A stretch of DNA of 64,000 nt from Lantana camara (taxonomy: Eukaryota > Streptophyta > Magnoliopsida > Lamiales > Verbenaceae), in NCBI GenBank assembly GCA_037501455.1, contig CM074858.1:77722501-77786500 (forward strand). Direction: 5' to 3'. Below are positions 1 to 64,000 of this stretch, one piece after another. Position 1 is the first letter of the stretch. Each line of letters opens with the position of its first letter. Below the pieces are notes generated by a model, which was not told the origin of the DNA, made no database searches, and saw only the letters and a program-made list of their open reading frames with translations. A program made the translations under genes and the position numbers.

Positions 1-1569
1 GTAATTATATAATCCCCGAACGAAAACTCCTGGATTCAACTTCTGTTCCACTTGTAGAATTGATTTCCTGACCCCTCTCGAACCTTAAGTCTCCAGTTAT
101 TCTCCCGATTCACCAAGCAACCACCGTGATTGAAACCCTTCAAGTCTACTATTTCACTCTGAATCGGTTATAGAACTCCTCTTCTTACTTACCTACTTGT
201 GAGCATATAATTTCCTTCCAAATTCCTCAATTCGCACTCTTACACGACCCTTCAATTTGAATCCGGAAAATAAACTCATTCCTCCCGATTATAGAGTCCT
301 AAGCTCTTTACCTTTCATGAATCCAAATCTACCAGCCTGATTGAAATGATCTTCTTCTCCTACTTGAATTTACTTCCCAATTAACTAAGCCTCAATTTAA
401 CTACACCTTGAATCTTGAATAATGAATGTCCCAATCTCCTTCACCTTATCCTCGAATGAAATAGACTTCCTTGCCCGGTAGGCGCGTCATTTCTGGTAGT
501 ACAAATTTCCCTTAATGAATTCTTTTATTTCGGATTTCATCCTTTGAATCCTAACTTAATAAACTTGTCATCAAACTTTTTCCGTACTTGATCCTTAGCC
601 TAAAATTCCTTAGTAGCACTTTCTGTGAATTGATAATCCAAGTGGGAGATTCTGAAGTTTGAATGTTTCGACGTGTTGCTCCATATCTTCCAATTCAACC
701 ACATCATGGTTGGTAATCTTTAGAGTCATTCCCCGAGAATACCTCTTCCTTATTATTAGAACTCCCGATTTAAACATCTTCGAAATTCTCTCCTTCCAAC
801 CCTTGAATCACTCGCTAACGGCAATCCGGTTATCTCCCTCTAATTAACACTTTGCCTCTCTTGAGTACTTTCCTTTACCGTTCCCTATCTGTCGATGTAT
901 TTCTTCAACGCGATAACTTATCTTGCATCAGAAAATAAACTCGTCTTACCCAAATGTAGAATCCCGAACATGTTGATTTCCATAACTGGTTGTTTAATCT
1001 TTCTGGCTGTCGTGTTAGAAAGTTGAATCCGGTTGATATAACCCAAAGGTAATTCCCAAGCTTGTACTTCGATCGGAAATAATTAATTGACTTTCCTTCG
1101 ACGCCCAAATTTTAGCCTCAACTTGCACACCCTTCTCAAATTCGGTAGTAGCCCAAAACTATCGAGCAACTGGCCGTGGTTTGATATTCTGTCTACAACC
1201 TGTAACTCACAACTTTTATTGAAATAAAGGCATGCAGGTGAGGCATGCTCATGTCACATAATAGTCACATAATTAATGCTCGCGATGAAAATTTAATATA
1301 AATGCAACAAGTAGTATATTAATGTTTAAATAACACACATTAAGCACATAATTGCAAAGAATTCCAGATCAATTAATTAGCACGAACTATCAGAAATCAA
1401 TGCCAAGCACATATTGTCAAGTAATCTAATTAATTCGAAAAATTCAATTAGCTTCAGATAATATGCAAGACTCTCAATCAACAATTAATCCTATGCCGTT
1501 CGACCTAGACGTGACACGACACGACACTAGAACCTCGGTTTTGCAACCGGGCTCTGATACCACCTAAGA
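1..1569 (-). mobile_element. Element D: PBS-proximal part of internal region (non-coding, incomplete)
   Basis: This is the end of a minus-strand LTR element's internal region next to its primer-binding site; the rest lies left of the window. No frame encodes a recognisable gag or pol protein, and the two short open frames (659-847 plus, 905-1108 minus) match nothing I know. The stretch 1150-1300 resembles the corresponding part of element B near 46440-46560, including a shared CTGGCCGTGGTTTGATATT-like block, so D and B look like members of one non-autonomous family. Orientation follows from the PBS at 1549-1562 reading on the minus strand directly before an LTR end. The missing left part could still contain coding sequence. 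Confidence 0.65.
1549..1562 (-). other. Element D primer-binding site (tRNA-iMet type)
   Basis: On the minus strand this reads TGGTATCAGAGCCC, complementary to the 3' end of plant initiator-methionine tRNA. It lies seven bases inside the LTR end at 1570, the normal arrangement for a 5' LTR, so the LTR to its right is D's 5' LTR. Confidence 0.85.
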
Positions 1570-4182
1570 TGTAGCACCCCTATACGTAGGGATACCACAC
1601 CCCCGCACTATAGGCCGATCCACATACGAAATGGACCATCCGTACATGAACTAACCTATAGCGAACGGGTGACAAAGAAAAGAAAAGACGAGCTAGGCGG
1701 GACTAAACCCCAAGGCAATACAAAATCAAGGCATAACAGTTAAAAGCGGAAGCATTAACTCATAAATACATATAGGTACCATATTTATCAGATAGATACG
1801 TATAGATACCGAACTTAACTGTCAATACATTATCATCTCTTATACATGATCAAGTATTCAAAATGTGATAACAATAGACATGACATGAGAAGTAGTAAAA
1901 TATATACATGATGGTACACTGATAGACTCGTGACAATGCAAGACTGGACCAGACTCCCGCCTAGCACGACCGGCTCTCAAGTACCTGAAAAGTGAAGTAT
2001 CAGTCTACTGAAGACTGAGTGAGGGGCATAAATATATATAGCGCAATCACATGCAAGTTATAACCTCGGGTAAGGTTTTATAATTAAAAGTAATATAAGT
2101 TCACAATAACATAAACTCGCCCGAGATTACAACTACCAGTATTAAGTACTTGTTCGTTTTCATGCAATCAATCAATACATGGCCCCGGCGAGTAAGGGCG
2201 GTCTCCAACCGATCTCCCAATGAACATGAACCTGCTTGCTTGTTTAATAGTCAATAGGTGATCATGCAATTCACTTATCGTGCAATCGTGCGATAGTGTA
2301 CTCATATAACACGTTCATGAAATGACAATCATGCAATAACCCGAGGCACATCCGTGGTGCCGGACTCGTCACCAGTCTCCTTTTTCCTCCGGTTTGATGA
2401 AGGGATTGCAAGGCCCCAACATCCAATCTCATTGAGCAGAGGGTACATGAATCCCTAAGCCCGGAGCTCCTTCCTCCACTAATCTCCTAGTGGATTCAGG
2501 GGTGACCCCTAACATGGTGAGGATAGCGCCAGAGTTACCCGTCAGCCCTTGCTTTCCCGGTTGGCTCTAGTCACTACCCTCGGGCCCAAACGGAACCGGT
2601 CATGCTACTCGCCTAAACATGCATGAAACGATACCTGACTTGCTTGCTTGCTTGCTTGCTTGAACCTGGCTTGAAATGATTAATGATTTATAGAAAGTAT
2701 AATCGTAAATACTATTTTGGCCAAAATATCACATAAGGGGTATACGGGTTCTATGTAACTAACGATTAAACCTCACCTATACCGACAAAGACAAGTAGGC
2801 ACGATCTACAGGGCTTGCTCCTCGTCCCTACCCTCGTGACCTGTGCAAACACGACACTTATACATGAGACATGACCCAAAATGCCCAAAATGTGACGAAC
2901 GGCGGAAATGTATCGAGATGACCACGAAAATGCAATGTGGTATGATAACATGTTGTTTCACATCATATTAGCACATATTACAGCAATTCGGGGTCAAAGA
3001 AGTCGTTGGATCGAGGGGCTAAAAATGTAATTTTATGCAGTCACATTTGTTCTGTCAGCGAGGTGGGAACAGCCGTTCCGGGTTGCCTTTGTAAATGGGA
3101 ACGGTCGTTCCCATTCCTCCCAAAACACACCCACGTTTTCCCCCCTTTAAAACGCGCGGAAGCTGGGAACGGCCCTTCCGGCACAAGGCCAAAATGGGAA
3201 CGGCCGTTCCCATGCTCGGCCGCCTAAATCATTTGAAAAGGTGGGAACGCCCGTTCCCACAATGCCTTGAGGCTGGGAACGGCCGTTCCCTGTTTCTGCA
3301 AATATGAAGAACAGAGAAAAACAGGGGAGGTTATGGGAATGATCAACAAAGCAACCAAAAATCCATTTGCAATCTACCAAGTTATGTTTTGCTGGAAGTA
3401 TGATGCATACATATTCAACAAGCAATAAAACTCCATTTAAACACCTAAATCATGGAAAATCACCAAGAATCCAGGTTCCAAGCTCATGATCACACTTGAT
3501 CATTCAAGCTCAATTCTCAACCAATTCATGCACAAATCATGCCATAATTCATGATATAATCACATAATCATGCTTCCAACTTCAATTAACTCATCTAACA
3601 TATAAATCCCAAACCCTAGCTCAATCATACATGCTCAAGAATCAAGAGTTCATGCACAACCAACCTTGGAAATGAAAGAAAGGAAGAAGATGGATGAGGG
3701 TGATGATCAAGCTTCCCAAACTTGGATTAATACTTGAAATTCTTGATGAAATGGATGAAAATCACTTCCTTTCCTTTTCTTCTTATTACCGAGAGAGAGA
3801 GGAAGCAAATATGTGGAAGAATTTGGAAGCAAAATGATTGAAGAAGCTTGGAGATGATATACCCTGATATTTAGGAAATATGTAATATTTGCAATTAAAC
3901 CCTCCAAGTTATTTAAGTTAAGCAATTAAGGATATCAAGTTTGGAAGGTGATCACTTTAGTCCCCAAAGGTTTCAAGCAATTTGGTCCCTAAATTTAAAA
4001 GAATGGACATCTAGGGCCAAGTTGACAATTAAATCATTTTCGGTAAATCTCACGAAATAAACATTTTCAAGTTATGAGATAAATTATAAATTAAATATGA
4101 ATTTCATGAAAGTATTATAAAATATAATTTATAAAATTATTTTAGACATAAGATATCAATAAATAAAAATCGGGGCGTTACA
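1570..4182 (-). mobile_element. Element D 5' LTR (2.6 kb)
   Basis: On the minus strand the LTR starts TGTAACGCCCCG at 4182 and ends GGGTGCTACA at 1570, giving TG...CA ends. The PBS follows on the left; on the right, 4183 resumes the LTR of element E, which matches E's second LTR from 8811. The five bases after the right end (GTTTT, 4183-4187) are the likely target duplication; its partner is outside the window. The U5-side part is closely similar to the end of A's 5' LTR, whereas the U3 start resembles A's 3' LTR and the C LTRs. It contains a TTGC tetranucleotide run at about 2640-2661 and the hairpin cluster at 3065-3290. No protein is encoded. Confidence 0.85.
3065..3290. repeat. GGGAAC/GTTCCC hairpin-palindrome cluster in D LTR
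   Basis: Five or six copies of an inverted repeat with a four-base centre. Clear copies: ATGGGAAC-GGTC-GTTCCCAT (3095-3114), ATGGGAAC-GGCC-GTTCCCAT (3194-3213), GTGGGAAC-GCCC-GTTCCCAC (3241-3260), GGGAAC-GGCC-GTTCCC (3275-3290). The outermost pair changes from A-T to G-C in step. Decayed copies lie at 3065-3079 and near 3175. Equivalent clusters occur in the C and A LTRs. Confidence 0.9.
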
Positions 4183-5043
4183 GTTTTGATTTGAGTAAGT
4201 GTGTTCTGTCTGTCCTTCTGTCATAAGTTCGTGAAACGGGGGTGATATACTTTTAAGCTAATAAGATATGCTCCGATATGTGTGTTAAGTCTGTCTGAAT
4301 CTGAGTTGTGCCTTAAGAAACTTTTGATTTAAGATTTGTTTGGTCTGTTTGATAAGTCTCCCTATATGTATATTATCACGGGAAAATGTTTTGGCGTGCA
4401 AAAACTAACCCCGGGTTCACGAACGTCGCTTCTTCTTTGTGCTTTGCTCTATATATATGTATAGTGTGCGTGTGTCAGCCCCTCGCTCAGTCTTTGGACT
4501 GACCCCTCCCCGTTTATATTTTTAGTTGCGGGTTCAGGTCGTTGGAGTTCGTGCTAGGCGGCGTTGTGTCGAGTCTGTGTCTGTTCGTTTAAGTTTGTTA
4601 AGTATTTTATTCTGATTTATGGTTCGTAAACTCTGTATAAGATATGTTCTGTGCAGGTTAGGAATCTATGATTTGAATGTTTCGAATTCGGGACAGGTTA
4701 GGACAGGTGCTCGGATTAGTTGAACCCGTTTTGACGTGTAATTATTCGGGACAGGTTAGGACAGGTTTGTTGAACTAGTTGAACCCGTATATTTGATTCT
4801 AATGTATGAACTGCGTTGTTTGCTAGGTGTGTAAAAGTTTTTGTAAGTTGGCATTTCGTGCTACTTCCGCTGTCATGTTTTGCATTCTTTCACTTGTACA
4901 GGGTTAGATACCGCCTAGCCAGTGGGTGCGTTTTTCGTCTGTCACCCGTTCGCTGTGACTTAGGACGTGTACGGACCCTCCATTTCGTACACGTGTCGGG
5001 TCATAGTGCGGGGGTGTGATGCCCCACCGCTTGGGGTGTTACA
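4183..5043 (+). mobile_element. Element E 5' LTR, right part (interrupted by D)
   Basis: This matches the last part of E's 3' LTR (8811-9698) at roughly 97% by eye. The main difference is a 26-bp stretch present at about 8871-8896 and absent here near 4243. It ends GGGGTGTTACA at 5043 and is followed by a PBS, so it is the end of a 5' LTR on the plus strand. The first roughly 2.6 kb of this LTR lies beyond D, left of the window. It contains the conserved U5 block CACCCGTTCGCTGTGACTTA seen in many LTRs here. Confidence 0.88.
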
Positions 5044-5050
5044 TCTTGAG

Positions 5051-5062
5051 TGGTATCAGAGC
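5051..5062 (+). other. Element E primer-binding site (tRNA-iMet type)
   Basis: TGGTATCAGAGC, seven bases after the LTR end at 5043; a perfect match to the complement of the plant initiator-Met tRNA 3' end. Confidence 0.9.
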
Positions 5063-5388
5063 TACCAGGTTCAGAACCGGTGCTCTGGAGTCGTGTCGTG
5101 TCAGTTTAGGTTGTACGGCATAGGAATATGTGCGCATTGCATCCGTTTGGCCTGTAATTTTGCTTCCTCAGTTTGAATTGTATTGAGTTATGTGGCTAAG
5201 TGCGCAATATGATTACGATTGTGCAACATTTTATCAATGTGCCTTTAATTGCTTTTATTGTTGTGCTTACATGACTTAAACGCCACATTACATTTGCATT
5301 CTTAACACTCATGCACCAACTTAGTGTTTTAACTACAGGGCTGCTTTAGCAGCAATGTAATCACCTTTCTTGGTCAAGGCTTCCAATA

Positions 5389-5420
5389 CTACGGTGAACG
5401 ATACGTTAAGCATGCATGAC
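5389..5420 (+). other. Conserved internal box (CTACGGTGAACG...CATGCATGAC)
   Basis: The block CTACGGTGAACGATAC, followed by TTAAGCATGCATGAC, recurs in the C units (52851-52880, 57967-57996, altered at 62771-62800) and in B on the minus strand (44101-44130). In every case it precedes the hairpin array by roughly 110-210 bp. Its function is unknown; conservation between otherwise different internal regions suggests a cis-acting role. Confidence 0.7.
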
Positions 5421-5531
5421 ACGAGCATACATGCATTCTTTATTTGATTAATTCTTAATATTACGTGATATATCTGTCAATTGTGATACTTACTGATTGT
5501 TGTGATTTTAATTCTGCTTTTGTGCTTGAGT

Positions 5532-5930
5532 GAGAGAGATTTGATTCTCTCTATTTATGTGCTAGGGGGATGTTAATTCTTCCTACTTGTGTGTTAGAGA
5601 GATGCTGGATTCTCTCTATATTACGTGACAGAAAGATGCTGGATTCTTTCTGAGTTTCGTGCTCGAGAGATGCTGGAATCTCTTGTTCTTAGGTATTCGA
5701 GGGATGCTGGATTCCCTTGAATTTAGGGTTTGAGAAATGCCGGATTTTCTCAAACTAGATTGTCTGAGAGATGTGGAATCAATCAGACTTAGGGTGAGAG
5801 ACGGGGTTCTCTCGATGTTGTGCCTGAGAGACGGGGTTCTCTCTTTTGTGTGTTGAGAAATGGGGTTTTCTCTTTTGTGTGCCGAGGGACGGGGTTCCTT
5901 CGCTTGTGTGTCGAGAGATGGGATTCTCTC
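5532..5930 (+). repeat. Tandem array of about twelve covarying hairpins in E
   Basis: Each unit is arm-loop-arm, spaced 30-45 bp. Examples: TAGAGAGA/TCTCTCTA (5595-5602, 5611-5618), CAGAAAGA/TCTTTCTG (5629-5636, 5645-5652), TTCGAGGGA/TCCCTTGAA with one G.U (5696-5704, 5713-5721), GTTTGAGAAA/TTTCTCAAAC (5728-5737, 5746-5755), GAGAGA/TCTCTC (5796-5801, 5808-5813), GAGAAA/TTTCTC (5855-5860, 5867-5872), CGAGGGA/TCCTTCG with one G.U (5883-5889, 5896-5902). Loops are TGCTGGAT-like in the first half and CGGGGT-like in the second. Changes in one arm are matched in the other. One unit (5762-5788) has kept only its outer stem. Confidence 0.92.
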
Positions 5931-6219
5931 TCTTGTTTGTTGCGGTTGCGTTACTTTTGGCCAGACGACAGCTTGCAAGCAACGAGGACGTGACGGTATC
6001 AAGCTTCGGGTGCAGTGGCCTAGTGGTGATCGAATGAGTTGAAGTGACCAACGGTCAAGTGCTCAGTAGGACCTCTATAACAACGATGCTAACTAAGGGA
6101 GAAGTATCCTGCAGAGATTGCAGTCCGCCTAGATCAGAGTTGCGCAGCGGAAGCTAGAAGTGGAATTCGTTTCAGCTTCATTAAAGATCTGACCTTAGGA
6201 CCTGAGGACAGGTCCTTTT

Positions 6220-6233
6220 GAAGGAGGGGAGTT
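6220..6233 (+). other. Element E polypurine tract
   Basis: The purine-rich GAAGGAGGGGAGTTT stretch lies immediately before the 3' LTR start (TGTAACATCCCG at 6234), the expected plus-strand priming site. Confidence 0.8.
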
Positions 6234-9200
6234 TGTAACATCCCGCTCGTCCGATTTATAAGGTACGCCATGTTCCAACCTTTTAATCTGTTTAATTATG
6301 TGATTTTATATTTTTGTGGCCCTATTTTGAACTCTTTTAGAGTTTAGGGGCCCTTTTGTAATTTTCTCTTTTCAGGGGTCTTTTGGTCATTTCTCGTTCG
6401 ATCGAGTTATCGACCTTTTTGACCCCTTCAACGCGTTCGGGGCATCGAGATGAGTCCGTAGACTCTGAGTTTGCCCAATTCTGACTTCGTTAGCCCATTC
6501 TTCCGACCGTTTTTACGTACGAGGACCCGAGATTTATACCCCGAATCCTTGTAATTCGTGCCAAAGATCAGATCTCAGCCTTCAGCGTCTTCCTCCAGCG
6601 AATAGCACTGTTCACACACTCGAAGGTGTGATTTCACACACATGCTCGTTCTCCCTCGTTTCTCGACGGAATTCAACGAATCAATAGTCGAAATTCATCA
6701 GCTCGACGAGCCCGTCACAACCGTACCAAGATCGTGGCTAACCGACCACCCACGGCGGCGCAGCGGCGGCCTGAAAGTGGCGGGTGGCGCCACCACTTCG
6801 TCGCCGGCCAACCACTACCCTACCCTACGTTTTTGATCCTTCCCGTTCCATTTCCGGCCTCTTTTTTGAGCGAATCGCGGCGGAGATGGCGGAATCGGCG
6901 GTGGCGCGGTGGCAGAACTTCGGCGGCGATTTGGGCCCTTTTTCCGGCCGGTTTCGGTGTTGGTCGCTTCACGAAAGTTGCTTAGAACGGCGGAAACTAG
7001 CGGATGGCGTTGGCCCCGACTCGAGAACCGGCCTGCAGTGGCGAACCGGTGGCGGACCGGGCCTGGACCGGCGGTCCAATTTTCCGGTGACTTTTTCTGG
7101 GTTTTGGCTGGGGGCTTTCGTAGAGCTCGTTACGGGCTTTCCAACGGTATGTCCGGATTTTATTTTCGTTTAGCGGTTTGTATTTAATTTCAGTATTCGT
7201 ACTAGGATTTTGGTTCGGGTTTTCGTCAACGAAGTCCGACGTGTTTGGTATTTTCTGAAATTGATTGAGGGCTTTTGTCGAGCAGGCCGAGACACACGTT
7301 TCTGTCCTTCCGGGGATTTTTTCGACCACCGAAGGCGGTGTTCCGGTGGCGGCCGGTGGCTGTTCGGCCGGCTACGGTGGCGGCATTCCGGCGAATTTCG
7401 GACAGTAGGTCCGTTTCTTTGTGGTGAGTCCAACGTCACTTCCCGTTCGTCAATCGGATGTCCGGTTGATTTGTTGTGATTTATTTTGTATAACTTGAAT
7501 ATTTGAAATTAATTGTTTTAATTGCTAATTGCTTGATTTGTCGATCGAATTGTATTTCAATGAGTACGAAATCATGTATTAGATGAATTATGGATTATAT
7601 TGATGCTTTGATATGCCATTTGAATTCCGATGTATCGAATTTGAGCTATTTGGCTATCTTGAAGGGGGTGTATATGTAATTTCACTAAACATATAAATTG
7701 TATGAACTTGGTAATATTGAATAACATAATTGGAATTTGATATATGACTTCGTAAGCTTAAAGGGATTCGTAACGTGCTATTATGTGAATTTTGTATAAA
7801 ATGTGATATGTAAACTTGCGTGATTTGAATTAATTGAACTTCAAATTGTGACTTGGTAAATAAATATGTTAATCACGTAAATTTGAATTTGATATGTAAC
7901 TTCGTGATCTTTAAATAGAATTTGTAGCATGTTATTATATGATTTGTTTGGCTTTATAATACGTATAAATTTACGAAATGTTATCTGTGAATTCCATTGC
8001 CTTTCGAGTCCCCTTAATTGCATTAATTGTGCTTATGGACATGCCTTAATGTTTTGTTTTGCCTGAAATTAATATGGATTTGAATCCTGCTTATGTGATT
8101 GCATTTGCTGTGCGTCCCTGTGTGGTTGTCTGAGTTTGAGTTTGAGCCTTGTGGTCTGTTTTGTGTGTTCAGTTGGTTCAGGTGCACCCGGGGTGGTGAC
8201 AAGTGAATCGTGCAGGTTCCGGGGTGGACCTTCTGCTTTGTGTTCGCCTGTGTTTGGTACCAGGTGAGGTTAGGATATAGTTATACCCTATTGCAACGTG
8301 ATCGTTTTCGAATGCATGCGCTTTATAAGCCTTATGTATATGTAGATATGTGTGAAGTACGTATTTTGCTGGTTTTGTCATATGATTTGATTTGAAAATA
8401 CGAAACGCTATGTATGAGCCTATGTATGCTTTGTCTCAGTTCTGTTATGATTTCGAAGTCAGTCTGCGTGATATGTACGTGTGATATGATAAGCACGATC
8501 TGCATGAGTTATGCTTTGTCTGTCTGTGTGTGACAAGTTAAGTTTTCGGTATGTCTGTTTATCTGTGTGATGGGCCCCGGAGATTGTGGGTAAGGGAGAC
8601 CCGAGACGACCATTGGGGTCGCCGGTTACGACCCCTGTGCACTTCTCCAAGAAACGGGAGACTTAGTTCTCCTATGCCGACGGAGCGCATTTTGGCTGGC
8701 CGTCGAAGGAACCAGACGGGATCCTCCGGTTCATATGTTTCGTTCTGTGGTGGGTTGAGAGGGGCACCTCTCTTCCCCAATGGTGTGCAGGTAGGATTGT
8801 TTTATGAGTTTTGTTTTGATATGAGTAAGTGTGTTCTGTCTGTCCGTCTGTCATAAGTTCGTGAAACGGGGGTAGATTCTTAAATTAAGATAAAAATTGA
8901 TATACTTTTAAGCTAATAAGATATGCTCCGATATGTGTGTTAAGTCTGTCTGAATCTGAGTTGTGCCTTAAGAAACTTTTGATTTAAGATTTGTTTGGTC
9001 TGTTTGATAAGTCTCCCTATATGTATATTATCACGGGAAAATGTTTTGGCGTGCAAAAACTAACCCCGGGTTCACGAACATCGCTTCTTCTTTGTGCTTT
9101 GCTCTATATATATGTATAGTGTGCGTGTGTCAGCCCCTCGCTCAGTCTTTGGACTGACCCCTCCCCGTTTATGTTTTTAGTTGCAGGTTCACGTCGTTGG

Positions 9201-9698
9201 AGTTCGTGCTAGGCGGCGTTGTGTCGAGTCTGTGTCTGTTCGTTTAAGTTTGTTAAGTATTTTATTCTGATTTATGGTTCGTAAACTCTGTATAAGATAT
9301 GTTCTGTGCAGGTTAGGAATCTATGATTTGAATGTTTGGAATTCGGGACAGGTTAGGATAGGTGCTCGGATTAGTTGAACCCGTTTTGATGTGTAATTAT
9401 TCGGGACCGGTTAGGACAGGTTTGTTGAACTAGTTGAACCCGTATATTTGATTCTAATGTATGAACTGCGTTGTATGCTTGGTGTGTAAAAGTTTTTGTA
9501 AGTTGGCAATTCGTGCTACTTCCGCTGTCATGTTTTGCATTCTTTCACTTGTACAGGGTTAGATACCGCCTAGCCAGTGGGTGCGTTTTTCGTCTGTCAC
9601 CCGTTCGCTGTGACTTAGTACGTTTACGGACCCTCCATTTCGTACACGTGTCGGGTCATAGTGCGGGGGTGTGATGGCCCACCGCTTGGGGTGTTACA
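6234..9698 (+). mobile_element. Element E 3' LTR (3.5 kb)
   Basis: Starts TGTAACATCCCGCTCG after the polypurine tract and ends GGGGTGTTACA at 9698. Its last 890 bp pair with the 5' LTR part at 4183-5043. The five bases after it, GGCAA (9699-9703), are the probable target duplication. The first third closely matches LTR I (12485-13114, minus) and more distantly the start of B's 3' LTR. A GC-rich block at about 6700-7440 breaks the AT-rich background and gives several overlapping open frames that look like composition effects. I did not find the four-base-centre hairpin cluster of the other LTRs here. Confidence 0.88.
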
Positions 9699-10361
9699 GG
9701 CAAAGCTTGGAAAAATTGACAATATTCGGCAGTGCACAAGCTGTAGGAAAATGGAAATATCTTGAGTTTTAGAAGTTGGGATTGAGTTTTACTTGTTGGA
9801 AATAAAACTAGATAAATAGAATTTTCCAAGGATATTTGGCACGAATCATGGTTCAAAACGATGTAGAAATGGCGGAGGTCCAAATTTGGATGAACGCAGA
9901 TTGTCAAAAAAGTGGCTACACCAAAAAGAATTAATAATATCTCACAAATGGGAAAAGATATTGAAGTGATTCTAATTGGAGAATATTCTACACTTCAAGA
10001 GGTTTCCGTGGTTCAAAAATCCGATCATTCGGAGTTCGTATGAGGGAATCGCGGTCGTGACAAAATTGCACTGAAAATCAATCGCTGCCGCGACTGAAAA
10101 ATAGCCAACACTCGAATTGTTAGTCGCGGCCTCGACCAAAAATGGTCACGAAACGGTCGCGGGCACGACCTTCAACTCGAGCAGCTGTGATGGTGTCGGG
10201 AAAACAGGTTAGAGGCGGAAAAGGAGTCAAGAATGTCAATGGAGCTCCCAATTCACCCAAAATAAAACAACAACAATGAAGTACAACATATATACACATA
10301 TCACTCATCAAATTATGAATCAATCCATCAAGTTTCCTAAACCCCCCTCCCCCCCCCCCCC

Positions 10362-10412
<51 letters not shown>

Positions 10413-10429
10413 TTATATACACACATATG
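9699..10429 (-). mobile_element. LTR fragment H' (host of the E insertion)
   Basis: Collinear with 23780-24490 of LTR H in the same orientation: shared stretches include ATATCTCACAAATGGGAAAA and ACTTCAAGAGGTTTCC. It is therefore part of an H-family LTR on the minus strand, cut on the left by E and on the right by the Copia LTR at 10430. A decayed GC-rich hairpin cluster lies at 10044-10170 (for example GGTCGCGGGCACGACC) and a C/CA/TA microsatellite at 10347-10406. The open frame at 10120-10422 (minus) is a translation of that microsatellite. Confidence 0.75.
10347..10406. repeat. Compound microsatellite (C)n(CA)n(TA)n
   Basis: An uninterrupted C run, then CA dinucleotides, then about 15 TA dinucleotides, inside LTR fragment H'. 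Mononucleotide length may be unreliable because of sequencing. Confidence 0.9.
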
Positions 10430-12369
10430 TGTTAGGAATAGTGCCCTAGAAAGCCGATTGTATATCCGCTTTGTGCTTTTGCTTATTGTAATCACAGACA
10501 ATCTTTGAATTAAATAACGAATTGAGGCAACACTTCTTTATACGCTCTTGTTTGGTATGCGATTACTTTATCTGTGCATGTATGAGAACTCCCCTAATCC
10601 TGATGACTTTAGGACTCTACCATTTAGGTGAAATGGTTCATGAAACGACCCCTATATCACATAAGTCATGATTAGTAAAATGCTCCAAGCCGATGAGTCC
10701 TACAGACAGTGGGAGTGTCAACCTGACTCCTCTAAGGCTTGCTTGTGGGATCACGCCCTTAAGAAGGACCACCTTGTTTCATGGAGGTGCAAAGTGTATA
10801 GTTGATACGTGCGTGATACATGAGGGTGCTTATTTCAATAAGTAAGTTCACTGAGGTGCCCCGTGTGAGAACATTCCTAAATGGGAAAGGAAGTTTCTAT
10901 TTTAGGAAATAGAAACTTCCAGATTAGGAAATATCTCAGGAGTCATTGATATGATTAATTGATCCTTAGACTTGAGGTTCCTTGTCACTTTATGAGTTAA
11001 CTCTGTAGTCTTAGGTATAAGCTTTAAAGGGTGTTGTCTTAGACAACTGATTCAAGGCTTATGCTGGGGCTGCACAAGTGATTCATGAAAGTGAATGAGA
11101 ATCAAGAAAGGACCTACACTTGCATTTGCAAGGTGATCTCTTATTGTGTAAGTCATTCATATGTCATATGGAGTCCTTGACCAAGGCAGTAGATCAAGAC
11201 ATCAAGAAAAGGGTTTCTTGGATTGAGATCAAATGGATATGAAATGCACTTAGCTTTAAGACCGGATTATTAGGGTTCTGATTATTCCCGTACCCTAGAT
11301 CTTGGTTGAGAGATAGTAAGTAGGAGGATTGTATCTCACATGAATCAATGACTTAAAGGTTCTGTCGAATCCGAAAATTCCAATTCATCTAGGGGTTAAA
11401 CACCTGTTGCCAGACTATGGTCGTTTAATGTGTGGACTGATTAATTAATTAGTTAATTAATTAATTAGGGTCACTGCTAATTGAATTGAGAACCTAGAGG
11501 GTCACACACAACAACTTGGTTACATGAGTTGAGGCTTTAAAATGATTAAACGAGTTAATCAAGCCAAGAGGGTTCCACACGTGTGGGTCACGTGAGTGAC
11601 ACGTGTCCTTGTGACACGTGTCCCACACGTGTAAATATATATATTGTATATATATATATATATTAAATAATTAAATGTGTTAATTATTTAATAGACTTTG
11701 GTTAATTTTGAATTAAAAAGAAAGTCTAATTTTGGAGAAAAATAATCTAGTTAATTAATTATGAATTAATTGATTAGATAAAAATAAGTTATTTATTTTA
11801 AATAAATAAAGTATAAAATTATCCAAAAATAGTTTGGATATTTTAGCTCTCTTGAAAGTTGATTTGAATTTGAATTCAAAGTCAAAGTTAAAATTACTTG
11901 ATGATCAAGTAATAGGAGAGAGGGACCAAAATCCTTAGCCCATAAGGACTAGGGATTTTCGGCCACTCCCTTATTATAAATAGGGGAGCTCGAGCTCCCC
12001 TTAGAGCCAATTGGCAATTCTTTTGGTTCATGTGTTGAACACCATCCTTTCTTCAATATAAACGAAACCCTAGGTTAAGCCTAAACACTACCTAGAGAAC
12101 TAGCATCCTTACTAGTTAGATTGTAGTCAAGTTGGTGGACTATCTCTAGAGAGCTTCAAGTTAGAAGTTTGAAGATTCGAACTTTACCAAGGAGAGGAGA
12201 TCAAGCCGCGAGAAGAGCGTTCTTGGGTGGCTTGAAACGCTTCAAGAAAGAATAAAAGAAAAGTAAGTTTCTTATCTCTACGAATTTGGATACACGATTG
12301 CGAGTCCAAGGTCATTTTGTTGGGAAAATTTTTAAATTTCCGCTACTTTCTGATTCGTGTTTTCCAACA
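10430..12369 (+). mobile_element. Copia-type 5' LTR (1.9 kb)
   Basis: Starts TGTTAGGAATAG and ends TTTTCCAACA, followed after two bases by a perfect PBS. The TGTTAGGAA...TTCCAACA termini form the short imperfect inverted ends usual in Ty1/copia LTRs and differ from the TGTAAC...TACA ends of the gypsy-type LTRs here. It contains a likely promoter and leader near 11980-12060 and AT-rich blocks at 11630-11820. No matching 3' LTR is visible. The Copia assignment is by LTR style only because no Copia pol is present. Confidence 0.75.
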
Positions 12370-12484
12370 AGTGGTATCAGAGCCACCGCCGACGCGAGCT
12401 TCGGCCGGCGCGTGCGGCCCAACCACCGGCTCGATGGCGGCGCCACCTACGTCATTAGATGCACCGGGAGTCCTTCTTTCTAGG
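12370..12484 (+). mobile_element. Copia PBS and truncated leader
   Basis: TGGTATCAGAGCC at 12372-12384 is the primer-binding site. It is followed by a short GC-rich leader with an ATG at 12434 that opens only a brief frame. Sequence then passes into an E-type LTR on the minus strand. The exact junction is unclear (between about 12400 and 12490); essentially all Copia gag-pol is missing, so a deletion or rearrangement is implied. Confidence 0.6.
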
Positions 12485-13114
12485 TGTATGGCACGTGTCG
12501 CCGGAAGATGGCCGGAAGCCGCCGTGAATGGGCGGCCAAGTGGCGGCTCCGCCACCCTCCACCTGCGCGACTGAAAATCCGCCATATCTCTGCCACCGCT
12601 CGTCGGTTGGTCGAGATCTTGGTACGGTTGTGACCGCGTCGTCGAGCTCTCCGAAATGGACTATTGGATAGTCGAATTCCGTCGTAAAACGAGCGAGTAT
12701 GAATAGTGTGTGAAAACACACCGTGAGTGTGTGTGAATAGTGACTGAATCGCGGGAGAAGAGAGAGAGCTGGGTCTGCTGCATTTTTGCACGAAAAGCGA
12801 GAATCCGGGTATATATCTTGGGTCCTCTCGTGTAAAACGAACGGTAGAAGGGGCAAACGACGTCAGAATAGGGCAAACTTAGAGTCTACGGACTCGTTTC
12901 GATGCCCCGAACGCGTTGAAGGGGTCAAAGAGGTCAAAATCTCGATCAAACAAGCAGTGACCGAAAAACCCCTAAAAAGAAAAAATTACAAACAGGCCCC
13001 TAAACTCTAAAAGAGTTCAAAATAGGGCCACGCAAAGCACAAAATCACATAATTAAATACGTAAAAAGGTTGAAACGTCGCGTACCTTATAAGTCGGGCG
13101 AGCGGGATGTTACA
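12485..13114 (-). mobile_element. LTR fragment I (E-type, start of LTR)
   Basis: On the minus strand it starts TGTAACATCCCGCTCG at 13114 and matches the first 600 bp or so of E's 3' LTR (6234 onward), including CTTTTAGAGTTTAGGGGCC and the block around CAACGCGTTCGGGGCATCGA. It interrupts the integrase region of F at 13114/13115; TATCA (13115-13119) is the candidate target duplication. The left end is lost at the Copia junction. The open frames at 12455-12876 are GC-rich chance frames. Confidence 0.75.
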
Positions 13115-13360
13115 TATCATGTACTTAGTCTTATGCGCTTCATCGAGAATCTCTTTCCTCAAAACAATTGGTACGCATACTCGACCTTTGTACCTCAATA
13201 TTCCACGTTCATCAATCTTGAACTTAGTCTCATCATCTTTCTCCTTAGATTCGAGATATTTCTTGATCCACTCGTCTTTCCACTGAGCTTCCAATACTTG
13301 TTCTTTCAACGGTGATATCATCACAATGTTTGCAATCCGAGCTTTAGATATCACCTCCAA
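13115..13360 (-). pseudogene. Element F pol fragment: linker to integrase zinc-finger region
   Basis: Translated on the minus strand, this gives the region leading into the integrase HHCC finger of Ty3/gypsy elements: a YLESKEKDDETKFK-type linker, an RGILRYKGRVCVP segment and the start of the finger (LDEAHKTKY). LTR I cuts it off there. The equivalent stretch in element A is about residues 120-190 of the frame at 36174. Only 72 bases separate it from the protease frame at 13432, where reverse transcriptase and RNase H (normally well over 1 kb) should lie, so those domains are deleted. Non-functional. Confidence 0.75.
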
Positions 13361-13431
13361 TCTTTCTCTTCCGATGTCCGACTTTCATCTTCTTCCAAGA
13401 TGATCTCTTTCTTGTAACAATGCAACTTAGC

Positions 13432-14004
13432 TCAGTAATTAAACAACCAATCCATACCAAGTATAACGTCGTATCTTGTCATCGGTAACTCAATGAGATC
13501 CGTCGGGTAACAACGGGTACCAATAAATATAGGGCAGCGTTTATATACTTGATCCGTAACAAGGCAAGTTCCCAAAGGAGAACTCCCTTCAAATTTAAAT
13601 GGCAAGTATTCAAGTGGAAACTGTAAATGCGCACATAATTTAGATGCAACAAATAAATGCGTGGCACCAGGGTCATACAAGACCTTAACTGGCGTGTTAA
13701 GAATGTGCACAATACCTTCCACAATAGACGAAGGATCAACCTCCTCATTACCATCCAAAACATACGCTCTGCCTTTGACCACCGGTTTGTTCGTCGTACC
13801 CACCACTGCTTTTCCTTTATCTTGGACCCCAAATCTCTTGATCTTGTTCAGGCAGCTGTCCATCTGGTGCTCAGACGAACCACACACGAAACATTGTCCC
13901 GCCTTGTCGCGACAATTTGCCTCAGTATGTCCAATTCGGCAACATAATTCATAAACAATTTCTTCCTGAGCATGTTGAGGTGCTTTCTGTTGCTGCTGTA
14001 GCAC
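13432..14004 (-). pseudogene. Element F gag zinc knuckle and aspartic protease
   Basis: A 190-residue minus-strand frame. A complete CCHC knuckle is visible (C38, C41, H46, C51). An earlier one has lost its first Cys (Y18 in that place, with C21, H26 and C31 present). The retropepsin active site is DPGATH at D111, and the terminal VILGMDWLF motif is typical of plant gypsy proteases. In the family the knuckle binds element RNA and the protease cleaves Gag-Pol. The Gag core lies upstream at 14285-14719 in a different frame, so frameshifts separate them. Downstream, RT and RNase H are missing. Confidence 0.85.
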
Positions 14005-14284
14005 CCTCTGATACTGCTGTGGCGCTTTCTGCTTCTGTGCTTACTGTTTCTGTGGAGCCTTCTTCTGTTGATGCTGTGGTGCTACCATTGGCTTCTTTCC
14101 CGTTCCTTGTGAAAAAGGTCCAGATGGTCTCTTCTTCCCTTGATAGGCTTAGGGTTAGAAGGTCCTTGACGAACAACAATTATCTAGATCTCCTTGTGGG
14201 CTGCTTCAACCTTTAGTGCCTTGTCAACGGCCTTGTTGTAGTTCTCAATATCCAAAGAAGCAAGTGCCCACCGAAGTTCGGGCT

Positions 14285-14719
14285 TCACTCCATCGATAAA
14301 CCTCTTTGTCTTGTGACGCTCACGAACCTAGCCTCATACTCCATCACATTCATAGTTCCTTGAACCATATTCATAAACTCAGCCTCTCGTGCATCATAAG
14401 TTACTTGAGGGGTGTACTTCTGCTGAAACTCTTTGATAAATTCATCCCAACTTCCTTGAACATTGTTCTTAATCCACATATGCTGAACGTGCTTGCACCA
14501 ATTGTATGCAGCTACTTCCATAAGAAAAGTAGCATACCGAACTAGTTCCCGATCCTCTGGGTAGATTTCCATAGCCTCGAAAATCTTCTCAAGACTAGTA
14601 ATCCAATTCTCAGCCTTTAGGTCGTTCGGTTCTCTATAGAACTTAGGTAGATTTATTCTCAGAAACTTTTCCAGTGACCTTTGATTATGAGGATTATCTC
14701 TCGGTGCGCAAGCCCTCAT
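14285..14719 (-). pseudogene. Element F Gag core (retrotransposon gag domain)
   Basis: The minus-strand frame contains the conserved plant gypsy Gag pattern: LPKFYREPNDLKAENWITSL near residues 24-43, then an IF..ME..PEDRELVRYATF segment and a W..F..EF..KY segment near 90-105. These form the capsid-like core that packages element RNA. Translation stops early (LSME), and the knuckle/protease region resumes in another frame after about 280 bases, so at least one frameshift is present. The first Met is only the first available one; conserved gag sequence may begin further upstream. Confidence 0.85.
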
Positions 14720-15708
14720 AAATTGTCATAGCACATCCCTTAATTCTGGAGTTTCCTCCCTTCTGGGTGGCGTGGCATTTCTACGGGGCGGTGTAACATC
14801 TCGGGTGGCATATCATCTCTATGGGGTGGCAGTGGTGGTACACAATTCCAGGGTGCTCATCTCAGTGGCATGTTGTTACTGAATTCATAAGCATTCAGAT
14901 ATATATTCGATGCATGACATATAATGATTCACAGAATCCATAACCACATATTCACATTTCCACGTAATCACATATAAGTATGAGAACAACAGATTCCCAT
15001 AACAACATATCAGTAAGGATTCTAACATAACAGTAAAGATTCAAGATCTTCACACGTATCACATAATCAAAAATAACTGTCAGACAACATGTAAACGGGA
15101 ACAGAAGCTCGTGTAATATATCAACATATCAGAAACATGTATAACATATCCCGAAACATGATCAACATATAAATGAGAACAAAACATGTACTATCATAAC
15201 AACCAGAACTGTAACATGTATAACATGATCAGAAGCATGATCAATCCAATAACAAGAATATCAGCATGCTAACAATAAATGAAATGGCATGATCCTATCA
15301 ACGGTCCTAATGGTATCTTGAAGCAACTCTAAGACTCATGCAATGACAGTTATGGAAAGCAGTAAACAGATAATATAAAGTTGAAAGTATTATAACTGTG
15401 CAAGGTTTGGTAAAATTTACTACAGGCCACAAGTTAACAGTATTAATTCAAAAATGGAGAGGACCCGATACCATCGAGTTGACTCCCATACAGGCCTTAC
15501 CAATCCGTCCAACCCTGCTGAAAATAAGCTACAGTAGGTACCAAGTCATCTGAACCATCATCCATGGTGCCAAAAGTCGGGGATCATCTACCATAGCTAT
15601 ACATCCCCTCATCCAAAAGTCAACCCTAAACTGTCCCGGCTATACGTCCGCCATCCATAGATAGATATATATGCATCAGTACTATATAGAGAAACCTCCC
15701 ATCAGCAA
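14720..15708 (-). mobile_element. Element F non-coding stretch between upstream ORF and gag
   Basis: About 1 kb with no usable frame. The right half is AT-rich. The part nearest gag (14760-14880, read on the minus strand) is rich in Pro and Arg codons with stops and may be the degraded gag N-terminus. It could be an untranslated spacer, an intron or a remnant of another insertion; I see no LTR termini or target duplication in it. Confidence 0.4.
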
Positions 15709-16394
15709 TCAACCCTGGTAACTATGATCCAAAGAACCCCTGGTGGTGTCATCAGAAACAGCAACGACCTCGCCCTGTCCATGTCCTACTGGGTCATCTC
15801 CGCCATCGTCATCATCATCATCAGAACCTCCATCGCCTCCATCGGACTGCTCCTGCATAGGCTCGGGCTCCTGAGAGGCCTGACTGACGTCCTGACCCTC
15901 GACCTCCTCAACTGCCTGCTCATCGGACAAGTGATAGGTATCATACAAGCGAGCTCTCACGCGTGCGCGGTAGTGCTGATGACGCTCCATAGAGGTGTCG
16001 CGATCGATAGTCATCTACATAAGATCTGCCTCCAACTCAGTAATAAGAGCAGCCCTCTGCTCAGCAACATGAGTCATCTCTGCAGCATGCTCACGAGTAA
16101 TGTCCCTATCAATCTGGTGCTACAGTGATTGATCTTGATGGCGCATAGACTCCAACCTGACCTCATGGGTCCTTTAATACTCCTGAAAGTAACCATCTCT
16201 CTAAGACTCGAGATAGTGCATAACTCTGTTAGGATAGGAATATCCAGATATGCCACTGTCCCTAGACCTGCCACAGCGAGAAACTGCCACAATACGCGGC
16301 GAGAAATTGCCACAGTACCCGGGGCCTCAAACTGCTCAAAGAAAGCCTCTTCCATTTGCTGATGATTAGGATCACGGTGCGGCTGAACTGCCAT
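15709..16394 (-). pseudogene. Element F extra upstream ORF: charged/coiled, acidic C-terminus (function unknown)
   Basis: Between the PBS (16562) and gag, on the element's sense strand, two adjacent minus-strand frames (16394-16074, 320 nt; 16014-15709, 306 nt) seem to belong to one broken ORF. The first begins about 170 bases after the PBS. Other frames between them encode charged, Gln/Arg/Glu-rich sequence with coiled-coil character. The second ends in a run of Asp/Gly (SDDDDDDGGDD). It does not resemble capsid or protease. Tat/Ogre-type plant gypsy elements carry an extra ORF in this position, but I cannot show homology. Stops and frameshifts make it non-functional here. Confidence 0.45.
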
Positions 16395-16561
16395 GGCTAT
16401 ACAGAAGATACCACATATATGAAATCAAGATAACAGAACCATGCAATTCCCAAATATCCTGTCCCGATGCAATACAAGAATGATCCTGGATGCAATGCGT
16501 GAACAATCCATGATGCAACATGAGAGTAATCTAGGTTAAGTCTCTTCTTAATTAACCTGAT

Positions 16562-16573
16562 GCTCTGATACCA
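16562..16573 (-). other. Element F primer-binding site (tRNA-iMet type)
   Basis: On the minus strand TGGTATCAGAGC, eight bases inside the LTR end at 16582. It fixes F's orientation and shows that the sequence to the right is its 5' LTR. Confidence 0.88.
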
Positions 16574-16581
16574 CCTCAGGT

Positions 16582-17344
16582 TGTAACGCCCCCATCCGTA
16601 CCAAAACATGAGGAGAGCGGCGTCTCAACCCCCGCACTGAAGCACCTCTCAAGTAATGGTGTGAGCCATCACTCAAGAAACACTCCAGCGAACGGCTATC
16701 AATCAGAACTATACGTGTATAACGATGTGGCTATGCATCGAAAAATCAGAGTATTTTAAAACTTTTCAAAACACGTGTGTAATGGCATGTAACAAGCAAG
16801 AACATATTGATCGTGTAAGACAGACTTGTCATATCAGAACATGTAACATATTCACATATCGATACCAATATAATAGAGTTCAAGGTATCGGTAACAGAGT
16901 AGCAGAAAGAGTATAACAAAGATACTCAAATATTCAGAAACATGTAGATGCAACCATATAACATATGCAGGACACAAAAGAGAAATAATACTAAGTCCTG
17001 ACTGAAACAAAAATGACAATCTAGAGCTTTAAGATACCTGTAGACTGCGACTACAAGACCTGAAACCACGAGGCAAGAAAACGGTAGAGGTATTAGTCAA
17101 AAGGACTAATTGAGGGAATACTTTAAAGAAAGTACTGTAAGTGATAAAGAACTTAAAGTAAAGTTCAGGACTATTAATGAAATATTTTTAAAGAAGAACT
17201 TGAAACAAGTTCGATTGATAAAACTGTTTGAATGCAAAGCTGTAAAAGAATTCGGGTTTCAAAACTCTTTCATGAATGCTATCACACGCGCACACATATG
17301 ATGTAGATGGTTCATAACTCTTTCATAAAACGGGATAAGGCTAA
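16582..17344 (-). mobile_element. Element F 5' LTR, U5-side part
   Basis: On the minus strand it ends GGGGGCGTTACA at 16582, next to the PBS. The sequence has a weak version of the U5 block of the other LTRs (AGCGAACGGCTAT near 16690) and little other similarity. It is interrupted at 17345 by solo LTR G and resumes at 20384. No proteins. Confidence 0.75.
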
Positions 17345-20300
17345 TGTAACACCCCCGGAGCGAAGGGTGCCACATCCCCCGCACTAAGGTCTAGCACGAG
17401 TAACGAAATAGGGAGTTCGCACCCGTATCAAACCATAGCGAACGGGAGACACACAAACACACACCCTCGCTAGGCGGCCTAGACCCTCAAAAACTACGCA
17501 AATTAAAATCAGAGTAGAGGAAGCAATTCAAAGGATATACATAAATCCCAAGATCACATATATACTTAATCAAAATGGGGAAGGGTCAGGTATTCAAGCT
17601 ACAAGCTAGATCATATACAAAATATACATGCCATCAAGGCCAAAATAACTTAAGTGTAGTCATAAAACATGATCCAGAATACATAAAGCAAAGGAAAGGA
17701 AATCCACTACGATGCATGCGGACTCAAGCTATACCACAAGTAAACCCAAAAACACTTGCCGCCTAGCTTGACTCGGAAGAACCTGCAAACTCAAAAGAAA
17801 GGAAAAAGGAGAAAACAACAACAAGGGTTAGTCCTAGTGACTAGTGAGGGGGCTAACTCACGCACTCGATATATATATAGAGCAAAGCAATTAAGTAAAA
17901 CGAAAGGATCCGTGGACCGAGAGTAGTTTTTGCAAGCCAAAGTAATTCCCGTGATATAGATATACATAGGTTAAAGAAAAGGCAATAGGCCAAAAGCCAA
18001 ACTGCAAGTTTTAGGTGATTTAAGAATCCACTCTCGTTCCATAGATCATACAAAGCTAAACCAACTCGGCGAGTACGAGTCACACACATCCCAACTTCCA
18101 TATACGAAGAACAAAGCAAAACAAAACAAATCAGAATCCATGCCCAACACCGGTTGATAGAAGGGTTGATCGGCCCTACCTATCCACATACACAGACGAG
18201 ACAAGGTTTAATCACTACCTTGAAACATTCGGCGGTTGCCTCCGCCGGCTCAAGAGAAACACCCTTCCTCACCCTCCCAAGGTTGGGTGAGACTCTCAAA
18301 TGGAGGTGTTGATGGAAGAGCTCGGCGACCCCTCGACCGTCCCGAGATTACCATACCACACTCCGGGCCCAAACAGATCACGAAAGTCACACAAACATCA
18401 CAAAGCTTATCTTTCAAAGCCACATCTCGCTTACACACACACACTTGCACAAAACTAAACTTTTCAAACAAAGGAAAAATAATTTATATACTTATACAAA
18501 ACGTTTTCAAACTCTTATAACAAATGGGACAAATCCCGCAACATAAGTATCATACACTTATTTACCATATATTATACGTATTCGCATGCGAGGTTTCAAA
18601 TCAAATAGGGTCATAGGTCGAATAACTAAAAGAACAAAAACCTCACCTTGTCAACGTGTGTAGTGGAGACAAAAGTGTGACAACCGGACACTTACGAAGC
18701 AAGCTCGTCCTCAACAGGAAGATCCTCTGAACAAGACAAGCAACAAGGAACACTCTTAGACTCAATATGAACCACATTGATGCTCGGTACATGCATATTT
18801 GTGCTTATGATGCAAATGATATGAAATGAATCCACATTAGGTCATTTACGAGCAAACATTGCACATAGGAACATATATCTCAAACGAGGACGTAAATCAA
18901 GTCACAAATTCATAACATAAGGCTTAACACATCATATAACAAGTTAATCGTGCATACACATCAAAAACGAGGCAAGAAGGATCAACAAGAAGCAACGAAA
19001 AGGCAAAAGAAATCTCCTCGGACGCCACCCTGTTGGACACGGCCGTGTCAAAAATACAAAGGGGACGGACACGGCCGTGTCAGGCAAATAAATTAAAAAA
19101 AAAACATTTTCGAGAGCTCAACACGGCCGTGTCCATTTTCCTTTGTAACCTGACGCGGCCGTGTCAGGCGTTCGGGCAGGAAAAATTTGGCGCAACAACA
19201 CCGAAAATGAAAGCCAAAAACAGGGGATTTCGATCTTAGCTCTAAGGAGAATCTTATGCCATTCAAAGCACATATATCAAGCACCAAAATAACACCAAAT
19301 CATCATAGATTCATGCCATAAAAGGTGAAATAACTTCAGCTCCAAAAATGCAAGCATCAAAGCAAGAAAAGGGGAAGAATGCATCAAATTATCAACCAAG
19401 AGGTCAAGCATTCATTAATGGCAAATTGATCATATTCCAACTACCATGAAAGGAGAAGTAATAAATGTCAAGAATCAAGTCATAAAAGCATTAAATCATC
19501 ATCATATCTCAAGGAAACAAGAATGGACCAAGAATCAACAAATTTCTTCCAACTTCCACTATTCACATGCTTGCCATATCTCATGAATCAACCAAGGAAA
19601 TGAGCTCAAGATCACATAAAAGAGAGAAGAGAGAGTGTAGATTACAACCATGAACTTACCTTTCAAATTTGAGAAGCTTAGGTGATGATTTGAGCTCAAA
19701 ATCAAGAAAATGGCCAAGGGGGGGTTTTCCTTCCTTCTTTCCCTTGCTTGCTGATCGGTTTTGTTGAGAGAGGGAGAGAATGGATCGGTATAAGGGGGTT
19801 AAGGAGTTGAGGGAGTGAGTTAACTCAAGGTACAACTCATGGTTAAGGTTTGGTTAAGCTTTAAATGGGGTCCACAAGGCTTTATTAAAATTCGAGGGTA
19901 ACTCTCAAGCGTAAGGGGCTCGTTTTGGTTGAAATTCGAGGGTCTTAATGAACTTAGAAAAATGTGAGCCTTATCCTATTGAACTCGAATCGTCGAAATG
20001 AGTTCAACGGAGGTGACGGAATTCGAATCCGAATTCCCGAGCTCAAAATATGCGTCCCGGAACCCAAGGTGCGCTAAATGCTCTTTAGCCTCCTTTAGGT
20101 CCCGTCTCCAAAACGAACCCAAAAAGGCAATCAAAACAAATAACAAAACATACAACGAGCATATAATCGAGTACATGAAGCATATAATTAACACATATCA
20201 CGAATTCACAAAAATCAGAATTAAATTCGAATTCAAAACAAGAAAAATACAAAGCAAAGGAAAGTTAAACGTTTAAACAATTAAATCCACGTTAGCAATT

Positions 20301-20383
20301 AAATATCACATAATCACTTAAAGAAATAATTAAATAGCGCACATAATAGGTTACCTGAAAGTCTGATCAGTCGGGATGTTACA
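17345..20383 (-). mobile_element. Solo LTR G (3.0 kb)
   Basis: On the minus strand it starts TGTAACATCCCGACTG at 20383 and ends GGGGGTGTTACA at 17345. There is no PBS on its left and no polypurine tract on its right, so it stands alone. Flanks are GCTAA (17340-17344) and GGTAA (20384-20388): a candidate 5-bp target duplication with one mismatch. The sequence near 19980-20100 matches the U3-side blocks of N and of A's 5' LTR (CGAATCCGAATTCCCGAGCT-like). It contains the hairpin cluster at 19036-19168. Solo LTRs arise by recombination between the two LTRs of one element. Confidence 0.75.
19036..19168. repeat. GACAC/GTGTC hairpin-palindrome cluster in LTR G
   Basis: Four inverted repeats with the centre GGCC: GACAC-GGCC-GTGTC at 19036-19049 and at 19068-19081, ACAC-GGCC-GTGT at 19121-19132, and CCTGACGC-GGCC-GTGTCAGG at 19149-19168 (8-bp arms, one G.T pair). 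Same design as the cluster in D but with different arms. Confidence 0.9.
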
Positions 20384-21693
20384 GGTAAAGTGAATTTTTC
20401 CAAATATGAACCATCCTTTTATGAAACAGAATTTTGCCCGCAAGCTAGGCTCCTCCATCCTTACTCCCGAAAACATGATGAAGTAGAGTATCGGACCAGG
20501 ATCAACAATAACTCCACATATAGTAGAGCATCGGACCAAGGTTAACAATACCCTAACAACACATACAAACATGCACCATCCTCCACCGGTTGTCACTTCG
20601 GGTAGCTAGCCCTAGGCGACCTATAAACATGTAATGGGAATAGATTTGCGGTCAATTCCCAGACAGATTGTCCTGACTTAATAAACCTCCTGTTAAAAGT
20701 CGGTGTCAATTATCTAATTGTGGCGGCCGGTATTAGTGATGTCATTGCCGCACACCTCCCGAACATCACCTCTACACATAATCGTCGGGCCCAAACTGTA
20801 AACTGTATGCTTGTATTTTTGAATTAGCAGTGACCAGAGTACCACTCCAGGTGCTAACTATAACATGTGAAACTGTAACTATAACATGTGATGTTGTCTG
20901 TAAAACATATAAAACTGTCTGTAAAACATGTGAACATGTGAAACTGTACTTTGAAAACATATGCAGAACATGTAACTGTCTTCGAACAAGAGTGTAGAAC
21001 TTTGGCAAAACATATGCTTTAGATCAAGGTATACTATTAAAGTATGAATGATCCTTTCAAAAGAAAGTCCCAATAAATGGGATAGTTTAAAACGAGGTTT
21101 AGCTTTGAATTTCAAAACATATGATATGATAGTAGAATCATGGTTCCAGTTGGAAAACGTTTTAATTTCACCTCACCTAATAGTAACAAAAGGTAGGTAG
21201 ACAGATTACACGGTGCCCTAGGGATCCCAGTGCTCAACTTTAACTCCTGTAGGTGGTGTACTTTAGTGAGCTTAAGAACTATGACCCACTACTAACCATG
21301 ATGCATATGAAATGCATGAAACAAATGAACAAGAAACATGTAATTCAAGAGAGTAATACCATTTAAGGTATTCAAGAAAGGTAACACACAAAGGAATACG
21401 TTAAAGTGAGTTACTCTTAACGTTGGACTATGATCTTACTATAATCGAGTAAGAACTAATCAAATTATGAATCCTATCGCAAACCTTAGGTTATGAAAGA
21501 AGTCCACGAAAGAAAACACATTTTAGACCCTGGATTTGAAATCCCTAGGTGCAAATGTCTATTAAGAAAGCACAAGTTTTATTTCATTTTTACTATTCAA
21601 AAGCACTATTCAAAATTACTATTCAGGATTACTATTCATAGTTACTATTCACATGTCGGGTCAAACCCTTACTATGCACACACACACGCGGCA
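20384..21693 (-). mobile_element. Element F 5' LTR, continued
   Basis: Sequence between solo LTR G and LTR H, taken as F's LTR continuing because G is flanked by near-matching 5-mers. It has no termini of its own and no coding content. Short repeats include several ACATGTGAAACTGT/CTGTAAAACAT variants at 20860-20960 and five TACTATTCA-type repeats at 21588-21651. The F LTR start is not in the window because H interrupts at 21694. Confidence 0.55.
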
Positions 21694-24605
21694 TGTAGCA
21701 CCCGGGACGATAGGCACCACATCCGCCGCACTACAAGTCTAATCCACACATGAAATGGATAATCCAAGCATGAACCGGGCTCATAGCGAACGAGAGACAA
21801 AACAAAAGATATCCTAGCTAGGCGGAAACTAACCCTGTACCAACTAAATCAAAAATAACCAAGAGTGCTATGCGGAAGCAATAACGTGTAAATCATACAT
21901 TTCAACAATGGCAACAATTCCGAAAATTCCAATATATAAATTAAATCCATCAGGCATCCTAACAACGGGTTCAACTAAACATGCAATCTGTCCCGAATCA
22001 ATATCCAACAATAATCATAATTGGCACACAGGCCCAATACATAAAGGAAATACCATTAAATCAAAACAATGTAAAATGTGACTCGAGTGTACAAGTGACT
22101 CGCTAAAAAAATTAAAACTAGACCTCCGCCTAGAAAAACCTGCAAGAACTGAGAAGCGGGAAAGAGAGGTCAGTCTTTAGAAGACTGAGTGAGCAGGAGC
22201 TATACATATGTATCAAAACATGTGCATGCAAGTCAAAAATCCCGAGCAAAGTTTTATTTAAAGTTAGTTCCCTCGAAGGGCTAGAAAGTACTAAGCAATG
22301 CTCGGACTTTGTGACTAATTCATATTAAATTCCTTAAGTTCATAATTCATACATAATCATTAAGGCTCGGCGAGTGAACGTGCATAATCTCCAACCAAAC
22401 TCCGACCGTGTACGACAAATATCATTATTATATTGAATACGCGATCATGCAATACATTATAATACTCGCAAGCCATATAACATAACATAAGACATAGTCG
22501 TTTGGGCAATTCATGTCCCGGCCTTCCCCCACGGTGCATAATCATATCATAACATAAACATAATCATAAAATAAGTTCCAACCTTCTTCCTCCGGGTGGT
22601 AGACGGGCTTGTAAGACCCGACCACCGGTCCATACATAGGCCAATGGGGCTACATGAATCCCCCAAAGGCACTCAGATCCCATTCCCCGCTAAACCTCAT
22701 AGCGAGGGCCGGTATCACCATAAATGTGGTGGGACTAGTACAAGGGATCACCGTCGGCCTTTGCCTCCTCGGATAGCCACTTGCACTAAGTCCTTGGGCC
22801 CGTGCATACTTAATCATGTTCTCGCCAAAACATTTTCAATCATGAGAAACATAATACATTTCATAATTCATAAGAAAAGGTTTACTCGATAATAATTTAC
22901 TCGATGACTCCACTTTGAAATTGGTTTATATATATATATATATATAAATATATAAGGTTTTTGGCCAAAACTTATCACATAAGGGTTGTAGGGATTGATA
23001 CGTAAGTAGAACGAAAGCACCCTCACCTGGAATATCACGAGAAATAAAGCATGAGTAATACGGATGCCTATTCAATTCGAAAGTCTCCGCCCTGGAAACG
23101 AACTGTACAAGAGAAGGAACAATGTGTACTCGTGAGAATTGACTCAATATGAAACCACATAGACGCACGGCATGTTATGCACATGATATGAGATGCATAA
23201 GAAGCGTGAATCATGTGATGGGGTCATATAATCAAGTAATTCATTCAAAACGTTCAATACATGGTGGTTTCATATTCATGTGTTTCATATCTTTCATATT
23301 TTGTGTCAAATCGAGCCATAAGCTTTATACAATAATCATAACTCATACTATAACATGATTACAATGCATGCGAGTCAAAATAAAGTGAGAAATTATCATA
23401 TGATGCCAATAAATGGAGGAACAATTCATGCATGCAAGCTAGAGAGCATTTGAAAGCATATTGGATCATAATTCACAAAATGTTTAACAATATCACATTA
23501 TGATTTCATAATATACAAGTTAACACATAATATAACATATTAAAAAAATATATAAGTCATGGAAGAAGCTATTCACACCATACTAAGCAATTAAACGAAG
23601 CAAACCATTCACACATGCATAAAAGTAGCACATAAACGGTCATGTTGTCATTTCACGTTTATACATTGAATTCATAGCATAAAATTCATAATCATATCAA
23701 GATATATCACATATAATCAATTAAATAAGCATACAGTTCATTCAAACCACATATGGGTTCCAAGGAAGTGGAGGGAAAGCAAGAAAACGTTTTTGAACAA
23801 GTTTAGGTGAGAGCTGACAGTTTTTGGTAATGCACAAGTTGTAAAGAATTGAACATGTCTTAAGTTCTAGAGGTTGACATGGAGTTTTGTTTGGTAAGGA
23901 AGAAACTAGACACACAGGCCTTTCAAATGATATATTCAAAGCGATGTGGAAATGGTGAAGGTCCGAAGTTGGGTGATCGCAGATTGTCGGAAAAGTAGCG
24001 ACACCAAAAAGAATTGAAAATATCTCACAAATGGGAAAATATGTTGAAGTGATTCAAACTGGACGTTGTTCTAGACTTCAAGAGGTTTCCAACGGTCCAA
24101 AAATCAGGTCAATCGGAGCTCGGATGTGGGAGTACCAGGCCGGGAAAAATACAAGGCAAAATCTACCCAGACGGGGAAAACTTGTGCAGAAAACTTTCTG
24201 CACAAGCTCTACCCGCCCGGGTAGTTTTTCTTCATGAATTTACCCGCCCGGGTAGAGGGTTTTCAGCTGAAAATCGAGAAGAAACAGGGGTGTGATGAAA
24301 AATGGCTTTAAGAAGGCGAAAGGAGCTCCCAATTCATCCAAAATCACACAACAACAACCAACTACAACATATATACACATATCACTCATAAATTCATGAA
24401 TTAAATCATAAAATTTCGTAAACCCACATTCATATACACATATATATATATATACAACATATATACACATCCTTGCTCCAATAATTCCAACAATCAAGCA
24501 TAGAATTCAAATATTATCATATATATTCATGCAGAGACAAACCAAAAATTCAAGTTATTAAGCAAGAATTCTCCAACCCTAGTTATCACCCAACATAATC
24601 ATATA
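21694..24605 (-). mobile_element. LTR H (probable 3' LTR, interrupted by B)
   Basis: On the minus strand this LTR ends GGGTGCTACA at 21694. There is no PBS to its left, so this is the outer end of a 3' LTR (or solo LTR) on the minus strand; CGGCA (21689-21693) would be its target-duplication copy. It carries the standard U5 block (AGCGAACGAGAGACA at about 21785, CTAGCTAGGCGG at about 21812), TA-rich tracts at 22926-22945 and a hairpin cluster at 24166-24254. At 24606 element B interrupts it; the remainder, including its start, is not in the window. Confidence 0.75.
24166..24254. repeat. CTACCC/GGGTAG hairpin cluster in LTR H, with a 12-bp-arm inverted repeat
   Basis: CTACCC-GCCC-GGGTAG at 24209-24224 and TACCC-GCCC-GGGTA at 24241-24254 repeat the four-base-centre design with a new arm sequence. 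Just before them, CTTGTGCAGAAA (24181-24192) and TTTCTGCACAAG (24195-24206) form a perfect 12-bp inverted repeat around AC. A decayed copy begins near 24166. Confidence 0.9.
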
Positions 24606-25366
24606 TGTAGCACCCTCAACGACAGGCACCGCATCCCCCGCACTATGAGTCTAATCCACATATGAAATAGGCAGTCCATACATGAATCGGACTCACAGCG
24701 AACGGGTGACAACAAAATGACAATCCTGATTAGGCGGAAGCTAACCCTGGAATAAACAACAATAACCAAAATGCGGAAGCAAGGAAATCATTCAAGTAAT
24801 ATCAAAGAAATAAATGAAATCCAACAAGAATTTAAATACGGGTTCCGCTAATCAATACACCTGTCCTAACCTGTCCCGAATCAATACAAGGCAACATCAT
24901 AACAACGGGTTCAACTAGCTCCAGAACCTGTCCTAATCTGTCCTGAAATAATATCAATTCAATAAGTGGCACACAGGCTAACAATAATAAGTCATTACAA
25001 TACTTAGAAACAATATAGTATGCAATGAGTGTAAGTGGGTGAGACTTGAACAATGACTCGACAATTCTAACTCCGCCTAGTAACCAACACCTGCAAAAGA
25101 AACTGGAAGTAATGGAAAGGAGGAGTCAGTCTATGAAAGACTGAGTGAGGGGTTTATATAAATATTAGCGCAGATAACATGCAAGTCGTAACCTCGGGTA
25201 AGGTTTTATAACAGAAAACAATATACATTCAAGAGTACTTACAACTCGCCCGAGACTGCAACTATCAGATTAGACACTTTAATCAATTTCAATCAATCAA
25301 TCAGTGGCTCGGCGAGTGAGGGCAATTCTCCAACCTTACTCCGACAGTGTACAACCATTCAGTTAT
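24606..25366 (-). mobile_element. Element B 3' LTR, U5-side part (split by A)
   Basis: On the minus strand it ends GAGGGTGCTACA at 24606. It matches 46737-47490 (B's 5' LTR) at about 97% by eye and is split at 25366 by element A; the sequence resumes at 40807. In the unsplit copy (near 47490) the two flanks are contiguous, which confirms the insertion point. Non-coding. Confidence 0.9.
25362..25366. repeat. Target-site duplication of element A, left copy (GTTAT)
   Basis: GTTAT here and at 40802-40806 bracket element A exactly. The homologous unoccupied site in B's other LTR (near 47490) has a single GTTAT. Confidence 0.92.
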
Positions 25367-28244
25367 TGTAACGCCCCAACTTTTCGTATTTTAAAATGAC
25401 GTATGCTTTTACTAACTGGCGCAAATTAATTGGCTACATGTGTTTTCTATATTTAAATCTCTTTGTTTGATTGGTAAATATGTGATTAATTGAAATATAT
25501 GCGATAATTGAATTGGAATAATATGAATAAATTGTGTGCTCCTTAATCATGTGTTTAAATTATTTAAGTGTTTAATTAATCATTTTTGATAATTACTAAT
25601 AGTAACTTTCATTAACTTCTCCATTATATGCACTTCGTTATAAATTTAATAAATATTTAAAATGGATTATTAAATTTTATTTGAATTTTGAAACTATATG
25701 AATTCTTGGTCGATTTGCATTTACGTGACAAGTTACGCGAATTAATTGTTTATACGTATTCTATATATTTAAATTTATTTTAAATACTAAAATGGTAATT
25801 AGATGTTTATCCCAAGTTAATTAATACTAAGTATTCAATCAATGCGTGTACTTTTTTTTTATGCATAATCAATTCATGCATTTTAATTAATTTATTTATG
25901 AATTTAAATTTTATATTAATTGGAAATGTTATGGATTTTTGAATGTCTTGCCTATGAGTGTTATAAACGTGCTTTGTTTTTATATGATTTGATACCGAAA
26001 TTTCGTGAAAATTTAATATGTTGTAGATATATGTGTCGTATATGTGTACGTATGTTCGTTTCATGTTTTCGGATTCGTTTGATTGCATTTTAAATTTATT
26101 TGGTATGATTGGAACCAAACCGTGGGCTAACGAGCACTCAGCGCACCCTTGGTTCCGTATGTGATATCTTGAGCTAGGGAACTCGGAATCGAGTTCCGTC
26201 AACTCCGTTGAACTCATAACAAAAATTTAGGTTCAATAAACTTAACCTCATATTTTTCTAAGATCTTTTGGACCCTCGAAAATGAACCGAAACTTGCAAC
26301 GGGAGTCGAAACAGCCACATTTTACCGAATGAGCCATAACTTCCTCATATATGTGACCCTAGTTAACCCCACTATCCTCCCCTACCACTCCCATACCGAG
26401 CCATCCCTCACACAATATACTCCAGAAAATCCCGTAGCCATTGTCAACCTTGAGATTCAAAGCTCAAATCTCTTTCTTCTTCCATCCATTCTTCAAGTTG
26501 AGTTTAGGATCATGTTGTACATTCAATATGTGTCATTTTAAGCTATGCATCCCCAATTTTGAGCATGATTTCTTCGGTTTATGGCTGAAGAGAGAAATAG
26601 TTAGGTTTAATGTCCATAAGATGACCTCTCTCATTTCTTGATGAATTTGATTGATTCAAAGCATGAAAGTGATCATCTTGACTCCCTTATTGCATTTATG
26701 GACATGTATGTTCTGGTAGTTGAGAATTGGTTGAGTTACCATTAATGAATTTCGAATGAAAATGGAGTTTTTCCCCTTCTTCCTTCGTGCTGGTGCTGCT
26801 GCGTTTTGAGCTTGCTTGGGGTTGAATTTGTTTGTTGATTTGGTGTCTTTTTGCTGCATATTTGTGATCTTAACATATCTGAACATGTTGGTTAAAGATG
26901 GAAATGGTGTTGCTCTGTTTTTTGCTGTTTTGCTGCGTCTTTTGCTGGTTTGCGCGGGGTCGCGCCCGCGAACTGCTTTGCGTTGGTTCCTTGTCGCGCC
27001 CGCGACTGGTTTTTGGGCTGCTCACGTATTCTGCATCTGGGGAAAAATTGTTGAAAAATAGGGTAGCGGCCGCTACCATTTCATGAAGAAAATGGGTCGC
27101 GGCCGCGACCCCCTGTTCTTTCCGAAATTTTCAGTTTGCAATTCTAAACGCATGGCTTTTTAATGGCTTCTTAATTCCCTTATTTGCATGCATGCATGGC
27201 TGTGGTTATATATATATATATATATATATATATAGATATATATACGTATATGTTTGCATGCATGGAATTAATTAGGCATGTGTAGTATATATAACTTATA
27301 TGCACGCATGTGCATGTGAATATATATATAAAGTAATTATGTATATTATATATATGTTTATGATATAATAAATATTGTTTGATTTAATTAAATTATGAAA
27401 ATTAAATTGTTATTTATTTCATGTTCCTTTCTAATTTTCAAGTTTAAATTGAATGTAATTAATTGTCTATTCTTTAATTGTAAACGTGATAGTACATGTT
27501 ATGGTCGTTATATTAAATTCATGAATTGATTTGGTATGAAATATGAAAGTTATGGCTTGAATTGCTATGACGTGGCTTGAGTGATTCTATATGAAACGTT
27601 AAGTACCATCTTACATTCTTTTGATGTCTCAAGTGATGCCCTTTGCCTTTATACTTATTATATTCGATGCAATCATGTTGAAAAGTATATTGTGATTATG
27701 GTTCAAAGATTTTGGCTAGATATCGTTATGAATTACGAAAGATATGAAACGATTGAACTTGAAACCTCCAGGTATTGAGTGTCCTTGAATGAATGAGTTG
27801 TTTATATGCTCTAGATGTATTAATCGTGCACATGACCATGTTCATGACATAACATCATCTCTTATGCACTCATATCATGTTCATTGCATGCCGTGCGTCT
27901 TGTATGGTTCATTTGGAGTCTTGAGTCTCACGAACGGTTGTTATCACATTTTGGAATACTCGAGCATGTATATAAAATAAAGAGATGATAATGTATTGAT
28001 AGTTAATGTTGGTATCTATTATGTATCTATTTGGTAAATTTGGTACCTATACGTATTTATTGCATTGCTTCCGCTTTTAAATTCATGTTTTGATTTAATT
28101 GTGTTGGGGAGTGTCCCGCCTAGCTCGGTTATTTTAATTGTCACCCGTTCGCTATAGTTTTGGTTTATGTACGGACTTTCCATTTCGTATGTGAATCAAG
28201 GCTATAGTGCGGGGGATGGAGTGCCTTGGGGTTACGGTGCTACA
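25367..28244 (+). mobile_element. Element A 5' LTR (2.9 kb), different from its 3' LTR
   Basis: Starts TGTAACGCCCCAAC and ends TACGGTGCTACA, with GTTAT immediately before and a PBS after. Its U3 side belongs with LTRs G and N: the block around 26110-26260 (GGTTCCGT..., GAGTTCCGTCAACTCCGTTGAACTC) has clear counterparts in both. Its U5 side resembles D's LTR. The 3' LTR at 38038 starts with unrelated sequence. A (TA)n run at 27208-27233 and the hairpin cluster at 26959-27111 lie inside. Non-coding. Confidence 0.85.
26959..27111. repeat. GTCGC/GCGAC hairpin-palindrome cluster in A 5' LTR
   Basis: Four inverted repeats: GTCGC-GCCC-GCGAA at 26959-26972 (one mismatch), GTCGC-GCCC-GCGAC at 26993-27006, GGTAGC-GGCC-GCTACC at 27062-27077, GGGTCGC-GGCC-GCGACCC at 27094-27111. 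Within this one LTR the arm changes from TCGC/GCGA to TAGC/GCTA on both sides together. Confidence 0.9.
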
Positions 28245-28252
28245 TCTACAGG

Positions 28253-28265
28253 TGGTATCAAAGCC
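28253..28265 (+). other. Element A primer-binding site (one mismatch)
   Basis: TGGTATCAAAGCC, eight bases after the LTR end; the initiator-Met PBS with one G-to-A change. Confidence 0.85.
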
Positions 28266-28497
28266 CGGTTACAAAACCGAGGTTGTCGAGTCGTGTCCAG
28301 GCAGTCTAGGGCGCACGGCATAGGGTTATTTGTTATTTGAGAGTCTGCATTTAGCTGAATTGTTGATTTACTTTAATCCTCGCATTACTTAACCTATTTG
28401 ACTTTCCTTGAATGTTTGCTTATTGATATTATGGAATTTTATGCACACATTTGTATATATTGATCAAACCATGCATTTGTAGTGATTTGATTTCAGG

Positions 28498-29307
28498 ATG
28501 GATCGCGACAGACACTCCAGTGACCGATCCTCGAGACGTGGGCATCGTCATCATCGGCACCATCATCGTCGTGAGAGATCACCTCCTCCTCCACCTGCCC
28601 AGGCACAGCCTCAGGATTTTATGAACGCCGTGGTAAGGCTAATTGATCAGAGGTTACAGGAAAGGGTCCCTCCACCACCACCAGCACCCTTAACACCCCA
28701 GGAGAACCACATTTCTACCATTTTGCGTGAATTTCAGAATCAGCGTCCCCCGAAGTTCTATAAGGGCGACGATATGCAGGCAGAGATGTGGCTGAAGGAG
28801 ATCGAGCGGATTTGGCAGCTTATACCTTGTGACACTCAGGATCAGCGTCCCCCGAAGTTCTATAAGGGCGACGATATGCAGGTAGAGATGTGGCTGAAGG
28901 AGATCGAGCGGATTTGGCAGCTTATACCTTGTGACACTCAGGAGAAGGCTGGCTGCACCCTTACTTTGATTCAGGGTGAGGCCTACTCATGGTGGGAGAG
29001 CACACAGATAGTATTGGAGGAAGCTGGTAAAGACATTATTTGGGAGGTATTCGTACGGGAGTTCAGAAACAAATTTATTCCTCCAGCTTCCCGTACTCGC
29101 AGGTTGAGGGAGTTTACAGAGCTGAAACAAGGAGGGAGATCAGTTGCTCAGTATATCGCCGAGTTCGAGAGGCTTTCTCGCTATGCACCCAACATAGCGA
29201 ATGATGACTTTCACAAGGCGATGCAGTTCGTACAGGGACTTCGACCCGACATCCAGGACGCCCTAAAAGCAGCTAACACGAGCACCTGGGCAAAAGCTAC
29301 CCGCTAA
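28498..29307 (+). pseudogene. Element A Gag (with an internal 34-residue tandem duplication)
   Basis: The frame opens at the ATG after ATTTCAGG, 233 bases after the PBS. It has an Arg/His-rich N-terminus, a Pro-rich stretch (residues 29-38 and 60-66), then the plant chromovirus Gag core with RPPKFYKGDD and EMWLKEIERIW. This core segment is present twice: bases 28741-28842 and 28843-28944 are a 102-bp tandem copy with very few differences, adding 34 residues in frame. The later core (GEAYSWWEST, EFRNKFIPP, F..LKQG..SVAQYIAEFERLSRYAP) is normal. The frame ends at a TAA at 29305; the following knuckle/protease region is in another frame, so a frameshift lies near 29300. Gag would form the particle in the cytoplasm. 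Confidence 0.92.
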
Positions 29308-29311
29308 AGCT

Positions 29312-30163
29312 TTGAAAGTTGAGGATTCTGACATTGCCAGAAGGTCTATTCCGCATACAGGACAGGCTTCAGGCTCGAGGTCGGGACAGGGTTCGAGCTC
29401 GGGAAAGAGGCCTATGGTTTATCCTACACCTCCAGCACAGAAGGATTCCGGGAAGAAACTTAAAGCTACTGGACCATCACAAAAGGCTCCGAGAGCTCCA
29501 GCACCACCACAGCCACCTCAGAAACCGGGCTGCAGATTTTGTGGGCTTACTACACATAACTATGATAATTGCAGACGACGTTTGGGGCTATATTTGATTT
29601 GTGGGAGCGACGAGCATTTGGTTGATGGATGTTCGGATCGTCGGGATCCGCCACCTGCTAGAGCTCGGGCCTATGCACTAGCTGGAGAGGAGCAGGATGC
29701 GGAGATTGACCCTACAGCGGTAGTTGAAGGTACTATTTGCATCCATGGCACGAACATCCATACATTATTTGATCCAGGAGCTACACACTCCTTTCTTGCG
29801 CATTCTATTGCTATTACTTTACCTTTGCCTGCCATGTGCTCTTCTGTGCGTTATTTAGTTAGTACCCCTTTCGGTAGTAGGCGAGAGACGGATCAGGTTT
29901 CCAGGGATGTTCCAGTGGTGATTGAAGGTCGGGGATTCTTAACAGATTTCATTGTTATGCCAATGGAAAGATACGGGTCTATTCTGGGGATGGATTGGTT
30001 GTTCAGGCATTGTGCTACAGTCGATTATCGGGCAAAGAAAGTACAGATGGGTTCAGATGTTGTTACGGGTTGGACTTTGAAGACGGTACCCCTACTCATT
30101 CTCAGAGGCTCAGAAATTGGTCAGAGACGAGGCTACAGGATTCATTGCTTATATTCTGAATAA
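29312..30163 (+). pseudogene. Element A Gag tail: CCHC knuckle and aspartic protease
   Basis: A Pro/Ser-rich linker (residues 15-72) is followed by one complete CCHC knuckle (C74, C77, H82, C87) and a second that lacks its first Cys (Y94 in place; C97, H102, C107 present). The retropepsin active site FDPGATHSF has its Asp at 154, and the C-terminal GMDWLF motif is near residue 230. Gag upstream is in frame 1, this is in frame 2, and RT is in frame 3, so two frameshifts (near 29300 and around 30110-30160) have broken what is normally one polyprotein. The Met used is only the first in frame. Confidence 0.9.
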
Positions 30164-31221
30164 GCCAAAAGATCAGGTGAAATTGGAAGACACGGAAGTG
30201 GTAAAAGAGTTTCCCGAGGTATTTCCAAAGAAGTTAGATTCTTTGCCCCCTGAACGACAGATAGAGTTTGTAATTGATCTTTATCCGAACGCTGAGCCGT
30301 ATTCAAAAACTCCGTATCGTATGGCTCCAGCAGAGTTAAAAGAATTAAAAGTTCAGCTCGAGGCACTATTGGAAGTTGGGTACATCCGGTCGAGTTCTTC
30401 ACCTTGGGGAGCACCGGTGTTATTTGTAAAGAAAAAGGACGGAACTTTGAGAATGTGCATCGATTACCGGGAGTTGAACCGGATGACTATTAAGAACAAG
30501 TATCCCCTCCCACATATCGAGGAGTTATTCGATATACTTCAGGGTTCCAAGGTTTATTCGAAATTGGATTTAAGACAGGGATACTACCAGCTGCGGATCC
30601 GAGCAGAGGACATTCCAAAGACGGGATTCAATACTCGGTACGGGCACTACGAGTTCGTGGTTATGCCTTTTGGGTTAACTAATTCCCCTGCAGCTTTCAT
30701 GGATATGATACACCGGATTTTCAGGCCTTTCCTCGATAAGTTTGTGGTGATATTCATCGATGATATTCTGGTTTTCTCAAAATCTGCCGAGGAGCATGCG
30801 AGACATCTTCAGCTCGTTCTACAGACTTTAAAGGATCATCAGTTGTTTGCTAAGTTTAGTAAGTTCGAATTTTGGATCGATCGGGTTGCTTTCTTGGGAT
30901 ATGTGATTTCGGGTAAGGGTTTGGAAGTCGATCCCTCAAAAATCGAGGCCGTGCTTAACTGGGAGAAACCAAAGAATACCTCGGAAGTTAGAAGCTTCTT
31001 GGGATTGGCCGGATACTATAGAAGATTTGTTCAAGATTTTTCTAAGATTGTTGCACCGTTGACCCGATTAACAAAGAAAGATGTCAAGTTTGTCTGGGAC
31101 GAGAAGTGTGATCAAAGTTTCAACTTTTTGAAAGAAAAGTTAGTCTCAGCTCCGGTGTTAGCACTTCCTGAGGGTTCAGAGGAGTATGCAGTGTATACAG
31201 ATGCTTCTAAGGAAGGCCTAG
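30117..31221 (+). pseudogene. Element A reverse transcriptase and start of RNase H (split by N)
   Basis: Frame of about 368 residues. After a linker, the RT domain spans about residues 70-270: [33 protein letters not shown] (catalytic D151), and FIDDILVF (D215, D216). The thumb/connection follows with [15 protein letters not shown] and [11 protein letters not shown]. RNase H begins at YTDASKEG, containing its first catalytic Asp, and is cut there by the insertion at 31222. RT itself has no internal stop. The usual polyprotein is broken by the frameshift at its start, the N insertion and later stops. RT copies element RNA to DNA inside the particle. Confidence 0.95.
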
Positions 31222-31516
31222 TGTAACGCCCCGACTCTTCGAACCTAAAGTTAATTAATTACGTGACCTAATATAATTTATTTAATATTAGAATTAATTT
31301 ATTTATTTAAATGTTATCACATGGGAATTATAATTTGTGCATGAATTGCATGAACTTTGATTTATTTAATTAAACTATTTATGCATGGATTTTATTGAGT
31401 TATGCATGGATTTTTAATGAAATATGCATGAATTCCATGTTTGAGTTTGTTTGTTTATTTTGTGCTTCGTTCTTATATGAAATGATATTGAAATGCCACG
31501 AATTTGTAGTATGTCG
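31222..31516 (+). repeat. N: 295-bp inverted copy of the LTR start
   Basis: Reverse complement of 35847-36141 with about seven mismatches by eye (roughly 97.6% identity). The match stops abruptly at 31516/35847, where gag sequence starts on the left and LTR continues on the right. I see no clear microhomology at the junction. Confidence 0.92.
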
Positions 31517-32429
31517 GTGCCATAGGTAGAGCCTTTGGTCGAGTTGGTGCGGCCTGAGAACCTTGTCCTCCAAACCGAGGCTTCTTAAACGGACCCTTAG
31601 GAGGTGGACTAGCTTGAATCATCGGCCTCTTTCCCGAATTCGATCCGGAACCTCTTCCCATTGGAGCTCTAAACATCGGATCCTTCTTCTTGAATTCCTC
31701 CTCTTGAACCAAAGCTCTTTGCACGGTGTCGGCAAATGACTCGAAGTTGTGACCCGCCTGACCGTGTCTCAAGTCCTGTCTTAACCCCGCAATAAACTTC
31801 CTTGATTTTCTCTTCTCATCCCGGGTGACATGAGGAGCATATTTCCCAAGTCTATTAAATACGGCGAGATATTGAGTCACCGTACGCGCTCCTTGCTTTA
31901 ACTCCATGAACTCCTGCTCCTTCCTTTCTCTCACCACTTCCGGTACGAAGCATTCCCGGAATTCTCTCTTGAAAACCTCCCAAGTTACTTCCTCTCCATC
32001 TACCTAGAGCTTCTCCCTTGTTCTTTCCCACCATTCATATGCATCTCCATCAAGTTGGAATATAGCAAATTGAGCCTTCTCTTGCGTGGTGAATTGTCGG
32101 ACTCCAAATATCCTCTCCAATCGAATCAACCAACCCTCCGAGACCGCATCATCGTTAGAACCAGAAAACCGAGGGGGGTTGTAGCTCAGAAACACCCCAT
32201 GAGGGTCTTTATTATTATTATGATTTGGTGGAGGCGCCGGTTGTTCTGCTTGTTGTGGTGGGGGAGCTTGAGCCCTCCTATGCTCGACATAGTTAAAAAC
32301 GGCTTCCATGAAATTCCCCATATCCATTGGTGGTGCTTGTGGTTGGGGTGGAGGCGTAGGGGATCGATCATGATGACGGCGGTGTCCGGGAGATCTCTCA
32401 CGGTGTCTACGCGGAGGCATCCTGTTCAA
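31517..32429 (-). pseudogene. Element N Gag (truncated, one in-frame stop)
   Basis: The minus-strand frame starts at 32429 with an Arg/His-rich N-terminus (RRHRERSPGHRRHHDRSP), then Pro/Gln-rich sequence and the Gag core: NPPRFSGSNDDAVSEGWLIRLERIF, then AIFQLDGDAYEWWE. A stop at 32004-32006 interrupts it; the same frame resumes with the later core (EFMELKQGARTVTQYLAVFNRLGKYAP) and a basic tail (SGKRPM, FKKPRFGG) up to about 31520. There the sequence changes to inverted LTR, so the zinc knuckle and all of pol are absent. The N-terminal organisation resembles A's Gag, placing N near the same chromovirus group. Confidence 0.88.
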
Positions 32430-32614
32430 GAAATACTGAAATGCATGCTATTTTTAGTCCATGCATGCAAGTGCAATTAATTCGATCAAAATTCAAGATT
32501 TAAAGCACACAAGCACGTAAACAATGCATATACAACACATTGACAAGTTGTTCCTAAAGCCGAACGACCTAACTAACTCAACATGACACTAGAGCCCGGG
32601 TTTTGCAACCCTAA

Positions 32615-32626
32615 GCTCTGATACCA
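32615..32626 (-). other. Element N primer-binding site (tRNA-iMet type)
   Basis: TGGTATCAGAGC on the minus strand, eight bases inside the LTR end at 32635; perfect match. Confidence 0.88.
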
Positions 32627-32634
32627 CATAAGGA

Positions 32635-35600
32635 TGTAGCACCCGAACGTAAGGTACCACATCCCCCGCACCGAGACCCGACCCGTATATGAAATGGAAC
32701 TCCATACACGTGCCAAATCCACGGTGAACGGGGACACAACACACACGCTATGCTAGGCGGGACTAACCCTTAAACCAAACAACTCAAGATAATATAAAAT
32801 CAGAGTTAAAGTAAAACGCGGAAGCAATAACGACATAGCATATACAGTGAGCCACCAAGCTCCAAAAATAGATATACAAGAGCATTCAAATATTCAACGG
32901 CACTCACGGCCTACAAAACATGACCCTCCAAGCTATACTATGATCATATACAAAAGTAGTAATGAGAGTATGAACAAATGAGACTGAAAAGAAGTGCTAA
33001 ACATAAATGCAAGACCTAGACGACTTGTATTCCTGCCTAGCACTCCTATACCTGCACAAAACAACTGAAAACAACCGGGTTCAGTCTAAAAGAGACTGGT
33101 GGGTACAAAAACGGGGCATAAGATATAATATCGCGTAAATTAAGCACATACATGCAAGCCCTAATCCCGTGTGAAGTTTGATAAGAATTTACCAAGTGGT
33201 TAAAACAAAAGGAAACATCAATGGGATTACGACGTTCATATTCATTCATAATTGTTCATAAGGGTTTATGGCCCGGCGAGTGGATGTGCACAATCTCCAA
33301 CCTCTCCTCGTGTAATCATAATCAATTATTCAATCATTCATTATCATACATAAATCTTTTGTGCTCATAAATAACATGATCATAATCATTCATATACTCC
33401 TTCTTCCTCCGGGTGGTGGACGGGCTTGCAAGACCCGGCCACCGGTTCATACATAGGCCAATGGGGGTACATGAATCCCCCAAGGGCACTCAGCTCCCAT
33501 TCCTCGCTAAACCTCCTAGCGAGGGCCGGTATCGCCGTAGTTTGGTTGGGACTAGTATATGGGATCCCCGTCAGCCCTTGCTTCCTCGGTTAGCGACATA
33601 TACTAAGTCCCGGGGCCCGTGCAATCATAAATCATAAATATCTCGCCAAACATAAGGTAGGGTTTCATAAATAACAAGGGGTCATACGTTTGAAATCATT
33701 TACCCAAAATGACTCGATATATATAAATATACTATTTTGGCTTAAAACCTTTCACATAAGGGATATATCGGCCACTTTAACTATTAGAAGAAAAACCCAC
33801 CTTTACAAGGCAAAAGAAAGGCACAAGCGTCTCACTGCTCGCCCTCGTCTCCGACCAAACCCTAATCTGTGCAAAAGAAAAGGTATGAGACTCAATGACC
33901 ACATATGACGCTCGGCAATGAAGTGAATATGACATGAATGCATAAATGATCATATTATATCATAAAAATGTTCATGTGCACGATTAAGAAATTTAAAACA
34001 TATAATCAAATCATTCGTTCATATATTTCATTCAATTTCATAAATTCATAAATTCATATTTCATATAAATTTTCATAAATTCATAACGTTCATAATGCAT
34101 ATCAATTAATCCAAGAATTCATTTAATAATCATAATACATAATATTCATATTCACATTTAGGAATAAAATAAATAGAAAGTTCAATCAATAGTCGGTAAA
34201 TTAAATACGCGAAATAGAAATCAATTAATTTCAAGAATTGAATTAAATCAAATAATATTTAAAATATATAATATATAATAAACATATATAATATAATAAA
34301 TATATAATAATTATATAATATCATATGTATATACATTATATATATACGTACACACACAAACATACCCATGCATGCATTTACATACACAAACCATGCATAT
34401 ATATATACTATATATTATATACACATGCATGCAATTACTCCAACCTCACAGCCATGCATGCTCACGTATACACACAGCACAAAACACAACCATGCATACA
34501 AATATACAGCAGCAATCCCAGGAAATACAGCAAAATAGTTCAAGAGAAACGGGGTGACACCCCCGTGTCACCTCCCAAGCCTAGACCGAGACACCCCAGT
34601 GTCTTGGTACAGAAATCCCAGGCCCAGACAGCACCCCCGTTACACGCCGGAAGGGAGGAAAAAGACACACCCGTGTCGCACAACCGAGACGCCTCTGTTT
34701 CGACAGCAAAAATTACGCAGAAAAAGAGCAGCTAAGAACGTAGGAAATGCAGGCAACATAAGCAACAAAACAAGGTATAAAATGCAGCAAGAATTCAACA
34801 AGAACACATGCTATAAGTCCATGAAATTTGACAGCAAAAAAAGAAGGAATCACAGCAGTTCGACAGCAACAAACCAGCGTGAAAAACAGGGCAAAATCTC
34901 GAAGAAAAACAGGGTATGCTTGCTCTCAGTTAATCCGGCTCAGTTCAAGTCCATAAGGCCATCAAATGTGTAGCAAAACAACATGAACTCGACAAGTAAT
35001 TCAGTTCCAAACAAGCTCAAACAAGACAACAACCGTACGTGACATTCACGTGGAATTTTCTCAAAATGTCATAAATGATATCTCATAAATATCTCAACCA
35101 CCATGAAATCAATGACCATAAATGATATGAGGATGTCAAAACAATCAATCTCAAGCTTGGAATCAATCAAAACTATTAAGAATCGAATGAGATCAAAATT
35201 TTGCCCAAAATACTTCATTTTTGGAAAAACAGTCCAGAATCATGAAACCATGGTCAAATTCATGAATGAAAGGATGAAAATGATCAAAAATAAACATATA
35301 ATACAACCCTCAGCTTACCTTGTTTATTGGATGAAGTTTGGATGAGATTTGAGCTCCAAAATCTCTAAGGAAGGAAGGGTTACGGGACTGGACTGAAGAA
35401 CAGTAGCTTTGGCTGGTGTTTGGGGATTGTGTGAGGGTTAGCTTGGTTAGGGCTTGATATGTCATGATAGGTGGTTGATTTAGGTTTCAATAGAATCAAA
35501 CCATGTTTAATTTGGTTAAAGTTTGGATAAGATATGGCTAATTTTGTACAGCAAGGTCAAATTGGGCTCCGTTTCGTTTTTCGGTTGAATTTCGGAGGTT

Positions 35601-36141
35601 CAAATGACTTAGGAAAAATATAAGGCTAAGTTTACTAAACTTGAATTTTTGTTACAAGTTCAGCGGAGTTGACAGAACTCGAATCCGAGTTCCCGAGCTC
35701 AAGATATTAAATTCGGAACCAAGGGTACGCTAAGTGCTCGTTAGCCCCCGATTTGGTTCCTTGAATCAAATTAAATTCGATAACATACCAAATAAATTCG
35801 AAAACATAAACCGAGCATATAAGCATGTTCATAACACATATATTTACGACATACTACAAATTCGTGGCATTTCAATATCATTTCATATAAGAACGAAGCA
35901 CAAAATAAACAAACAAACTCAAACATGGAATTCATGCATATTTCATTAAAAATCCATGCATAATTCAATAAAATCCATGCATAAATAGTTTAATTAAATA
36001 AATCAAAGTTCATGCAATTCATGCACAAATTATAATTCCCATGCGATAACATTTAAATAAATTAATTAATTCTAATATTAAATAAATTATATTAGGTCAC
36101 GTCATTAATTAACTTTACGTCCGAAAAGTCGGGGCGTTACA
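32635..36141 (-). mobile_element. Element N LTR (3.5 kb)
   Basis: On the minus strand it starts TGTAACGCCCCGACTTTTCGG at 36141 and ends TTCGGGTGCTACA at 32635. It has the usual U5 blocks (AACGGGGACACAAC at about 32727, GCTAGGCGGG near 32752), AT-rich tracts at 34140-34330 and a hairpin cluster at 34553-34700. The U3-side sequence 35590-35850 corresponds to parts of LTR G and A's 5' LTR. The frames at 34325-34973 reflect repeats and low complexity. No proteins. Confidence 0.88.
34553..34700. repeat. GACAC/GTGTC hairpin cluster with CCCC-type centres in LTR N
   Basis: GGTGACAC-CCCC-GTGTCACC at 34553-34572 (8-bp arms), ACCGAGACAC-CCCA-GTGTCTTGGT at 34585-34608 (10-bp arms, one G.T), GACAC-ACCC-GTGTC at 34664-34677, and a weaker CGAGAC/GTTTCG pair at 34685-34702. 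A decayed copy is near 34630. Same layout as other clusters, with the centre changed from GGCC to CCCC. Confidence 0.88.
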
Positions 36142-37250
36142 CCTAGGGTGTGTTTTGACTCAGAAGGGGAAAAATGATCGCTTATGCCTCCCGAAAGTTA
36201 AAGGAATATGACAAGAATTATCCTACACACGACCTGGAACTTGCAGCCGTGATCTTTGCTCTCGGGAAATGGAGACATTACTTATACGGGACTTCTTTTG
36301 AGATTTTCACCGACCACAAGAGCCTCCAGTACTTATTCACGCAGAAGGACTTGAATATGAGACAACGGCGCTGGATGGAAAAGTTAGAGGATTATGATTG
36401 TACAATCAAGTATCATCCAGGGAAAGTCAACGTGGTCGCCGATGCACTTAGCAGGAAGGCGAGTGTATCGAGTTTGGAAATAAAAGAAATTGAGGAAGTT
36501 GCTCCGATTGTATTAAAGGCTCGGGTTTCCAATATCACAATTCGGCCGGAATTGAAGTATCAGCTATTTGAAGCTCAGAATAATGATCCGGAAGTCCAAA
36601 AGCTAGTAAGTAAAGCTAGGGCTGATCTGGAAAGTCCCTTCGGGTTTGATGAGACCGGTTTGCTTCGATTTAAAAACAGAGTGGCAGTACCTGAAGAATT
36701 GAAACGGGTTCTACTCGATGAAGCTCACAAGTCAGCTTGTTCAATCCACCAAGGAGGAAATAAGATGTATAAGGATCTGAAACAATATTATTTGTGGAAC
36801 AGGATGAAAAGAGACGTGGCTGAATATGTGAAACATTGTCTGACGTGCCAAAGAGTAAAAGCTGAACACCAAAAGCCCGTGGGACTTTTACAACCATTAC
36901 CTATTCCCGAATCGAAGTGGGAACAAGTAACGATGGACTTTGTTTCCGGATTACCAAAGGTTAAAGGCGGGTTTGATGGAATTTGGGTAATCGTGGATAG
37001 ATTCACCAAGTCTGCTCACTTTCTACCAGTCCGGATTTCTTATAAGATTCCAAAGCTGGCCGAGATCTATAACAGAGAAATTATCCTACTTCATGGCATC
37101 CCGGTGAGCATAGTTTCAGACCGAGACCCGAGGTTCACGTCTAAGTTGTGGCAAGAATTACAGGCCATTTTTGGAACGAGGCTCAAGTTCAATACGACAT
37201 TTCACCCTCAAACAGAAGGCCAAACGGAAAGGTTGATCAGATATTTGTAA
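36142..37250 (+). pseudogene. Element A RNase H remainder and integrase (DD35E core)
   Basis: Continues A's pol after N. In the frame from 36174 (358 residues), RNase H shows E22 and D47 (FTDHKSL) and ends with VADALSRK. Integrase follows: zinc finger H185, H192, C222, C225; catalytic core D255 (TMDFVSG), D316 (SDRDPRF) and E352 (GQTER), with 60 and 35 residues between them, the classic retroviral-type spacing. The motif positions are all present. The frame stops at a TAA at 37248-37250, just after the catalytic Glu, where related proteins continue; the next 22 bases stay in the same frame. Integrase inserts the DNA copy into chromosomes. Confidence 0.93.
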
Positions 37251-38000
37251 GATCTACTTCGGGCATGCACAATGGATTTTCAAAATTCTTGGCAAGAGCA
37301 GCTTCCTTTGATAGAATTTGCTTATAATAACATCTTTCAGGCTTCGATCGGGATGGCTCCTTATGAACTTTTGTATGGAAGAAAGTGTTGGTCTCCGTTG
37401 TTCTTCGACTTGGAGGAATGGAAATGGTCAAAACAGGAAGGGGTAAAGAAAGGTGAAAGATTTGAGAAACCTTCCAAGGTTGTTCAGGATATGATTGAGA
37501 AAGTTCAGGCAATTCAACAACAGATGAAAGCCGTGCAAGATAGATAAAAGAGCTATGCCGATACACGCCGAAGAGATCTCGAATTTGAAGTTGGTGACCG
37601 GGTATTCTTGAAGGTTTCACCCGGATCGGGAAAGGAGGAAAGCTTAATCCTCACTACCTAGGTCCTTTCGAGATTCTTGAAGGAATAGGAGAGGTTGCTT
37701 ATCGACTGGACCTACCACCGAGTCTTACGGGGATTCACAACGTGTTTCATATTTCTCAGTTAAGAAAGTACTACCCCGATGAGACCAAGATTCTCCCCGT
37801 GGAAGAAGTGGAGTTGGAACCGAATTTGACATTTGTTCAGAGGCCGGTTAGAATCTTGGATCGAAAATTTCAGGAATAAAGAAACCGGAGGATTCCCGTG
37901 ATTAAAGTTTTGTGGAGAAGCGACAAAACCGAGGAAGCTACGTGGGAAACAGAGGATAAAATGAAACGGTTCCACCCGGAGTTGTTTGCTCAGGACTAGG
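37251..38000 (+). pseudogene. Element A integrase C-terminal region and chromodomain-like tail
   Basis: The frame 37272-37547 gives the post-core region (FAYNNIFQASIGMAPYELLYGR) up to a TAA at 37545. The same frame then continues through YADTRRRDLEFEVGDRVFLKVSP (GPY/F-type region). A small deletion near 37625 changes frame; the new frame carries LNPHYLGPFEILE and HNVFHISQLRKY. After a TAA near 37877, a tail with IPVIKVLWRS, EEATWE and FHPELF follows, the pattern of the chromodomain-like tail of plant chromoviruses. That tail is thought to steer integration into heterochromatin. At least three stops or frameshifts disable it. Confidence 0.85.
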
Positions 38001-38020
38001 GAATCTGGGGACCGGATTCT

Positions 38021-38037
38021 CTTAAGGGGGGGAGAGT
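38021..38037 (+). other. Element A polypurine tract
   Basis: CTTAAGGGGGGGAGAGT directly precedes the 3' LTR start at 38038. The same CTTAAGGGGGAGAG motif precedes the LTRs of B and C. Confidence 0.88.
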
Positions 38038-40801
38038 TGTAACGCCCCGGTTTCGGATGAACAGGTAAGCACGCCACATGTGAGATTTTGAGCGTAGGAA
38101 TTTATTTTTAATTCTTTATATTTCTATTTTCCTACGTGACATCTCATATTTTTATAAAATTCATGAAATATCATTTATATGAGTTATGTGATTTCACAAC
38201 ATTGGAAAATTATTTCATGTCATGGAAAATATTTATTACGTAAAATAAATACCGAGAGTGCTTTATTTACCGAAGTGTCCCTACTTGATTCCCTTTCCAA
38301 ATTTTAGGGACTTAATTGCATGACCTTTCAAGGACCTAATTAATCACTTTTCAAAACTACATATATTTAATGGCATAATTTAAACAATTGAAGGATCAAA
38401 TTGCAAATATGGGCATTTCACATATTTCAAAATTAGATGCATCGTTATTTTATCTCCAAGCTTCCATGATCTCAATTCATTCAAGAATCTCCCAATATTT
38501 TGCATCCTCACTCTCGGTATCAAGGAAGAAAAGGAACAAGTGAAATTTTATCATAATCATCCAAGATTTCAAGAAATATTTGGGGCTTGGAGTATAGTCA
38601 TCATCATCATCCATCTTCTTCATTTATTGAGCTTCAAAGGTGATTGTTGCATGAATTCATGATTCTTGATAATAATTGAGATGGCTAGGGTTTGAGAATT
38701 ATATGCTAGATGGATTAATTGGGGATGGAAGCATGATTCTGTGATCATATCTTGAACTATAGCCTAATTGGAGCATGAATTCTTGAATATTTAGCTTGAG
38801 TAATCAAGTTTGAGCATGAACTTGGAGGTTTGAATTCTTGATGATATTTCATGTTTTAGGTGTTAAAGTGGTGTATTGTCATCTTATGAACATATATGCA
38901 TGAGTAGTACCAGAAATAATAACATTTGGGGATCAAAATTGGAACTTGGTGGCTTGTTTGTTGGTTCCCGTAGCTATGCTCTGTTCTGCTCTGTTTTCCT
39001 TCAGTTGCAGAAACTGGGAACGACCGTTCCCAACCTCAAGGCATTGTGGGAACGGGCGTTTCCACTCTTTCAAATGAAACTAGGCGGCCGAGCCTGGGAA
39101 CGGCCGTTCCCATTTTGGCCTTGAAGCCGGAAGGGCCTTTCCCAGCTAAAGGCGTGTTTTTAATTTTAAAAACGCTGGCACGTTTTGAAGGGCCACGGGA
39201 ACGACCCTTCCCATTTACAAAGGAAACCCGGAACGGCCGTTCCCAAGGGGTCTGACAGAACAAAAGTTTCTGCATAAAATTACATTTTTAGCCCCATGAT
39301 CCGATGATTTCTTTGACCCCGAATTGCTATTATATGATCTAATATGTACCGAAACAAGATGTTTTCATGCCACATTGTGAATCGCTCGTCATCTCGTTGC
39401 ATTTTTGCCGTTCGTCATATTTGGTCCATTTTGAGTCATGTCTCACGTAAACACGGCGTGTTTGCACAGGTCACGAGGTCGTGGACGAGGAGCAGGCTCC
39501 GTAGAGCATATCCTTGTTATATTTTGGAGTCTTGAGTCTCACGAACACGTTACGTTGTCTTTTGTACAGTTTTCTCCAGGGCGGAGATGTCGGGTTCATA
39601 AGACACTTTCGAGTCTCCTTTTCTTCTTGGTATTGTTCGGTAAGTGGTGTACAGGTGGGTTTCGAGTCTCCCTATATACTCCCAATCTGTAAAGATTTCA
39701 GCCAAAAGTATATATGTATATAGAGTCGTTTTCCTGAGTCAATGATTTTAAACATAAGCCTTATTTCATGAACCTATCAAATGTTTTGGCGAGAAAAGAA
39801 TGAATGTTATGCATAGAATGGGGCCCAGGGATTTGGTGTGAGTGGTGACCCGAGGAGGCATGGGCTGATGTTGATCCCTCACCCTAGTTCCACCAATGAA
39901 CGGCGTAACCGGACCTCGTTAGGAGTTAGCGAGGAATGGACGCTGAGTGCCATCTGGGAGTCATGTTCCCCTTTTGGTCAATGAATGGATGGTTCGAGCC
40001 GATCACCCGGCCTTCACCCGGAGGAAGAAGGTGTAAATGTTCATGAATGTGCACATAAGAATGTTATGCATGAATGAAAGAAAAAAAGAAAGAATGTTTA
40101 ATGAACTACACGAGGTGTTGGTTGGAGATCATGCACGCCCACTCGCCGGGCCACAAACAACCTAATGAAAAATGAACGTTATAATCCCTTTTGATGACTT
40201 CTTTATTTTACCCACTTGGGAAATGCTCTAAAAACCTCATTTGGGATTATAACTTGCATGTGAATGTTAAATATTCTTGTATATGCTATTTATGCCTCAT
40301 TTTATACCCACCAGTCTCGTATAGACTGAACCCGGATTGTTTTCAGTGTCCTTGCAGGTTTAGAGTGCTAGGCGGGAAGTCTTGTTTATTCTGACGTTCG
40401 GTTAGGTCGGAGTCGGTCCACGTGCATAATGAATCATGATTTGTTTAAGTTACGGAGAATGTATGATTTGGATTGCTTGTTACCACTATCATGAGTTATG
40501 AATGAGTTTAGAAGAGACCGTAATGTAAGGGCTATGATTTTATTGAATTTCGGGATTAGGTATCTATGCTAGTTGAACCCGTTGCTCTTCGCTTATCTTG
40601 ATGCTTATGTATGTACCTTGCTTCTGCATTGGTAATATTTCTATTTTATTGTTTCTTTGGTTGCGAAAGTTAGCTCCCGCCTAGCCTAGCGAGTGTGTAT
40701 GTCCCCGTTCGCCGTGATTTAGCTCGGGTATGGATTGTCCATTTCATATTCGGGTCGGGTCTCGGTTCGGGGGATGTGGTACCTTGCACTCGGGTGCTAC
40801 A
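38038..40801 (+). mobile_element. Element A 3' LTR (2.8 kb)
   Basis: Starts TGTAACGCCCCGGTTTCGG and ends CGGGTGCTACA, followed at once by GTTAT (40802-40806). Its U3 side matches the C and D LTR type (for example GGGACTTAATTGCATGA at about 38307), not A's own 5' LTR. It contains a hairpin cluster at 39016-39245. Right after that comes the block TTCTGCATAAAATTACATTT, then a motif around ATGATCCGATGATTTCTTTG, both also found after the C and D clusters. Several short frames are chance. Confidence 0.88.
39016..39245. repeat. GGGAAC/GTTCCC hairpin-palindrome cluster in A 3' LTR
   Basis: GGGAAC-GACC-GTTCCC at 39016-39031, GTGGGAAC-GGGC-GTTTCCAC at 39046-39065 (one G.T), TGGGAAC-GGCC-GTTCCCA at 39095-39112, decayed copies near 39128 and 39197, and GGAAC-GGCC-GTTCC at about 39230-39243. 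The arm sequence is that of D and C, not that of A's own 5' LTR. Confidence 0.9.
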
Positions 40802-40806
40802 GTTAT
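40802..40806. repeat. Target-site duplication of element A, right copy (GTTAT)
   Basis: Matches 25362-25366; B's LTR sequence continues from 40807 (TAAGTGATTAGGTGATCAAG), as in B's other LTR at about 47493. Confidence 0.92.
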
Positions 40807-43260
40807 TAAGTGATTAGGTGATCAAGCAATCAATTTACAGTGCACAAGTAGTAGTTTCAGTGACTCCTTCTCCCTCTGGTGATAGTGGGATTGCAAGGCC
40901 CCACCACCCAATCAGTTTGAGCATCAGGAACATGACTCCTATGCCCGGAACTCCTTCCTCCCCTAATCTCCTCGGGGGTTCAGGGGTCATCCCAATTTGG
41001 TGAGGAGAGCACTCGAGTTACCCGTCAGCCCATGCTTTCCCGGTTGGCTCAAGCAACTACCCTCGGGCCCACAGTGCAGTACAGTATACTCGCCAAAACA
41101 GTCAATCAATACAATACAATTCAGTAAATCAGTTTGAAAATCGATAGAGTTTGGAAAACTATAGGTATATAGATACATTTTAGCTTAAAACATCACATAG
41201 GGTTGTAAGGGTTCTATATATCTAGCAATTAAACCTCACCTGGAATACCACGAGACAAGAACAAGAACAAGAGCACTACGGTTGCCTATTCGATCCAGAA
41301 GTCTCCACCCTGGAGAAGAACTATACAATAAAGGGAACAATGTGTTCTAGTGAGAGGAGACTCAATATGAACCAAATAGGACGCACGACAATGTTCACGA
41401 AATGGTATCAATAAGTAATGCAATGATTCAATATATAATAAATTATAAAAGTCATGAAATGTTCGGGTGTGCATTTAAGTTTCCAAATAACAATTAAACA
41501 TACAATTAAAGGTACACGTATGATTCATGAACGTTAAGTTCGTATTTTAAATTAAATAAGCATGTGGAATAATTATGCAAACTCAAATATATTAAAACAA
41601 TTCACAATTAAATCAATTAAGGCAAGTAATCGACTTGAAACGAGGCCCATAAAATCAATGAGTTAAGAATTCGACTTTTCATATATCATATCATATCATC
41701 ATACATCATACAATCCATAACCATCGATTAATTAAGCGTGCAAGATCAAATTACAATTTAAAGCAATTAACGTATAATATACAATAACTTCATAAATTCA
41801 TATAAAATCAACCAGGTGTCCCCTTGATGAACGGAAAGCGGTGGTAGACTCACCACGACGAAAGGAACACGCTGTACGGAAGGTGTCGGAATGCCGGCAC
41901 CGGAGCCTACCGGACCGCCACCGACAGCCGTCAAACCACCACCTTCGGTGGCTGGAAAAATCTCCGGAAGGATAGAAACGTGCGCCTCGGCCTGCTCCTC
42001 AAAAGCCCTCAAACAATTTTAGAAAATACCAAACACACCGGATTTCGTTGGCGTAAAACCGAACTAAATCCCTAGAACGGAAACTATAATTAAACTCAAA
42101 CCGTAAAACAAAAACGAAATCTGAACATACCGTTGGAAAGCCCTTAACGAGGCCTTCGAAACCCATATCTCAATTGCCGGAAAAAGTAGCCGGAGAGTTG
42201 ACCGGCATTGACCCGCCGGTTCAGCCGCCGGCTCACCACCACCGGCCGGTTTTCGCACCGCCACCAACACGAAAAGCTTGGCCACGTCGAGTAGAGCAAT
42301 TCTTGTGAAGGGCCCATCACCAAAATCCCGCTGGAAAAGGCCAAACCGCCACCTCTAAGCTCCGTCGCTGCCTCTCCCAGGATAGCCCCATTCTCGGTCA
42401 CTTTCTCGCCAAATCAATGCCGGAAATGAACTCAGGAGGTTGAAGAACCTTGGAAACCACTAACCCTCGCCTGAAAAAGTCGCCGGATGGTGGCGTTTGG
42501 TGGCGCTACAGTAACATGCGCCACCGCCGTCGCCTGTGATCGGCACGTGAGCCGCCGTGCGACGTCCGTTGGCAGTGCCGCCTACGCGAAAAGTTGCGTT
42601 GGGAAGTCTTCTTTCCACCCATGGGGCGCGTGTCAGGAAAAACCCGCCGAAGACGGTCGAAACCGGCCGGCGAAGTTGTGGCCTGCCACCACCCACCTGG
42701 TGAGACTGAAAATCATAAATATCTCCTTCATCGGGCATCATCGGGCGAAGATCTTGGTACGGTTGTGACCGCGTCGTCGAGCTCTTCGAAAAACACTATT
42801 GGTTCATCAAAATCCATCGAGAAACGAGCAAATTTGGATTAGTGTGTGTTTATGCATATGAATAGTGACTGAGGCACGGTTGAATCGCGAGAGGAAGAGA
42901 GAGAAAGCTGAAGCTGGAGTCTGCTGCCGTATGGCACGAATAACGAGGATCTGGGTGTTTTATCCCGAGTCCTCAACACACGGGACGGCCGAAAGAAGGG
43001 TTAACAACGTCAGAATTGGGTAAACTCAGAGTCTACGGACTCGTCTCGATGCCCCGAACGCGTTAAAGTGATCAAAGAGGTCAAAATCTCGATCGGGTGA
43101 GAAATGACCGAAACACCCTTGAAAGAGAAAATTACAAACAAGCCCCTAAACTCAGAAGGAGCTGTAAACAAGGCTACATAAATCACATAATTACATAATC
43201 AAGCGCACAAGAAAGTCGACACGTGGCGTAATCCGTACACTGGAAGAGCGGGGCGTTACA
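40807..43260 (-). mobile_element. Element B 3' LTR, U3-side part
   Basis: Read on the minus strand, the LTR starts TGTAACGCCCCGCTCTTCC at 43260, next to the polypurine tract, and continues to 40807, where A interrupts. Together with 24606-25366 it makes an LTR of about 3.2 kb. The part up to about 41890 matches B's 5' LTR. A GC-rich block at about 41820-42700 resembles that in the E LTR, including CCGTTGGAAAGCCC near 42131 and GATCTTGGTACGGTTGTGAC near 42750. The open frames in this block (41767-42842, both strands) look like composition effects. Confidence 0.88.
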
Positions 43261-43569
43261 ACCTCTCCCCCTTAAGAGGATCTGGTCCCCAGATCTAGAC
43301 ACTGAGTGAAAACCTCGAGTTGTAGTACTTCTATTCATCCCGAAGTCGTGTAGAGTCCTCATCGTGAAGTTTGCTCGCATTGTGTGCATCAGTTCTCTTC
43401 GTGGTGTCTCGTTGTGGCTGGGGTTCATCTGAACACTTGACCGTTGATTGCCTTAACTCTTTCGGCCACCGCCAGTATACAATAACTGTCACTGTTCCCC
43501 AAAGCTCGATCACGTTGCAAACTCGTCACTTGAAAGTCGTCGTCAGGTCCAGCGTGAAGCAACCGAGAA

Positions 43570-43915
43570 AAACAAGAGAGAATCCCATCTCTAGACAGGC
43601 AAGTGAGAGAACCATGTCCCTCGGCACACAGAAAGGAGAGAACCCCGTCTCTTGAGCACACAAAAAGGAGAGAACCCCGTCTCTCGAGCACATAATTGAG
43701 GGAGCCCCGTCTCTCAACCTAGGCCTGACAGATCCCAAAATCTCCCAAACATTCTAGTTTGAGAAAATCCAGCATTTCCCAAACCCCTAAATCCGAGGGA
43801 ATCCAGCATCTCTCGAATACCTAAGTACAAGAGAATCTAACATCTCTCGTGCACAAAACTTAGAAAGAATCCCGCATCTTTCTATCATAGAATTAGAGAG
43901 AATTTAAATCTCCAT
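43570..43915 (-). repeat. Hairpin array in element B
   Basis: On the minus strand about ten units of the E-type hairpin: several with a CGGGGT loop between GAGAGA and TCTCTC (43640-43715), then TGCTGGAT-type loops. A perfect 8-bp stem, TAGAAAGA/TCTTTCTA, is at 43861-43868 and 43877-43884. Other units have mismatches, so this array is more decayed than that in E. It lies about 300 bp from the polypurine tract. Confidence 0.85.
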
Positions 43916-44100
43916 TCCACTTAAACAGAAGGAATGTACATACCTCTTGCATGTAAATACACTTACTAAAACATTCCTACATATATACATCAGAATAACT
44001 CAGTTAAGAAATTACACCAATCCTCACATTTTACAGTTTAGCAAGTATCAAGTGGTAACAAAAGTTAATCACTAAGTGATACATCTATGCTTATGCCATG

Positions 44101-44130
44101 AATGATTAGTGTACCGTTCACCGTAGTAAT
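44101..44130 (-). other. Conserved TACGGTGAACGGTAC box in B
   Basis: Minus-strand CTACGGTGAACGGTACACTA; counterpart of the boxes in E and C, and again upstream of the hairpin array in the element's orientation. Confidence 0.7.
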
Positions 44131-46713
44131 GGAAATGATGTTGTGACTTAGTTCCATGGTTTGGATAGTCTGATCTCTAGCGGGCTTGACTCCCAACTTG
44201 TCTTTCATATCTTTAATGTGTGCTTGACTGAGAAAGTCAGACCCTTGGTTGACCCTATTCTCGATTCCATTCGGATCCTTACTTACCGTTATCTTCTTCA
44301 GTTAACCGAGTACTAATCTATCCTGCATACTTTCAGAATATTCATCCTTGTACCAGATTCACTCTATTATCTCTAACCACGTAAGAGTATACTACCACTT
44401 ACATAGCACTAGGGTTGTTTAATGAGATTTCAAAAGTTTAGTCGAAAGTATACTTTTTATTTTTTGAATAGTTGGGAAAATCCGATATCGACCCAATCTT
44501 CAATTCTAATCCAACTCCATACATTGACTTCAACTGGTTTAATTCTTGTTGAGGACTTGATTAACTAGGGTTCGTTGACACCGTCTTCGAGGAGGTTAGT
44601 TTGATTGAAATTCCTCTTACCAAAGCTAACAAAGGCATCCATCAAAAGTTCCCTAATAAAACCATCATTTTCGATGTCTGAATCACGTACTTATGAATTT
44701 CCAAACAAACCATTCTCTTCGATGCCTGATGAAGATCTTCAACCCGAGTATAGTAGCTTGACTTTCACTTTAAAGGTTTAAACTGATACAAAGCCGTCTC
44801 ATTTTTTTTCTGTCACTATCTTTAGGTCTTCCATGTCCGTCATGACTTGTATTTCCATTGTACCATGGAAAGTAACTTCCTCGAACACTATTGTAAATTT
44901 AAATTTATGAGTAGTCGCACTCTCCCCCTTAAGAATTTTCTATCTTAATTCCTTGAATTTATTGCACTGCCTTGTGGATCACAAATCCTAAATTTCATCA
45001 TTTTTGCATCCTCGGTTTAAATGATTCTAGTTGTTCCACATACCAGGTGATCTTACTCACAATTGCCTTAAAATGTTAGGTAGAGATTGCCACTTACTTC
45101 TCTCATTCCATTCTCCGGTTCCATCTTCCAATTCTCGGTATTTCCTTTTCCTTTTTGATTACAATTTGCAACCCAAATATTTCATCTCTTCTTGATTCAA
45201 ATGAGACTTGGTCAGAGTATTGCTTGAGGGGGAAGCAAAGAAGATTCCTATCAAGTAAACACTAGATAATGCATGTCAGTTAAGAATGCCAATGAACGTA
45301 GTATATTTTCAAATAATTAATAAGGCAGCACGTTTGAGCAAGTATATCAATTGAAGAAGCGTATATAAATAGAAAATTTTAAATAATGTAAAGTGGTGAA
45401 TGATGCATGTGCTTATGTATGCATTGAACCTGTCACCGTAGTAATGGGAAGCTTTATCTCGGCACCTCATTCCTTGTTTGTTGGATTATAAGCTTGTCTC
45501 GAACTGTTGATCATTTCTTGTTTTTCCCACGGTCTTCTAATCTTCAGAATTATCTAACATCAACTTGGACATTTCCACGGCTTGGAATTACGATTTCTTG
45601 AACCTGAAGTCTTCTACACTCATGGAATTAGCATCTTGCCTTTTCATTGATAATCACTTCCAATTGTTGCCCGAGTCTTCTTCATGGTTGTCACTTTGAT
45701 CAAAACTTCCTTGGTTTACTCCTTAGGAGTTCGAATAATTGAATGAACTCCCCTTCAAATTGTTTATACTTGATCGCCCGAAATCCACCCAGAAATTCTT
45801 TGCCTTTCATTATCGTTCCCATTTGTTGCTTCATGTCTTTTAATGTGACCCCACGACACGACAATTCAGCTTGGATCTAGAAAATACCCCAACTAGATAA
45901 AACCTTTAGCGTGATTGTCTTCCGAAATTTATATCCACCGGATTGCTTGACTTCCGTTATTTCTTCCTCAATCGAAATCCCAAGCCATACCATTCCCATA
46001 TTTTCCTTTACTTCTTTTCCACGTAAGTTAAGCTTTGTTGCTGATTACAACGAACCTCCTTTACTTTAATTCTCTTGAAGGTTCTCACCTTTGTGTTGAT
46101 ATAATATCGAATCCAAAACATCCTCGACATTTTCTTCACTCTTCCCTTAATTGAGAAGTTCTATGGAATCCAGTTGAAAGGAGTTTGTAATGTAGATGGG
46201 TGAATGTTGATCTTGCAAGTTGTAGATGTCATACCTTACTACTCTCTTTATCGAGCATCCACCAACTTCACTCACACCGATGAGTTGCTCTCATAATTGT
46301 TCTTTCTATCGGGGATCTCATCACCCGAATCATAACCCAATTGAAGGAGACCGTAGCTCTTGAACTCTAGTCTGAGATTTCCGATGCATTCTTTACAACC
46401 TCCAAGCAAAAGAAAAGAGCTTGTGATAGATTGTGGTTGTCGCAGAAATTGGCCGTGGTTTGATATTATCTTCGTAACCTATAAATCAGAACTTATTTCA
46501 AAATAGATGCATGCGATTAGTACATGCTCAGGCCATATAATTAGCACCAAAAGCATGGAATCGATGCAAAATGCAAAATATAAATCAACAAAGTTTTGAA
46601 ATAATCACGTTTCAAGGTTAAAAGCGATGCAATGTACACGTTGACAAGTAGTTCCTAAGCCGTACGACCTAGACTTGACACGAAACGACACTAGAACTCC
46701 GGTTTTACAACCT

Positions 46714-46728
46714 GGAGCTCTGATACCA
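46714..46728 (-). other. Element B primer-binding site (tRNA-iMet type)
   Basis: Minus-strand TGGTATCAGAGCTCC, about eight bases inside the 5' LTR end at 46737. Confidence 0.88.
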
Positions 46729-46736
46729 CTTAAAGA

Positions 46737-48603
46737 TGTAGCACCCTCAACGACAGGCACCACATCCCCCGCACTATGAGTCTAATCCACATATGAAATA
46801 GGCAGTCCATACATGAATCGGACTCACAGCGAACGGGTGACAACAAAATGACAATTCTGACTAGGCGGAAGCTAACCCTGGAATAAACAACAATAACCAA
46901 AATGCGGAAGCAAGGAATTCATTCAAGTAATATCAAAGAAATAAATGAAATCCAACAAGAATTTAAATACGGGTTCCTCTAATCAATACACCTGTCCTAA
47001 CCTGTCCCGAATCAATACAAGGCAACAACATAACAATGGGTTCAACTAGCTCCAGAACTTGTCCTAATTTGTCTCGAAATAATATCAATTCAATAAGTGG
47101 CATACCGGCCAACAATAATAAGTCATTACAATACTTAGAAACAATTTAGTATGCAATGAGTGTAAGTGGGTGAGACTTGAACAATGACTCGACAATTCTA
47201 ACTCCGCCTAGTAACCAACACCTGCAAAAGAAACTGGAAGTAAAGGAAAGGAGGAGTCAGTCTATGAAAGACTGAGTGAGGGGTTTATATAAATATTAGC
47301 GCAGATAACATGCAAGTCGTAACCTCGGGTAAGGTTTTATAACAGAAAACAATATACATTCAAGAATACTTAGAACTTGCCCGAGACTACAACTATCAGA
47401 TTAGACACTTTAATCAATTTCAATCAATCAATCAGTGGCCCGGCGAGTGAGGGCAATTCTCCAACCTTACTCCGATAGTGTACAATCATTCAGTTATCAA
47501 GTGATTAGGTGATCAAGTAATCAATTTACAGTGCACAAGTAGCAGTTTCAGTAACTCCTTCTCCCTCCGGTGATGGTGGGATTGCAAGGCCCCACCACCC
47601 AATCAGTTTGAGCATCAGGAACACGACTCCTATGCCCGGAACTCCTTCCTCCCCTAATCTTCTAGGGGGGTTCAGGGGTCATCCCAATTTGGTGAGGATA
47701 GCACTCGAGTTACCCGTCAGCCCATGCTTTCCCGATTGGCTCAAGCCACTACCCCCGGGCCCACAGTGCAGTACAGTATACTCGCCAAAACAGTCAATCA
47801 ATACAGTACAATTCAGTAAATCAGTTTGAAAATCGATAGAGTTTAGAAAACTATAGGTATATAGATACATTTTGGCTTAAAACATCACATAGGGTTGTAA
47901 GGGTTCCATATATCTAGCAATTAAACCTCACATGGAATACCACGAGACAAGAACAAGAACAAGAGAACTACGGTTGCCTCTTCGATCCAGAAGTCTCCAC
48001 CCTGGAGAAGAACTGTACAATAAAGGGAACAATGTGTACCAGTGAGAGGAGACTCGATATGAACCAAATAGGACGCACGGCAATGTTCACGAAATGGTAT
48101 CAATAAGTAATGCAATGATTCAATATATAATAAAATATAAAAGTCATGAAATGTTCGGGTGTGCATTTAAGGTTCCAAATAACAATTAAACATACAATTA
48201 AAGGTACACGTATGATTCATGAACGTTAAGTTCGTATTTTAAATTAAATAAGCATGTGGAATAATTATACAAACTCAAATATATTCAAACAATTCACAAA
48301 TAAATCAATTAAGGCAAGTAATCGACATGAAACGAGGCCCATAAAATCAATGAGTTAAGAATTCGAGTTTTCATATATCATATCATATCATCATACATCA
48401 TACAATCCATAACAATCGATTAATTAAGCGTGCAAGATCAAATTACAATTTAAAGCAATTAACGTATAATATTCAATAACTTCAGAAATTCATATAAAAT
48501 CAACCAGGCGTCCGATTGACGAACGGAAAGCAGTGGTAGACTCACCACGACGAAAGGAACACGCTGTGCGGAAGGTGTCGGAATGCCAGCACCGGAGCCT
48601 GCC
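46737..48603 (-). mobile_element. Element B 5' LTR, U5-side part (interrupted by array C)
   Basis: Minus-strand LTR ending GAGGGTGCTACA at 46737, nearly identical to B's 3' LTR. It contains a single GTTAT near 47490, the unoccupied equivalent of A's insertion site. It is interrupted at 48604 by the first C LTR; CTGCC (48599-48603) is the candidate target duplication, its partner beyond the window. The missing U3 start should follow the right end of array C. Confidence 0.9.
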
Positions 48604-50321
48604 TGTAACACCCCGATTTTCAGACAGTCAGGTACGCTCAACACGTGTGGGTTTCGAGCGTTAGTATTTTATTTTATTATTTTCGTTTATTTAATTTAAA
48701 CGTGCTATATTAATTTCTATAAATTGTTTTTAACATGATTATGTGGAAATTGTATGAAATTCATTTCACTTTGAGAATTCATGTATAAATGGAATTTAAT
48801 TGTTACTTGAATTAATTCTCCAATATGTATTAATTGCATAATTGTCCTTAATTGCTCATTTCTTTCATTTAAGGACTACATTGCATGAAAATCTTTTGGA
48901 CTAAAGTGATCATTCTCAAACCTTTGATACTCAATTACATAACTTATGGTACTTGGAGGATTTGATCATAATTACTACAATTTTTCCCCTAATATATCGT
49001 TATATGCATTCCTTCCATACTCTTCATTTCATTTCATCAAGACTCATCATCCATTCTTTCTCCTTCTCACGGAGCCAATATATGAAGAAAGGAAGGAGGA
49101 GAATTCATTGATTTCATTCAAGTTTTCAAGGAAATTCCATGCTTTGGCAGCTTAATCATCTAGTTTCATCATCTTCCTCCATTTATTTTCATTTCAAGGC
49201 ATACATGATTATATATGACAATTCTTATTGATAATTCTTGAAGCTAGGGTTGAGATTAAATGGAATATTATGTGTTTTAGTTGTTAGAAGCATGATCTTA
49301 AGCTTTAGTCTTGAATTCATGCATGAATCTTGAGAATTCTTGGAGAGATTGGTGATATATGATGGATATATATGTGAGCTTGAAATTCATGATTCTTGAA
49401 GATCATGGAGGATTTGAGTGTTTATATCAAGCTTTGTGGTACCTTAAGCATGCACATAAGTTCCTTTTCCTGAATTATAGTATGAGAGATTGAATTATGA
49501 GTGTTTCGGAGCTTTGGGAGCTTGGTTCGTAGCTCCCCTGTTCTTCTCCCCTGCTTCTGCATCTTCTGTGAAACGGGAACGGGAGACGGCCCTTCCCGTT
49601 CCCTTTGTAAATGGGGAACGGCCGTTCCCATTGTTTGAACAATTTGTCAGGCGGCGAGGACGGGAACGACCGTTCCCACTTTGTCTTAAAGACGGGAACG
49701 GCCGTTCCCATCTTCGGGGAGCAGTTCGGGAGTGGGGGAACGGCCCTTCCCATTTTATACTAAAACCTAGAACGGTCGTTCCCATACCCCTGGAAGTGCA
49801 GAAACTTTCTGCATAAAATGTAAATTTTAGCACTATGATCCAATGATTTATTTGACCCCAAATTGTTGTTATACGAATGATTACATGCCAAAACATGATA
49901 ATTACATGCTACATTGTTTATTGCATGATGTCTCGTACTTGATTACGCCGTGCGTCTTATATGAAATAATATGCTTGAATTGTGGTCTCATGCACGTACA
50001 TTGTCCCGTTTCTTATCCAGTTATTCTCCACGGTGGTGATTGTGGATCATGAGCACGTTCACGCATTCACGAGTCGTGTGTTGCCTGTCAGGTGAGGTTT
50101 AATTGCTAGTTAAATAGAACCCGTATGCCCTTATGTGTGCTTTCGGCCAAAGGTAATTATAGTTATAATTTTATAAAGTCACTTATCATTTCAAGTCATG
50201 TTCATGAAAGCAAGCAAGCAAGCAAGCCATGTTTCGTGCATGTTTAGGCGAGTAGCATGACCGTTCACGCTGGGCCCAAGGGTAGTGACTAGAGCCAACC
50301 GGGAAAGTAGGGGGTGCTATA
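48604..50321 (+). mobile_element. Array C, LTR 1 (1.7 kb)
   Basis: Starts TGTAACACCCCGATTTTCAG and ends at 50321 (GGTGCTATA, where the other copies end in ACA or close to it). It differs from LTRs 2-4 more than they differ from each other; by eye about eight changes occur in the first 150 bp against LTR 2. It contains the hairpin cluster at 49575-49784 and the conserved CTGCATAAAATGTAAATTTT block after it. The open frames at 49422-49896 are read through the palindromes and are not genes. Confidence 0.9.
49575..49784. repeat. GGGAAC/GTTCCC hairpin cluster in C LTR 1
   Basis: About five inverted repeats, including GGGAAC-GGCC-GTTCCC at 49614-49629, GGGAAC-GACC-GTTCCC near 49661-49676 and GGGAAC-GGCC-GTTCCC near 49694-49709, with two decayed copies after them. 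The first site carries a 6-bp insertion (GAGACG-like) compared with LTRs 2 and 3. Confidence 0.9.
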
Positions 50322-53300
50322 TCTAAGGTGGTCTCAGAGCCCGGTTGCAAAACCGAGGTTCTCGTGTCGTGTCATGTCGAGTCTAGGTCGTACGGCATAG
50401 GAATTTCTTGACAAATTGAGAGTCTTGCATATTATTTGAATGCCTTGATTTCCTTGAACTCTTTGAATTGATTGAAATTACTTGATAACTTGTGCCTTGC
50501 ATTGATTTCTGCTATTAATTGCTAATTAATTGATTTTTGAATCGTTTGAAATTATTTGCTCGACGTGTTTTATTCCAAGCATTGATGAATTATTGTTGCA
50601 TTTTATATTAAATTCTCGCTGATATTAATTATGTAACAACTATGTGACATGAACACGTTTTACCCACATGCATTTACTTGCAAAGTAAGTTGTGAGTGAC
50701 AGGTTTTGGAAATGTATGAATCAAGGGCGAAGGATTTTGAAGATTTGAGAAATCAATCAACCGTTCGAACCAAGCTTGCAATTCGGTCAACCAAGAGTGG
50801 ACACCGAAATTGAGTTTAACATTTCTACGGTGCTACGTTCTTCAATACATTCATAAACACGTGCATCATAATTGTTAATTAAATTGCTTCTCATTATAAA
50901 CGTTGTTTTAATTGTATTCGAACTTTCCTACTTGATACCTTGAGTGCATGTTCAAATTATTCATATTACATACATTTCCTTATCTATACGTATATCTTCA
51001 AAATGATATAATTGTTCCAATATGTTGCATTTTAAATTGGTGGTAATATGTGCATTGACACTTTAATCATCGTGCATTATTTAGTGTTTATTGTCAATAG
51101 GCTCTCCCTATGCTCTGCACAATCCTTGCTCCTGGTGCTACCAATTTGAATTTAAAGAAGAGATTTCTGAAGCATTGGGTATCATGTTGGGAACCGGGTT
51201 ATTTGACTTTGCTTGAAGTTTAGAAATGTTTGGGACTGTGAGAATTTATCGATCCAGGATTCCGTAGGAGCATGTACGATATAGATATTTGGAAAAACTT
51301 TAGAAACTGGGAAATGATGATAAGTTCAAGCAGATAAATGTTCAATGGGTTCTTCAATCTTCAGAAATTAATCAGCATTTTGGGGATTCAGTAAGGGTAG
51401 GAGAAAGAACTTTTCTTGCTTCGGATCAGGGTGTTAATTTGGCAAATATGAACTCTAGAAGCAGTAGGTGGTAAGTACAGGATATGACATTTTCACGAAT
51501 AGCAGAAGGGTTGTGGGATGCTGGGAAATTTTAATATCAAATCTGAGTGGTGACAGTCGGGGAATTTCAAGTTGGGTATGTCTATAACAGAAAAGATTAG
51601 AAAAGAACCATTAATCAAAATCTTGATTAATAACAAGTAGGACGAGGAAAAGGTTATGGGAATTGAATCAGCAGAGAAGCTTGCAAGTGGGAAAGGACAG
51701 AATGAATCTAAAGAATAAGAAAATTCCTATTTTTCTTCAGGGGGGGAGCCGGACTGGGAGTAAACATAAATTTGAAGTTAGACAGCACTTGTGGAAGTTG
51801 GGATCTTTAAGAAAACCAATTATTCCTGGAATTCTCTATCAGAACCATGTGAAAGAAGTTTTCAATAATCTGAACCTTCCCTCCCTCTTATACAAAGAAA
51901 AGTCCCATCATCGACAGTACCTTTGTTCCATTATCGTTTTCAAGAAAGTGGGAACACCATCCGTAGTTCTCCGATAGCCTCAGGATATCAGTTGACTCAG
52001 TAAATAGAAAAGGATTCAATTTGGGTAATACTCAGAATCAATCTCAAGTTTTGGTAGGTTAACTCCGACGAGAGTTTTCTTACGAAGTTATTACTTATAA
52101 CCTAGAGATGCCTGTAAATGCACATCCTGTTTTCATCCGTGATGTCGCCGTCACCTCTATAAATATACCAGTTTACCCTGAACACTTCAGAAAGATGGAA
52201 GCTTGAGTGATCCTTTCTTTCAAGATATTTCGTGGAATTATTGGGTACGTCATTAAAATTCCCGTGGTTAAATGGAAGACGTTTTACAAGGACTTAATTC
52301 CTTCAGCTCTATGTAAAAGTGCTTGTTCGGGTACTCACATGGGATAACCATCTGGATTCTCTTCCGTATTAAATATCCGTCGTGCTATTTTCTAAGGGAA
52401 TAGATGCTCAACTTTCGAATTTCATACAAAAGAGTTAAGATCTTTGCTTCGGGAAAATATTTCACTTTTATTACAAAGGTCGAGGAGATGGTAAAACCTG
52501 TTGTCTCTGTTTGTCAGATAAGAGCTTTCTTGGAGCATAAAGCTAGTCTTTTAAGCTTGAATATACAATTATTCCATGACAAGAAATCTCGGGTTGTTCT
52601 CAATTCCAAAACCCGCAAGTGGATATGGTAATTAAAGTAAAGAATGGTGCGACCGGTAAATCTGGGATTACCACGGGTCTGAAGATATGGTGATTAATGA
52701 TGATTTACGGATTATGTTACAAAATAGCACGAGGACGGAGATGGCTATCAAGAATGGGAATATTGAACCGTAGTGGCACCAAGTTTAAAGAAATCGCAAC
52801 TAAAAGAATCAAGAATTCAGTCGGGTTATTTCAACACCGGAACTTCAATCCTCGGTGAACGGTACACTTAATCATGCATACCACGTGCATCATTATTTTA
52901 TTACTATCTGTTTATTATTATTTGTCATTCTTGTATACGATTCATTGTTTATTATCAATTGTTTATGTGAACTAATAGTTGCATAAATGATAATTTTATT
53001 TGATTCTTGTGTGTTACTTGCAAATATTTATCTAAGTGCTCGCTTGAACTTTTATTTCGTGTGCGTGAGAGACGGGGATTCTCTAAGGGTTATCAAGAGA
53101 CGGGGTTCTCTTGCTACTTTCTCGAGAGACGGGGTTCTCTCGTTAATTATTTGAGAGACGGGGCACTCTCATTATTTCCAGTTACTTGTCAACTTGTTTT
53201 AGAGGAAGGTTAGATTTTCTTACAAGTGTTTAGGCTTCGAAAAGTTGAGGGTCGTGATTTCACATATTGAAGAACCTTGTGGATTGAAGACCTCTTTCCA

Positions 53301-53416
53301 ACTAATCCCTGACGAGGAGTAGCTAACCCGCGTGGGATGAACACTTAAGAGCCACTTAAATTCCAGGAATTCAGGACATGGAATCCGAGGATGGATTCTC
53401 TTAAGGGGGAGAGAAT
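50322..53416 (+). mobile_element. Array C, internal region 1 (non-coding)
   Basis: 3.1 kb with a PBS at 50329-50340 (TGGTCTCAGAGC, one mismatch), no gag or pol similarity, a conserved box at 52851-52880, a four-hairpin array at 53067-53171 and a polypurine tract CTTAAGGGGGAGAGAAT ending at 53416. A 104-residue frame (51663-51977) is present in all three internal copies, but its differences mostly change amino acids, so it shows no sign of protein constraint. The hairpins include CAAGAGA/TCTCTTG (53094-53100, 53107-53113) and CGAGAGA/TCTCTCG (53123-53129, 53136-53142). Confidence 0.85.
53067..53171 (+). repeat. Hairpin array in C internal region 1
   Basis: Four units with loop CGGGGT or close to it. 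Arms CAAGAGA/TCTCTTG and CGAGAGA/TCTCTCG differ at one position on both sides together; the others are AGAGA/TCTCT and TGAGAG/CTCTCA. Confidence 0.88.
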
Positions 53417-55127
53417 TGTAATGCCCCGATTTTCAGACAGTCAGGTACGCTCGACACGTGTGGGTTTCGAGCGTTAGGATTTTATTTTATTATTTTCGTT
53501 TATTTAATTTAAACGTGCTGTATCAATTTCTATAAATTGTTTTCAACATGATTACGTGGAAATTGTATGAAATTCATTTCACTTTGAGAATTCATGTATA
53601 AATGGAATTTAATTGTTACTTGAATTAATTGTCCAATTTGTATTAATTGCATAATTGTCCTTAATTGCTCATTCCTTTCGTTTAAGGACTAAATTGCATG
53701 AAAATCTTTTGGACTAAAGTGATCATTCTCAAACCTTTGATACTCAATTGCATAACTTATGGTACTTGGAGGATTTGATCATAATTACTACAATTTTTCC
53801 CCTAATATATCGTTATATGCATTCCTTCCATACTCTTCATTTCATTTCATCAAGAATCATCATCCATTCTTTCTCCTTCTCACCGAGCCAACATATGAAG
53901 AAAGGAAGCAGGAGAATTCATTGATTTCATTCAAGTTTTCAAGGAAATTCCATGCTTTGGGAGCTTAATCATCTAGTTTCATCATCTTCCTCCATTTATT
54001 TTCATCTCAAGGTATACATGATTAGATATGAGAATTCTTGATGATAATTCTTGAACCTAGGGTTGAGATTAAATGGAATATTATGTGTTTTAGTAGTTAG
54101 AAGCATGATCTAAAGCTTTAGTCCTGAATTCATGCATGAATCTTGAGAATTCTTGGAGAGATTGGTGATATATGATGGATATATATGTGAGCTTGAAATT
54201 CATGATTCTTGAAGATCATGGAGGATTTGAGTGTTTATATCAAGCTTTGTGGTACCTTAAGCATGCATATAAGTTCCTTTTCCTGAATTATAGTATAAGA
54301 GATTGAATTATGAGTGTTTCGGAGCTTTGGGAGCTTGGTTCGTAGCTCCCCCGTTCTTCTCCCCTGCTTCTGCATCTTCTGTGAAACGGGAACGGCCCTT
54401 CCCGTTCCCTTTGTAAATGGGGAACGGTCGTTCCCATTGTTTGAACAATTTGTCAGGCGGCGAGGACGGGAACGACCGTTCCCACTTTGTCTCACAGACG
54501 GGAACGGCCGTTCCCATCTTCGGGGAGTAGTTCGGGAGTGGGGGAACGACCCTTGCCATTTTGTACTAAAACCTGGAACGGCCGTTCCCATACCCCTGTA
54601 AGTGCAGAAACTTTCTACATAAAATGTAAATTTTAGCACTATGATCCAATGATTTATTTGACCCCAAATTGTTTTTATATGAATGATTACATGCCAAAAC
54701 ATGATATTTACATGCTACATTGTTTATTGCATGATGTCTCGTACTTGATCACGCCGTGCGTCTTATATGAAATAATATGCTTGAATTGTGGTCTCATGCA
54801 TGTACATTGTCCCGTTTCTTGTCCAGTTATTCTCTAGGCCGAAGATTGTGGATCATGAGCACGTTCACGCATTCACGAGTCGTGTGTCGCCTGTCAGGTG
54901 AGGTTTAATTGCTAGTTATATAGAACCCGTATGCCCTTATGTGTTCTTTCGGCCAAAGGTAATTATAGTTATAATTTTATAAAGTCACTTATCATTTCAA
55001 GTCATGTTCATGAAAGCAAGCAAGCAAGCAAGCCATGTTTCGTGCATGTTTAGGCGAGTAGCATGACCGTTCACGATGGGCCCAAGGGTAGTGACTAGAG
55101 CCAACCGAGAAAGCATGGGGTGATACA
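53417..55127 (+). mobile_element. Array C, LTR 2 (1.7 kb)
   Basis: Starts TGTAATGCCCCGATTTTCAG right after a polypurine tract and ends ATACA at 55127, followed by a PBS. It therefore acts as 3' LTR of unit 1 and 5' LTR of unit 2, with no host DNA between. The hairpin cluster lies at 54388-54590. Confidence 0.9.
54388..54590. repeat. GGGAAC/GTTCCC hairpin cluster in C LTR 2
   Basis: Same set of inverted repeats as in LTR 1. One centre has changed from GGCC to GGTC, and one arm is decayed (GGGAACGACCCTTGCC). Confidence 0.88.
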
Positions 55128-58100
55128 TCTAAGGTGGTATCAGAGCCCGGTTGCAAAACCGAGGTTCTCGTGTCGTGTCATGTCAAGTCTAGGTCGTACG
55201 ACATAGGAACTTCTTGACAAATTGAGAGTCTTGCATATTATTTGAATGCCTTGATTTCCTTGAACTCTTTGAATTGATTGAAATTACTTGATAACTTGTG
55301 CCTTGCATTGATTTCTGCTATTAATTGCTAATTAATTGATTTTTGAATCGTTTGTAATTATTTGCTCGAAGTGTTTTATTCCAAGCATTGATGAATTATT
55401 GTTGCATTTTATATTAAATTCTCGCTGATATTAATTGTGTAACAACTATGTGACATGAACACGTTTTACCTACATGCATTTATTTGCAAAGTAAGTTGTG
55501 AGTGACAGGTTTTGGAAATGTATGAATCAAGGGCGAAGGATTTTGAAGATTTGAGAAATCAATCAACCGTTCGAACCAAGCTTGCAATTCGGTCAACCAA
55601 GAGTGGACACCGAAATTGAGTTTAACATTTCTACGGTGCCACGTTCTTCAATGCATTCATCAACACGTGCATCATAATTGTTAATTAAATTGCTTCTCAT
55701 TATAAACGTTGTTTTAATTGTATTCGAACTTTCCTACTTGATACCTTGAGTACATGTTCAAATTATTTATATTACTTACATTTCCTTATCTATACGTATA
55801 TCTTCAAAATGATATAATTGTTCTAATATGTTGCATTTTAAACTGGTGGTAATATGTGCATTGACACTTTAATCATCATGCATTATTTAGTGTTTATTGT
55901 CAATAGGCTCTCCCTATGCTCTGCACAATCCTTGCTCCTAGTGCTACCAATTTGAATTTAAAGAAGAGATTTCTGAAGCATTGGGTATCATGTTGGGAAC
56001 CGGGTCATTTGACTTTGCTTGAAGTTTAGAAATGTTTCGGACTGTGAGAGTTTATCGATCCAGGATTCCGTAGGAGCAAGTACGATATAGATATTTGGAA
56101 AAAATTTGGAAACTAGGAAATGATGATAAGTTCAAGCAGATAAATGATCAGTGGGTTCTTCAATCTTCAGAAATTAATCAGCATTTTGGGGATTCAGTAA
56201 GGGTAGGAGAAAGAACTTTTCTTGCATCGGATCAGGGTGTTAACTTGGCAAATATGAACTCTAGAAGCAGTAGGTGGGAATTTCAATGTCAAATCAGTGT
56301 GGTGACAGTCGGGGAATTTCAAGTTGGGTATGTCATTAACAGAAAAGATTAGAAAAGAACCATTAATAAAAATCTTGATTAATAACAAGTAGGACGAGGA
56401 AAAGGTTATGGGAATTGAATCAGCAGAGAAGCTTCCAAGTGGGAAGGGACAGAATGAATCTAAAGAATAAGAAAATTCCTATTTTTCTTAAGGGGGAGAG
56501 CCGGTCTGGGAGTAAACATAATTCTGAAGTTAGACAACACTTGTGGAAGTTGGGAACTTTAAGAAAACCAATTCTTCCTGGAATTCTCTATCAGAACCAC
56601 GTGAAAGAAGATTTCAATAAAGAACTTGGTGTTAACTTGGAAAATTTTAATATCAAATCAGAGTGGTGACAGTCGGGGAATTTCAAGTTGGGTATGTCAT
56701 TAACAGAAAAGATTAGAAAAGAACCATTAATAAAAATCTTGAATAATAACAAGTAGGACGAGGAAAAGGTTATGGGAATTGAATCAGCAGAGAAGCTTGC
56801 AAGTGGGAAAGGACAGAATGAATCTAAAGAATAAGAAAATTCCTATTTTTCTTAAGGGGGAGAGCCGGTCTGGGAGTAAACATAATTCTGAAGTTAGACA
56901 GCACTTGTGGAAGTTGGGAACTTTAAGAAAACCAATTCTTCCTGGAATTCTCTATCAGAACCATGTGAAAGAAGATTTCAATAATCTGAACCTTCCCTCC
57001 CTCTTATACAAAGAAAAGTCCCATCATCGACAGTACCTTTGTTCCATTATCGTTTTCAAGAAAGTGGGTACACCGTCCGCAGTTCTCCGATAGGCTCAGG
57101 ATATCAGTTGACTCAGTAAATAGAAAAGGATTCAATTTGGGTAATACTCAGAATCAATCTCAAGTTTTGGTAGGTTAACTCCGACGAGAGTTTTCTTACG
57201 AAGTTATTACTTATAACCTAGAGATGCCTGTAAATGCACATCGTGTTTTCATCCGTGATGTCGCCGTCACCTCTATAAATATACCAGTTTACCCTGAACA
57301 CTTCAGAAAGATGGAAGCTTGAGTGATCCTTTCTTTCAAGATATTTCGTGGAATTGTTGGGTACGTCATTAAAATTCCCGGGGTTAAATGGAAGACGTTT
57401 TACAAGGACTTAATTCCTTCAGCTCTACGTAAAAGTGCTTGTTCGGGTACTCTCATGGGATAACCACCTGGATTCTCTTCCGTATTAAATATCTATCGTG
57501 CTATTTTCTAAGGGAATAGAAGCTCAACTTTCGAATTTCAAACAAAAGAGTTAAGATCTTTGCTTCGGTAAAATATTTCACTTTGATTACAAAGGTCGAG
57601 GAAATGGTAAAACCTGTTCTCTCTGTTTTTCGGACAAGAGCTTTCTTGGAGTATAAAGCTAGTCTTTTAAGCTTGAATATACAATTATTCCATGACAAGA
57701 AATCTCGGGTTGTTCTCAATTCCAAAACCCGCAAGTGGATATGGTAATTAAAGTAAAGAATGGTGCGACCAGTAAATCTGGGATTACCACGGGTCTGAAG
57801 ATATGGTGATTAATGATGATTTACGGATTATGTTACAAAATAGCACGAGGACGGAGATGGCTATCAAGAAGGGGAATATTGAACCGTAGTGGCACCAAGT
57901 GGAAAGAAATCGCAACTAAAAGAATCAAGAATTCAGTCGAGTTATTTCAACACCGGAACTTCAATCCTCGGTGAACGGTACACTTAATCATGCATACCAC
58001 GTGCATCATTATTTTATTACTATCTGTTTATTATTATTTATCATTCTTGTATACGATTCATTGTTTATTATCAATTGTTTATGTGAACTAATAGTTGCAT

Positions 58101-58531
58101 AAATGATAATTTTATTTGATTCTTGTGTGTTATTTGCAAATATTTATCTAAGTGCTCGCTTGAACTTTTATTTCGTGTGCATGAGAGACGGGGATTCTCT
58201 CAGGGTTATCAAGAGACGGGGCTCTCTTGCTACTTGCTCGAGAGATGGGGTTCTCTCATTAATTGTTTGAGAGACGGGGCACTCTTATTATTTCTAGTTA
58301 CTTGTCAACTTGTTTTAGTGGAAGGTTAGATTTTCTTACAAGTTTTTAGGCTTCGGAAAGTTGAGGGTCGTGATTTTACATATTGAAGAACCTTGTGGAT
58401 TGAAGACCTCTTTCCAACTAATCCCTGACGGGGAGTAGCTAACCCGCGTGGGATTAACACTTAAGAGCCACTTAAATTCCAGGAATTCAGGACATGGAAT
58501 CCGAGGGCGGATTCTCTTAAGGGGAGAGAAT
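55128..58531 (+). mobile_element. Array C, internal region 2 (non-coding, with 364-bp duplication)
   Basis: PBS intact at 55135-55146 (TGGTATCAGAGC). Compared with units 1 and 3 it lacks a segment of about 60 bp near 56275 and carries a tandem duplication of about 364 bp (approximately 56290-56653 and 56654-57017). The repeated block starts near GTGACAGTCGGGGAATTTCA, at 56302 and again at 56666. The box is at 57967-57996, the hairpin array at 58182-58288, and the polypurine tract (one G shorter than the others) ends at 58531. No protein is recognised. Confidence 0.85.
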
Positions 58532-60242
58532 TGTAATGCCCCGATTTTCAGACAGTCAGGTACGCTCGACAAGTGTGGGTTTCGAGCGTTAGGATTTTAT
58601 TTTATTATTTTCGTTTATTTAATTTAAACGTGCGGTATCAATTTCTATAAATTGTTTTCAACATGATTTCGTGGAAATTGTATGAAATTCATTTCACTTT
58701 GAGAATTCATGTATAAATGGAATTTAATTGTTACTTGAATTAATTGTCCAATTTGTATTAATTGCATAATTGTCCTTAATTGCTCATTCCTTTCATTTAA
58801 GGACTAAATTGCATGAAAATCTTTTGGACTAAAGTGATCATTCTCAAACCTTTGATACTCAATTGCTTAACTTATGGTACTTGAAGGATTTGATCATAAT
58901 TACTACAATTTTTCCCCTAATATATCGTTATATGCATTCCTTCCATACTCTTCATTTCATTTCATCAAGAATCATCATCCATTCTTTCTCCTTCTCACCG
59001 AGCCAACATATGAAGAAAGGAAGGAGGAGAATTCATTGATTTCATTCAAGTTTTCAAGGAAATTCCATGCTTTGGGAGCTTAATCATCTAGTTTCATCAT
59101 CTTCCTCCATTTATTTTCATTTCAAGGTATACATGATTATCTATGAGAATTCTTGATGATAATTCTTGAAGCTAGGGTTGAGATTAAATGGAATATTATG
59201 TGTTTTAGTTGTTAGAAGCATGATCTTAAGCTTTAGTCTTGAATTCATGCATAAATCTTGAGAATTCTTGGAGAGATTGGTGATATATGATGGATATATA
59301 TGTGAGCTTGAAATTCATGATTCTTGAAGATCATGGAGGATTTGAGTGTTTATATCAAGCTTTGTGGTACCTTAAGCATGCATATAAGTTCCTTTTCCTG
59401 AATTATAGTGTAAGAGATTGAATTATGAGTGTTTCGGAGCTCTGGGAGCTTGGTTCGTAGCTCCCCCGTTCTTCTCCCCTGCTTCTGCATCTTCTGTGAA
59501 ACGGGAACGGCCCTTCCCGTTCCCTTTGTAAATGGGGAACGGTAGTTCCCATTGTTTGAACAATTTGTCAGGCGGCGAGGACGGGAACGACCGTTCCCAC
59601 TTTGTCTCACAGACGGGAACGGCCGTTCCCATCTTCGGGGAGCAGTTCGAGAGTGGGGGAATGGCCCTTGCCATTTTGTACTAAAACCTGGAACGGCCGT
59701 TCCCAAACCCCTGTAAGTGCAGAAACTTTCTACATAAAATGTAAATTTTAGCACTATGATCCAATGATTTATTTGACCCCAAATTGTTATTATATGAATG
59801 ATTACATGCCAAAACATGATATTTACATGCTACATTGTTTATTGCATGATGTCTCGTACTTGATCACGCCGTGCGTCTTATATGAAATAATATGCTTGAA
59901 TTGTGGTCTCATGCACGTACATTGTCCCGTTTCTTGTCCAGTTATTCTCCAGGGCGGAGATTGTGGATCATGAGCACGTTCACGCATTCACGAGTCGTGT
60001 GTCGCCTTTCAGGTGAGGTTTAATTGCTAGTTATATAGAACCCGTATGCCCTTATGTGTTCTTTCGGCCAAAGGTAATTATAGTTATAATTTTATAAAGT
60101 CACTTATCATTTCAAGTCATGTTCATGAAAGCAAGCAAGCAAGCAAGCCATGTTTCGTGCATGTTCAGGCGAGTAGCATGACCGTTCACGATGGGCCCAA
60201 GGGTAGTGACTAGAGCCAACCGGGAAAGCAAGGGGTGCTACA
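58532..60242 (+). mobile_element. Array C, LTR 3 (1.7 kb)
   Basis: TGTAATGCCCCG at 58532 to GGTGCTACA at 60242, 1,711 bp like LTR 2. It is nearly identical to the visible part of LTR 4 (about two differences in 660 bp by eye). The hairpin cluster at 59503-59705 includes GGGAAC-GGCC-GTTCCC near 59615-59630; one copy is damaged to GGGGAACGGTAGTTCCC. Confidence 0.9.
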
Positions 60243-63200
60243 TCTAAGGTGGTAAGAGAGCTCGGTTGCAAAACCGAGGTTCTCGTGTCGTGTCATGTCG
60301 AGTCTAGGTCGTACGGCATAGGAACTTCTTGACAAATTGAGAGTCTTGCATATTATTTGAATGCCTTGATTTCCTTGAACTCTTTGAATTGATTGAAATT
60401 ACTTGATAACTTGTGCCCTGCATTGATTTCTGCTATTAATTGCTAATTAATTGATTTTTGAATCGTTTGAAATTATTTGCTCGACGTGTTTTATTCCAAG
60501 CATTGATGAATTATTGTTACATTTTATATTAAATTCTCGCTGATATTAATTGTGTAACAACTATGTGACATGAACACGTTTTACCCACATGCATTTATTT
60601 GCAAAGTAAATTGTGAGTGACCGGTTTTGAAAATGTATGAATCAAGGGCGAAGGATTTTGAAGATTTGAGAAATCAATCAACCGTTCGAACCAAGCTTGC
60701 AATTCGGTCAACCAAGAGTGGACACCGAAATTGAGTTTAACAATTCTACGGTGCCACGTTCTTCAATGCATTCATCAACACGTGCATCATAATTGTAAAT
60801 TAAATTGCTTCTCATTATAAACGTTGTTTTAATTGTATTCGAACTTTCCTACTTGATACCTTGAGTACATGTTCAAATTATTTATATTACTTACATTTCC
60901 TTATCTATACTTATGTCTTCAAAATGATATAATTGTTCTAATATGTTGCATTTTAAACTGGTGGTAATATGTGCATTGACACTTTAATCATCATGCATTA
61001 TTTAGTGTTTATTGTCAATAGGCTCTCCCTATGCTCTGCACAATCCTGGCTCCTAGTGCTACCAATTTGAATTTAAAGAAGAGATTTCTGAAGCATTGGG
61101 TATCATGTTGGGAACCGGGTCATTTGACTTTACTTGAAGTTTAGAAATGTTTGGGACTGTGAGAATTTATCGATCCAGGATTCCGTAGGAGCAAGTACGA
61201 TATAGATATTTGGAACAAATTTGGAAACTGGGAAATGATGATAAGTTCAAGCAGATAAATGTTCAGTGGGTTCTTCAATCTTCATAAATTAATCAGCATT
61301 TTGGGGATTCAGTAAGGGTAGGAGAAAGAACTTTTCTTGCTTCGGATCAGGGTGTTAACTTGGCAAATATGAACTCTAGAAGCACTAGGTGGTAAGTACA
61401 GGATATGGCATTTTCACGAATAGCAGAAGGGTTGTGGGATGCTGGAAAATTTTAATATCAAATCAGAGTGAAGACAGTCGGGAAATTTCAAGTTAGGTAT
61501 GTCATTAACAGAAAAGATTAGAAAAGAACCATTAATCAAAATCTTGATTAATAACAAGTAGGACGAGGAAAAGGTTACGGGAATTGAATCAGCAGAGAAG
61601 CTTGCAAGTGGGAAAGGACAGAATGAATCTAAAGAATAAGAAAATTCCTATTTCTCTTCAGGGGGAGAGCTGGTCTGGGAGTAAACATAATTCTGAAGTT
61701 AGACAGCACTTGTGGAAGTTGGGATCTTTAAGAAAACCAATTCTTCCTGGAATTCTCTATCAGAACCATGTGAAAGAAGTTTTCAATAATCTGAACCTTC
61801 CCTCCCTCTTATACAAAGAAAAGTCCCATCATCGACAGTACCTTTGTTCCATTATCGTTTTCAAGAAACTGGGTACACCGTCCGCAGTTCTCCGATAGCC
61901 TCAGGATATCAGTTGACTCATTAAATAGAAAAGGATTCAATTTGGGTAATACTCAGAATCAATCCCAAGTTTTGGTAGGTTAACTCCGACGAGAGTTTTC
62001 TTACGAAGTTATTACTTATAACCTAGAGATGCCTGTAAATGCATATCCTGTTTTCATCCGTGATGTCGCCGTCACCTCTATAAATATACCAGTTTACCCT
62101 GAACACTTCAGAAAGATGGAAGCTTGAGTGATCCTTTCTTTCAAGATATTTCGTGGAATTATTGGGTACATAATTAAAATTCCCGGGGTTAAATGGAAGA
62201 CGTTTTACAAGGACTTAATTCCTTCAGCTCTATGTAAAAGTGCTTGTTCAAGTACTCACATGGGATAACCATCTGGATTCTCTTCCGTATTAAATATCCG
62301 TCGTGCTATTTTCTAAGGGAATAGAAGCTCAACTTTCGAATTTCATACAAAAGAGTTAAGATCTTTGCTTCGGGAAAATATTTCACTTTGATTACAAAGG
62401 TCGAGGAAATGGTAAAACCTGTTGTCTCTGTTTGTCGGATAAGAGCTTTCTTGGAGCATAAAGCTAGTCTTTTAAGCTTGAATATACAATTATTCCATGA
62501 CAAGAAATCTCGGGTTGTTCTCAATTCCAAAACCCGCAAGTGGATATGGTAATTAAAGTAAAGAATGGTGCGATCGGTAAATCTGGGATTACCACGGGTG
62601 TGAAGATATGGTGATTAATGATGATTTACGGATTATGTTACAAAATAGCACGAGGACGGAGATGGCTATCAAGAATGGGAATATTGAACCGTAGTGGCAC
62701 CAAGTGGAAATAAATCGCAACTAAAAGAATCAAGAATTCAGTCGGGTTATTTCAACACCGGAACTTCAATCCTCGTTGAACAGTACACTTAATCATGCAT
62801 ACCACGTGCATCATTATTTTACTGCTGTCTGTTTATTATTATTTGTCATTCTTGTATACGATTCATTGTCTATTATCAATTGTTTATGTGAACTAATAGT
62901 TGCATAAATGATAATTTTATTTGATTCTTGTGTGTTACTTGCAAATATTTATCTAAGTGCTCGCTTGAACTTTTATTTCGTGTGCGTGAGAGATGGGGAT
63001 TCTCTAAGGGTTATCAAGAGACGGGGTTCTCTTGCTACTTTCTCGAGAGACGGGGTTCTCTCGCTAATTGTTTGAGAGACGGGGCACTCTCATTATTTCC
63101 AGTTACTTGTCAACTTGTTTTAGTGGAAGGTTAGATTTTCTTACAAGTGTTTAGGCTTCGGAAAGTTGAGGGTCGTGATTTCACATATTGATGAACCTTG

Positions 63201-63337
63201 TGGATTGAAGACCTCTTTCCAACTAATCCCTGACGGGGAGTAGCTAACCCGCGTGGGATGAACACTTAAGAGCCACTTAAATTCCAGGAATTCAGGACAT
63301 GGAATCCGAGGACGGGTTCTCTTAAGGGGGAGAGAAT
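60243..63337 (+). mobile_element. Array C, internal region 3 (non-coding)
   Basis: 3,095 bp, the same length as internal region 1 and with the same structure, lacking the duplication of region 2. The PBS at 60250-60261 is damaged (TGGTAAGAGAGC). The conserved box at 62771-62800 has changes. The hairpin array is at 62986-63093, and the polypurine tract CTTAAGGGGGAGAGAAT ends at 63337. The 104-residue frame is at 61584-61898. No gag or pol. Confidence 0.85.
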
Positions 63338-64000
63338 TGTAATGCCCCGATTTTCAGACAGTCAGGTACGCTCGACAAGTGTGGGTTTCGAGCGTTAGGA
63401 TTTTATTTTATTATTTTCGTTTATTTAATTTAAACGTGCGGTATCAATTTCTATAAATTGTTTTCAACATGATTTCGTGGAAATTGTATGAAATTCATTT
63501 CACTTTGAGAATTCATGTATAAATGGAATTTAATTGTTACTTGAATTAATTGTCCAATTTGTATTAATTGCATAATTGTCCTTAATTGCTCATTCCTTTC
63601 ATTTAAGGACTAAATTGCATGAAAATCTTTTGGACTAAAGTGATCATTCTCAAACCTTTGATACTCACTTGCTTAACTTATGGTACTTGAAGGATTTGAT
63701 CATAATTACTACAATTTTTCCCCTAATATATCGTTATATGCATTCCTTCCATACTCTTCATTTCATTTCATCAAGAATCATCATCCATTCTTTCTCCTTC
63801 TCACCGAGCCAACATATGAAGAAAGGAAGGAGGAGAATTCATTGATTTCATTCAAGTTTTCAAGGAAATTCCATGCTTTGGGAGCTTAATCATCTAGTTT
63901 CATCATCTTCCTCCATTTATTTTGATTTCAAGGTATACATGATTATCTATGAGAATTCTTGATGATAATTCTTGAAGCTAGGGTTGAGATTAAATGGAAT
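63338..64000 (+). mobile_element. Array C, LTR 4 (start only)
   Basis: TGTAATGCCCCG at 63338 begins a fourth LTR, cut by the window end. By eye it differs from LTR 3 at about two sites (near 63668 and 63924). Confidence 0.9.

Follow-up and report, generated by a model that had tools for sequence, protein, structure and literature searches.

Covarying hairpin rows, likely kept folded in element RNA, recur across several mostly gene-less families of plant LTR retrotransposons

Introduction

Coding-free LTR retrotransposons are abundant in plant genomes. Large retrotransposon derivatives (LARDs), reportedly described by Kalendar and co-workers in 2004, have long LTRs and a long internal domain, of kilobases, while TRIMs are very small elements with LTRs of a few hundred bases and TR-GAG elements are LTR elements with an intact gag and without pol. 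In retroviruses, the packaging signals (psi) lie in the 5' leader.

Repeated or folded sequence has been described in several systems related to these by composition or by place. In elements of the Tat/Ogre/Retand group, tandem repeats occupy the stretch from pol to the 3' LTR (PMC11963269, PMC3305785); the words hairpin, stem-loop and secondary structure are absent from the main texts of both papers. For Cassandra, a TRIM and coding-free plant LTR element, a conserved RNA fold has been claimed (PMC7215508), and the small RNA virus STNV-1 is described as having multiple degenerate stem-loop packaging signals (PMC6475782).

Here we describe a row of hairpins in a coding-free LTR retrotransposon, element A, which lies in a 64,000-nucleotide stretch of Lantana camara DNA (the window). 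The row recurs in at least four element families (A, B, C and D), and it bears on the question of how the proteins of one element recognise another that is without coding sequence.

Results

Element A carries thirteen short hairpins at the 3' end of its internal region

Element A is an LTR retrotransposon in which LTRs, a primer-binding site (PBS) and a purine tract surround a 1.19-kb internal region (Table 1). The PBS, TGGTATCAGAGC, is presumably of the initiator-tRNA-Met type, and the 5' LTR is divided by the insertion of a family D element, which is flanked on both sides by a 5-bp duplication, GTTTT. None of the eight element A reading frames of at least 50 residues had a Pfam match above the curated cut-off.

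The stretch 5533-5930 holds 13 short inverted repeats of 6-10 pairs each, with loops that are mostly TGCTGGAT or CGGGGT. Units 3-7 form one class (class 1; period ~34, loop TGCTGGAT or near) and units 9-13 a second (class 2; period ~29, loop CGGGGT or near), with units 1, 2 and 8 divergent from both. An earlier note, made from the letters of the window, had claimed about twelve units of arm-loop-arm form with G.U pairs among the exceptions to perfect pairing; the count came to 13, and G.U pairs were present in units 2, 5, 6 and 12. Since the row starts ~470 nt past the PBS and ends 304 nt short of the 3' LTR, it belongs to the 3' end of the internal region and does not adjoin the PBS. A block reading GGTGAACGGTAC, or near it, lies ahead of the row in families A, B and C, as found by alignment, and in family D, as found by eye.

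A reading of the row as a coding repeat was rejected, both because neither of its periods (~34 and ~29) is divisible by three and because no frame had a Pfam match above cut-off. A 148-residue open frame on the minus strand (5616-6062) runs across the row, also with no Pfam match above cut-off.

Table 1. Features of the row-bearing elements. Positions are those of the window, except where L194, a stretch just beyond the window edge, is named.
Feature	Position	Strand	Remarks
Family D 5' LTR	1570..4182	-	element inserted in element A 5' LTR
Family D internal region	~1563 down to 1, on into L194 10000-8165	-	
Family D gag-fragment frame	L194:8544-9620	-	upstream of row
Family D row, 4 hairpin units	L194:8233-8337	-	
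Element A 5' LTR, left part	L194:2947-5551		just beyond window edge; cut off by family D insertion
Element A 5' LTR, right part	4183..5043	+	95.4% identical to 8813-9698
Element A PBS, TGGTATCAGAGC	5051..5062	+	also present in some sister copies
Conserved block, GGTGAACG(A/G)TAC + ATGCAT	5381..5445	+	upstream of row
Hairpin unit 1	5533..5552	+	7 bp
Hairpin unit 2	5563..5585	+	8 bp, two G.U
Hairpin unit 3	5595..5618	+	8 bp, loop TGCTGGAT
Hairpin unit 4	5629..5652	+	8 bp, outer C-G (T-A in family B)
Hairpin unit 5	5664..5685	+	7 bp, one G.U
Hairpin unit 6	5696..5721	+	9 bp, one G.U
Hairpin unit 7	5728..5755	+	10 bp
Hairpin unit 8	5762..5788	+	6 bp, inner mismatches
Hairpin unit 9	5796..5813	+	6 bp, loop CGGGGT
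Hairpin unit 10	5826..5843	+	6 bp, loop CGGGGT
Hairpin unit 11	5855..5872	+	6 bp, GAGAAA/TTTCTC (family B: GAGAGA/TCTCTC)
Hairpin unit 12	5883..5902	+	7 bp, one G.U
Hairpin unit 13	5913..5930	+	6 bp, loop TGGGAT
Purine-rich tract ahead of element A 3' LTR	6220..6231	+	polypurine tract by position
Element A 3' LTR	6234..9698	+	3.46 kb, starts TGTAACATCCC
Family B row	43574..43930	-	internal region ~3.5 kb; 314 nt before 3' LTR at 43260
Family C row, 4 hairpins	53065..53172	+	245 nt before 3' LTR at 53417
Family C row, second tandem copy	58181..58288	+	
Family C row, third tandem copy	63014..63093	+	

The row recurs in families that are mostly without coding sequence

A covariance model of the class 2 units was run against 99,302 bases, made up of the window and four further genome stretches. 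It gave 53 matches (E up to 1), all of them inside eight rows (three each in B and C, a single one each in A and D), although 13 of the 18 units used to build the model sit in the searched sequence and therefore match by construction. The matches fell 46 times on the sense strand of the element and 7 times on the opposite strand of the same units, and all eight rows lie on the sense strand of their element. The distance from row to 3' LTR is 304 nt in A, 314 nt in B, 245 nt in C and 69 nt in D.

As in element A, the frames of family B (at least 60 residues; 0 of 10) and of family C (at least 70 residues; 0 of 4), which has an internal region of 3.1 kb, gave no Pfam match above the curated cut-off. 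Family D, the LTRs of which are 99.2% identical to each other, carries upstream of its row a frame of 358 residues that is 36% similar to gag and 43% similar to the zinc-knuckle part of the protein of another element, with two CCHC knuckles identified by eye. This frame had no Pfam match and did not align with the stretch of the window gag that holds the Pfam capsid domain, and no pol was seen in the portion of family D read. Positions 45202-45536 of family B resemble the first 111 residues of the same frame. The description of the carrier as coding-free in the earlier note thus holds for element A and finds its limit in family D, which carries the row together with a gag fragment.

The row-bearing elements yielded no reverse transcriptase. 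When five proteins of the window served as queries, gag was matched within at most 1.5 kb at one of the 58 loci of families A and B (L022, downstream of the row) and at none of the 30 loci of family C. No autonomous element with a row was found in the sequence examined, and the covariance model search found no row in the only chromovirus-like element of the window (28252-38036).

That element has gag-pol coding with a weak chromodomain match at its end; it is interrupted at ~31217-36147 by an insertion with 300-bp inverted repeats (97%) at its bounds, and its gag contains a 102-bp direct duplication (28734-28943). An A-like LTR start near 13123, on the minus strand, lies beside a frame with zinc-knuckle and protease parts (13432-14004). 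It was rejected as an autonomous partner of A because it sits within integrase-like coding, which makes an insertion the probable origin.

The copies of family C are arranged as a tandem LTR-internal-LTR array across 48604-64000 of the window and on into a further stretch (L193:1-1048), with a period of ~4.8-5.1 kb and ~95-97% identity, and one of its units contains a 364-bp direct duplication (97%; 56279-56984). Places of families A and D on other chromosomes also come in regularly spaced groups.

Paired arms change on both sides while pairing is kept

The arms of the hairpins covary, as the earlier note had claimed. In a set of 31 family-typical units (12 of the 13 in A and 11 of the 12 in B, with A unit 8 and B unit 7 excluded for inner mismatches, plus four each from C and D), 207 of 217 pair positions hold standard pairs. 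This exceeds every one of 5000 reshuffles of whole 3' arms (maximum 196) and also the maximum of 200 reached when reshuffling was confined to family and loop class. At least two Watson-Crick types occur at each of the pair positions 2-6 from the loop; position 7 is A-T in 7 units, C-G in 8 and T-A in 8. Changes on both sides were seen at five of seven pair positions in 18 units, a number reached by 0 of 500 shuffles, and at five of eight positions in 9 units, reached by 6 of 500; these shuffle controls call for caution, as related units can exceed shuffles.

A cleaner test of covariation than pooled units is given by orthologous units of A and B. In their family-typical forms 16 of 90 pairs differ, 13 of which still pair (10 by single changes, 3 by double changes) and 3 of which break. 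In all 10 of the single changes, a G.U pair is either gained or lost, and units 2, 5 and 6 have their G.U pairs at identical positions in both families. When the alternative pairs of the free-energy fold were compared between A and B, 7 were kept, 14 broken and 11 gapped, as against 13 kept, 3 broken and 9 gapped for the named hairpins (Fisher p = 0.007).

In 21 copies of family D (L227-L246 and L194), all six inner positions are paired in 91 of the 92 units recognised, where recognition itself needed at least four of the six pairs, and four main arm pairs occur. The copies carry 3, 4, 5 or 6 recognised units (2, 10, 8 and 1 copies, respectively), and whole units are missing or added among them in the alignment, so that duplication contributes to the row besides paired change. 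The two results that had been named beforehand as telling against a structured row, namely no covariation, or duplication without paired changes, were not what we obtained.

Variants shared between copies seldom break pairs

Copies decay after insertion, so variants seen in a single copy should be mostly neutral, while those present in several copies should mostly have passed through replication. We compared the two kinds in copies taken from the genome (1.27 Gb, 378 contigs). First-look searches gave 4582 (A), 4325 (B), 3308 (C) and 3104 (D) candidates, totals that may overlap and are not copy numbers, and ~40 candidates were scored per search. For A, 36 of 41 listed places were fetched and 32 used (28 in the first test); for B, 36 of 40 were fetched and 33 or 30 used; for C, 30 of 40 were fetched and 26 used; and for D, 21 of 40 were hand-picked across nearly the full span of the list, starting at its top. 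Each copy was oriented to its match before variants were counted.

In the first test (28 A and 30 B copies, close neighbours included; 364 arm sites and 417 unpaired sites), variants seen once were spread over arms and other sites alike (103 and 104), whereas variants in at least three copies fell 16 times on arms and 52 times off them (p = 1.3e-4). None of 389 slid arm masks was as extreme as the real one.

Scoring of the effect on pairing gave the same contrast. In 65 copies (32 A and 33 B, after dropping the close neighbours L004, L005, L007, L008, L013, L019 and L026), variants in at least three copies comprised 5 that broke a pair, 12 that kept it and 57 at unpaired sites, as against 73, 44 and 124 for single-copy variants (p = 1.2e-5). 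In 62 copies (32 A and 30 B, with L010, L191 and L192 dropped in addition), the respective counts were 3, 12 and 52 for shared and 69, 42 and 121 for single-copy variants (p = 3.5e-6). For variants in at least two copies the p values were 3.2e-4 (65 copies) and 3.3e-4 (62 copies), or 0.06 and 0.03 when broken and kept pairs alone were compared.

Family C by itself (four units, with L198, L200, L209 and L216 dropped) ran in the same direction as A and B without reaching significance: 1 broken, 3 kept and 6 unpaired among shared variants, and 11, 5 and 32 among single ones (p = 0.67). In the 21 copies of family D, 4 variants fell on 60 arm sites and 20 on 69 other sites. Within families, loops were no more conserved than spacers (22 shared variants over 191 loop sites, 30 over 226 spacer sites).

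The deficit of pair-breaking shared variants was present in both loop classes, which bears on whether the guanine runs of the loops could be what matters. Quadruplex-prone stretches have been described in plant LTR retrotransposons (PMC3902901), and CGGGG loops occur in most C and D units and in A units 9, 10 and 12, so that quadruplexes might form between hairpins or between RNAs. We consider this very improbable, as the class with loop TGCTGGAT, which is without such a run, shows the same deficit.

The folded form presumably acts in sense RNA

As isolated pieces, all 13 units fold as a single hairpin (units 12 and 13 in shifted register), and in 12 of the 13 the sense-strand form has the greater stability, often by little. 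Folding of the whole array points the other way, with a z-score of -4.45 for the sense strand and -9.77 for the antisense strand, and the named hairpins with a probability above 0.5 in the global fold number 6 of 13 for sense and 9 of 13 for antisense. In the sense global fold, units 9-13 have probabilities of 0.02-0.22; with spans of up to 60 nt, 7 of 13 named hairpins exceed 0.5 on the sense strand.

Wobble pairs offer a second view of strand. Among the inner pairs of family-typical units there are 10 G.U and 2 A.C (binomial p = 0.04 against one to one), while single-copy variants give 32 G.U and 21 A.C. The excess over these private variants is not significant (10:2 against 32:21, p = 0.19), which makes the argument from G.U pairs weak on its own. 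The folded form presumably acts in sense RNA.

The same wobble pairs speak to a role of the row as DNA, in which GA-rich palindromes would serve as binding sites for GAGA-motif proteins or would extrude as cruciforms. Many arms do read GAGAGA/TCTCTC, but others stray from GAGA (TAGGGGGA, CAGAAAGA, GTTTGAGAAA) with pairing intact, and DNA would not make the contrast by which G.U is commoner than A.C. We therefore give such a role little credence.

They also speak to an account without selection, in which template switching between arms (quasi-palindrome correction), together with unit duplication, regenerates the pairing at each replication cycle. Correction of this kind could explain why shared variants pair while private ones do not, so the variant test alone is no proof of selection; the gain and loss of units in family D and the p value of 0.19 for the G.U excess are likewise compatible with it. 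Correction gives perfect complements, however, yet units 2, 5 and 6 retain G.U in both A and B, and every one of the 10 one-sided differences compatible with pairing involves G.U, which is a pair only in the RNA of one strand. On balance, we regard regeneration without selection as improbable.

Discussion

Taken together, our data indicate that a fold into a row of hairpins is likely maintained in the element RNA across several mostly gene-less families of plant elements. Selection for hairpin structure, which the earlier note had proposed at the level of RNA, is well supported by the covariation and by the deficit of pair-breaking variants; the part of that proposal that places the structure in sense RNA depends on a small G.U excess.

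What the structure may be selected for is a more tentative matter. The reading that we prefer, and hold at somewhat under an even chance, is that RNA maintained by selection as a hairpin row serves as a multivalent binding site for the zinc-knuckle Gag of a helper. An element without proteins depends on being found by a helper Gag, and similar stem-loops set in a row would be plausible as a multivalent target. The RNA of a coding-free element would be held as a hairpin row near the 3' end of its internal region, where many copies of one stem-loop could raise its affinity for the helper Gag; the element might then be packaged, reverse transcribed and inserted by the machinery of a related element. 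The sole coding found in a row-bearing element is the zinc-knuckle Gag piece of family D, and the position of the row downstream of it is suggestive only as a link to Gag. Against Gag capture, which is what we infer, stand the results that no helper carrying the row was found in the sequence examined and that the row lies at the 3' end, unlike retroviral packaging signals; the folding bias to the antisense strand, the G.U excess that is not significant against private variants, the lack of loop conservation beyond that of spacers, the family C result and the gain and loss of units also weigh against this reading.

Nearly as likely as Gag binding, and accordingly doubtful if taken by itself, is that the hairpins are selected in the RNA for another step, such as dimerisation, stability or export, 3' end formation or priming at the polypurine tract, which is downstream of the row. 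The same structural evidence, covariation and shared variants, fits such a role as well as it fits Gag binding, and so does the constant place of the row near the 3' LTR across four families. The variable distance to the 3' LTR (69-314 nt) speaks against a rigid role in priming, and exchange between units is less likely as the purpose, given that arms differ from unit to unit.

If the row does bind Gag, it may act as a shared "boarding pass", that is, a modular tandem hairpin signal that lets whole guilds of protein-less elements within a single plant genome use one helper Gag, in which pairing is kept while the letters drift, unlike described cis-elements of LTR retrotransposons. We offer this wider idea as a possibility, with fewer chances for it than against it. 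A stem-loop of 20-25 nt that is under no coding constraint, and that is repeated in tandem in four families or more, offers a short RNA for direct binding assays. Moreover, the comparison of private with shared variants, which sets decayed copies against spreading lineages, is generally applicable to the search for cis-acting RNA structure in mobile DNA.

The literature searched, with subscription journals mostly outside its reach, gave no account of such a covarying row in LTR retrotransposons of plants. In Rfam, window positions 5000-6300 gave two sub-threshold matches only, neither in the row. Among viral contigs, a two-unit pattern of the row had no match; a 14-base pattern had been found in 120 stretches, which we took as chance. 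We file the row as a structured cis-element of non-autonomous LTR retrotransposons, a covarying row common to coding-free families that we have not found described previously.

Set beside known systems, the row resembles the STNV-1 packaging signals, as these are described, in being many copies of one stem-loop with a common loop motif, but those are tied to coat protein and belong to a viral genome, whereas here the stem-loops are in tandem at the 3' end and their binder is putative. The psi signals, which Gag binds and which packaging requires, are stem-loops in the 5' leader next to the PBS; this row begins ~470 nt after the PBS. Cassandra likewise has a fold in a coding-free plant LTR element, and forms tandem arrays of elements, but the fold described is a super-hairpin between LTRs and not a row of small internal hairpins; the 3.46-kb LTR of element A also sets it apart from TRIMs in size. 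The arrays described for the Tat/Ogre/Retand group share the place of the row, as short repeats just before the 3' LTR, but are called tandem repeats or minisatellites and lie in coding elements, probably of another lineage. No reverse transcriptase by which to place the row-bearing elements within or outside the Tat lineage was found, and the coding neighbour in the window, with its weak chromodomain match, is not a carrier.

Family D resembles TR-GAG elements in having LTRs and a gag-like reading frame, the 358 residues of which are similar to gag in two pieces. It differs in that this frame has no Pfam match and no match to the part of the window gag that holds the capsid domain, and in that it carries a hairpin row. 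Element A also resembles LARDs, in which LTRs with PBS and polypurine tract surround a non-coding internal domain and many copies are kept although they encode nothing: A has LTRs, a PBS and a polypurine tract, and no gag or pol in its internal region. In size, its LTR of 3.46 kb goes with an internal region of 1.19 kb, and the internal regions of B and C measure ~3.5 kb and 3.1 kb. What distinguishes these elements from LARDs is a discrete tandem row of covarying stem-loops, a conserved part common to separate families.
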